Positions 1 through 43,934 of a stretch of DNA of 43,934 nt are shown here, piece after piece. The DNA is taken from contig CAIXWQ010000732.1 in assembly GCA_903923175.1 (NCBI GenBank), forward strand, positions 1 through 43,934. Reading direction: 5' to 3'. The notes under the pieces were generated by a model. It was given only the letters and a program-made list of their open reading frames with translations, searched no databases and was not told the DNA's origin. This DNA comes from an uncultured delta proteobacterium. Lineage in GTDB: Bacteria > Myxococcota_A > Polyangia > Polyangiales > JADJMO01. The position numbers were made by a program, and so were the translations under genes. How positions within the stretch are numbered: position 1 is the first letter of the stretch; every line of letters starts with the position of its first letter.

Positions 1-1997
1 CGGACCGGCGCCTCGTCGGTGAGCCGCTCGCCCCGCTCGGGCGCCGGAGGCGCGACGACCGCCGCGAAATCGCCGCCGAGCGCGAACCGCGAGGCCACTG
101 CGTCGACCGCGCGCGAGGCGACCGCGAGCTCCGCGGCCTCGGGCTTCTTCGCGCGCATGCGCGACTGTGCTTCTCGCAGGTCTTCGCGGGCGCGGCGAAG
201 GGCCACGAGCAGCTGCTCCGCCTCGTGGTGCACGATGCGTCGATCGCGCGCGTGCAGCGCTTCGTGCTCCGCCTCCAGCTTGTGCTTGACCTGGCGGAGC
301 TCGGCGCGCTCGGCTTCGGTCGCCGCGCGCGCGAGCGCGAGGCCGCGGCGCTCGTCGTTCAGGGCCCGCACGGTCTCCTCGAACGAGCGGTCCTCCCCTG
401 ACAGGTACGACTCGGCGCGCTCGATCACCAGTGAGGGGATCCCGAAGCGCCGAGCGACGGCGAGCGCGCTCGACGCGCCCGGCACGCCGAGCGCGAGCTC
501 GAACGTCGGCGAGAGCGTGCGCTCGTCGAAGCCCACCGAGGCATTGCGAAAGCGCGGATCGGCGATCGCGAGCGCCTTCAGCCCTTCGTAGTGCGTCGTC
601 GCCACGACGGCGGCGCCGCGCCGGCACAGGCCGTCGAGCACCGCGGCCGCGAGCGCCTCACCTTCGCGAGGGTCGGTGCCGCCCGCGAGCTCGTCGAGCA
701 GCACGAGGGTCGCGCCGAACGTCGCGTCGAGGATGTGCGCGAGGTTCGTGATGTGCGCGCTGAACGTCGAGAGGTTCTTGGAAATCGACTGATCATCGCC
801 GACGTCGGTGAGCACGGCGTCGACGACGCCGAGGCGTGAGCCCTCCGCGGCTGCGACCGGCAAGCCGCTGCGGAGCATCAGCGCCGCCAGCCCGAGCGCC
901 TTGAGCGCGACGGTCTTGCCGCCAGCGTTCGGTCCGCTCACGACCAGCGCGTGCCCGCCGGCGATCTCGATGTCGCTCGGCACCACGCGCTTCGGCGTCT
1001 TGGCCTCCAGCGACTCCAGCACCAGCAGCGGATGGCGCAGCGCGCGCAGGTTCGCGACGAACCCCTCCTCGACGCTCGGGAGCTCCGGGAAGCGTAGCTC
1101 GAGATCGCGCGCGAGCTTCGCGCTCGCCGCGAGGAGGTCCGCGCGCGCCATCGCGTCGATCGCGGCGCCCACGCTCGGGAGTTGATCGGCCACGCGCGCG
1201 GTGAGCCTCGCGTAGATCGCCTCCTCTTCGCGGCGCACCTCGCCCTCGAGCATCTTGAGTCGGTTGCCGAGCGGCACCAGCACGCGCGGCTCGACGAACA
1301 GCGTCGCTCCCGAGCCGCTCGACGCGTGGACGATCCCCGGAAAGCGTTCGTGCGCGTCGCTGCGCACCGGCAGCACGTACCGCCCCTCACGCTCGGTCCA
1401 GAAGCCGTCCTGGAGGATCGCCGAGTGTCGGCGCATCAGCTCCTCGATTCGAGCGATCATCCGACCGCGCGCCGCCGCGTATTCGCCACGAAGCGTTCGG
1501 AGCTCGGGGCTCGCGTGGTCGGCGAGCGTGCCGTCGGGCTCGAACGAGCCCGCGATCTCCTCCTCCACGCGGTCGAGCACCGGGTCGGTCGAGAGCGCAG
1601 CGGCGAGCGCCGGCAGCTCCGCGCGGCGAGCGTGCAGGAAGCGGCGGAGCGCGCGCGCTGCGGCGAGCACCTCGGCCACGGCGCGCAGCTCCGGCGGTCC
1701 GAGCACACCGCCGTGCCCCGCGCGATCGTGCGCCGAGGCGGCCTCGGGGAGGCTCGGCACGGGGAGCGGCTCGCCCTCGGCGAGCGTGCGCATCGCCTCG
1801 CCCACCTCGCGGATCGTCGCGTGCAGCTCCTCGTCGTCGGTCAGCGGCGCGAGCGCGCGGGCGAGGCGCTTGGCGGCGTCGCCTTCGCAGCGCGCGGCCA
1901 GCGCCTCGAGGAGGCGCGACCACTCGAGGTCGGCGCGCGTCTTCTCGGGGGCGATCTCGGCCGCGCCCGCGGTCGCGGGGGGGGCGATTGTGACCAT
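1..1997 (-). CDS. mutS2: Endonuclease MutS2, C-terminus beyond the window edge
   Basis: MutS2 is an ATPase of the MutS family that acts on branched DNA or collided ribosomes rather than in mismatch repair. The frame opens with ATG at 1997 and stays open to position 1, giving 665 residues. Walker A GPNAGGKT is at about residues 355-362, the Walker B stretch LVLLDELAGGTDP near 430, and the signature TTHYEGLKALA near 465. The N-terminal part lacks the mismatch-binding domain of MutS, as expected for MutS2. Family members are usually about 780-800 residues and end in a Smr nuclease domain; that part would lie left of the window and cannot be judged. A charged coiled-coil region occupies the last 150 visible residues. 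Only a weak purine run precedes the start. It lies 259 bp downstream of the asparaginase gene on the same strand, so co-transcription is uncertain. Confidence 0.93.
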   Translation of the reverse strand, partial: MVTIAPPATAGAAEIAPEKTRADLEWSRLLEALAARCEGDAAKRLARALAPLTDDEELHATIREVGEAMRTLAEGEPLPVPSLPEAASAHDRAGHGGVLGPPELRAVAEVLAAARALRRFLHARRAELPALAAALSTDPVLDRVEEEIAGSFEPDGTLADHASPELRTLRGEYAAARGRMIARIEELMRRHSAILQDGFWTEREGRYVLPVRSDAHERFPGIVHASSGSGATLFVEPRVLVPLGNRLKMLEGEVRREEEAIYARLTARVADQLPSVGAAIDAMARADLLAASAKLARDLELRFPELPSVEEGFVANLRALRHPLLVLESLEAKTPKRVVPSDIEIAGGHALVVSGPNAGGKTVALKALGLAALMLRSGLPVAAAEGSRLGVVDAVLTDVGDDQSISKNLSTFSAHITNLAHILDATFGATLVLLDELAGGTDPREGEALAAAVLDGLCRRGAAVVATTHYEGLKALAIADPRFRNASVGFDERTLSPTFELALGVPGASSALAVARRFGIPSLVIERAESYLSGEDRSFEETVRALNDERRGLALARAATEAERAELRQVKHKLEAEHEALHARDRRIVHHEAEQLLVALRRAREDLREAQSRMRAKKPEAAELAVASRAVDAVASRFALGGDFAAVVAPPAPERGERLTDEAPV

Positions 1998-2256
1998 GGT
2001 CGCGTTCTCTCGACGTGAATCGCGGAGGAGCGTCGTCGGCCCGCCTGCGAACGTCGCATGGCAGCGCCTCGGGCGCGCAGATCCGAGGGGTCATAGCCCG
2101 TCACGCGCCGGAGGGCGCGTGGGATCGCAGTGCAGGCCGCTCGATGGTGCGCGGTGACGCGTGAGCGCGTCCGCAAGCGCAGAGCGGTGCCGTTCGCGCG
2201 GGTCGGCCGATCGAGCCTCGCCGCGTGCCTGTTCCGTCGTCGGCCGCCGAAGGCCG

Positions 2257-3282
2257 TTACGAGCTCGGCGAGCGCTCGCCGGCGACGTCCGCCAACAGAA
2301 AGCGCCGGACGTCCTCCAGCCGCTCATAGCGCCCCAACGCCACCATGAGCTTCGCGACCGCTGCCTCGACCGTCATGTCTCCGCCGTCGATCGCCCCCGC
2401 GTCGGCCGCCGCGGAGCCCCCCTCGTAACGGCGGAGCTCCACGTGGCCGCGCGTGCACTGCGAGACCACCAGCACGGCGATGCCGCGCGAGGTCGCCTCC
2501 ACGATCGCCGGGATGAGCGACCCGTCGGCGAGGTTGGGGAGGTTCCCGGTGCCGTAGGCCTCGAGCACGAGCCCGCGGATGCCAATCCGCAGCGCGGCGC
2601 GCACCAGCCGCGGATCCAACCCGGGGAAGACCCGGACGGCGATGACCCGCGTCTCCAGGCGGTCGTCGAGCGCCTGGAGCGCCCCCGCGGGACGCACGTG
2701 CGCCGCGACTGCGACGCCGAGACCGAGCTCCACGAGGGGCGGCAAGCCTGGCGAGCCGAACGCATCGAAGGCCCACGCATCGACCTTCGCGGTGCGACAG
2801 CCGCGCATCACGCGCGAGCCGAAAGCGACCATGACCTCCGGCACCGGCAGGGTCGCCGCGAGCACCGCGTCCACCAGGTTCGCGCGCGCATCGGTGCGCA
2901 CGTCCGAGAGCGGCCGCTGCGCGCCCGTCAGCACGACGGGGTGGGGGAGCGGCCCGAGCATGAAAGCGAGCGCGCTCGCGGTGTAGGCCATCGTGTCGGT
3001 GCCGTGGATCACGACGACGCCCGAGAGCTCGGCGCGCGCGAGCGCCGCATGCACCGCGCGGGCGAGCGTCGCCCAGTGCGACGGCTGCATGTCCGCCGAG
3101 TCGAGCTGGAACAACGGCAGCGGCTCGATCTCCGCGATCGACGCGAGCGCTGGGACCTGCTGCACGAGATCGATCGGCTCGGCGCCGAGCGACAGCGTCC
3201 CCGAGTCGGTGCCCGACGCCGCGCGCTTCACCATCGCGAACGTCCCGCCCGTCTGCACCACGAGAACGCGCGGCTTCATCAT
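2257..3282 (-). CDS. ansA: L-asparaginase (type I-like)
   Basis: Hydrolyses asparagine to aspartate and ammonia. The 341-residue product has no signal peptide, so it is probably cytoplasmic. The nucleophile motif TGGT is at residues 11-14, with Thr11 the expected nucleophile. The second catalytic motif HGTDTM is at 93-98, and a TGAQRPL segment follows near 120. Two ATGs lie in tandem (3282 and 3279); the first is chosen, with a weak GGTGA ribosome site about 8 nt upstream. The gene begins only 22 nt after the stop of the OPX lipoprotein gene on the same strand, so it may be read through from that unit although its function looks unrelated. Length and motifs are normal for the family. A glutaminase or amidotransferase role cannot be excluded. 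Confidence 0.9.
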   Translation of the reverse strand: MMKPRVLVVQTGGTFAMVKRAASGTDSGTLSLGAEPIDLVQQVPALASIAEIEPLPLFQLDSADMQPSHWATLARAVHAALARAELSGVVVIHGTDTMAYTASALAFMLGPLPHPVVLTGAQRPLSDVRTDARANLVDAVLAATLPVPEVMVAFGSRVMRGCRTAKVDAWAFDAFGSPGLPPLVELGLGVAVAAHVRPAGALQALDDRLETRVIAVRVFPGLDPRLVRAALRIGIRGLVLEAYGTGNLPNLADGSLIPAIVEATSRGIAVLVVSQCTRGHVELRRYEGGSAAADAGAIDGGDMTVEAAVAKLMVALGRYERLEDVRRFLLADVAGERSPSS

Positions 3283-3304
3283 CGATCGATCACCGGCACG
3301 CAGC

Positions 3305-3910
3305 TCAGAACACGCGTTCGTCGACGTAGATGGTGTCTCCTGCCTGCAGCGGCACGTCGTTGATCTTCCCCTCGGTGATCGCGGCCACCGAGAAGACGAC
3401 CCGCACGACCTTCCCCTTGCCGACCTTGCGCGTGATCGTCACGCGGTCTCGATCCGCGATCTGGGTGAAGCCACCGGCGACCGAGATCGCCATCGTGACG
3501 CTGGTTCCCGGGGTCATCGCGAACTGCCCAGGCTTCTGGACCTGGCCGAAGACGGCGAACTTCTTCGAGTTCACCTCCTTCACGGACACCGACACCGAAG
3601 GGCTCTTGAGGATCTGCTTGTCGCGGAGGCGCGTGCGCAGGATCGCGGCGACCTCCTGCGGCTCCTTCCCCTCGACCTCGACGGTGCCGACCAGCGGGAA
3701 GTCGATGGTCCCGTCCGGCGCGACGCGGAACGGCTTCGACATCGAGGGCTCGTCGTAGACGTAGACCTCGAAGATGTCGTCGGGACCAAGGGTGTTGGTC
3801 TCGATCGGCGGGGGCAGGTTTACCGGACGCACCGGCGCGCCCGCGCAGCCCAGGAGGCCAGCGAGCGCGAGGGCGAGGAACGACAGGCGAGCGATGAGGC
3901 GAATCTGCAT
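3305..3910 (-). CDS. Short OPX/Wza-like polysaccharide export lipoprotein
   Basis: A 201-residue outer-membrane polysaccharide export (OPX) protein. A lipoprotein signal ends at LLGC with Cys22. The polysaccharide export domain spans roughly residues 41-110 (GPDDIFEVYVYDEPS, then DGTIDFPLVG). One SLBB-type domain follows at about 115-199 (FGQVQKPGQF, then PLQAGDTIYVDE). The protein stops at residue 201, directly after the SLBB fold. It therefore lacks the C-terminal amphipathic helix with which E. coli Wza crosses the outer membrane. Known OPX proteins without this helix depend on a separate beta-barrel porin, and a beta-barrel gene lies immediately upstream. A longer GTG start at 3997 is possible, but the ATG at 3910 places the signal peptide correctly. 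The exported polymer cannot be predicted. Confidence 0.88.
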   Translation of the reverse strand: MQIRLIARLSFLALALAGLLGCAGAPVRPVNLPPPIETNTLGPDDIFEVYVYDEPSMSKPFRVAPDGTIDFPLVGTVEVEGKEPQEVAAILRTRLRDKQILKSPSVSVSVKEVNSKKFAVFGQVQKPGQFAMTPGTSVTMAISVAGGFTQIADRDRVTITRKVGKGKVVRVVFSVAAITEGKINDVPLQAGDTIYVDERVF

Positions 3911-3974
3911 GGCGGCGGTGAGCACGAATCGTCGCGATCTTGCGGCGATTCGACCCGTTGGTTGGGAGCCCGGA

Positions 3975-4003
3975 GACGGCGTGGCGTTCAACACCACGCC
4001 GTC
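3975..4003 (-). other. 10-bp perfect inverted repeat between the beta-barrel and OPX genes
   Basis: GACGGCGTGG and its exact reverse complement flank a 9-nt loop in the 116-bp gap between the two genes. On the leftward transcript no U-run follows. It may be an mRNA-stabilising or attenuating hairpin rather than a terminator. Confidence 0.45.
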
Positions 4004-4026
4004 ACTTCAAGCTCCGGTCCGTCGAC

Positions 4027-5385
4027 TCACCAGAACGCACGAACGCCCGCGAGGGCCTGGAAGCGGCTGAACTGCAGGGCCAGCGGCACCGATGAGCCGG
4101 CGGTCGTTCCCAGCGTGCTGAGCTTCGCGTTCGAGAGCTCGCTGAGGAACTGGCCGGTCGCGTTGAAGCCGAGCCAGCTCGTCGCGCGGTATTCCGCGAA
4201 CAGCGACGCGTCGATACGCGTGTCGGTGAACGGCTTCGCTCCCGGCGCCGCGAGCTTGACGCCATCGGAGGTCGTGTTGAGTGGCGCGGAGTAGCGGATC
4301 GCGGCGACGCCGGCATCGATGGACACGAAGAACCGCTGCGCGAACAGCGACGAGATCGTCACGTACCCGCGGTCGCGCTCGTAGAACGCGGTGAAGTACG
4401 AGCTGAGGAAGTCACGCGTGAATCCGAGCGCGAAAGACGACATCGTCGTCGACGCCGCCTGGCCTGCCTCGGGGGCGGAGCCGCCGAAGAAGTAGCGGAT
4501 CTCGGCCTGGCCGATGACCGAGTCGAACTGCCCGACGTCGGCCTTGCTCGTGTCGTAGAAGCTGGCGCCCCAGCCCGCCATCGCCATCACGGAGAGACGA
4601 TCGCTGAGCAGGCCGGCGAGTCCGACGCGCGTCCGCAGCGGGGTCGAGTTCGGCAGCCGCGATCCGTTCGAATAGCTCTGGAACTGCGCCGAGCCGTCAT
4701 AGACGAGCGCGGTGCGCGGCAGGAACTTCCACCGCCCTCGCGTGTAGATCTCGTGCTTCACGTTGCTGAGGTAGCTGGCGGTGTTCTCTTCGAAATACGA
4801 GTTGCTGAACCCGTAGCCGAAGCGCCAGTCGAGAAGGCCTCCCGGACGCGTGTAGACGAACTCACCCGCGATCCGGTTCTCGTCGCGGTTCAACCCCGCC
4901 GTTCCGTCCGCGGAAAGCGACGGCTGAGCCGTGCGCGAGAAGGTGTCGAGGATGTTGAACCCGAGCGGCCGACCCGGCGCGATACCGAGCGCCAAGTCGG
5001 CGTTCACGCCGAAGTCTCGGTTCCGTTTGAGCTCGGCAGTGTTCGTCAGGTACTCGCTGTACGCGAGCGCCGCCCCGGCGCTGAAGCTGACCTTCGGCGG
5101 CTCGCCTCCGCGTCGGTCGGCCGTGAGCGTGCTTACCGTGAACGACGGCGTGACCCGCAGCTTGACGGTGCTCTGGAGCGCGCCGCCGCTTCCGTCGCTC
5201 GGTCGCTGGAAGAAGTTGCTGTCGTAGCCAGCTTCGGCCGCGATGCCTGGGTGCAGCTCGACATCACCCGAACGAATGCCCGAGCCCTCGGTGGACTGGC
5301 GATCTTTCAGCCAGACCTGAGCATTGGCAGCGGACGACAGGACGGTGATCGCGCTCGCGGTGCAAGCGAAGAGAAGGCGTTTCAT
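4027..5385 (-). CDS. Outer-membrane beta-barrel protein, probable partner of the OPX lipoprotein
   Basis: A 452-residue exported protein. The signal peptide (MKRLLFACTASAITVLSSAANA) is cut before QVWLKD. The rest alternates hydrophobic and polar residues in many strand-like segments rich in Tyr, Phe and Ser, such as YTRGRWKFLPRTALVYDG. It ends in GVRAFW, with the terminal aromatic residue typical of BAM-assembled barrels. Its place between a secreted coiled-coil gene and the OPX gene suggests the porin (Wzp-like) that completes export through the outer membrane for a helix-less OPX protein. The alternative is that it is the GltH/NfsH-type barrel of the Glt/Nfs-like machine encoded upstream; sequence reading alone cannot decide. 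The ATG at 5385 is set by the signal peptide, since the ribosome site is weak. Confidence 0.78.
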   Translation of the reverse strand: MKRLLFACTASAITVLSSAANAQVWLKDRQSTEGSGIRSGDVELHPGIAAEAGYDSNFFQRPSDGSGGALQSTVKLRVTPSFTVSTLTADRRGGEPPKVSFSAGAALAYSEYLTNTAELKRNRDFGVNADLALGIAPGRPLGFNILDTFSRTAQPSLSADGTAGLNRDENRIAGEFVYTRPGGLLDWRFGYGFSNSYFEENTASYLSNVKHEIYTRGRWKFLPRTALVYDGSAQFQSYSNGSRLPNSTPLRTRVGLAGLLSDRLSVMAMAGWGASFYDTSKADVGQFDSVIGQAEIRYFFGGSAPEAGQAASTTMSSFALGFTRDFLSSYFTAFYERDRGYVTISSLFAQRFFVSIDAGVAAIRYSAPLNTTSDGVKLAAPGAKPFTDTRIDASLFAEYRATSWLGFNATGQFLSELSNAKLSTLGTTAGSSVPLALQFSRFQALAGVRAFW

Positions 5386-5487
5386 GAGTCTCGCTCGGCG
5401 GAGGTGGACCCCTACGCTCCGCCCGAAATGGCGGCGCCGGATGTCGATGCGTTGACGACTACCACGGCGACGATCACTCGTTGCCCA

Positions 5488-6039
5488 TCACAGGTATCCG
5501 CTCGCGGGGAGCGGCGGAACGACCACGATCTCGATCGGCGGGGGGGCGCCCGGATCGACGGGAGCAATGTTCGGATTCGCCGTGAACTGACGCGTGGTTT
5601 CGCCAGGGAAACCGAGCTCCTCGCCGATGCACTGGCTCGCCTCGGCGTCGAGCTGCTCGGCGCGCTGCCGCAGCACGTTCACCACCGCGAATTCGTGGTC
5701 TCGCTGCTCTCCGTCGTTGCGAGCGATCGCCGCGGCGAGCGAAGACTGGCGATCCTTCGCGCTCTTCATCGCGACCTCGATCTGCGAGAGCTTGTCGCTG
5801 AGGCACGTCGTCTTCACGACGTCCTTCTGGCGGCGCGCCTCGTCGAGCAGATGGCGGACGCGCCCACCAGAAGCCTGCAGCCGGGCGACGAGCGCATCCG
5901 CAGCCGCGGACTGCTCGTTCGGCGCGACCTTCGCTCCTGCCTTCACCTCAGGCGTCGGCGTCGTCTGCGCGGCTGCCGTTCCAAACGCCCCCGCAACCAT
6001 GAGGGGCAGGGCGACCAGCCAGTTGCGCTTCAGTTTCAT
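5488..6039 (-). CDS. Secreted coiled-coil protein, first gene of the OPX block
   Basis: A 183-residue protein with a clear signal peptide ending AAA before QTTPTPEV. The middle (about residues 40-140) is heptad-like and strongly charged, for example ARRQKDVVKTTCLSDKLSQ, which suggests a helical hairpin or coiled coil. The two mature cysteines, in KTTCLS and SQCIGEE, lie on opposite helices and could form a disulfide. The tail is rich in Pro and hydrophobic residues (PPPIEIVVVPPLP). I recognise no family. It is the first gene behind the promoter at 6063-6091 and has a strong ribosome site GGGAGG (6045-6050) 5 nt before ATG. Its position upstream of the barrel and the OPX gene suggests a periplasmic accessory role in polymer export; this is inference. 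Confidence 0.85.
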   Translation of the reverse strand: MKLKRNWLVALPLMVAGAFGTAAAQTTPTPEVKAGAKVAPNEQSAAADALVARLQASGGRVRHLLDEARRQKDVVKTTCLSDKLSQIEVAMKSAKDRQSSLAAAIARNDGEQRDHEFAVVNVLRQRAEQLDAEASQCIGEELGFPGETTRQFTANPNIAPVDPGAPPPIEIVVVPPLPASGYL

Positions 6040-6062
6040 CCAGTCCTCCCGAATCGGTCACC

Positions 6063-6091
6063 AGGGTATGCAACGCTCTCGCCGATGTCAA
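6063..6091 (-). promoter_or_regulatory. Sigma70-type promoter of the polysaccharide-export block
   Basis: On the minus strand a consensus -35 TTGACA (6086-6091) is followed after 17 nt by TACCCT (6063-6068). The start would lie near 6056, giving a leader of about 17 nt that holds the ribosome site GGGAGG. It sits just after the hairpin that closes the Glt/Nfs-like operon. Confidence 0.65.
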
Positions 6092-6214
6092 AGCGGTTCG
6101 GGCGCCAATGGTAGGTCCGTTGCCCCTGTCCCCCCATCCATTCAGGCCAGCGCTCCCGAGGCACGGACGTTTCTCGTGACTGCGGCGGGGGGCTACCTTC
6201 TGTCCAGAATTACG

Positions 6215-6256
6215 AACGGGCACGATGCTGGCGAGGTCGCCTACATCGTGCCCGTT
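6215..6256 (-). terminator. Long hairpin after the Glt/Nfs-like operon
   Basis: Thirteen perfect base pairs (6215-6227 with 6244-6256), a 2x2 internal loop, then five further pairs (GGCGA with TCGCC) around a 2-nt loop. It begins 20 bp past the stop at 6276. On the minus strand it is followed by CGTAATTCT rather than a long U-run, so it may be a factor-assisted terminator or a 3'-end protecting structure. Confidence 0.6.
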
Positions 6257-6275
6257 TCCTGCCGTCGGAGAATCG

Positions 6276-7763
6276 CTACGACTTCTTCGCCGCGAACACG
6301 GCCTTGACCGTGAAGGTCGCCGAGCCACCATCCGGGGCCGGGAAGGTCATCGAGTAGAACGTGCCTGCGACGCACGTTCCGAGGCTCGAGGGGCTACCGC
6401 CCGAACCGGACGCGCTCGTGACCTTGCCTTCGGCGTTGATGGAGACGGTCACGCTCACCGTGCCGCCCGCGTCGGGATCCGACTGAAGAGCTTTGTTGTA
6501 GCAACCTCGGAAGCGCCACTTGTTCTTCGCGACGACCGCGTCGGCGCCGGGCACGTTCGGGGCGGAGGTGGTCGCCTCGCTCTGCGTGATCGTGGGAACC
6601 GCGGGGCCCGCCACGACCGTCGGCGCAGGACCAGGCGTACCAGGGCCGCCGACCTTCGAGCCGCCCCGCGAGATGTCGGTGCCGCCCGGAAGTGCGCCCG
6701 GTGCACCCGGGCCACCGCCCGACTGCCCTCGAAGCCGAGGTCCGCCCATGGCGTCGACGCTGCTCGTGTCGCTGGCGACCTTGTCGACGTGATCGCCCGC
6801 GGCTGTGTCGCCCGACTTCAGCGTGCGACCGACCGCTGGCGCTTCGCCACCGGGACCGCCGAGCAACTGGAGCGCGAGCGTATCGGCCTGGCTCGACAGC
6901 GCGTCGGCCTTCGCCTCGCTCGCCTTGCCGGCGGCTTCCTTGGCGGCCGCGGCCGCCTCTGCCTTGCTCGGCGCCGGTCCCGTCTTCGCCACGGGCGCGT
7001 TCGCCTTCGGCTTGTCGTCCGTCTTGCCCTTGTCGTCGGCCTTGCCCTTGTCGTCGGCCTTCTCGTCGGGCTTCTTGTCTTCGAGCGGCGGCGGCGCGGG
7101 GTGCTCGCGCGTGCTCTGGATGAGCGAAGCCGTGTCGGCTTCCTCGTCGACGATCGGATCGAACCATTCGCTGTTCACGGCGCCGGCGAAGCCGAAGTGG
7201 AACAGGAACGAGAACGCCGCGATGATCGTGAAGCCCCAGTCGACCTGGGCAGCGAGGCCGCCCTTCACCGCGAGAGGCAGCTGCGGCTTCGGCTGGATCG
7301 GCGGCGGTGCGACGAACTGGAAGAGGAACGTCGTGTCGCCGAGCACGACCTTGCCGCGCGCCTCCTCCGTGAGCTTCAGCTGGCAGAACGCTCCGACCCG
7401 CTTCGCCAGGCCGCTCGCGCGGGCCTGAGCGACGTCCGTCACGCCGGCTGGCAGAGCGACACGACCCGTCATCGGATCGGAGAGGTTGAGTACGTAGTCG
7501 TTGCCGACGAGCTCGAACAACCGCATCGACTCCGGCACGTTCGTGCCCGAAGCCAGGAACATGTTCGTGTGGCTCGAGCCGATCGTGACGTGCGTCCGCT
7601 GCTTGATGACGCGCTCTTCGATGACGCGACCACCCTGCACCTTGCCGATGCGCAGGACCTTGGGCCCCGTCACCTGCGGCATGGCGCGCATCGCCATGGT
7701 CATCTGGCCGGGGCGATTACCTGCACCAGCCTGGGGAGCGCGCGGACCCGTGTTCGTGTTCAT
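6276..7763 (-). CDS. GltG/NfsG-like inner-membrane protein: FHA-like domain, one TM helix, AgmX/PglI TonB-like domain
   Basis: A 495-residue protein. Residues about 35-150 look like an FHA-type beta-sandwich (THVTIGSSHTN, then GNDYVLNLSDPMTGRVAL). One membrane helix lies near 176-197 (WGFTIIAAFSFLFHFGFAG). A Lys/Asp/Ala-rich spacer and a Gly/Pro-rich stretch lead to the C-terminal AgmX/PglI domain (about 400-495: KNKWRFRGCYNKAL, then GTVSVTVSINAEGKV, then CVAGTFYSMTFPAP). GltG and GltJ of Myxococcus gliding and NfsG of sporulation share this N-in single-pass plan and carry energy or motion to the outer membrane. The ATG at 7763 is fixed by GGAGG four nt upstream; the frame extends to a TTG at 7898 that lacks such support. 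It is the last gene of the operon. Confidence 0.82.
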   Translation of the reverse strand: MNTNTGPRAPQAGAGNRPGQMTMAMRAMPQVTGPKVLRIGKVQGGRVIEERVIKQRTHVTIGSSHTNMFLASGTNVPESMRLFELVGNDYVLNLSDPMTGRVALPAGVTDVAQARASGLAKRVGAFCQLKLTEEARGKVVLGDTTFLFQFVAPPPIQPKPQLPLAVKGGLAAQVDWGFTIIAAFSFLFHFGFAGAVNSEWFDPIVDEEADTASLIQSTREHPAPPPLEDKKPDEKADDKGKADDKGKTDDKPKANAPVAKTGPAPSKAEAAAAAKEAAGKASEAKADALSSQADTLALQLLGGPGGEAPAVGRTLKSGDTAAGDHVDKVASDTSSVDAMGGPRLRGQSGGGPGAPGALPGGTDISRGGSKVGGPGTPGPAPTVVAGPAVPTITQSEATTSAPNVPGADAVVAKNKWRFRGCYNKALQSDPDAGGTVSVTVSINAEGKVTSASGSGGSPSSLGTCVAGTFYSMTFPAPDGGSATFTVKAVFAAKKS

Positions 7764-7911
7764 GCGGCCTCCGGGGGGAGCAGCTCCGGAATTCCGGTGA
7801 GACCGCCCCTCAGGCATCGGACCATGCACGCGACGGAAAGTTCCCGCCCACGGACCGAACCTTTCGGCAGGGTACACGGGCGACCGTCGCGGACGCAATG
7901 TACGTGAACGC

Positions 7912-8517
7912 TCATATCTCGGTGACCTCGGGGTAGCGGGCGGCCAGCGGAAGCATCAGCGCGTCGAGCTCCTCCAGGCGATCGCGTCTCAGCTGTCGTG
8001 AGATCCGGTGGCAGGCCGCGCACACGATGCCTCCGAGGACGGCAATCGCCGCCATCGAGAGGCCGCGCTCGACGACGTCCTGGAAGTAGGCGACCGGGCT
8101 CCCCGACACGTCGAGCATCGAGTGACCGAGCCCATCGCGCATCACGAGCGTCGCCGCGAGCAAGCCTCCCGTGGTCGCGAGCGAAGCGGCGACCCGCGGC
8201 GTTCGGGCGTCGTCCATCATCTCGCGCTCGATGTCGGCGACGGCCTCGGCCAACGCGAGCTTGCGCGCGAGGGGGGACTGCTCTGTCTCCTCGGCTTGCA
8301 CGACCGTCGACACCAGCCGCTCGGCGACGCTCCCAGGGGCCGTCTCGCCGAGCGCGCGCGAGAGGCGAGGCAATTCCAGCGACGGATCGGCTTCCAACGC
8401 GGCTGCGAAGGCCGTCGCGTCCACGGCCCCGAGCGTGCGTACGAGCCGCAGCACCGTTCGCATCGCGATCGTGATCGGAACGGAGACGATGGCGAGGCCG
8501 AGAAGGAGGAGCAACAA
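7912..8517 (-). CDS. Three-helix TolQ/ExbB/MotA-like membrane protein
   Basis: About 201 residues. Helix 1 is at the N-terminus (about 1-25). A cytoplasmic charged segment follows (about 30-125). Helix 2 (VAASLATTGGLLAATLV) is preceded by ADIEREMMDDARTPR, and helix 3 (AAIAVLGGIVCAACH) is followed by RISRQLRRDR. This spacing, and the small/Thr/Gly-rich pair of helices, match the layout of TolQ/ExbB/MotA proton-channel subunits such as AglR, which powers Glt gliding. The match is by architecture, not a strict motif. No TolR/ExbD partner gene is in the window. The start is uncertain: TTG at 8517 or 8514 keeps helix 1, whereas the first ATG (8463) would remove it. It sits 26 nt after the 98-residue gene. 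Confidence 0.7.
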   Translation of the reverse strand: MLLLLLGLAIVSVPITIAMRTVLRLVRTLGAVDATAFAAALEADPSLELPRLSRALGETAPGSVAERLVSTVVQAEETEQSPLARKLALAEAVADIEREMMDDARTPRVAASLATTGGLLAATLVMRDGLGHSMLDVSGSPVAYFQDVVERGLSMAAIAVLGGIVCAACHRISRQLRRDRLEELDALMLPLAARYPEVTEI

Positions 8518-8543
8518 GGTGCGCGGAGGCTCTCTCGAGCGAC

Positions 8544-8840
8544 TCAGAAGGGCTCGCTCAGCAGCAGCCCTTCAATCTGTTTGTAGAAGTCCTGACGCAG
8601 CTTCGACAGCTCGATGTCCGGAAGGATCTTGCCGAGGTCGACGACGGCGCTCGGACGCATCGGGCGTGCGGTCACCGTGATGTTGATCTCCGCCGGCGCG
8701 CCCTTCGTCGCCTTCTCCGGCTCCGCGCCCTTCGGGCTCGACGCTGCCGCAGCGGGCTTTTGCTGAGCGTCCGCGCTCGCCGCCGAGCAGATCGCGACGA
8801 TCGAGACGGCAGCCACGAGGAACCGACGGGCGAGTTTCAT
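8544..8840 (-). CDS. Small exported protein in the GltF/NfsF position
   Basis: A 98-residue product with a signal peptide (about residues 1-25, ending ASADA) followed by a Lys/Ala/Pro-rich linker. The C-terminal half is conserved-looking: EINITVTARPMRPSAVVDLG then KLRQDFYKQIEGLL. I recognise no named family. It lies 10 nt downstream of the GltE-like TPR gene and 26 nt upstream of the three-helix protein. In M. xanthus the gene between gltE and gltG is gltF (nfsF in the sporulation cluster), so position suggests an equivalent; sequence homology is not shown. The ATG at 8840 is preceded by GAGAGGG. The mature protein would be periplasmic. Confidence 0.75.
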   Translation of the reverse strand: MKLARRFLVAAVSIVAICSAASADAQQKPAAAASSPKGAEPEKATKGAPAEINITVTARPMRPSAVVDLGKILPDIELSKLRQDFYKQIEGLLLSEPF

Positions 8841-8850
8841 GGGAACCCTC

Positions 8851-10491
8851 TCAGAAGCTTGCTTTGATCTTGGGCGCGCTCGACGAAGGCGCAACCGGAG
8901 CTGCGCTGTTCGACGCGGCAGGCGCCGTCGGCTTGGCAGATGCGCTCGGCGCCGGAGGGGCCGCGCTCGGCTTCGGGGCCACGGACGCGCTCGGGGGCGG
9001 GGGCGGCGTTGCTGCGCTCGGCTTCGGCCCGGCCGACGCAGCGGGAGGAGGAGGCGTCGTCGCCGTCGGCTTCGGCGGAGGCGTCGGGCCGCCCTTCGGT
9101 GTGGTCCCGCCCGCGCCCGCGGCGCCCGCGGCCGCATTCCGGCGGGAGATCTGCGCCTGGCCGAGCAGATCGTCGATGTCGCTCGGCCAACTCGCGCCCT
9201 GTGAGGTGCCCTTCGCGGACTTGTACTGGTTGAAGAAGTCGATCGCCTTGTCGAGGCGAGGGACGTCCTGGAGCTTGTCGACGCCGGGGACCAAGAAGTA
9301 CAGCAAGCCGAGGTCGTAATCGGCGAGCGCCTTGACGAGCGGCGAGGCGCCGGGGGCCGCGAGCACCCAGTTGTACGAAGCCTTCGCCAGCTCCCAGCCG
9401 AGCTTGTTGTCGGCGAAGCTCGAGAGCGCCTGCAGCCGATAGGCCTCGCCCAGCGCGAGTCGCGCCTCGGCGTTGCCCGGTGCGTACTTGACCGCGGTCT
9501 CCAGCGGACCGCGCGCGCCTTCGGCGTCGTTCGACTCGATGCGCAGCAGCCCGAGCTGCAGGTGCGCCTCGACCAGATCGGGCCTCGTCCGCGCGGCCTT
9601 CTCGAACCAGACCGCCGCGCCGGTGCGCTCGCCCGCCCGCTGGAAGATGATCGCGCGCAGCAGCTGCGCCTCGGCGTTGCCTGGCGCGCGCGGCGGGTTC
9701 TTCTTCGCCGGTTCGTTCTTGGCGCGCTCCTCGTCCGTCTGCTGACCATCGAGAATCGAGGACAACACGTACTGAGCCAGCGCGACGCGCCCCGCGCGGA
9801 AGTGATCGCGCGCGATGAGCACCATCGCCGGCTCGTACTTCCCTTCGAGCGTCAGCGCGTTCTGCGCCAGGCTCTGCGCCGTGCTGCTGTCGCCCTTGAG
9901 CGACTTGATCTCTGCCAGCGCCGTCATGATCCCGAACGCCTTCGGGAACTTCTTGTCCTGCTCGTCGAGGAACGCCTCGGCTTCGGCGCGCGAGCCCGAG
10001 CGATAGAGGAGGTAGCCGTAGGCAGTGACGGCCGCCTCGTAATTCGGGTTGAGCTTGTAGGCCTCTCGGTAGTGCTCGAGCGCGTCGCTCGTCTTGCCGA
10101 GATGCTCGAGCACGAGCGCGATTCCGTAGTGGGCGACGTACCCCTTGGCGTCGATCGACAGCGCGCTCTGGAACGACTGCTGCGCTGCTACCAGCTCGCC
10201 CTTGAGGTACTGCTGGTAGCCCTGCTCGTACGCGCTCTTGAAGTCGGCGCTCGAGCCTGCCGCGGTCTCGGTCGGCGTCGGCGGCGGCGGCGGCGCTTCC
10301 GCCGTCACCGTGTCGGTGCGCGCACGATCGGCTTCGGGGACCTCGGCGGTCGCGGAAGCGCTCGCTTCAGGCTTCACCTCTCTGGCTGGCGTGCGCGGAC
10401 CGCACGCCGGGCTGAAGGCCAAGGGCAAGCTGACGGCCGCGGTCCACGCCATCGCCGTGATGAACGTGCGGTTCGGTCTCGTCGTCGACAT
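8851..10491 (-). CDS. GltE/AglT/NfsE-like TPR protein
   Basis: A 546-residue exported protein. The N-terminal signal ends near SPACG, a possible though atypical lipobox (Cys30). After an acidic and Pro-rich linker, TPR units run from about residue 85 to 420, for example YEQGYQQYLKGELVAAQQSF and HYREAYKLNPNYEAAV. The C-terminal 110 residues are low-complexity Ala/Pro/Ser/Thr/Lys, with repeats such as PKPSAA, and the protein ends KIKASF. GltE (AglT) of Myxococcus is a TPR protein of similar size and operon position, directly after gltD. Here the start is 3 nt after the GltD-like stop, which implies translational coupling. The likely role is a periplasmic or outer-membrane-anchored scaffold of the trans-envelope complex. 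Confidence 0.83.
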   Translation of the reverse strand: MSTTRPNRTFITAMAWTAAVSLPLAFSPACGPRTPAREVKPEASASATAEVPEADRARTDTVTAEAPPPPPTPTETAAGSSADFKSAYEQGYQQYLKGELVAAQQSFQSALSIDAKGYVAHYGIALVLEHLGKTSDALEHYREAYKLNPNYEAAVTAYGYLLYRSGSRAEAEAFLDEQDKKFPKAFGIMTALAEIKSLKGDSSTAQSLAQNALTLEGKYEPAMVLIARDHFRAGRVALAQYVLSSILDGQQTDEERAKNEPAKKNPPRAPGNAEAQLLRAIIFQRAGERTGAAVWFEKAARTRPDLVEAHLQLGLLRIESNDAEGARGPLETAVKYAPGNAEARLALGEAYRLQALSSFADNKLGWELAKASYNWVLAAPGASPLVKALADYDLGLLYFLVPGVDKLQDVPRLDKAIDFFNQYKSAKGTSQGASWPSDIDDLLGQAQISRRNAAAGAAGAGGTTPKGGPTPPPKPTATTPPPPAASAGPKPSAATPPPPPSASVAPKPSAAPPAPSASAKPTAPAASNSAAPVAPSSSAPKIKASF

Positions 10492-10494
10492 CGC

Positions 10495-13400
10495 TCAGCC
10501 CCCCTTCGCGGCGGGCGCCGTGGGGCCCGGCGGAATGGGCGTGTCGACGGTCGGCGGCGGCGAGGAGGCGGCACCCGGGCGCGCTTGCTTGAACATCTGA
10601 TCGACGTAGTTGAAGGGCTTCGGGTAGGCGCTCTGCCACTCCTTGAGCTCCGGACCCGCGTTCGGCGTCAGGTACTCCCGGAGCTTCACGTCGGTGAGCA
10701 GGTCGGTGTAGTACGCGAGCCGCTGGACGGCCTTCACCACTCTGTCGTCCTTCACGCCGAATTCCTTGCCGCGCAAGTAGCCGGCCGCGTAGCGCTGCGT
10801 GAGGCGCAGCTCCATGTCGTGCACGTACCCCTCGCGTGCGGCGGTCCACTTCTTCGATTGGACCTTGCGCGCCTCGTCCATCTTGTCGAGGGTGGTCTGG
10901 CATCGGGCCTTCGCCGCCTCGCTCGAGTTGTCGTCCTCGAGGACCTTGCGGCACCCCTCCTCGACGGTGGCGATCTTCTTCTCCGTGACGGGGTCGATCG
11001 CCTGGATCTTCCCCTTGACCAGCGCCGTGCGGTGCTGGTCGTAGAGCGTGCCTTCGCGCGCGAGGATCACGGGGAGATAGCGCCGCGACTGATAGAGCGC
11101 GCGGATGCGCTCGAGCTCGACGAAGAGCTTCTCGCGCTTGTCGATGTCCTTATCCATCTTCTTGATCACGTCGTCGGCCGAGCCGTCGTAGCTCAGTCGC
11201 GGCGCCTGACCGGTCGGCGTGTCCCACTCCTTCTCGATCTGCTCGTTGACGAAGAAGTAGTCTGCCTCGGCGCCGAAGTCGGCCAGCTGCGTGCCGTCGG
11301 TCCCCGAGCTGCCGTCGGCCTTCTTGGTGGCGTCGTGCTGCGCCTTGAAGGTCGCGATGGTCTTCTTGTACCAGTCGCGGAAGGCCTGATCGCCCGCGGC
11401 CTTGCGGATGAACGCGACCTGCCAGGCGGCCTCGATCGCGTACGCGCGTGCGCCGGTGTTGTTCTCGTACTTGCGGTGGAAGCCTTCGAGCGCCGTGGTC
11501 GCGCGCGTGCGCTGGGTGCCGTCGCTCTGGGCCTGCTTCCACTGGTTCCACTCGAACTCCGCGATGACCCAGTCCATCTCGACGATCTCGGCAGGGCCGG
11601 GCTTCAGCGAGAGGTAGCGGGTGTACGCGTCGAGCATCTCCTTGCGGTTGCCGAGGTTCGCCTGGAGCACGATGGCGTTTGCGGCGTTGTCGCGACGGTC
11701 CCCCTCGGGGATCAGCGTGCGGCCCGCCATCTCGTCGTAGTGCTTGGCGGCCTTCTCGTAGTCGAACGCCTGTACGTACGTGCGGCCGAGCTCGGCGAGC
11801 GCTTCGTTCGTGTACTTGTTCCGGCGCTCGAACTCTTCCGGATCTTTCTTCTGCGGCTTGCCGTCGATCGTCCCGCCGTCGCGGTATGCGATCAGATCGG
11901 CTTCCTTGCCGTAGTTCTTCAGGAAGCTCTTATAGACCTCGGCGGCCTTCTGGTAGTCGTTGATCTGCTTGTAGCAGTCGGCCGACAGGATCGCGCCGCG
12001 CGGAGCCGACGGGCTCTTGGGGGCTCGGTTGAGCGCCAGCGAGTACTTCGCAGCGGCGAGCTCGAACTTCTCCTTGCGGAGCTTCGGGTCCGTCTCCTTC
12101 TTCGCCGCCTCGTAGGCCTCGTCGGCCTGCGAGTAGAGCGCGCTGATCTCCGCCGGATCGGCGATGTCCTTCTCTTGCTGCTTCTGCTCGGTCGTGATGG
12201 CGCACGACTTCTTCTTCGCCTCGTCGACGAGCACGAGGACGCGCTTCGCGTCGCCCTGCTTCTTCGCCATCATGACGAGCGTGTACCAAGCCTTGAAGCC
12301 TTCGTCGTCCTTGCCGCAGTGGGTGGCGCGGAGCTTCTCGTAGCGCTCGGTCGCCTCCTCGAAGCGGCCGTAGCGATACAGGACGTTGGCGTTCTGCTCT
12401 TCGTAGGCGTCGGATCGATTGCCCTGATCGAGCGCCTTGGGCACGCGGGCGATGTACTCCTCGCGCTCGCGCATCGCGCGGACGACCGCGTCGGGAACCT
12501 CGCGGATCCAGAGCCGCTCTTCCTGGCGGCTCTCGATGTCGTCCTGCGAGCGGCACGCGTCGCGCGGCTCCGTCGTCGGACCGAGCACCTTCTCGTTGCC
12601 GGATCCCGTCTGGCAGCCCGACTTCATGTAGAGGTCGAACTGCTCCTGCTCGAGCTGTCCGACGACGTCGACCGCGTTGGCCGCGGCGTAGAAGAGGTAC
12701 TTGTCGTCGAGGTTCGAGTCGCGGACCTCGACCGACGCCGCGCGTGCCGACTCGACGGACTTGGGATCGAGGGGCTTGCCCAGGAGCCGGTCGACCATCA
12801 CGAGGTTCACGCGCGCATCCGAGATGAAGTACTTCGAGTCGTACGCGTCCGAGGCGTCGGGATCGACGCCGAGGTACGTCTCCCACCCCTTGGCGGCGAG
12901 CTCGTATTCGTCACGCGACTTCTGCAGCGAGTTGAGGACCTTGAGATGTCGCTCGGGCGACAGCTGCTCGATCGCATCGCGCTCCAGCGGCATGCGTGGA
13001 TCGACGCCGGCCGCGGCCTTCGCCTCGTTGAAGTAGTTACGCCCGTTCTGCGTGTGCTGCCCCGCGGCGTTCTTCGCCCCCTCGTTCATGAGCGCTTCGG
13101 CGGCGCGGATGGCGTCCGGGTTGTTCTTGTTGCACTCGGTCCAGGGCGTCTTGCCGACGTAGTCGACGAGCTTGGTGCGCGCGTTGAGCGCCTTGGACTC
13201 GTATTCCCGCTTCTTGGACTGATCGAGCGTCTTACGGGCCTGCTGCTCGTACAGCTTCGCGATGCTGTCCTGGAACTTCGGCGCCTCTGGATCGCACGGC
13301 CACTTCTTGATGATCAGCTCGTAGGCCTCGATGGCGTCGAGCATGACCTCGTCGCTCTCGAACTCCGACGCGAGCGCCTTGTACACGCGGGGCGTCCAGA

Positions 13401-15102
13401 CCTTGCCCTGCGGGACGATCTCTTCCTTCTGCACGCGGTCGAGCGCGATTCGCAGCTTCCCCTCGAGCTCGTCGCCCTGGGCCACGTCGAAGACGTCCTC
13501 GCGCTGGACGTAGGGCTCGTTCGAGCCGGGGCCGTCCATGTCGAGGTAGGTGAGCGACGACGCTATGTAGTCGTAGGCGTCCTGGCGCATCTGGGCGCGA
13601 ACGTCGGCGCCGATCTCCGAGTCGCCGGCCTTCTCGTGCTGGTCGAACCAGTCGAGAAGCTGCAGGAACTCCTTGCGCGAGGTCGTGTAGCGCTGCTGCT
13701 TGAAGTACGTCCAGGCGAGCTTGTAGATGGTGTAGACCTGGACGGTCTGCGAGCTCGTGTCGAGCGCGTGTCGGTATGCGCTCTCCGCGCGGTTGTACTG
13801 GTACGGCGAGGCGCCGAAGTACCCCGTGGCCTCCGAGTTCTCGTCGCCGTGGCCGTAGTGGTACTCGCCCATGCGCCACCACGTCTGCGCGATGTACGAC
13901 TGCTCTTCGCCGGTCTCGGTGACCTTGCCGCCGAGGGCCGTGCAATCGGTCGGATACGGCTCCTTGTAGCTGTCCTCGTCGTCCGAGAGGTCGACGGCGC
14001 CCTTCTTCCCCGCCGCGGCCGGGCGCTTCGCCTTCGCCTTGAGCAGGTCGGGGTCGTGGCGGAGCCGCCAGCCGAAGGGCGGATCGCCGTTCCCCCAGTA
14101 CTTGTAGTCGTGGTCCTGCGGGAGCGGCGGGATGCCGTCCTTCCACTTCTTGCGGTCCTTCTCCTCGGCCGCGTCTCTGGGCGCGGGGAGGGGATACGCG
14201 TAGTGGTTCGAGCAGACCATCGCGCGCCAGACCCACTGCGATTCCTCCGCGCGGCCGGTGTCGGCGAGCAGCGAGCCGAGGAAGAAGTGGACCGCGCCCA
14301 GGTTGCGGTAGCCCGGGAACTTGACGATGACGTCGCGGTAGAGGCGCTCCGCCGGCTCCATCGCGGCGAGGAGCTTGGTCGGGTAGTCGTCCGAGGTCGG
14401 ATCGAGAGTTTCCTCGGCCTCCTCCTGGAACAACGCCGCCAACCGGAACATGGCGTCCGGCGTGTGGTCGGGGTCGTCCGGGTACTTCCCGATGAAGGCC
14501 TTCAGGCGCTTGATCGTGTCCTGCCGCGCCTTGACGATCTCGTCTTCGTCGCGTCGGATGTTCTCCGACATCGGGCCCAGCCGCGCCTTCTTCTTGGCCT
14601 CGAAGCGCTGGCGGATGATCTGGTTGAGCGCCTGCGCGTATCCCGCGGCGCCCTTGTGATAGCGGTCGGCCTCCTTGGTGAGGTCGCGCAACGCGCCGTC
14701 TTGCTCGGGCGAAACGGGCGGAAGGCTCGACGTCTTCGCGGCGACGGCGGGCGCGGCCGAGGCGGTCGGGGCCGCGCTCGCGCTGCCCATCACCCGTGCC
14801 GGCCACGGCTTGGTGGCGACGACGACGGGCAAACCCGGCCCCTTCGTGTTCAGGACCGTCACCGCGCCGGGCGGCAGGGCCGAGCCGAACGTCGGCGGCG
14901 GGATGTCCGCGTACGTCGTGGCGGGCGCCGCTGGCTTGCCGGCCGACGCCGAGCCCTTTCCCGCCGGCTTCGGCGGGGGCCGTTGCTGCGAGGAGGCAGC
15001 GGTTGCGAGGAAGAGACCTGCCGCCACGAGACCGATCGCGCTCGCGGCACGCAGGACCTTCCGACCGAAGAGATCGGACTCTGGGAAAGCTCGCTTCAGC
15101 AC
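10495..15102 (-). CDS. GltD/AgnA/NfsD-like giant TPR protein
   Basis: A 1535-residue exported protein. The signal peptide is hydrophobic from about residue 19 to 38 and is probably cut at ASS before QQRPPP. The remainder is helical with many TPR-type units, such as WWRMGEYHYGHGDENSEATG and YKLAWTYFKQQRYTTSRKEF. Many charged helices lie between the units. GltD (AgnA) and NfsD of Myxococcus are the long periplasmic TPR proteins that precede GltE and NfsE, as here. The start is GTG at 15102, seven nt after the upstream stop, with GAGG five nt before it; no ATG is nearby. The region carries a fully open antisense frame, which is a composition artefact. Confidence 0.83.
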   Translation of the reverse strand: MLKRAFPESDLFGRKVLRAASAIGLVAAGLFLATAASSQQRPPPKPAGKGSASAGKPAAPATTYADIPPPTFGSALPPGAVTVLNTKGPGLPVVVATKPWPARVMGSASAAPTASAAPAVAAKTSSLPPVSPEQDGALRDLTKEADRYHKGAAGYAQALNQIIRQRFEAKKKARLGPMSENIRRDEDEIVKARQDTIKRLKAFIGKYPDDPDHTPDAMFRLAALFQEEAEETLDPTSDDYPTKLLAAMEPAERLYRDVIVKFPGYRNLGAVHFFLGSLLADTGRAEESQWVWRAMVCSNHYAYPLPAPRDAAEEKDRKKWKDGIPPLPQDHDYKYWGNGDPPFGWRLRHDPDLLKAKAKRPAAAGKKGAVDLSDDEDSYKEPYPTDCTALGGKVTETGEEQSYIAQTWWRMGEYHYGHGDENSEATGYFGASPYQYNRAESAYRHALDTSSQTVQVYTIYKLAWTYFKQQRYTTSRKEFLQLLDWFDQHEKAGDSEIGADVRAQMRQDAYDYIASSLTYLDMDGPGSNEPYVQREDVFDVAQGDELEGKLRIALDRVQKEEIVPQGKVWTPRVYKALASEFESDEVMLDAIEAYELIIKKWPCDPEAPKFQDSIAKLYEQQARKTLDQSKKREYESKALNARTKLVDYVGKTPWTECNKNNPDAIRAAEALMNEGAKNAAGQHTQNGRNYFNEAKAAAGVDPRMPLERDAIEQLSPERHLKVLNSLQKSRDEYELAAKGWETYLGVDPDASDAYDSKYFISDARVNLVMVDRLLGKPLDPKSVESARAASVEVRDSNLDDKYLFYAAANAVDVVGQLEQEQFDLYMKSGCQTGSGNEKVLGPTTEPRDACRSQDDIESRQEERLWIREVPDAVVRAMREREEYIARVPKALDQGNRSDAYEEQNANVLYRYGRFEEATERYEKLRATHCGKDDEGFKAWYTLVMMAKKQGDAKRVLVLVDEAKKKSCAITTEQKQQEKDIADPAEISALYSQADEAYEAAKKETDPKLRKEKFELAAAKYSLALNRAPKSPSAPRGAILSADCYKQINDYQKAAEVYKSFLKNYGKEADLIAYRDGGTIDGKPQKKDPEEFERRNKYTNEALAELGRTYVQAFDYEKAAKHYDEMAGRTLIPEGDRRDNAANAIVLQANLGNRKEMLDAYTRYLSLKPGPAEIVEMDWVIAEFEWNQWKQAQSDGTQRTRATTALEGFHRKYENNTGARAYAIEAAWQVAFIRKAAGDQAFRDWYKKTIATFKAQHDATKKADGSSGTDGTQLADFGAEADYFFVNEQIEKEWDTPTGQAPRLSYDGSADDVIKKMDKDIDKREKLFVELERIRALYQSRRYLPVILAREGTLYDQHRTALVKGKIQAIDPVTEKKIATVEEGCRKVLEDDNSSEAAKARCQTTLDKMDEARKVQSKKWTAAREGYVHDMELRLTQRYAAGYLRGKEFGVKDDRVVKAVQRLAYYTDLLTDVKLREYLTPNAGPELKEWQSAYPKPFNYVDQMFKQARPGAASSPPPTVDTPIPPGPTAPAAKGG

Positions 15103-15109
15103 TGCGACC

Positions 15110-17509
15110 TCACTCGATGCCGATGGAGCCGTCGCTCTTGATCTGCTTCATCTCGTCATCCAGCAGGCGTTCCTGCTCGATGTACTCGCGCTTGCGGTCG
15201 CGCACGATGGCCTTGCGCACCTCGCGCTCCTTCCAGGCTTGGTCGACGATGCCGACTTCGGCCCGCATCATGTAGTCGCCGAGCTTCTTGCGCACGGCCT
15301 CGAGATTCTGCTTCGCGACCTTGCCGACGACGTCGCGCGCCTCGGAGTCGAAGGCCGCGAGCTCCTTCTTGTAGCCGTCGAGCGCAGCCTGCTCGGCGTC
15401 GAGCGTCTTCTGCAGCTTGTCGACCGTCTCGAAGACCTGCGTGTCGAGCGCCGACTTCTGCTTCTCGAGCTTCTCTTCGACCTGTCGCGCGCGCGCGAGC
15501 GTCGGCTCCGCGTTGGTCGCGTAGGTCGCCGCCGTCCCCCCGAGGTTCTGGCGCACCAAGCGCACTTCCTTCTCGAGGATGTCGCGGTAGTTCTTGCGGC
15601 GTTCCTCGTCGGTCTTCGAGCGGTCGTCGCCGGTGCCGGACTGGACGCGGCCGCGCTCCACGAGGTCGCGGAGATCCTGGGCTTCCTTCTTGAAGGCGAC
15701 GATGTCCTTCTGGCCCTCGTCCAGCTGCTGCTCGTACTCGCGCACCTTCGCGGGCTCGAGCGGCTTGCCCTGATCGTTCTGCCGCGTCTTCACGTACTTG
15801 CGGAGCGCATTGATCTGCGCCTGCAGCATGTCGATCTCGATGTTGCGCTGCTGGAGCTGCTGCGAGATCGCGCGCCACTGGCCGTTCGCCTCGTCTTCGC
15901 GCTTCTGGAACGCGTCGGCGTCCTTCGGCAGCAGCGCGATTTCCCCCTCGAGGCGCTTGCGCGCCTCGCGCGCTTGCTCGAGCTCGGGCCACTTGGAGAC
16001 GTCCGGCGGCTCGACGTCGTCGAGCCCCTGCGCGACGTCCGAACGCGAGCTCGCCACCCGGTTGAGCAGGCCGATCAGCCCTTCGTAGGCCGCCTTGGCC
16101 TCGGGGAAGGCGCGGATCTGATCCGAGCCCTTCACCACGGCCTGCAGCTTGTCGAGCATCGCCTGCGACTGCTGGAGGAGCTCCTTCGTCTGCTGCACGC
16201 TCTCGACGACGTTGAACGCGAGCGCGCCGTCCTGCCCTTGCTTCGCCCACTTGATGACGAGCGGCGGGAGCGAGTCGGGGCCGTCCAACGCGTCCATCGT
16301 CGGTGCCGTCAGGCGGTCGTAGTAGTCGCCTGGCGTGCGATCGACCTTGAGGTAGTCGTCGATGCGCTTGTGCAGCGGATCGATCTCGTTGCGGACGTTC
16401 TCGTAGGACGCGAGCGCCTTCTTGAACTCGGCCTTCCGAAGCTGGATGTCGGCCTTGAGCAGCTCGCCTTCGATCGCGTGCGGACTGTCCGGGCTGGATA
16501 GCTCGAGGAGGTCGAGCGCGCGGGTCGCCTTCTCCTGGTCCTCCAGGCGGACGTACACCCAGGCAATCTCGTAGAGCATCGTGTCGAAGTGCTTCGACGT
16601 GCGGTCGACGTGCTCGTACGCCAGCACCGACTGATCGAGCTGGTCCATCTCGTAGAACAGCCGACCGATCGCGATCCAGGAGAGGTCGACGACCTCCTTG
16701 TGGTCATCGGTGTCGCCGGGGAGATCGGTGACCTTTTTGAACGCGTCGATCGCAGGGTTGAACTTCTTCGGCTGCGCCTGCTTGATCGCGATGACGCCCA
16801 GCAGGAAGCGCGCCTGGTGCTGGAAGCCGCCGTCGGGGCCGACCTGGCCGAGCGTCGCCTTCGACGCGTCGAGGTCGCCCTTGAAAAACAGCATCTTCCC
16901 CTTCGCGTAGAGGACGACGGAGTCGACGTCCCCTGGCGCGAGCTTGCCGATTCGGCCGAGCACGTCCTCGGACACCTTCGGCTCGGTGGGGTCTTCGACG
17001 CGGACGACGATGTCGACGAGGCGCGCGACGGCACGCGAGGCGTACGGCTTGAACTCCGGCAGGCTCGCCCCGTCGGCGATCTGGCGGAACTTCGTTCGAG
17101 CGGAGAGGTAGTCGTGGATCGCGTAGAAGGCCTCGCCGTTGCGGAAGACCGCCTCGGCGTAGGCGCGCCGGTTCGTGGAGTACTTCTCCTCGACCTGAGA
17201 GAAGACGAGGATCGCGCGCTGGTAGTCTCGAAGGCGCACCAGCAGCTCGCCGTCGGCCAGCATCTGCTCGGCCGAGCGGAACTCGATGCCGGACTTCCCC
17301 TTCAGGCTCAGCACGCCTGGCAGGTCGCGCTCGATGCCATCGAGCTCAGCGGAGGCCGTTCCGAGGGCGTCCTTCGACGAGAGCTTCGCGGCCGCGACAC
17401 CCTCGTGCGACAGCAGGGGGACGGCGCCAGCGGCCAGAGCGAGCGCCAGCAGCAGTGCGCGCGCTGGGGCCGCGGCTCGCCTCCGCCGGAGAGCGGGACG
17501 GGGGCTCAT
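15110..17509 (-). CDS. GltC/NfsC-like TPR and coiled-coil exported protein
   Basis: A 799-residue protein with an Arg-rich, then Ala/Leu-rich signal peptide (about 1-35). Residues about 60-400 hold TPR-like helical pairs (ELLVRLRDYQRAILVFSQVE; WIAIGRLFYEMDQLDQSVLA). Residues about 420-790 are long charged coiled coils (KREDEANGQWRAISQQLQQR; EEKLEKQKSALDTQ). In M. xanthus, GltC and NfsC are TPR proteins of the same machines, which supports the placement just before the GltD-like gene. The ATG at 17509 is one nt after the stop of the preceding gene. A GTG at 17536 is also in frame but would overlap that gene and spoil the signal peptide. The likely location is the periplasm. Confidence 0.8.
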   Translation of the reverse strand: MSPRPALRRRRAAAPARALLLALALAAGAVPLLSHEGVAAAKLSSKDALGTASAELDGIERDLPGVLSLKGKSGIEFRSAEQMLADGELLVRLRDYQRAILVFSQVEEKYSTNRRAYAEAVFRNGEAFYAIHDYLSARTKFRQIADGASLPEFKPYASRAVARLVDIVVRVEDPTEPKVSEDVLGRIGKLAPGDVDSVVLYAKGKMLFFKGDLDASKATLGQVGPDGGFQHQARFLLGVIAIKQAQPKKFNPAIDAFKKVTDLPGDTDDHKEVVDLSWIAIGRLFYEMDQLDQSVLAYEHVDRTSKHFDTMLYEIAWVYVRLEDQEKATRALDLLELSSPDSPHAIEGELLKADIQLRKAEFKKALASYENVRNEIDPLHKRIDDYLKVDRTPGDYYDRLTAPTMDALDGPDSLPPLVIKWAKQGQDGALAFNVVESVQQTKELLQQSQAMLDKLQAVVKGSDQIRAFPEAKAAYEGLIGLLNRVASSRSDVAQGLDDVEPPDVSKWPELEQAREARKRLEGEIALLPKDADAFQKREDEANGQWRAISQQLQQRNIEIDMLQAQINALRKYVKTRQNDQGKPLEPAKVREYEQQLDEGQKDIVAFKKEAQDLRDLVERGRVQSGTGDDRSKTDEERRKNYRDILEKEVRLVRQNLGGTAATYATNAEPTLARARQVEEKLEKQKSALDTQVFETVDKLQKTLDAEQAALDGYKKELAAFDSEARDVVGKVAKQNLEAVRKKLGDYMMRAEVGIVDQAWKEREVRKAIVRDRKREYIEQERLLDDEMKQIKSDGSIGIE

Positions 17510-17510
17510 G

Positions 17511-18338
17511 TCACTTCTTCCCACCGGATCCGACACCGACCTGGACCTTCTCGACGAAGCGCACGGCCGGGCGCTCCTCGAGCGGCGTGGTCGGACCGCC
17601 CTGCTCGTAGCCCACCACCCGGAGCTGGAGCGTCTTGCCCTCGATAGCCGTGAAGGAACGGCTCGAGCGGACCTCGAACTTGTAGCCCTTCAGGTACGAG
17701 AAGATTCCGTAGCCGTTCCCCTGGTACTCGAGGAGCACCTGGACGGTGTGGTCGCCCGGCTGCACGAGCTCGGCGTAGAGCGGGATCTCCTTCTGGTCGC
17801 CGATCTGGTCGCGCTCGTCGGTCTTCGTGGCGAGCGGGGCGCCGTCGTACAGCGCCACGATGCGGCGAAGTCGGAACGCGCTCGACATGTCGTTCTCGAA
17901 GACGATCTCGGCGCGCGCCGCGGCGGTGACACCGGAGATGATCGACTCCGAGAGCAACGCGAGCCGCGTGTGGCTCCGGCGGATGCGCTCTTTGAGGTCG
18001 TTGATGCGCTGCTCGAGATCGCGCAGCCGCACGGTGTAGCTCTGCGAGTCGAGCGTGCCGCCTGTGGTGCCCGCCGGGACGGAGGGGGTCGCGCTCGCGA
18101 TCGGCGCGGCGGCGGTGGTGGAAGCAGCCGGCGCGGCAGAGCTCGCCGCGGGGGCCGCGGTGGTCGCCGCGGGCGCTGCCTTGGTCCCCTGCGCGGACGC
18201 CACCAACGGCGCCAGCAACATCGAACCCAACACGACGGGCATCGCCCAGCTGGCGAGGCGGAAGCCAAGGCGCTCGCGCGTGTAGCCATTCGGCTCGGAC
18301 TGACGCGAAACGTTCCCAGTCGACGAAGTGCGTGACAT
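17511..18338 (-). CDS. Exported coiled-coil/beta-sandwich protein, first gene of the Glt/Nfs-like operon
   Basis: A 275-residue protein. A long N-region precedes a signal peptide (ASWAMPVVLGSMLLAPLVASAQ), then a low-complexity Ala/Thr/Pro/Ser linker to about residue 95. A short coiled coil follows (RLRDLEQRINDLKERIRRSH). The rest looks like a beta-sandwich of PEGA or carbohydrate-binding type (VQPGDHTVQVLLEYQGNG, then GKTLQLRVVGYE), ending in GSGGKK. I do not recognise a named family. It leads the operon, and the next gene starts one nt after its stop, so coupled expression with the TPR proteins is expected. An upstream start at 18695 would run through the promoter region and is unlikely. A periplasmic structural role is inferred from context. 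Confidence 0.78.
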   Translation of the reverse strand: MSRTSSTGNVSRQSEPNGYTRERLGFRLASWAMPVVLGSMLLAPLVASAQGTKAAPAATTAAPAASSAAPAASTTAAAPIASATPSVPAGTTGGTLDSQSYTVRLRDLEQRINDLKERIRRSHTRLALLSESIISGVTAAARAEIVFENDMSSAFRLRRIVALYDGAPLATKTDERDQIGDQKEIPLYAELVQPGDHTVQVLLEYQGNGYGIFSYLKGYKFEVRSSRSFTAIEGKTLQLRVVGYEQGGPTTPLEERPAVRFVEKVQVGVGSGGKK

Positions 18339-18745
18339 TCCGTGGGCCCCCTTTGCCGCGGCTCGCTTCGATGGCGTCGCGGGCGAGGTGTGGTTCGAGT
18401 GTAGCCCTACCATACCGAGGTGTGCCGCGTCGCGCGACGAAACAGACACGGAGGCGGTCGGTTGCCGCCGCCTCATCGGTCGGGGTATAGCTCGACGCTG
18501 AACGAGCGGCAACGCTGCGATCGATCGCAAGCACGCGACCCGATTGCCTTTTCCTGGGCTCACGTGCGATCGATCAAATCGGAGGGGCTCGTGCGCTCGC
18601 CCGAGACGGTCATCCAGACACGGCGGTGGACTCGCAAACGGACTCCTGGAGGCAATCCGGGTAGATCCTCGCCGGGTCTCGCGCGTCTGGTTCAACGTGG
18701 ACGAGAGACCCCCGGCCGGCGCCCTTGGTTCCGCGGAGCACCCGC
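18339..18745. promoter_or_regulatory. Divergent regulatory region between the Glt/Nfs-like operon and the ECF sigma gene
   Basis: No gene is seen in these 407 bp. The region must hold the promoters of both directions. Its most distinct signal is the element TGCGATCGATC, present at 18516-18526 (as part of the 14-bp palindrome TGCGATCGATCGCA, 18516-18529) and again at 18565-18575, 49 bp apart in the same orientation. A weak TACACT -10-like box can be picked out on the minus strand, but no convincing -35 accompanies it. The elements could be operators for a regulator of either side. Confidence 0.5.
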
Positions 18746-19360
18746 GTGACCGACCCCCTCGCGCGCGAGCCCGACGAGTCGCTGCTCGCCCGCTATCGGC
18801 GTGGCGACACCAGCGTCTTCAAAGAGCTCGTCCGGCGCCATCAGCGGGGCCTCTTCAACTTCGCCCTGCGTCAGGTGCACGCGCCGTCGACCGCCGAGGA
18901 CATCGTCCAGGAGGTATTCGTTCGCGTCGTACAGAACGTCGAGAGCTTCAAGGAAGAGGCGCGCTTCGCGACCTGGGCCTACACGATCGCCAGGAATCTC
19001 TGCATCGATCATCTGCGAAAGCGCGTGCACCGGCGCCACGCTTCGCTCGACGCGCCGGCGGGGCCCGACAGCAGCGACGCGCCGCTGGTCGAGAGGGTCG
19101 CGGGCGGCACGGACGAGGCGGCCGACCGAGCGGCCATCGGGCGGCAGCTCGGCACCCACATCGCCGCCGCCGTGGAGAGGCTCCCGGACGATCAGCGTGA
19201 GGTCTTCCTGCTGCGCCATCTGGGCGAGCTCGCCTTCAAGGAGATCGCCGAGATCGTGGGCACGAACGAGAACACGGTGAAATCTCGCATGCGCTACGCG
19301 CTCGAGCGGCTGCAAGCGGCGCTCGCCGAGTACGAGGACTACGCCAGGGTGACGCGGTAG
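18746..19360 (+). CDS. ECF-family RNA polymerase sigma factor
   Basis: A 204-residue sigma70-family factor with region 2 at about residues 20-90 (AEDIVQEVFVRVVQN, then FATWAYTIARNLCIDHLRKR) and region 4 at about 140-195 (LPDDQREVFLLRHLGELAFK, then ENTVKSRMRYALERL). There is no region 3, so this is the extracytoplasmic-function type. The start is GTG at 18746, chosen because GGAG lies 7 nt upstream (18735-18738); a TTG at 18725 is in frame but unsupported. The next gene encodes a zinc-type anti-sigma factor. The pair faces the Glt/Nfs-like operon, so that operon or the downstream lipoprotein are candidate targets; this is inference. Confidence 0.93.
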   Translation: MTDPLAREPDESLLARYRRGDTSVFKELVRRHQRGLFNFALRQVHAPSTAEDIVQEVFVRVVQNVESFKEEARFATWAYTIARNLCIDHLRKRVHRRHASLDAPAGPDSSDAPLVERVAGGTDEAADRAAIGRQLGTHIAAAVERLPDDQREVFLLRHLGELAFKEIAEIVGTNENTVKSRMRYALERLQAALAEYEDYARVTR

Positions 19361-19409
19361 CGGGAGCCAGTGGCGGTACGAAGGAAACCGGAAGGAGAGG
19401 GGAGCCGAC

Positions 19410-20555
19410 GTGGACTGCGAGAAGCTCGATGAGATGGCGATGGAGCTCGTCTACGACGAGCTCGACGCGCGCGCTGCGGAGGAGGCCCGCCTCCACCTCC
19501 TCGGTTGCACGCGCTGCGCCGCCGTCGTCGAGCGCCTCCGTGGCGGTCTCCGCGCCGCCGAGGCCCTGCCGCTCGAGGCGCCTTCGAGCCTGCTGGAGGC
19601 ACGAATTCTGGCCGCGTCGTCCGCGGCGCGGCCGCCCGTGCCGTGGCACCGTCGCGCCTCGCGCGCGATGGCGGTCGCCGGCGCCTGGGCGATGCGTCCG
19701 CAGGTCGCCATGGCGGCGGTGGTCGTGCTCATGATCGGCACCTCTGCGGTCCTGCTTCGGCGCTCGTCGCCTACGGCCGCACAGCGGACGAAGGTGACCG
19801 ACGAAGGGACGCCGATCGCGACGCTCGAGCAGCCGGCCGAGGGGGCTCCTGCGGTCGCCGGTGCGCGTCCGGGCAGCCCCGCGAAGGGCGACTCGCTCGG
19901 CGGGCTCGGCGACGGCAAGAAGAAGCAGAAGGCCGAGGCCGAGGCAGACGAGCGTCGCGGCGAGGCGGCGCCGAGCGACCAAGGGGCCGCGCTCGAGGAG
20001 AAGGTGGCGGCCCGCTCGCTGGCGAAGGGGGCGACGGACTCGGTCGCGGGGGACGGACCGACCGCGGCGCCTCCGAGTGCCGCCGCATCCGCGAACGGCG
20101 CGGGCGCGAGCGCCGGCAGCTACGACGACGCGATGACCGCGTACAAGGCGAGCCGGTGGGAGGACGCACAGCGCGGGTTCGACGGCTCGGCGAGCGCGGG
20201 GGTGAAGCCGTCGTCGTCGCTCCTGTACGCCGCGCGCAGCCTCCGAGCCCAAGGGAAGTGCGCCGACGCCCTCGTGCGCTTCCGCAAGGTCGTCGACGGC
20301 TATCCCGGGACGGTCGACGCCGCGAACGCCGCCCTGGAAGGGGGCGAGTGCGCGCGCACCAATGGCGACACCGCCTCCGCGCGCTCACTCTTCGAGAAGG
20401 CGAAGGAGAACGCCGCCACGCGCGCCCGCGCGGAGTCGGCCCTCGCCTCGCTCGACGCGCCCAAGGCCAAGGTCGCGGGGCCGACGGCGACGACGCTCGC
20501 GCCTGCCAAGCCGGCGGAGGCGAAGCCGTCGAACTCGACGACGATCGGCCAGTAG
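19410..20555 (+). CDS. Zinc-type anti-sigma factor with periplasmic TPR-like tail
   Basis: A 381-residue single-pass membrane protein. The cytoplasmic N-terminus carries the anti-sigma zinc motif H29-x3-C33-x2-C36 (HLLGCTRC). One membrane helix is at about 98-118. A Lys/Glu/Ala-rich spacer follows, then a C-terminal TPR or YbgF-like helical repeat region (about 230-350: AYKASRWEDAQRGFDG; CADALVRFRKVVDGYPG). It ends in a Lys/Ala/Pro tail. The start is GTG at 19410 with the strong site GGAAGGAGAGG upstream. It lies 49 bp after the sigma gene, the usual sigma then anti-sigma order. The TPR-like periplasmic tail is unusual for the class and could sense the TPR-rich envelope machine encoded opposite. 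Confidence 0.88.
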   Translation: MDCEKLDEMAMELVYDELDARAAEEARLHLLGCTRCAAVVERLRGGLRAAEALPLEAPSSLLEARILAASSAARPPVPWHRRASRAMAVAGAWAMRPQVAMAAVVVLMIGTSAVLLRRSSPTAAQRTKVTDEGTPIATLEQPAEGAPAVAGARPGSPAKGDSLGGLGDGKKKQKAEAEADERRGEAAPSDQGAALEEKVAARSLAKGATDSVAGDGPTAAPPSAAASANGAGASAGSYDDAMTAYKASRWEDAQRGFDGSASAGVKPSSSLLYAARSLRAQGKCADALVRFRKVVDGYPGTVDAANAALEGGECARTNGDTASARSLFEKAKENAATRARAESALASLDAPKAKVAGPTATTLAPAKPAEAKPSNSTTIGQ

Positions 20556-20631
20556 CGCCGGCCGTCGCGCGGGTGCGACCTCGCCCGATCGCCCCTCGAC
20601 CGCGGTGCTTGCTGCGCGATAACGTTCCTCC

Positions 20632-22374
20632 ATGCGTTCTCTCCGCGGGCTTCGCGGCGCGGCCCTCGCGTCGGTCGCCGCCACCATCGCGACCTCGTCG
20701 GCCTGCTCGAGCAACCCGCGCGGCGCCCCCGCGGCGATCGAGCTGCACTTCGCCGTGCCCCAGGCGCTCCTCGACGTCGACTCGGTCGTGCTCCGCGTGT
20801 TCGACGCGAACGACGTCGGGTGTGACGGTCCCGCGCTCTCCGGGGCGGCGCCCGACGCGAAGGTCCTCGACCTGCCGCTCACGCGCTGCCCGGACGGCGT
20901 GAAGTGGTGCGGACAGGCGACGCTCACGCAGGACCCGAACCGCAACCTGACCTGGTACGTCGAGGGGGCGGCCGCTGGCGGGCTCCAGTTCACCGGCTGC
21001 ACGCAGCTCGCCGTGAGCCAGGACCCGCAGCCCGTCTCGATCACGGTGCAGAAGTACATCCCGGGGCACACCTGCGGCGACGGCGTGCTCGTGCCGCCGA
21101 AGACCTGCGAGGGGGCCGCCGACGAGGCCTGCGACGGCGCGTGCCAGACGAAGGAGGAGATCCTCTCGAACGGGACGCTCGCCGATGGCTACGCGCGCGG
21201 CAACGTCGGCCACAAGACCGGCATCTCGACCGGCTTCTTCGACGACGGGAAGTTCTACGCGACGTGGGCGGACGCCGTGCAGGCCGGCGGCGGCGACAAC
21301 GCGGGCGAAGTGACCATCCGGCGCATGACGTCGACGCTGCAGATCGACGGCACGGCGGTGCTGCAGAAGGAGATCCGGCTGCAGACGGTCGGAAATTTCT
21401 CGACGAGCGCCCAGAAGACGCGCAGCGGGCCGCAGGACTACCCGTCGTGGGCGGAGGTCGAGTCGTCGAGCCTGCTCTTCGTGTTCATGCGCGAGCCGGT
21501 GGGCGACACGGCCTGGCACGTCTACGCGTCGCTCCAGTCGAAGAACCTCGCAGCGAACGCGGCGGACGTGCAGATCAGCGGCACGGCGAGCGCGACCTCG
21601 CCGCACGTCGCCGGCGCGAGCAACGGCGACGCGCTGATCGTGTTCCTCGAGTCCAGCGCGCTCCGGTCGGTGCTCCGCAAGTCCGGGGGCGCGCTCTCCG
21701 CGACGCAGACGCTCGCTCCCACGGGCGTCTTCGGCGCGCCGCGCGTGGCGTGGGTCGGCGGCGATTTCGTCGTCGTCTGGAGCGATGGCGACGACGTGCA
21801 GATGCGGCGCGTCGGGGCCGACGGAACACCCAAGGGCGCGGCCACGGTCGTCAACGCGAGCCGCAAGGCGGGCAAGCAGGACCAGCCCGACGTCGCCGGC
21901 TTCGCGACGGGCGAGTTCCTGGTCGCGTTCCGCGATGGCGCGGGCGACGTCGGCGCGGACATCCGCGTGCAGAAGTTCGACAAGCTCGGCGCGGCGACCG
22001 GCTCCGAGATCGGCGCCGTCACGAACGACCTCGTGAAGGCGGGCGATCAGGCCACGCCCGCGGTCGCGGTCGGCCAGAATTCCAAGGGGCAACGATTCTA
22101 CGTCGTCGTCTGGATCGAGCCTGGAACGCAGCAGATCCAGGGGCGCTTCGTGAACGCCGATGGCGACGGCTACCTCGGCAGCTCGGTCAACGGTCGCACC
22201 GACGAGTTCTCGATCGGCCTCGCGCCCGCGCCGCGCAGCTGGCCCGCGGTCTCCGTCGGCGGGCAGGCGCCGGGCTACGTCGTGGTGAGCTGGTCCGACG
22301 ACAGCGCCGGAGACGTCGCTGCCGCCGACGATCGCGTGCGGCTCCGACGGCTGCCGCTCCCTGCCGAGTTCTGA
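20632..22374 (+). CDS. Large propeller-like exported (lipo)protein
   Basis: A 580-residue protein with an N-terminal signal ending TSSACSS, so probably a lipoprotein at Cys25. Residues about 30-150 form an uncharacterised beta-rich domain. A Cys-rich block follows (CGDGVLVPPKTCEGAADEAC, then DGACQ), of a kind common in surface proteins of Myxococcota. The remaining 400 residues contain repeated strand units of the type FVVVWSDGDDVQMRRVGADG and RFYVVVWIEPGTQQIQGRF, about 55-60 residues apart, which suggests a beta-propeller. I recognise no enzyme motif. The gap to the anti-sigma gene is 76 bp, so it may be in the same unit as a regulon member. Likely at the cell surface or in the periplasm. 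Confidence 0.85.
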   Translation: MRSLRGLRGAALASVAATIATSSACSSNPRGAPAAIELHFAVPQALLDVDSVVLRVFDANDVGCDGPALSGAAPDAKVLDLPLTRCPDGVKWCGQATLTQDPNRNLTWYVEGAAAGGLQFTGCTQLAVSQDPQPVSITVQKYIPGHTCGDGVLVPPKTCEGAADEACDGACQTKEEILSNGTLADGYARGNVGHKTGISTGFFDDGKFYATWADAVQAGGGDNAGEVTIRRMTSTLQIDGTAVLQKEIRLQTVGNFSTSAQKTRSGPQDYPSWAEVESSSLLFVFMREPVGDTAWHVYASLQSKNLAANAADVQISGTASATSPHVAGASNGDALIVFLESSALRSVLRKSGGALSATQTLAPTGVFGAPRVAWVGGDFVVVWSDGDDVQMRRVGADGTPKGAATVVNASRKAGKQDQPDVAGFATGEFLVAFRDGAGDVGADIRVQKFDKLGAATGSEIGAVTNDLVKAGDQATPAVAVGQNSKGQRFYVVVWIEPGTQQIQGRFVNADGDGYLGSSVNGRTDEFSIGLAPAPRSWPAVSVGGQAPGYVVVSWSDDSAGDVAAADDRVRLRRLPLPAEF

Positions 22375-22500
22375 GCGCGGCGTCGCGACGCCGGGGCGGA
22401 GTCGCGACCGCCGCGGGTGCTCTTCGGGGCGCCACGCGCCAGCGTGCGCACGGCGCGCGAGGCACGGCGTCCGCAGCTCCGACAGTCCTTTGCCGCTGCG

Positions 22501-22854
22501 TCAGGGGCGCACGTACGCGATGGTGTGGATGACCTCGACCAGCCGCTCGCGGTCGTCGGCGACGAGGTCGACGAAGCGGATGCCCATTCCGGGGTTGCGG
22601 CTGTGCAGCACGTCCTCGTTCACCCAGGCGACCTCGCCAGGCAAGTCGAACGCCGGGCCGCCGTCGGGTGAGAAGCTGAGACGCACGCAGGTGCCCACCG
22701 CGAGTGGCACATCGGTGCGGACGAAGAGCCCGAGCGCGCTGACGTTGGTGATGCACGCGTAGAGGAAGGTCTCCTCGCTGCGGCAGTCGACCGACCAAGA
22801 GACCTCGACGCGCTCTTCCGCGCGCCGGCTCGCCAGCGGATCCGGCATCGACAT
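22501..22854 (-). CDS. PilZ-domain protein
   Basis: A 117-residue single-domain PilZ protein. Both cyclic-di-GMP contact motifs are present: RxxxR (RAEER, near residue 11) and NxSxxG (NVSALG, near residue 38). The rest follows the PilZ barrel (GTCVRLSFSP, GEVAWVNE, NPGMGIRFVDL). Soluble, no signal. Such short PilZ proteins are numerous in myxobacteria and relay the second messenger to motility or exopolysaccharide functions. It starts 46 nt after the stop of the GT39-like glycosyltransferase gene on the same strand, so a link between c-di-GMP and glycan transfer is plausible. The gene converges with the propeller lipoprotein gene across 126 bp in which no clear terminator was found. Confidence 0.9.
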   Translation of the reverse strand: MSMPDPLASRRAEERVEVSWSVDCRSEETFLYACITNVSALGLFVRTDVPLAVGTCVRLSFSPDGGPAFDLPGEVAWVNEDVLHSRNPGMGIRFVDLVADDRERLVEVIHTIAYVRP

Positions 22855-22900
22855 GCGCTGTACGCGTTCCGCGGCGTGTTGGCAAAGCGCCGCGGAACGC

Positions 22901-25834
22901 TCACTTCACGGGGATCGTCCCGAGCACCAGCCGCGCGCCCTCGGACTCCTGCCCGGCGTCGGGGCCGGACAGCAGCTTCATTCGCGAGTTGCCGGAGAAG
23001 AAGCCGGTCAGGATCATGATCGGCGAGCCCGAGCGCATGTTGGGCTCGAGGTTGAAGTCGCTGTCGTCGACGATGACGTCGCCGGGAAGCCAGGCGTCGA
23101 GCGGGTACTTGCCGGCGAGCGGCGCGTGGTCCGAGGTCTTGCGCGCCGTGGCCGTGCCAGGCTGCTCGACGTGGATGAAGATCTGCCAGCCGCCGGTCAC
23201 CTTGCCGGTGACCTTGTAGATCAGCCGCAGCTTCACCTTCTGGCCGGAGCTCACGCTGGTGACCGGCTTGTCGGTGCCATCGAGGAGATCCCAGCCGACG
23301 CACTGCAGGTTGCCGTCGATGTCGCAACGGAGCGCGTGGGACGGAACGCAGATGGCGCCGTTCTCGGTGCCGCAGTTCTCGGTCGCCGTCGGCGGGCCCG
23401 AGAGGACCATGCGCTCGAGCGGGTTCTCGTTGCGCGCGCCGAAGAGCCCGTTGGCGGCGAGGAGCACCTGCGCCGAGCGACCGTCGAGGATCGGGAGATT
23501 GGTTCGCGGGGTCGCGGTCGTGCGCCACAGGCGGTTCAGATCCGCGAGGCTCTCGCTGCGCAGCGCCAGGAACTTCCGGTCGGCCTTGCCGTCGAGCAGC
23601 CAGTCGTAGGCCTGCCGCGGATCCCCCAGCACGACGGGGCTCGCGCCCGCGAGGTCGTACGCGGCGGTGCGCGGGTTCACCCCGAGCAGCCCGATCGGCG
23701 CGCCGGGGCCCGCTTTGCGGTAGGTCTCGAAGACCCCCTTCGGCGAGAACTGGTTGGCGACGGCCGGCATCACGCCGAAGCTCCAGATCCCCGCAGCCGT
23801 GAGCCCTCCGACGGCGATGGTCGCGACGCGCTGGCGCTTCAGGTTCCGGAACGCGTCGCGGCCGTAGACGAAGAGCACGTAGCCCACGTACGCCGCGACG
23901 ATCGCGACGAGCACGAGCCACCATAGGTTCACCGCGACGTCGCGCTGCTGGGCGTTGAGGGCCTGCAGCTGCGGCACGTGCTTGCGAAGCGCCTTCTTGA
24001 AGACGATCACGCCGACCACGAGCGCGCAGGCTTCGAAGCTCGCGATCAGCAGGATCAGCAGCCCGTGCAGGGGGTGGTTCCAGGCGCGCAGCGCGAGATC
24101 GATCGGCTTGCGGAGCGCGCCGCGCGGCGTCCAGCCCGGCTTCGGGTCGTCGTCGATCCACACGAAGAAGATCGGCAACAGGAAGAGCGCGGCGGCGACG
24201 GCGAGCGTGAGCTTCAGGCGGAGGCGGAGCTCGTCGGGGGCAGAGACGCCGTAGAGGCCGTACGGCTCGAGGATGGGCGCGGTCGCGAGCTCGACCGGCG
24301 CCTTCGCCAGATCCTCGAACGAGAAGTCGTTGAGGACCAGGACGGCGAGCACCGCAGTGCCGATGCCGATCGCGAGAGAGCCGGAGGGCGCGCGCTCGAT
24401 GTCGCGCAGCACCAGGCCGATCACGATCGCGAGGGCCATCGGACCCGCGAACGGCGCGAGGCCGAAGCGAGGGGCGAGGAGCGTCTGGGCGCCGAAGACG
24501 ATGGCGGCCGCGGCGAGCGCCGCGACGCGGAGGTCTACCTCGCGATCGACGGCCGAGCGCGGCGAGGTCGCGGGACGGGCGAGGGCGCGTCCGAGCGCGA
24601 ACGGGAAGAAGCAGCTCCACGGGAAGACGCCGTGGGCGATCTGACGCACGAGCAGATCGAAGGTGGGGAACTTGCGCGTCGGGGCGAGGGCCGCGCCGAG
24701 CGCCGCGTAGTAGCGCGACTCTTCGGCCAGCGTCGCGATCGCGATCCCCTCGGCGAGGCCGAAGGCTCCCACGCCGAGCGCCGCGCCCGCGACGCCGCGC
24801 TCCACGCGCTCGTCGAGCGTGCCGGGCAGCAGGGCGAGCACCGACCCGCCGATCAGCGCCGCCGCGATCGCGCCGCGGATCGTCCAGATCGACAGGACCG
24901 CGTGCGCCGCGGCGGGGGCGGTGGCGGCGATCTCCTTGGGGCCGACCCATGCGCCGAACGCGGCGCAGGCGGCGAGCGCGAGCACGCCCACGAGCACGCG
25001 CAGCGGAGCGCGCGCGTCCTTCGAGCGGAGCGTGTTGGCGTTTCGAAGGAGCCACGTCAGGCCGACGGCGAGCGGGGCCGCAGCGCCTACCGAGACGCCG
25101 CGCGCGCCCATGCACGCCGCCACTCCGAACGCGCCGAGCACTGCCCAGGGGGTGCGCGCGGCCCAGCCGACCGAGGCGCCGTCATCGCCGCGGTCGAAGA
25201 CCGCGACGGCGAGCCCCCCGAGCGCGACCGCGAAGGCGCCCATCGTCGCGGCGTCGCCGAGCACGAGACGCCCCTGCACGAGCACCATCGGCATGGTCGC
25301 GAAGACGGCGCCCGTGTAGAGGCCCGCGCGCGCGTCCACGAGGCGACCCACCGCGAGCGTCGCGACGATCGCGCCGACGAGGATCCACATCGCGAGCGGG
25401 ATGCGCCCCGCCGACTCGGTCACGCCGAACATCCGGAAACCGAGCGCGACGGTCTGGACCATCACGGCGGAGCGGACGTCACCCGCGCGTCCAGCCGAGT
25501 CGACGCCGCAGGCGGAGAGCTCGAACTTGCCCGCCGACGCGGCGCGCCGACAGCCGAGGTCCGCGAGCGTGAGCTCGTAGGGATCCCAGATGCCGAGCTG
25601 GGTGATGCCGCGGAAGAGCAAGAAGCCCGCGATCAGGAGCACGGCGCCCGCTGCGATCAGCAGCTTGCGCGAGCTGCGCGGCGGCGCCGGCTCACCCGCG
25701 ACGACCTCGCGCTCGGGCGGTGCCGGCGGCTCGGCGTCCGCGGGCTTGGACGGCGGGGGGAGCTCGCGCGCCTCCTCGTCGTTCGGGGAAGAGGGCTCCG
25801 GCGGTGCGGCAGGCTGTTCGCTATCGGCGTCCAC
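22901..25834 (-). CDS. GT39/PMT-like membrane glycosyltransferase with C-terminal exported domain
   Basis: A 977-residue polytopic membrane protein. The first 55 residues are Pro/Glu/Ala-rich and cytoplasmic. A first helix (LLIAAGAVLLIAGFLLF) is followed by the outer loop GIWDPYE, whose acidic pair fits the catalytic loop of lipid-phosphate-sugar dependent GT-C transferases (PMT, ArnT). About a dozen helices run to about residue 690. The last 290 residues lie outside the membrane. They include a four-cysteine block (ENCGTENGAIC, then LRCDIDGNLQC) and a beta-rich end (KLRLIYKVTGKVTGGWQIFI). Substrate is unknown: protein mannosylation or lipid A/polymer decoration are possible. The start is GTG at 25834. 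It is followed by the PilZ gene. Confidence 0.8.
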   Translation of the reverse strand: MDADSEQPAAPPEPSSPNDEEARELPPPSKPADAEPPAPPEREVVAGEPAPPRSSRKLLIAAGAVLLIAGFLLFRGITQLGIWDPYELTLADLGCRRAASAGKFELSACGVDSAGRAGDVRSAVMVQTVALGFRMFGVTESAGRIPLAMWILVGAIVATLAVGRLVDARAGLYTGAVFATMPMVLVQGRLVLGDAATMGAFAVALGGLAVAVFDRGDDGASVGWAARTPWAVLGAFGVAACMGARGVSVGAAAPLAVGLTWLLRNANTLRSKDARAPLRVLVGVLALAACAAFGAWVGPKEIAATAPAAAHAVLSIWTIRGAIAAALIGGSVLALLPGTLDERVERGVAGAALGVGAFGLAEGIAIATLAEESRYYAALGAALAPTRKFPTFDLLVRQIAHGVFPWSCFFPFALGRALARPATSPRSAVDREVDLRVAALAAAAIVFGAQTLLAPRFGLAPFAGPMALAIVIGLVLRDIERAPSGSLAIGIGTAVLAVLVLNDFSFEDLAKAPVELATAPILEPYGLYGVSAPDELRLRLKLTLAVAAALFLLPIFFVWIDDDPKPGWTPRGALRKPIDLALRAWNHPLHGLLILLIASFEACALVVGVIVFKKALRKHVPQLQALNAQQRDVAVNLWWLVLVAIVAAYVGYVLFVYGRDAFRNLKRQRVATIAVGGLTAAGIWSFGVMPAVANQFSPKGVFETYRKAGPGAPIGLLGVNPRTAAYDLAGASPVVLGDPRQAYDWLLDGKADRKFLALRSESLADLNRLWRTTATPRTNLPILDGRSAQVLLAANGLFGARNENPLERMVLSGPPTATENCGTENGAICVPSHALRCDIDGNLQCVGWDLLDGTDKPVTSVSSGQKVKLRLIYKVTGKVTGGWQIFIHVEQPGTATARKTSDHAPLAGKYPLDAWLPGDVIVDDSDFNLEPNMRSGSPIMILTGFFSGNSRMKLLSGPDAGQESEGARLVLGTIPVK

Positions 25835-25972
25835 GGCCCGCGGAACCTAGCAGGACGGCACGCCTCCGGAGCGGGAAATTTGCCGGAAATTTGGCGGTCG
25901 TACGCGACCCATGGCGTGCGCGTCCCGAGTGGCACGCCTCGGCACTCTCGCCGATCCCGCGATCAACGACGA

Positions 25973-26001
25973 AAGCCGACCGTGCGATGCACGGCCGGCT
26001 T
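25973..26001 (-). terminator. Hairpin downstream of rpsT
   Basis: A 13-bp stem with a 3-nt loop (arms 25973-25985 and 25989-26001). The single non-Watson-Crick position is a U-G pair in the minus-strand RNA but a mismatch in the plus-strand RNA, which favours leftward function. Only a short TTTCGTCGTT follows the stem. It begins about 50 bp past the rpsT stop. Confidence 0.5.
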
Positions 26002-26049
26002 CGGGGACCATTTTTCGCGCCGGGGCGTCTCGCAACGCCCCGCGGCGAA

Positions 26050-26313
26050 TCAGGCGAGCTTCGAGACCTGCGACGCGAGGCGGCTGATCGTGCGCGAAGC
26101 CGCGCGACGGTGCATCGCGCCCTTCGTGGCCGCCTGATCGAGCTTCTGGGTCGCGTCCTTCAGGGCGGCCGACGCCGCGCCCTTGTCCTTCGCGGCAACC
26201 GCCGCACGGACCTTCTTGACGAAGGTGCGCACCGCGCTGGTGACGGCGTTGTTGCGGTTGGTGCGGACGATGCGCTGACGGTTGCGCTTCTCGGCAGACG
26301 GGTGATTCGCCAC
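26050..26313 (-). CDS. rpsT: 30S ribosomal protein S20
   Basis: An 87-residue, Lys/Arg/Ala-rich all-helical protein that begins VANHPSAEKRNRQR, the hallmark of S20. It binds 16S rRNA in the small subunit. The start is GTG at 26313, with GGAG 7 nt upstream; longer readings to 26340 are not needed. Non-AUG starts are common for rpsT and fit autogenous translational control known in E. coli. Its own promoter lies at 26389-26416, giving a leader of roughly 70 nt. A hairpin follows the gene. It is a single-gene unit between a glycosyltransferase gene and a divergent metallopeptidase gene. Confidence 0.95.
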   Translation of the reverse strand: MANHPSAEKRNRQRIVRTNRNNAVTSAVRTFVKKVRAAVAAKDKGAASAALKDATQKLDQAATKGAMHRRAASRTISRLASQVSKLA

Positions 26314-26388
26314 GATTGCTCTCCAGGGACGTCGTTCCACCCCCCGACCGAGTCGGTCTGGGAAAGGCGGCGGAAGTCAGGGCGCGGC

Positions 26389-26416
26389 AACATAGCGGAA
26401 CCGCCGGGATCGTCAA
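26389..26416 (-). promoter_or_regulatory. Sigma70-type promoter of rpsT
   Basis: Minus strand: -35 TTGACG (26411-26416), spacer 16 nt, -10 TATGTT (26389-26394). Transcription would start near 26382 and run leftward into rpsT. Confidence 0.65.
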
Positions 26417-26564
26417 GGGCACTGTACGTCCGCTCCCCCCGGCGCTCCCGTCGCGGAGCGCGCCGCCCCGGAGGAACGACGCCGCCGTGGGGCCGACCGC
26501 GGCCACGCCGACGTGCTCCATGATTCGCGACGCTCGAACGTCCTACGCTGAGGACCAACCGCCC

Positions 26565-29471
26565 ATGACCACTTCGTCGCTCCGCCTGCTCCGTCGTCTC
26601 GCGCCGCTCTCGCTCCTCCTGCCGCTGATCGCGTTCGCGCCCGCGGCGAGCGCGGGCCCCGGCGAGGCGGGCATCAAGCCTGCCGGCTCCACCAGCGCGC
26701 GTCCTTTGCCGACCGGCAAGCTCGGCTCCGGGCTCGAGGCGCTCGAGAAGTCCGACTACGCGACGGCGGAGGCCGACCTCAAGGCGGTCACGGGCAAGGA
26801 CGTCGCGAAGGCGACGGTCGGCCTCGCGCGACTCGCGTACGAGACGGGCAAGCACGCCGATGCGGAGGCGCTCGCGAAGAAGGCCGCGACGCTCGCGGGC
26901 ACCGACGCGGAGACGAAGTTCGACGCGATCGGCTGGCAGGGGATGGCGATGCTCGCGACGGGGCGCATCGAGGACGCCATCAAGCTCACCGAGCCGCTCG
27001 ACGACGAGCAGAAGGCGCCGCGTGCGCGGATGGTGTTGGTCGACGCTTACGTGCGCAAGGGCGAGCGCGACGACGCGCGCAAGTCGGCCGACAAGCTCCA
27101 GGCGGACAGCGAGGGGGACTCGGACGAGGTCTACAGGACGCCGTGGGGGCTCGCGTGCGTCGGTCGGGTCTCGTACCTCGTGCGTGACGTCAAGTACGCG
27201 AACGGCACCTTCAAGGAGGCGCAGCGCGCGCAGAAGAAGCACGTCGAGACCAACCTGTACTGGGCGCGCCTGTTCCTCGACTACTACGATCCGGGACACG
27301 CCGAGGAGAGCGTCCGTGACGCGCTCGCCGTCGCGCCGAACAACGCGATGGCGCACGTGCTCCAGGCCGAGATCAAGCTCGAACAGAGCTTCGACTGGGA
27401 CGCGGCCGAGAAGGAGATCGACACCGCGCTGAAGATCAATCCGAAGCTCCCGCGGGCCTATTTCGTGCGCGCGTCGCTGAAGCTCCACGATCTCGAGATC
27501 GCCAACGCCGAGGCCGAGATCGCCAAGGGGCTCGCGATCGATCCGAACGATCTCGAGCTGCTCTCGCTGCGGGCGGCGGCGCGCTTCCTCGACGACGACC
27601 TCGCCGGCTACGCGAAGGCGAAGGACGAGGTGCTGAAGAAGCACAACGCCGGGTTCGGGAACTTCTTCGTCATCGTCGGCGAGTTCGCCGAGTGGGAGCA
27701 CCGCTACGACGACCTCGTCACGATGATGCAGGAGGCGACCAAGATCGACCCGCGCAACGGCAAGGCGTGGGCGGAGCTCGGGTTCAACCTGCTCCGACGC
27801 GGCGACGAGAAGGAGGGGCGCGCCGCGCTCGACAGCGGTTACAAGGTCGACAAGTTCAACGTCCGCCTCGTGAACATGTTGAACCTGTACGAGAAGACGC
27901 TCGACAAGGAGTTCGCGCTCTACGACGGCACCGGCACCGCGAGCACGCTCCGCTTCCGCTTCCAGAAGGACGAAGCGCCGCTGCTCGGGCGCTACCTGCC
28001 GAAGACGCTGGGCAACGCCTGGGGCGTGATGGTGAAGAAGTACGGGTTCACGCCGAAGAACCCGGTGCAGATCGAGGTCTACCCGGAGCGCTCTCACTTC
28101 AGCGTGCGCACCGCGGGGCTGCCGAGCATCGGGCCGGCGGGGGTGTGCTTCGGGCGCGTGATCACGGCGGTGTCGCCCAAGAAGGAAGCGAGCAACTGGG
28201 GGCTCGTGCTCTGGCACGAGCTCGGCCACGTCTTCGCCATCCAGCTGTCGAAGAACCACGTGCCGCGCTGGTTCACCGAAGGGCTCAGCGAGTACGAGAC
28301 GATCGTCACGCGGCCGGAGTGGCACCGCGATCTCGATCCGCAGCTGTGGCTCGGTCTGAAGGCGAACCGCCTGCCCAAGGTCGCCGACATGAACCGCGCG
28401 TTCACGCACGCCAAGACGCAGAGCGACGTCGTGGTCGCGTACTACGCGTCGTCGCAGATGATCGTCTACATCGCCGAGAAGTACGGCTTCCCGAAGATCG
28501 TCGAGATGCTCAAGCTCTGGGGCGAGGGGAAGAAGTCGGTCGACGTCGTGAAGACCGCGCTCGGCGTCTCCGCCGATCAGCTCGACACCGACTTCCGCAG
28601 CTGGGTGAAGAAGAAGCTCGCGCGCTACGACGGGCAGTTCATGTTCGATCCGGCCGGGCTACCCGAGCTCGACGACGCCAAGAAGGCGAGCGACGCTGCG
28701 CCGAAGGACGCCAACAAGCGCGCGAACTACGCGGCAGCGCTGTTCGTGGAGCGCAAGTTCAAGGAGGCCGACACGGTCGCGAAGGAAGCCATCGGGCTCG
28801 ACGCGAACCAGCAGCTCGCGCACTACATCCTCGCGAAGCTCGCGTTCGGGCTGCGCAAGGACGCGAACGAGACGCGCGCGCACGTGACCGCGATCATCGG
28901 CGCCGGCGGCGACGGGTTCACCGTGGAGAACATGCTCGCCGATCTCGGCGAGGCGTCGAAGGAACCGAAGGCGTCGCGCGCCGCGCTCGAGAAGGCGATC
29001 AAGTTCGACCCGACGCAGTTCGGCCCCTACGTCGATCTGTACGAGCTCGCCGTGACCGAGAAGCGCGACGACGACGCGCTCGAGCTGCTGCGCAAGATGG
29101 TGAAGCTCGATCCGCACGAGCGGCTCCCCTGGAAGAAACTGATGGAGGAGCTCGTGAAGCGCGGGCTCTGGGACGAGGCCGTCCAGCTCGGCGAGGGGGC
29201 GATCTTCGTCGACGTCTACGCGCCCGAGACGCACGGCAGCTACGCGCGCGCGCTCTCGATGAAGGGGCGCTACAAGGACGCGCACGACGAGATCGACGGC
29301 GGGCTCGCGGCCGCGCCGAAGCCCGAGGGCGAGGCCTACCTGCGCGTCGAGTCGGCGCGGATCTACGCGCTCGAGAAGAACGGCGCGAAGGCCAAGAGCG
29401 AGCTCGACGCCGCGCTCAAGCTCGATCCGAAGAACGCCGAGGCGGCGAAGCTCAAGGCGACGATCAAGTAG
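26565..29471 (+). CDS. Exported TPR protein with embedded gluzincin-type metallopeptidase domain
   Basis: A 968-residue protein. A signal peptide (about 1-30, ending ASAGPGE) precedes TPR helices to about residue 430. A peptidase-MA-like domain follows, with zinc motif HELGH at 551-555 and third ligand Glu572 in WFTEGLSEYE (HExxH-x16-E). A second set of TPR helices runs from about 680 to the end (ARIYALEKNGAKAKSELDAA). All catalytic residues are present. Such TPR-peptidase-TPR proteins are recurrent in Myxococcota, but no substrate is known to me. ATG 26565 places the signal peptide; the frame extends upstream to 26316 without a better start. The gene is divergent from rpsT and convergent with the next gene, with a 12-bp gap. 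Confidence 0.85.
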   Translation: MTTSSLRLLRRLAPLSLLLPLIAFAPAASAGPGEAGIKPAGSTSARPLPTGKLGSGLEALEKSDYATAEADLKAVTGKDVAKATVGLARLAYETGKHADAEALAKKAATLAGTDAETKFDAIGWQGMAMLATGRIEDAIKLTEPLDDEQKAPRARMVLVDAYVRKGERDDARKSADKLQADSEGDSDEVYRTPWGLACVGRVSYLVRDVKYANGTFKEAQRAQKKHVETNLYWARLFLDYYDPGHAEESVRDALAVAPNNAMAHVLQAEIKLEQSFDWDAAEKEIDTALKINPKLPRAYFVRASLKLHDLEIANAEAEIAKGLAIDPNDLELLSLRAAARFLDDDLAGYAKAKDEVLKKHNAGFGNFFVIVGEFAEWEHRYDDLVTMMQEATKIDPRNGKAWAELGFNLLRRGDEKEGRAALDSGYKVDKFNVRLVNMLNLYEKTLDKEFALYDGTGTASTLRFRFQKDEAPLLGRYLPKTLGNAWGVMVKKYGFTPKNPVQIEVYPERSHFSVRTAGLPSIGPAGVCFGRVITAVSPKKEASNWGLVLWHELGHVFAIQLSKNHVPRWFTEGLSEYETIVTRPEWHRDLDPQLWLGLKANRLPKVADMNRAFTHAKTQSDVVVAYYASSQMIVYIAEKYGFPKIVEMLKLWGEGKKSVDVVKTALGVSADQLDTDFRSWVKKKLARYDGQFMFDPAGLPELDDAKKASDAAPKDANKRANYAAALFVERKFKEADTVAKEAIGLDANQQLAHYILAKLAFGLRKDANETRAHVTAIIGAGGDGFTVENMLADLGEASKEPKASRAALEKAIKFDPTQFGPYVDLYELAVTEKRDDDALELLRKMVKLDPHERLPWKKLMEELVKRGLWDEAVQLGEGAIFVDVYAPETHGSYARALSMKGRYKDAHDEIDGGLAAAPKPEGEAYLRVESARIYALEKNGAKAKSELDAALKLDPKNAEAAKLKATIK

Positions 29472-29483
29472 CGGCGGCGCGCG

Positions 29484-30254
29484 CTAGCGGGTGCTCGACG
29501 CAGGGCCGCTCGACGGCGGCGGCTGGTACGACGAGCGCGTGATGGTCCCGTACATCTGGCTCAGGGTCGCGATCTGCTCGTCGAGGATCTGCGGCTCGAA
29601 CCGCGGCGGGCCGTAGTTCGTCGCCACGAGCCCGCCGGGACGCACCTCCAGGATTCCACGCCAGGTCGACTGCACGAGCAGCTGTCGCAGCGGCAGCGGC
29701 AGCGCCATGAGCCCCTCCTCGCGCGAGGGGGTCGCGATCTCGAAGTGCGCCTCGAAGACGGCGTCGGCCACGGTGCCGCGCACGCCGCGACCGTAGGTGC
29801 GGCGCATGAAATTCTGCCGCTCACGGTAGCGCCAGCGCGACAGCGTGCTCGGCGTCCGGCGGGAGTTGAAGATCGCGCGCAGCTCCTCGATGGCTTCCGG
29901 CTGCAGGCGCGAGCGGATCGCGGCGCGGTACTGCAGCTTCTCGCTCGTGAGGAAGTAGACGATGAACGGCTGCAGCGGCTTGCCCGCGCCGCCTTCGGCG
30001 AAGAGCTCGGCGATCCAGAGCCACGAGTCGCTGAACTTCGCGCGGATCTCGCGGCCGATCTGCACCGGGTTGAACAGGAAGACGAAGGGCGACCACTGCT
30101 GGAACCACGTGACGTCGGGCGCGGGGTTGTACTCGTACCCGCGTGCGCGGACCCACGCCTCCATCGCGCGGCGCGCGGCGATCGGATCCATCGGCTCTTG
30201 TGCGAGCGCGCGCTTGTCCCATCCCGGCGGAGGCGGCGGATAGATCGAGGCCAT
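29484..30254 (-). CDS. Uncharacterised poly-proline-start protein, copy 1 of a tandem pair
   Basis: A 256-residue soluble protein with no signal or membrane helix. It opens MASIYPPPPPGWDK, followed by a helical segment and the signature TWFQQWSPFVFLFNPVQIGR, then FLTSEKLQYRAAIRSRLQPE and PLPLRQLLVQSTWRGILEVR. The neighbouring upstream gene encodes a clear paralogue with the same order of motifs. The start at 30254 is chosen because both copies then begin with the same proline run; a longer frame to 30293 exists. Copy 1 carries an extra basic insertion near residues 130-160 (SRWRYRERQNFMRR). I recognise no family. Its C-terminus is Pro/Ser-rich. Confidence 0.75.
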   Translation of the reverse strand: MASIYPPPPPGWDKRALAQEPMDPIAARRAMEAWVRARGYEYNPAPDVTWFQQWSPFVFLFNPVQIGREIRAKFSDSWLWIAELFAEGGAGKPLQPFIVYFLTSEKLQYRAAIRSRLQPEAIEELRAIFNSRRTPSTLSRWRYRERQNFMRRTYGRGVRGTVADAVFEAHFEIATPSREEGLMALPLPLRQLLVQSTWRGILEVRPGGLVATNYGPPRFEPQILDEQIATLSQMYGTITRSSYQPPPSSGPASSTR

Positions 30255-30302
30255 GTCGGCGCAGGGTAGCACCGGCGAACCGGCCCCCGTCACGCCCCGC
30301 GG

Positions 30303-30998
30303 TCAGGGGGGCGCAGTGACGGCGTGCGGGTACTGGGTGGCGGCGCGGTAGATCTGGCCGACCACCGCGAGCGTCGCGTCGAGCGAGGCGGGGTCGAAGC
30401 CGGGGCGATCGTTCATCGAGCACACGAGCCCGCCGGCGCGAAGCTCGAGGACGCCGCGGAACCCGGCCTGCAGCAACTGTTGCCGGAGCGGCACGGGGAG
30501 GGCGGCGTTCCCCTCGTCGCGCGTCGGCACCGCGACGTCGAAGCGCGCTTCGAACGTGGGATCGCCCAGGATCGCGCCGGCGATCGGCTTCGCGCTGCCG
30601 AACAGGTCGTCGAAGCCGCGAGAGAGATCGGCGACCACGCCGCCGCTGGTCTTCGAACGGATCGCTGCTCGATACGCGAGCCGCGGCGAGGTGAGGAAGC
30701 ACGTGACGTGGCGGTCCTCTCCGGCCACCTCCTTCACGGCGTCCCCCTCGAAGGCCTCGACCACCCACACGGTCGCCTCGCCCGCGGTCATGCGCAGCTC
30801 GCGGCCGAGGCGCTGGATCCGGAACAGGTAGGTGAACGGTGCCCAGGCTTGGTACCAGGCGAGGTCGGGCGTCGCGGTCAGGAAATAGCCGCGCTGGCGG
30901 GCCCACTCGGCGAAGGCGCGCTCGGGCGCGTACGGGTCGGCGGGCGGCGGAGGAGGGGGGAACCCACCCCCCGGAGGCGGCGGCGGATAGTAGGCCAT
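30303..30998 (-). CDS. Uncharacterised poly-proline-start protein, copy 2 of a tandem pair
   Basis: A 231-residue protein beginning MAYYPPPPPGGGFPPPPPP. The body parallels copy 1: AWYQAWAPFTYLFRIQRLGR, FLTSPRLAYRAAIRSK, PVPLRQQLLQAGFRGVLELR, and RPGFDPASLDATLAVVGQIY against the equivalent tail of copy 1. The two genes are 48 bp apart on the same strand, so they are probably co-transcribed. Proline-rich N-termini of this sort often mediate protein contacts, but no function can be assigned. It is divergent from the acyl-CoA dehydrogenase gene across 139 bp. Confidence 0.75.
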   Translation of the reverse strand: MAYYPPPPPGGGFPPPPPPADPYAPERAFAEWARQRGYFLTATPDLAWYQAWAPFTYLFRIQRLGRELRMTAGEATVWVVEAFEGDAVKEVAGEDRHVTCFLTSPRLAYRAAIRSKTSGGVVADLSRGFDDLFGSAKPIAGAILGDPTFEARFDVAVPTRDEGNAALPVPLRQQLLQAGFRGVLELRAGGLVCSMNDRPGFDPASLDATLAVVGQIYRAATQYPHAVTAPP

Positions 30999-31137
30999 CG
31001 GAGTGACTCTACACCTCGCTCCACGCGCCGGCATCGGGTCGGAGCGGCTGCGGACCAGGCGTCAAGGCGAGCTCGGATGGGTCCGGTTTCGTCGGACCGA
31101 CGCTGCGCGCATTGACCGTGATCCGCGGCGACCGTAC

Positions 31138-32292
31138 ATGCCCCGCACGATGGACTTCGACCACTCCGAGACCCACCAGCAGCTTCGTGACAGCGTCCGC
31201 GATTTCGCCGAGCGCGAGGTCAGGCCGAAGGCGATCCAGTGGGACAAGGAGGAGCGGTTCCCGACGGAGATCGTGCCGAAGCTCGCCGAGATGGGGCTGC
31301 TCGGCATCCGCGTGCCCGAGGAGTACGGCGGCGCCGCGATGGACACGACGTCCTACGCGATCTGCGTCGAGGAGCTGGCGCGTGTCGACGGCTCGCTCGC
31401 GCTGACGGTCGCGTCTCACAACGGCCTCGGCACCGGTCACGTGCTCGCGTTCGGCAACGAGGCGCAGAAGCGCAAGTACCTGCCGAAGGCCTGCTCGGGC
31501 GAGTGGCTGGCCGCGTGGGGGCTCACGGAGCCCGGCAGCGGCTCGGACGCGTCCGGCATGGCGACGAACGCGAAGCGCGATGGTGATCACTGGATCATCA
31601 ACGGCACCAAGATGTTCATCACGCAGGGGTCGGTCGGCGGCTTCTGCGTCGTGCTCGCGAAGACGTCGCCCGAGAAGAAGCAGAAGGGGATCACGGCGTT
31701 CATCGTCGAGCACGGAACGCCGGGCTTCCGCGCGTCGAAGCACCTCGAGAAGCTCGGCATGCGCTCGAGCGACACCTGCGAGCTCTCGTTCGAGGACGTC
31801 CGCGTCCACGACTCCCAGCGCCTCGGTGAGGTCGATCGCGGCTTCCTCGACACGCTGCAGATCCTCGACAAGGGGCGCATCTCCATCGGCGCGCTCGCCC
31901 TCGGGCTCGGCCGCGGAGCGCAGGAGCTCGGCATCGCCTACGCCAAGGAGCGCAAGCAGTTCGGCAAGCCGATCGCGGACTTCCAGGCGCTCCAGTGGAT
32001 GATCGCGGACAGCAAGGCGGAGCTCGATGCGGCCGCGCTGCTCATCTACCGCGCGGCATTCCTCGCCGACGCGGGCAGGCCGTTCTCGAAGGAGGCGAGC
32101 ATGGGCAAGCTGTACGCCTCGGAGGCCGCGACGCGCGCCTGCCAGCGGTCGCTGCAGATCCACGGCGGCTACGGCTACACGCGCGAGTACCAGGTCGAGC
32201 GTCACCTGCGCGACGCGAAGCTCTGCGAGATCGGCGAGGGGACCAGCGAGGTCCAGCGCATGGTCATCGCGCGGCACGTGCTCGCGGGCTGA
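31138..32292 (+). CDS. Acyl-CoA dehydrogenase
   Basis: A flavoprotein of 384 residues that oxidises acyl-CoA to enoyl-CoA and passes electrons to ETF. Family motifs are present: [11 protein letters not shown] near residue 130, [16 protein letters not shown] near 250, and the C-terminal [13 protein letters not shown] with the likely catalytic base Glu367. The [20 protein letters not shown] stretch is typical of short- and branched-chain members. The start is ATG 31138; ATG 31150 (MDFDHSE) is equally good by family alignment, and TTGACC with TACATG 17 nt later just ahead could give a nearly leaderless mRNA from it. It precedes the CoA-transferase genes by 234 bp of GC-rich low-complexity DNA with no gene, suggesting a joint acyl-CoA degradation role. 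Confidence 0.94.
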
Positions 32293-32526
32293 CGAGCCGG
32301 CGAGCGGAGCGAGCGCGCGAGCGCGCGTCGTCGGTGGTCGGCGCGGTCTGCCGCCGTCGTCCGCGCGCGTCGCCGCGTCGCTCCTCGCTCCCTGCGCGCG
32401 AATGGCCGTGACCGCGACTTGCCTCGCCTCCGCGTGCCGCGAACGTCTCTGCGCACCGTGCGTAGCGGCGCGCGTCATCGCGGCGGCTATGGTGCCCGCC
32501 CCGCGGTTGGACTACGCCACGGCGCC

Positions 32527-33276
32527 ATGAACAAGGTGTTCCCCGACGCGAAGAGCGCGCTCAAGGACATCCCCGACGGCGCGACGCTGCTCGCCGGTGG
32601 GTTCGGGCTCTGCGGCATCCCCGAGATGTGCATCGCAGCCCTCCGTGAGCTCGGCACCAAGGACCTGCTCGTCGTCAGCAACAACTGCGGCGTCGACGAC
32701 TTCGGCCTCGGGATCCTGCTGCAGAACAAGCAGATCCGGAAGATGATCTCGTCGTACGTCGGCGAGAACAAGGAGTTCGAGCGGCAGTACCTGAAGGGCG
32801 AGCTCGAGGTCGAGCTCACGCCGCAGGGGACGTTGGCCGAGCGCCTCCGCGCCGGCGGCGCCGGGATTCCCGCCTTCTACACGCCCACCGGCGTCGGGAC
32901 CGTGATCAGCGAGGGCGGCATGCCGCTCGAGCACGACGCGGCCGGCAAGGTGATCAAGACGAGCGAGAAGAAGGAAGTCCGCGAGTTCGACGGGCGCGAG
33001 TACATGCTCGAGCGCGCGATCACCGGTGACTTCGCCATCGTGAAGGCCTGGAAGGGCGATCGCTTCGGCAACCTCGTCTACCGGCAGACCGCGGCGAACT
33101 TCAACCCGATGATGGCGACGGCCGCGAAGGTCACGATCGCCGAGGTCGAGGAGCTCGTCGAGGTCGGCGAGATCCACCCCGATCAGGTGCACACGCCCGG
33201 GATCTACGTGCAGCGCATCGTGCACGGCAAGGGCTACCAGAAGCGCATCGAGCGCCGCACGCTTCGCAAGAGCTGA
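32527..33276 (+). CDS. scoA: 3-oxoacid CoA-transferase subunit A
   Basis: A 249-residue alpha subunit of a class I CoA-transferase. It moves CoA from succinyl-CoA or another donor to a 3-oxoacid such as acetoacetate. The glycine-rich N-terminal segment [13 protein letters not shown] is at about residues 21-33 and [13 protein letters not shown] near 120, both typical of the ScoA/AtoD group. There is no signal peptide. The start is ATG 32527 with no clear ribosome site; the frame extends upstream to 32419 without support. The beta subunit gene starts 19 nt after the stop, so the two form an operon and, by analogy with the family, a heteromeric enzyme. ScoA and AtoD cannot be told apart by eye. 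Confidence 0.92.
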
Positions 33277-33295
33277 CGAGCCGAGGGAGAACCAG

Positions 33296-33958
33296 ATGCC
33301 CGCCCTGACCCGTGATCAGATCGCCAAGCGCGCCGCGCAGGAGCTTCGCGACGGCTACTACGTCAACCTCGGCATCGGCATGCCGACGCTCGTCGCGAAC
33401 TTCATCCCCGAGGGGGTCGAGGTCGTGCTGCAGAGCGAGAACGGCCTCCTCGGCATCGGGCCTTACCCGACCGAGGCCGAGGTCGACGCCGATCTCATCA
33501 ACGCCGGCAAAGAGACGGTCACGATGATCAAGGGGTCATCGACGTTCTCGAGCGCCGAGTCGTTCGCGATGATCCGCGGCGGTCACATCGACCTCGCGAT
33601 CCTCGGTGCGATGCAGGTGGCGGAGAACGGCGATCTCGCGAACTGGATGATCCCCGGCAAGATGGTGAAGGGCATGGGCGGCGCGATGGATCTCGTCGCG
33701 CGCGCGCGCCGCGTGGTCGTGATCATGGAGCACGCGGCCAAGGACGGCTCGCCCAAGATCCTCAAGCAGTGCGATCTGCCGATCACCGGCAAGAAGGTCG
33801 TGCACCGGATCATCACCGAGATCGCGGTCATCGACGTCACGCCCGACGGGATGTTCCTGCGCGAGGTCGCCCCCGGGATCTCCGCGCGCGAGGTGCAGGA
33901 GAAGACGCAGCCGACGCTCAAGGTCGACGCCGAGCTCCGCGAGATCGCGGTGAGCTGA
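33296..33958 (+). CDS. scoB: 3-oxoacid CoA-transferase subunit B
   Basis: A 220-residue beta subunit. The catalytic glutamate lies in [11 protein letters not shown] (Glu48), which forms the enzyme-CoA thioester in this family. Other conserved parts are [19 protein letters not shown] near the N-terminus and [19 protein letters not shown] near residue 125. ATG 33296 is preceded by GGGAGA at 33285-33290. Length is normal. It is coupled with the alpha subunit gene directly upstream. Together with the upstream acyl-CoA dehydrogenase this suggests use of ketone bodies, branched-chain amino acids or stored acids as carbon source. The 94 bp to accD carry no gene. Confidence 0.93.
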
Positions 33959-34052
33959 AGCTCCGACGCGTGCTGCGAGGCGCGGAGGCACCGAGGCCTT
34001 CGCGCTTTCGCATTTCGATCGCACACTTCGCCTCGGACGAGTGAGGTAGCAG

Positions 34053-34892
34053 TTGGCCTGGAACGAGCGCGTTCGACCCGAGACCGACGCGAGCGAGAAG
34101 CGCTCGGCCGGCAAGGGCGTCTTTCGCAAGTGCGACGGCTGCGGCGAGACGCTGCTCGCCGAGGTGCTGGAGAACAACTTCGAAGTCTGCCCGAGCTGCG
34201 GCGCGCACCACCGCCTGCGGCACGACGGCTGGCGCCGGCTGATCCTCGATCGGGGCGAGCTCGTCGAATGGGATCGCCACCTCGAGCCCGCCGATCCGCT
34301 GCAGTTCAGCGACGGTCGTGGCTACCGCGAGCGCATCGCGTCGGCGCAGAAGGCGACGGGCGCGACCGAGGCGATCGAGATCGGCCGCGGCCACATAGAC
34401 GGGCTCGCGATCGGGTGGGGGGCCTTCCACTTCACGTTCATGGGGGGCTCGATGGGCTCCGTCGACGGCGAGAAGATCGCGCGGCTCTTCGAGCGCGCGA
34501 CCGCCGAGTCGCTGCCGGTCGTGCTGCTCCAGGCTTCGGGCGGCGCGCGCATGCAGGAGGGGATCCTCTCGCTGATGCAGATGGCGAAGACGGTCGCCGC
34601 GCTGGGCCGACTGCGCGAGGCCGGCCTGCCGTTCATCTCCGTCTGCCTGCACCCGACGACCGGCGGTGTCGCCGCGAGCTTCGCGCTCCTCGGCGACGTG
34701 AACATGGCCGAGCCGAAGGCGCTCGTCGGGTTCGCGGGCCCGCGCGTGATCGAGTCGACCATCCGCCAGACGCTCCCCGAAGGGTTCCAGCGCGCGGAGT
34801 TCCTGCTGGAGCACGGCATGATCGATCGCGTCGTGCCGCGCACCAGCATGCGCGCCGAGATCGCCACGATTTTGCGGCACCTCCGGCGATGA
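34053..34892 (+). CDS. accD: Acetyl-CoA carboxylase carboxyltransferase beta subunit
   Basis: Part of the carboxyltransferase that forms malonyl-CoA for fatty acid synthesis. The 279-residue product has the N-terminal zinc ribbon with C27, C30, C46 and C49 (KCDGCG and VCPSCG) and the crotonase-like core with QASGGARMQEG near residue 165 and PTTGGVAASFALLGD near 200. The start is TTG at 34053 with GAGG 6 nt before it; no ATG or GTG gives the zinc ribbon. The alpha subunit gene accA is not in the window. The stop overlaps the ATG of folC in an ATGA arrangement, the accD-folC order being common in bacteria. Confidence 0.95.
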   Translation: MAWNERVRPETDASEKRSAGKGVFRKCDGCGETLLAEVLENNFEVCPSCGAHHRLRHDGWRRLILDRGELVEWDRHLEPADPLQFSDGRGYRERIASAQKATGATEAIEIGRGHIDGLAIGWGAFHFTFMGGSMGSVDGEKIARLFERATAESLPVVLLQASGGARMQEGILSLMQMAKTVAALGRLREAGLPFISVCLHPTTGGVAASFALLGDVNMAEPKALVGFAGPRVIESTIRQTLPEGFQRAEFLLEHGMIDRVVPRTSMRAEIATILRHLRR

Positions 34893-36241
34893 CCGGGCGG
34901 GCCGAGAGCGCGGGCGCGCACCTGAGCGACACGCTCGCTCGCCTCTATGCGCTCGCCCCGCGCGGGGCCCGCTTCGGGCTCGAGCCGATGAGCGCCGCGT
35001 GCGCCGCCGAGGGGGATCCGCAGCGTCGGCTGCGCGTCGTCCACGTCGCGGGGACGAACGGCAAGGGGAGCGTCGCGGCGTCGGTCGAGGCGATCGCTCG
35101 CGCCGCGGGGCTTCGAACCGGGCTCTACACGAGCCCTCACCTGCTGCGGTTCGCCGAGCGCATCCAGGTCGACGGCGAGCCGGTGTCGGACGCGCGCCTC
35201 GACGCTGCGCTCGCGCGGGTGATGGACGCGCACCCGACGCTCACGTTCTTCGAGGTCGCGACGCTCGCAGCGTTCCTGATCTTCGCCGAGGAGGCGATCG
35301 ATCTCGTGGTGCTAGAGGTCGGGCTCGGCGGGCGCCTCGACGCGACCAACGTCGTCGAGCGGCCGCTGGTGACCGCGGTCACATCGATCGCGCTGGACCA
35401 CACCGCGCTCCTGGGCGACACCCTCGAGGCGATTGCAGGCGAGAAGGCGGGCATCGTGAAGCACGGCGCCCCGCTCGTGACCGGCGCGCTTCCGGCGTCG
35501 GCGGCGAAGGTCGTGGAGGCGTGCGCGCGCGGCGAGGGAGCGGCGCCGCTTTGGCGCCTGGGCCACGAGCTCTCGCACCAGCGGGCTGGCGCGAGCCTCG
35601 TGGTGCGCGGGCCGCGCGAGCGCTCGGTGGTCGTGCAGCCCGCGCTCGTCGGCGCCCACCAGGACGACAACGCTGCCGTCGCGGTCGGGATCGCCTGGAT
35701 GCTCCGCGCCGCGACCGTCGGCGCGCAGGTGGACGAGGCGCTGGCGATCGAGGACGTCGCGATCGCGCGCGGGCTCGCGAGCGTCCGCTGGCCCGGGCGC
35801 CTCGAGACGATTTACGTCCAAGCCGGGGCGCTCGCGGGCACGTACCTGCTCGACGGCGCGCACAACGAGCAAGGCTGCGCGGCCCTCGCGGCCGCGCTCG
35901 ACGCGAGGCTCGAGCCGGCGGCGGCCCGCGCGCTGGTCTTCGGGACGATGGCCGACAAGCCGTGGGCGCCCATGCTCGGGCCGCTGCTGCCGCGCGCCGG
36001 GACGCGTGTCTACGTGGAGCCCCAGGCCTCGGGCGGGGGGCGCCGGGCGACGGAGGCCGCGGCGTACTCGCCGCTCGATCCACATGGTCGGCGTGCCGTG
36101 AACGTCGCCGACGCGCTGGCCCAGGCGCGCGCCTGCGTGGGGCGCGAGGGGCTCGTGCTCGTCGCCGGGAGCCTCTACCTCGTGGGAGAGGCGCGCGGCG
36201 AGCTGCTCGGCGCGCCGCGCGATCCCCAGGTCGGCCTGTAG
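34889..36241 (+). CDS. folC: Folylpolyglutamate synthase / dihydrofolate synthase
   Basis: A 450-residue Mur-ligase-type ATP-dependent enzyme that adds glutamate to folates, often also making dihydrofolate. The P-loop GTNGKGS is at residues 55-61, TSPHLLRFAERIQVDG near 75-95, the LEVGLGGRLDATN motif near 145, and LLDGAHNEQG near 320. It overlaps accD by four bases (ATGA), which points to translational coupling. The C-terminal domain is complete and ends LVLVAGSLYLVGEARGELLG. It converges with the protease gene with only 2 bp between the two stop codons, so no room exists for a private terminator. Confidence 0.95.
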   Translation: MTGRAESAGAHLSDTLARLYALAPRGARFGLEPMSAACAAEGDPQRRLRVVHVAGTNGKGSVAASVEAIARAAGLRTGLYTSPHLLRFAERIQVDGEPVSDARLDAALARVMDAHPTLTFFEVATLAAFLIFAEEAIDLVVLEVGLGGRLDATNVVERPLVTAVTSIALDHTALLGDTLEAIAGEKAGIVKHGAPLVTGALPASAAKVVEACARGEGAAPLWRLGHELSHQRAGASLVVRGPRERSVVVQPALVGAHQDDNAAVAVGIAWMLRAATVGAQVDEALAIEDVAIARGLASVRWPGRLETIYVQAGALAGTYLLDGAHNEQGCAALAAALDARLEPAAARALVFGTMADKPWAPMLGPLLPRAGTRVYVEPQASGGGRRATEAAAYSPLDPHGRRAVNVADALAQARACVGREGLVLVAGSLYLVGEARGELLGAPRDPQVGL

Positions 36242-36243
36242 TC

Positions 36244-37371
36244 CTACTGCACCTTCGCGCACACGCCGGCGCTGCCGGCGTCCGACGTCTTCGCGCAGTG
36301 GTAGCCCGCGGGGCAGCGCTTCGCGTCGCCACCGCAGGCCCGCGAGCAGTAGCCGCTCGCACCGACGCGCACGCAGAGCCCGCTCGCGCAGCTCGCGCCG
36401 GACGCGCACGCATCGCCCTGGTCTCCCGCCGGATCGCTCGCCCCGGCGTCCGCCGTCGGCGTGTCGGGCGCGGACGGTGCGCTCGGCGCGGTCGGGTTCG
36501 AGTGTGCGGCGATCGTCTCCGCGACGCGCCCTGCGCGCGTGTAGATGTTGCCGGCGCTCGCGCCTTCGCACGGCTGCGGGCCGCGCGACACGACGCCGAC
36601 GATCTCGCCGCTGGTCTCGTCGAGCGCGGGGCCGCCGCTGTCGCCGCTGCAGGTGGCCTCGCCGACGAGGAACTCCGCCGCGTCGACCTCGAGGATCGGC
36701 ACGCCGGTGCGGAAGCGCTTGGCGCCGGCGGTGCCGCCCGTGCCGGTCAGGCCGAAGCCGACCGCGGTGATCGTGTGACCGAGCGCGGGCGCCGCCTTCG
36801 CCACGCGCAGCGGCGTCAGATCGTGGATCGGCCGATCGAGGCGCAGCAGCGCGATGTCGTTCGCGCAGAGGACCTTGCCGCTCGGCGCGAGGATCTCCGC
36901 CCCCTTGGCGATCGGCTGGGCCGTGCGCGCGTCGTCGCCGCGCAGCACGAGGATGCTACCGGGCGGCCGATCGCCGGTGATCTGCGCCGCGCTGCTCGGG
37001 CACTGCACGCTCTCGCTCCGCAGGTACGAGACGCAGTGGCGCGCGGTGAGCACGAGATCGGGCGCGACCAGCGCGCCGGTGCAGAGCGCGGTCCCCTGCG
37101 CGTCCTGGGCGAGGAGCGCGAGCACGGACGGGTGACGCCCCTTGTCGGCGGCGCCGTGGACGATCGCCTGGTCGACGGCGACCGGCGGCCCATCGGCGGG
37201 CTCGTCGACCGTCTGGGGGCCGAGCGAGTCGGCGTCGTGCGAGGCGCTGCACGCGGTGGCGAGCGGGAAGATGCCGGCGACGCCGAGCTTGAGGAACGCG
37301 CGCGCGGCGCGCGAGGCGACCCGCGCGCCGATGGGGCGCGTGACGAGGGAGACGGTACGTGCGTGGGACAT
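36244..37371 (-). CDS. Trypsin-like (S1) serine protease lipoprotein with Cys-rich tail
   Basis: A 375-residue protein. A twin-Arg-like basic start leads to a hydrophobic segment and lipobox LATAC (Cys41). The S1 domain has all three catalytic residues: His112 in LTARHC, Asp172 in NDIALLRL and Ser245 in GDSGGP. A linker of Pro/Ala/Asp (about 292-318) joins a 55-residue tail with nine cysteines (SCASGLC, YCSRACGG, RCPAGYHC), an EGF-like or disulfide-rich surface module seen in Myxococcota lipoproteins. ATG 37371 is fixed by AGGAGGT (37375-37381), the best ribosome site in the window. The ARHC variant replaces the usual AAHC. Substrate unknown; probably extracytoplasmic or surface acting. Confidence 0.9.
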   Translation of the reverse strand: MSHARTVSLVTRPIGARVASRAARAFLKLGVAGIFPLATACSASHDADSLGPQTVDEPADGPPVAVDQAIVHGAADKGRHPSVLALLAQDAQGTALCTGALVAPDLVLTARHCVSYLRSESVQCPSSAAQITGDRPPGSILVLRGDDARTAQPIAKGAEILAPSGKVLCANDIALLRLDRPIHDLTPLRVAKAAPALGHTITAVGFGLTGTGGTAGAKRFRTGVPILEVDAAEFLVGEATCSGDSGGPALDETSGEIVGVVSRGPQPCEGASAGNIYTRAGRVAETIAAHSNPTAPSAPSAPDTPTADAGASDPAGDQGDACASGASCASGLCVRVGASGYCSRACGGDAKRCPAGYHCAKTSDAGSAGVCAKVQ

Positions 37372-37448
37372 GGGACCTCCTGCCGCGCGACAGGGCGCGG
37401 CGAGGAGGGCTTCAGCGCGCGGCGTGCCGCCGCCGGGGGCGCGTGAAT

Positions 37449-37466
37449 GCCCTCGAATTCGAGGGC
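37449..37466. repeat. 18-bp perfect palindrome upstream of the protease gene
   Basis: GCCCTCGAATTCGAGGGC reads the same on both strands. It lies 78 bp upstream of the protease ATG, in the 139-bp gap between the CYTH gene and the protease gene, both leftward. No U-run follows, so an operator is more likely than a terminator. Confidence 0.5.
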
Positions 37467-37510
37467 TCCGTGGGCTCGCGCGGGCGGCGGCGCCGGCGGC
37501 CGCCGGCGGG

Positions 37511-37987
37511 TCAGGCCGAGGGGACGCGCTGCGAGCGGGCGAGGGCGCCGTTGCTGTAGCGGGCATCGTGCGAGACCTCGCCGCCGATCCACGTCGGGAT
37601 CTCGAACGGCTCGTCGATCGCCTCGAGCTCGATCTCGGCGAGCAGGAGCCCGTCGAGCGCGCCGGCGAAGACGTCGACCTCCCAGCGCTTGCCGGCGTGA
37701 TCGAGCTCGTAGCGCGTCTTCTCGAGCTGCGCGTGCGCCATCTCGAGGAGCACCCGTGCGTCGACGACCGGGATCTCGTACTCGAGCTCCGCGCGATCGA
37801 TGAGCCCAGGGCCCTTGATCGTCAGCCACGCGTGCGCGGAGTCGGTGCCGTCGTCGGCGATCCGCACGCGCACCGTGGGGCGCTCGGCGAGGTAGCCCTG
37901 CACGAGCCGACGGCCGCCGAGGAGCGGCGGCAGACGCGCGCGATCGACCAGGAATTTCCGCTCGATCTCGCGTCCACCGCCGGTCAT
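37511..37987 (-). CDS. CYTH-domain triphosphate tunnel protein
   Basis: A 158-residue CYTH (triphosphate tunnel metalloenzyme) protein. The signature ExExK is present as EIERK (Glu7, Glu9, Lys11). The tunnel strands follow in order: TVRVRI, LTIKGPG, ELEYEI, KTRYELD, WEVDVFAG and LAEIELE. Bacterial members of this size hydrolyse tripolyphosphate or nucleoside triphosphates; the substrate cannot be told. The gene starts 10 nt after the secA stop, and its likely ribosome site GAGG overlaps that stop codon, which implies translational coupling with secA. There is no fused CHAD domain. Cytoplasmic. Confidence 0.9.
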   Translation of the reverse strand: MTGGGREIERKFLVDRARLPPLLGGRRLVQGYLAERPTVRVRIADDGTDSAHAWLTIKGPGLIDRAELEYEIPVVDARVLLEMAHAQLEKTRYELDHAGKRWEVDVFAGALDGLLLAEIELEAIDEPFEIPTWIGGEVSHDARYSNGALARSQRVPSA

Positions 37988-37997
37988 CGGGAGAGCC

Positions 37998-41153
<3,156 letters not shown>

Positions 41154-41281
41154 GATCCGCCTGTGTTAGTCACGGTGGCGGCGAGGCGCAAACGTGCGTT
41201 TCGTCTTTCCGCGCTTCCTCGGGCTTCGCGCGGTGCCGTCGGCCGCCGGCCTGTCACCGCGGTTCGACTCGCCGCTCGGAC

Positions 41282-41319
41282 AAAAAAGAGCGCGCGCCCC
41301 GGTCGGAGCCCGCGCGCGT
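41282..41319 (-). terminator. Intrinsic terminator of the response-regulator gene
   Basis: On the minus strand two alternating GC arms (about 41311-41318 and 41290-41297) form a stem of at least 7 bp, followed by TCTTTTTT (U-run at 41282-41287). It lies just past the stop at 41333 and upstream of secA. Confidence 0.8.
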
Positions 41320-41332
41320 GCGTCGCTCGGCG

Positions 41333-41791
41333 TCAGAGCGTCTTGGCGGGCTTGGCCTTGGCCGCGGGGGCCTTCTTCTCCGGCGTCGTCCGCTTGGCGC
41401 GGCGGCGATCGGAGAGCACCTTGCGGATCTTGAAGTCGAGCTCGGGGAAGTCGAACGGCTTGTCGATGCTCGCGTCGGCGCCGTAGAGCGGCGACGTGAG
41501 CGAATTCAGCTGCTCGCCGATCCCGGTGAGGACGATGACCGCCGTCTCCGCGAGGGTCTCGTCCTCGCGGACGGCCTTGCACACTTCCCAGCCACTTCGA
41601 CCCGGCATCATGACGTCGAGGATCATGAGGTCGGGCAGCTCCTTTCGCGCGAGCTCGAGGGCGGCCTCGCCGTCGCTCGCTTCGACGACCTTGCACTTCA
41701 TCGTGCGGAGGTGTCGCGTCACGAGGGCAAGCATGTCGGGGTCGTCATCGGCGACCAGGATCGTGGGGACTTCTTCGGACATCACGGTCAT
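41333..41791 (-). CDS. Single-domain response regulator with basic tail
   Basis: A 152-residue CheY-like receiver. The acidic pocket is at Asp15-Asp17, the phosphoacceptor Asp59 in LMILDVMMPGRSG, Thr89 in VIVLTGIG and Lys111 in SIDKPFDF. No output domain follows; the last 25 residues are Lys/Ala/Pro/Arg-rich (KKAPAAKAKPAK), which could bind DNA, polyphosphate or membrane surfaces non-specifically. ATG 41791 or ATG 41782 are both possible starts. It lies 51 bp downstream of the large membrane protein gene on the same strand and is closed by a strong terminator, so the two may form one signalling unit. No histidine kinase gene is visible. Confidence 0.92.
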   Translation of the reverse strand: MTVMSEEVPTILVADDDPDMLALVTRHLRTMKCKVVEASDGEAALELARKELPDLMILDVMMPGRSGWEVCKAVREDETLAETAVIVLTGIGEQLNSLTSPLYGADASIDKPFDFPELDFKIRKVLSDRRRAKRTTPEKKAPAAKAKPAKTL

Positions 41792-41842
41792 TTGACAGGT
41801 GAAACCGCGGGCGGGTCAAGCAGGACCGCCAGAGGTTCCGGT

Positions 41843-43934
41843 TCAGGCGCCGCGAATCGCTGCCGCGACGTCCCAGGCCTCGACGCGTTGCCCACTTGCG
41901 CGCTGCGCCGCCTTCACCAGGACGGTCGTGAGCTCCAGGTCGTCGCCGCGCCAGGGGTGCTCGACGAGCATCTGCAGCGCTTCGTCGCTCACCCCGAGCG
42001 GCTCCCCGCGACGGGCGATGCCGAGCGCCGCCAGGCGATCGAGCGTGAGCGCGCGCAGGTCTTCGGTGCGGCGGGCGAGCTTGGGGATGGCGAGCGGGCG
42101 ATCGCGCAGGCGCTCGATCAGGAGCGGGTCGAGCGTCGCTCGCCAGGACTCCTCCGGTTCCTCCGGATCGTCGACCGGCACCGCGAGCACCACGCGCACG
42201 GTGAGCGGCGTGGGGTCGCCCGCGGGGCCCTCGTGGAAGGCGAGCGCGTGGACGATCAACGACTGCAGCTCGGCCGGGAGGCGGTGCGCGGCGAGCACCA
42301 GCAGCGTGCCGTCGCGCGCGAGCTCCAGCGGCGACGTGGACGGATCGAGCCAGCGTTCGAGCGAGCGGCCGTCGGTGCGCGCGGCGTCGGTCACATGGAA
42401 CGCGCCAGGCTGGCCGTGCTCGCGGTGGAGGCGCGCGGCCCATGGGCTCGGATCGGTGCCAGGACGGTGGAGCAGGAAGAGGTTCGCGTCGGTCTTGGCG
42501 ATGGCGTCGAGGTCCGCGCGGAGCGAGCGGGACGCGGGGGCGTACCCCGAGGCCTCGATCTGGCTGGCGAGCGGCAGCGCCGTCCCCTCGACCGCGTGGG
42601 CGAGGCGATCCGCGCGCGCCTCGGCGCGATCGCGCGCGTGCTCCAGCTCGCCGGCGCGGTGCTCGGCGTGGCGCGCGCGGTGCGACTCGCGTGCGAGCGC
42701 GTTGCCGAGGGCCAGGCGGCTCGCGATCGTGCGCGCGAGGGTCCGGAACACGCGCGCGTGGACGAGCCCGATGCGCCCCACGCGCGGGCCGTGGGGCACG
42801 AGCAAGATCCCCTCGAGCTCGCCGTCGGCGACGAGCGCGATGGCGGCCGCGGCCTCGAGGCGATCGCACCAGCGGAGCGTCTCGCGCAGGTCGGGCCGGC
42901 GCACCTCGAGCTCACGGAGAATTTCGGTGCGCACGACGCCGAGCGGCTCGGAGCCGAGGAGCTCGAGGGCAGCCCGCGGGACCGCGCGCTCGATCTCGGA
43001 CGGAAGGCTCGGATCGCGCAGCTCGTCGATCACGCCGCCGCTGTCCGGCGTGGGGTTCTTCGCGCGCGCCTCGCCCGCGCCGTCGAGCCAGATCTCGCGC
43101 AGGGGGGCGACCGTGAGCAGGCGCGCCGTCGCCATGCCGGGGACGAAGCGCGTGTGACCGTTCGCGAGCACCCGGGCGGCGAGGAGGGTCTCGCGCGCGA
43201 CGTCGTCGTTCGTCGTCGAGGCGGCGGCGGCGCGCGCTCGCAGGAGCGCGTCCTCCATCGTGGCTGCGTGACGCTCCGTGACGCCGAGCGCGCGACCGAG
43301 CGCGGCCGCGGAGAGGCCGACGACCACGCCGAGCACGATCGGGACGAGCTCGCGAGGGCTCGTGTAGGGCGCGGTCATCTCGGCGGCGACCCAGGCGACG
43401 GCGCCGAACACGATCGCGACCCAGAGGCGCGCGATCCACGTCGACGCGAGGATCGGATCGCGGACCAGCTGGGCCACCGTGGTGCCCACGAGCAGCGCGA
43501 TCGCCGCGGTCGCGAGCAGGGTCGAAGAGTCGAGCTGCGTGACGGGATCGAACGGCAGCAGCGCCATCGCGGCCGTCGCGCTGACGGGCGCGGAGACGGC
43601 GGCGGCGCCGAGGACCAGATCGTGCCGTTCGAAGGCGCCGAGCTCGTGGCGGCGGATCCAGCGCGCGACCAGCAGGTGGAGGACCGTGAGCCCTGCCAGC
43701 GCCAGGTGCGTCGTCGCGAGCGTGCCGCCGACGAGCGGGTCGTCGAGGGGGATGCCCGCGACGCGCACGAACGGCGCGAGGGCGGTCGAGGCCTCGACGA
43801 GCGCGTCGAGGATCCAGGCGACGCCGAGCAGGCTCGCGGTGGTCACGAGCGTGCGGGTCTTGGCCGCGCCGAGCCCGCCGAGGCCGCTGATCGCGGTGCA
43901 GCTGCGCAGCGCGGCGGCGGCGGCGACCCCGAGC
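41843..43934 (-). CDS. Membrane protein with degenerate sigma54-activator-like AAA+ domain, N-terminus beyond the window edge
   Basis: At least 696 residues; the frame is open to the right edge, and a GTG at 43846 lies within membrane-helix sequence, so the true start is probably outside. In window numbering, helices fill about residues 28-205, a GAF-like or linker region with a coiled coil (RARHAEHRAGELEHARDRAE) runs to about 440, and residues 484-690 align in order with NtrC-type AAA+ domains. However, the P-loop is replaced by LLHRPGTDPSPW without Lys, no GAFTGA loop is present, and Walker B reads TLLVLAAHRLP instead of the usual TLFLDEIGELP. RRTEDLRAL and HPWRGDDLELTTVL still match the C-terminal motifs. 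No Fis-type helix is evident. It cannot be a normal activator; a sensing or scaffold role is likely. Confidence 0.75.
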   Translation of the reverse strand, partial: LGVAAAAALRSCTAISGLGGLGAAKTRTLVTTASLLGVAWILDALVEASTALAPFVRVAGIPLDDPLVGGTLATTHLALAGLTVLHLLVARWIRRHELGAFERHDLVLGAAAVSAPVSATAAMALLPFDPVTQLDSSTLLATAAIALLVGTTVAQLVRDPILASTWIARLWVAIVFGAVAWVAAEMTAPYTSPRELVPIVLGVVVGLSAAALGRALGVTERHAATMEDALLRARAAAASTTNDDVARETLLAARVLANGHTRFVPGMATARLLTVAPLREIWLDGAGEARAKNPTPDSGGVIDELRDPSLPSEIERAVPRAALELLGSEPLGVVRTEILRELEVRRPDLRETLRWCDRLEAAAAIALVADGELEGILLVPHGPRVGRIGLVHARVFRTLARTIASRLALGNALARESHRARHAEHRAGELEHARDRAEARADRLAHAVEGTALPLASQIEASGYAPASRSLRADLDAIAKTDANLFLLHRPGTDPSPWAARLHREHGQPGAFHVTDAARTDGRSLERWLDPSTSPLELARDGTLLVLAAHRLPAELQSLIVHALAFHEGPAGDPTPLTVRVVLAVPVDDPEEPEESWRATLDPLLIERLRDRPLAIPKLARRTEDLRALTLDRLAALGIARRGEPLGVSDEALQMLVEHPWRGDDLELTTVLVKAAQRASGQRVEAWDVAAAIRGA

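Follow-up and report, generated by a model that had tools for sequence, protein, structure and literature searches.

The window considered here, i.e. the whole stretch of 43,934 bp that was analysed, represents the entire contig C732 of a genome comprising 10.7 Mb. Seven open reading frames on its minus strand are separated by gaps of exactly 1, 7, 3, 10, 26 and 148 bp, all of them present with the spacing described in a first-pass annotation of this DNA. The GC content at third codon positions ranges between 0.85 and 0.93 in all seven frames, which are free of internal stops and show a coding-type bias. The seven genes proposed at that stage do not cover the whole unit. In related clusters throughout the phylum the seventh is followed by two further genes in the same direction (in the window 6039-5488 and 5385-4027), and the operon comprises nine genes including these two conserved genes at its 3' end.

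The first gene (A0, 18338-17511) encodes an exported protein of 275 aa with a signal peptide, an Ala/Pro linker, a long helix (98-136) and a transthyretin-like beta sandwich; clusters carrying this gene are termed "A0-type" in the following. It precedes the genes C (17509-15110), encoding an exported TPR protein of 799 aa, D (15102-10495; 1535 aa), E (10491-8851), encoding a TPR protein of 546 aa and probable lipoprotein according to its family name, and F (8840-8544), encoding an exported protein of 98 aa. Gene Q (8517-7912; 201 aa) has a TTG start and encodes a predicted inner-membrane protein, while the product of G (7763-6276; 495 aa) resembles GltG as a putative TonB/TolA-type transducer with a Ser-X3-His motif (SFLFH) in its transmembrane helix and a C-terminal AgmX/PglI domain.

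Directly downstream of G the conserved gene d2 (6039-5488) encodes an exported protein of 183 aa, followed by the likewise conserved d1 (5385-4027), the product of which (452 aa) is predicted to form an outer-membrane beta-barrel and shows a weak BBP2 match (Pfam PF10082, E = 0.011). Iterated HMM searches detected 41 homologues of d2 and 30 of d1, M. xanthus included, each of them located in an A0-type cluster or beside its G gene; none was detected in the glt and nfs loci that were searched.

Upstream of the cluster, and divergent from A0, an ECF sigma factor is encoded on the plus strand (18725-19360), and next to it a protein with an anti-sigma-like N-terminus, as recognised by inspection, and a TPR C-terminus (19410-20555, plus strand). 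Both genes are conserved in the taxonomic order of the window. From its position the latter product is a probable anti-sigma partner of the ECF sigma factor, which in turn probably sets the expression of the operon.

Homologues of Glt and Nfs components

According to the NCBIfam models, C matches GltC with 51 bits (equivalog cut-off 450), E matches GltE with 64 bits (cut-off 225) and G matches GltG (NF033760) with 96 bits over model positions 187-636 (cut-off 650), all three scores thus lying far under the respective cut-offs. The short G protein lacks the stretch corresponding to positions 1-186 of the GltG model, in which the FHA domain of GltG is located. Its C-terminus passes the model of the AgmX/PglI domain NF033768 (52.6 bits, cut-off 40). 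A sequence search of the PDB with G gave no match.

Profiles built from orthologous clusters were furthermore compared by hhalign with a locus from three Myxococcaceae that was taken to be nfs on account of its gene order C-D-E-F-G and its second-best GltG score. The probabilities amounted to 99.6% for C, 100% for D, 98.3% for E and 99.8% for G, in agreement with the Glt/Nfs-like character that the first-pass annotation had ascribed to these four proteins. Its placement of the small exported protein in the GltF position was also confirmed, since F is a true GltF/NfsF homologue matching NfsF with 94.1% (shuffled controls at most 2.2%), and the order C-D-E-F-G is indeed that of nfs. Judged from these profile comparisons, and for C and D also from the trees described below, the five proteins are homologous to Glt/Nfs parts at the superfamily level. 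The designation as a Glt/Nfs-like machine consequently holds for the homology of the parts but not for membership in either system, as the scores lie far under the cut-offs and the trees of C, D and G set the window apart.

TPR domains by themselves match many families, and the operon could therefore be regarded as a chance assembly of generic TPR proteins unrelated to Glt and Nfs. This view is refuted by the synteny observed across the phylum, by the matches of G to GltG-specific and AgmX/PglI models and by the homology of F to GltF.

The hhalign profiles of A0, d1 and d2 found no match to any ORF of the three nfs loci. An identity of A0 with GltB, which also comprises 275 aa, or with GltA was ruled out on the grounds that its profile remained unmatched among the nfs ORFs. 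Comparisons of A0 with Pfam and NCBIfam (all E > 0.006) and a sequence search of the PDB (FlgM, E = 0.4) were uninformative.

Compared with the Nfs machine of the spore coat (nfsA-H; PMC3858216), the window cluster shares the C-D-E-F-G homologues and their order, the organisation in one operon and the lack of a complete motor therein. It differs in having no match to NfsA, NfsB or NfsH, in the additional A0, Q, d1 and d2, and in its position in a separate clade of the C, D and G trees. With the Glt gliding machinery (gltA-K with AglRQS; PMC3169522) it has the homologues of C, D, E, F and G and a TonB-like output protein in common, whereas GltA, GltB, GltH, GltI, GltJ and GltK were not found in the window cluster and the scores of the shared parts are far under the cut-offs.

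A separate lineage in the Myxococcota

Phylogenetic trees were calculated for D (47 rows), G (39 rows) and C (45 rows) as quick trees without bootstrap, which contain some long branches and, for C, gave rise to a long-branch warning. In each of them a single branch (SH-aLRT 100 for D, 99 for G and 100 for C) separates the clusters bearing A0 from both Glt and Nfs. The C, D and G proteins of the window fall outside the Glt clade as well as the Nfs clade, so that the phylogeny of D and G, supplemented by C, assigns the window to a clade of its own and not to the two systems among which the early annotation had looked for its relatives. In the D tree the window is located deep inside this clade, together with four rows of its order, and the branch they share has a length of 1.36 changes per site.

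The gene A0 was detected in 137 of the 189 sampled Myxococcota genomes. The lead protein, previously considered to have no clear place in the known sets, is hence a conserved hallmark of the clade. The arrangement A0-C-D-E-...-G is not a chance synteny, as it recurs phylum-wide and, within the window's taxonomic order, in more than 20 genomes that represent about ten family codes. Within the sampled set no genome exceeded the GltG cut-off; M. xanthus was covered by a scan of named genomes, in which 80 loci were kept. These loci include Myxococcus xanthus AM003, M. llanfairpwll..., Pyxidicoccus, Archangium, Hyalangium and Anaeromyxobacter, and on contigs of sufficient length almost all of the 80 show A0-C-D-E-F-...-G.

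The window has the complete A0-type synteny (A0-C-D-E-F, a variable slot, G-d2-d1) and belongs to the single clade. As judged from the trees and the gene order, trans-envelope machines of the Glt/Nfs type include a third lineage found across the phylum, defined here as A0-type, to which the operon belongs as a derived member, and this machine is real and well conserved. The outputs of the AglRQS motor characterised so far are Glt and Nfs, to which the A0-type adds a third lineage that is widely conserved in the phylum. New are the definition of this lineage, its extra parts (the marker A0, the outer-membrane barrel d1 and the exported d2) and the degenerate motor subunit described below; a paralogue in M. 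xanthus was already known and has been left unexplained.

In M. xanthus AM003 the A0-type cluster is split over two contigs, A0-C-D-E (L214) and F-G-d2 (L246), and it is contiguous in M. llanfairpwll... (L190/L272). The parts of the machine in M. xanthus, which the first-pass annotation placed in two glt clusters or the nfs cluster, are also present in an additional cluster. Altogether four clusters bearing D or G were detected in this species, namely glt, nfs, a third one arranged as G-C-D and that of the A0-type. Luciano et al. 2011 (PMC3169522) described four gltD homologues in M. xanthus: gltD, nfsD, MXAN_1922 (G4) and MXAN_1327 (G5). By elimination, the A0-type cluster of M. xanthus, and with it the orthologue of the window cluster, is G4 or G5. 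The function of these two clusters is uncharacterised; polar mutants of both are motile (PMC3169522), and therefore gliding does not seem to be the role of the A0-type cluster in M. xanthus. Its slot between F and G is empty in Myxococcus, in contrast to the window with its Q gene.

The slot between F and G

The predicted structure of Q (pLDDT 91) was compared with the PDB by Foldseek, and the best 41 matches were all ExbB/TolQ structures, including 5zfp and 9ddm, with TM scores of at most 0.67, probabilities near 1.00 and E-values of only 0.005 and above. With 15.0 bits Q remains under the Pfam cut-off of the ExbB/TolQ/MotA family PF01618 (22.9). Its direct profile match to AglR is weak (8.6%, E = 0.004). 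The window Q family matches the diverged Q proteins of other families, here called Qx (96.3%, 1.5e-9), and these in turn match AglR-type proteins (96.9%, 1.4e-10). Based on this link through Qx, together with the predicted fold and the position of the gene, Q is considered a degenerate relic of AglR with an ExbB/TolQ fold, and the three-helix protein that had seemed to be without a place in the known sets can be accommodated accordingly. An unrelated membrane protein was ruled out by the predicted fold and the position.

Nearly all of the 12 AglR-type rows possess Gly-Thr in TM2 and Thr-Ala...Pro in TM3 (one reads NNTA), residues that correspond to the pore residues Thr148, Thr181 and Pro190 of ExbB (PMC12215075). 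None of them is retained in the rows of Q and Qx; the window Q has Ala, Met and Ile at these pore positions of TM2 and TM3, although the alignment is uncertain at such divergence. Hence Q resembles the PF01618 family in its predicted fold, its position and its weak profile matches but deviates from it by a score under the Pfam cut-off, by the absence of the pore threonines and the TM3 proline and by the lack of an adjacent ExbD gene. The dN/dS ratio of Q towards a congener is 0.27 (dN 0.167, dS 0.618), similar to E and F, and due to this purifying selection Q does not represent a pseudogene.

No ExbD/TolR gene is located beside Q in the window operon, 148 bp separating Q from G. Throughout the window's order nothing but Q or diverged relatives occurs in the slot. 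In two loci (L126, L127) Pfam confirmed that it contains a MotA_ExbB gene together with a pair of ExbD genes, and ten more loci contain an AglR-type gene with ExbD in the slot (L149, L153, L159, L161, L176, L188, L201, L213, L217 and L220), some of these sets being cut at the edge of the locus and L176 coming from the contig region already represented by L126. In Myxococcus, Archangium, Anaeromyxobacter and the loci L123, L072 and L226 no gene occupies the slot, so that the motor set is complete, relic or missing depending on the lineage. On the D tree at least four changes are required to explain the presence and absence of the motor genes.

Core complexes consisting of GltC, GltD, GltE and GltG with AglRQS carry the motor genes in their cluster elsewhere (PMC3169522), and the outgroup A0-type clusters correspond to this core set plus A0 and F. 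The window retains homologues of C, D, E and G in one operon, whereas AglQ and AglS are missing and AglR is present only in degenerate form. Since the outer branches of the clade hold the motor genes and core complexes elsewhere keep them in the cluster, the economical reading is a motor loss: the ancestor presumably encoded, between F and G, an AglRQS-type proton motor of its own, of which both ExbD genes would have disappeared in the window while ExbB decayed to Q.

The suggestion that the operon represents an ancestral or alternative Glt/Nfs machine could draw on its organisation as a single operon, its nfs-like order C-D-E-F-G and its homologous parts. However, the window is located on a long branch deep in a separate, derived clade whose outer members keep an AglRQS-type motor in the operon, its own motor is lost, nfs has no equivalent of A0, d1 or d2, and the scores are far under the equivalog cut-offs. 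An ancestral or alternative machine in that sense is thus extremely improbable, and the long branch together with the motor loss indicates a derived operon.

Energisation of the machine

The operon has lost its own proton-motor genes with one degenerate subunit left, the machine being probably either driven by a motor encoded elsewhere or passive. The Ser-X3-His motif in the transmembrane helix of G is kept in the window family, in family f3, in L126 and in most of the motor-less A0-type clusters of Myxococcaceae; its His is lost in the G proteins of some sister lineages (f5, f9). In TonB and TolA this motif touches TM1 of ExbB/TolQ, the His being indispensable (PMC12215075, PMC12905483). Ser-X3-His is neither necessary nor sufficient, as GltG and NfsG of Myxococcus are driven by a motor in spite of lacking it.

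Two complete AglRQS-type sets (R-ExbD-ExbD) are encoded back to back on another contig of the genome, C1307 (L024; 3869-6147 on the minus and 6705-8857 on the plus strand), which also bears a Glt-type cluster. Moreover, AglRQS powers Nfs in trans in M. xanthus by driving NfsG (PMC3858216). Taking into account the retained Ser-X3-His of G, the two motor sets and the Nfs precedent, the machine of the window is most likely driven in trans by a motor encoded elsewhere, a reading to which we assign a probability of roughly 60%.

The motor encoded on contig C1307 would then drive G via its transmembrane helix, as AglRQS does with NfsG, and Q, having kept the fold and lost the ion path, might still hold on to G as a docking or clutch subunit that does not conduct. 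From G the force may be transmitted through its periplasmic linker and the AgmX/TonB-like tail to a lattice in the periplasm built from C, D, E, F, A0 and d2. The outer-membrane barrel d1 would receive it from there, and a cargo at the cell surface would thereby be moved or organised. By default, and by analogy with Glt and Nfs, this cargo is guessed to be a surface polymer.

More tentatively, Q may be a repurposed, non-conducting platform with an ExbB fold that acts in the inner membrane as a passive clutch of a TonB-like transducer, the chassis engaging with and disengaging from shared AglRQS motors by turns. If so, it would represent a motor-degenerate kind of Ton/Tol/Glt-type machine. That Q still works as a motor subunit, recruiting an unlinked ExbD/TolR-type partner and conducting ions via other residues, would be consistent with its predicted fold, the purifying selection and the occurrence of ExbD genes elsewhere in the genome. 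However, neither the two pore threonines nor the TM3 proline persist in Q and Qx, the ExbD genes elsewhere adjoin a canonical ExbB gene of their own, and the slot is empty in sister lineages, so that an active Q seems highly improbable. How one motor serves several envelope machines could be tested in M. xanthus, since the orthologue is present there, the motor set varies by lineage and the A0-type lineage is delimited with parts of its own.

A loss of energisation altogether appears unlikely, if less so than an active Q. In that case Q would be an ExbB-like scaffold through which no ions flow, and G and the TPR lattice would statically bridge the inner and outer membranes, as might be suspected from the operon without ExbD, the loss of the pore Thr and Pro in the Q and Qx rows, the empty slot in several lineages and the G proteins of f5 and f9. 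These points are opposed by the retention of Ser-X3-His in the window G and in most motor-less A0-type clusters of Myxococcaceae, the complete AglRQS-type sets in the genome and the paralogous Nfs machine being driven in trans (PMC3858216), all of which favour a motor acting in trans for the window. For the sister lineages f5 and f9 themselves, the loss of the His in G would suit a passive machine.

G proteins within and beyond the window genome

A second full-length G gene, whose product is 59 % identical to that of the window, was detected at the start of another contig of the same genome (C301, locus L018:2-2500). In f5/f9-type lineages the Ser-X3-His motif of the G transmembrane helix was found without its His (loci L070, L071, L073, L085, L086 and L088); the motif is retained in lineages that are deeper than, and in those that are sister to, the f5/f9-type. 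Furthermore, short solitary G genes with no C, D or E genes in their vicinity occur in other families of the same phylum (loci L120-L122, L124, L125 and L129).

A0 genes and A0-type clusters in other records

Two of the scanned loci carry a tandem pair of A0 genes preceding C (L084:14457-16241 and L174:8466-10579). An A0-type cluster together with motor genes (locus L220) was also detected in a record named Candidatus Hydrogenedens, i.e. under the name of another phylum, which reflects either a transfer or else a naming error or contamination.

Motor sets and neighbouring genes

Contig C1307 of the window genome encodes two complete AglR-ExbD-ExbD sets arranged divergently, back to back (L024:3869-8857). 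A cluster of the Glt type (C-D-E-G) that includes a giant TPR protein is located on this contig as well.

The window itself additionally encodes a TPR protein of 1051 residues in which a Peptidase_MA_2 domain is recognised (26316-29471, forward strand), and a trypsin-like protease (36244-37566) adjoining SecA (37998-41153), both on the reverse strand and together spanning 36244-41153.
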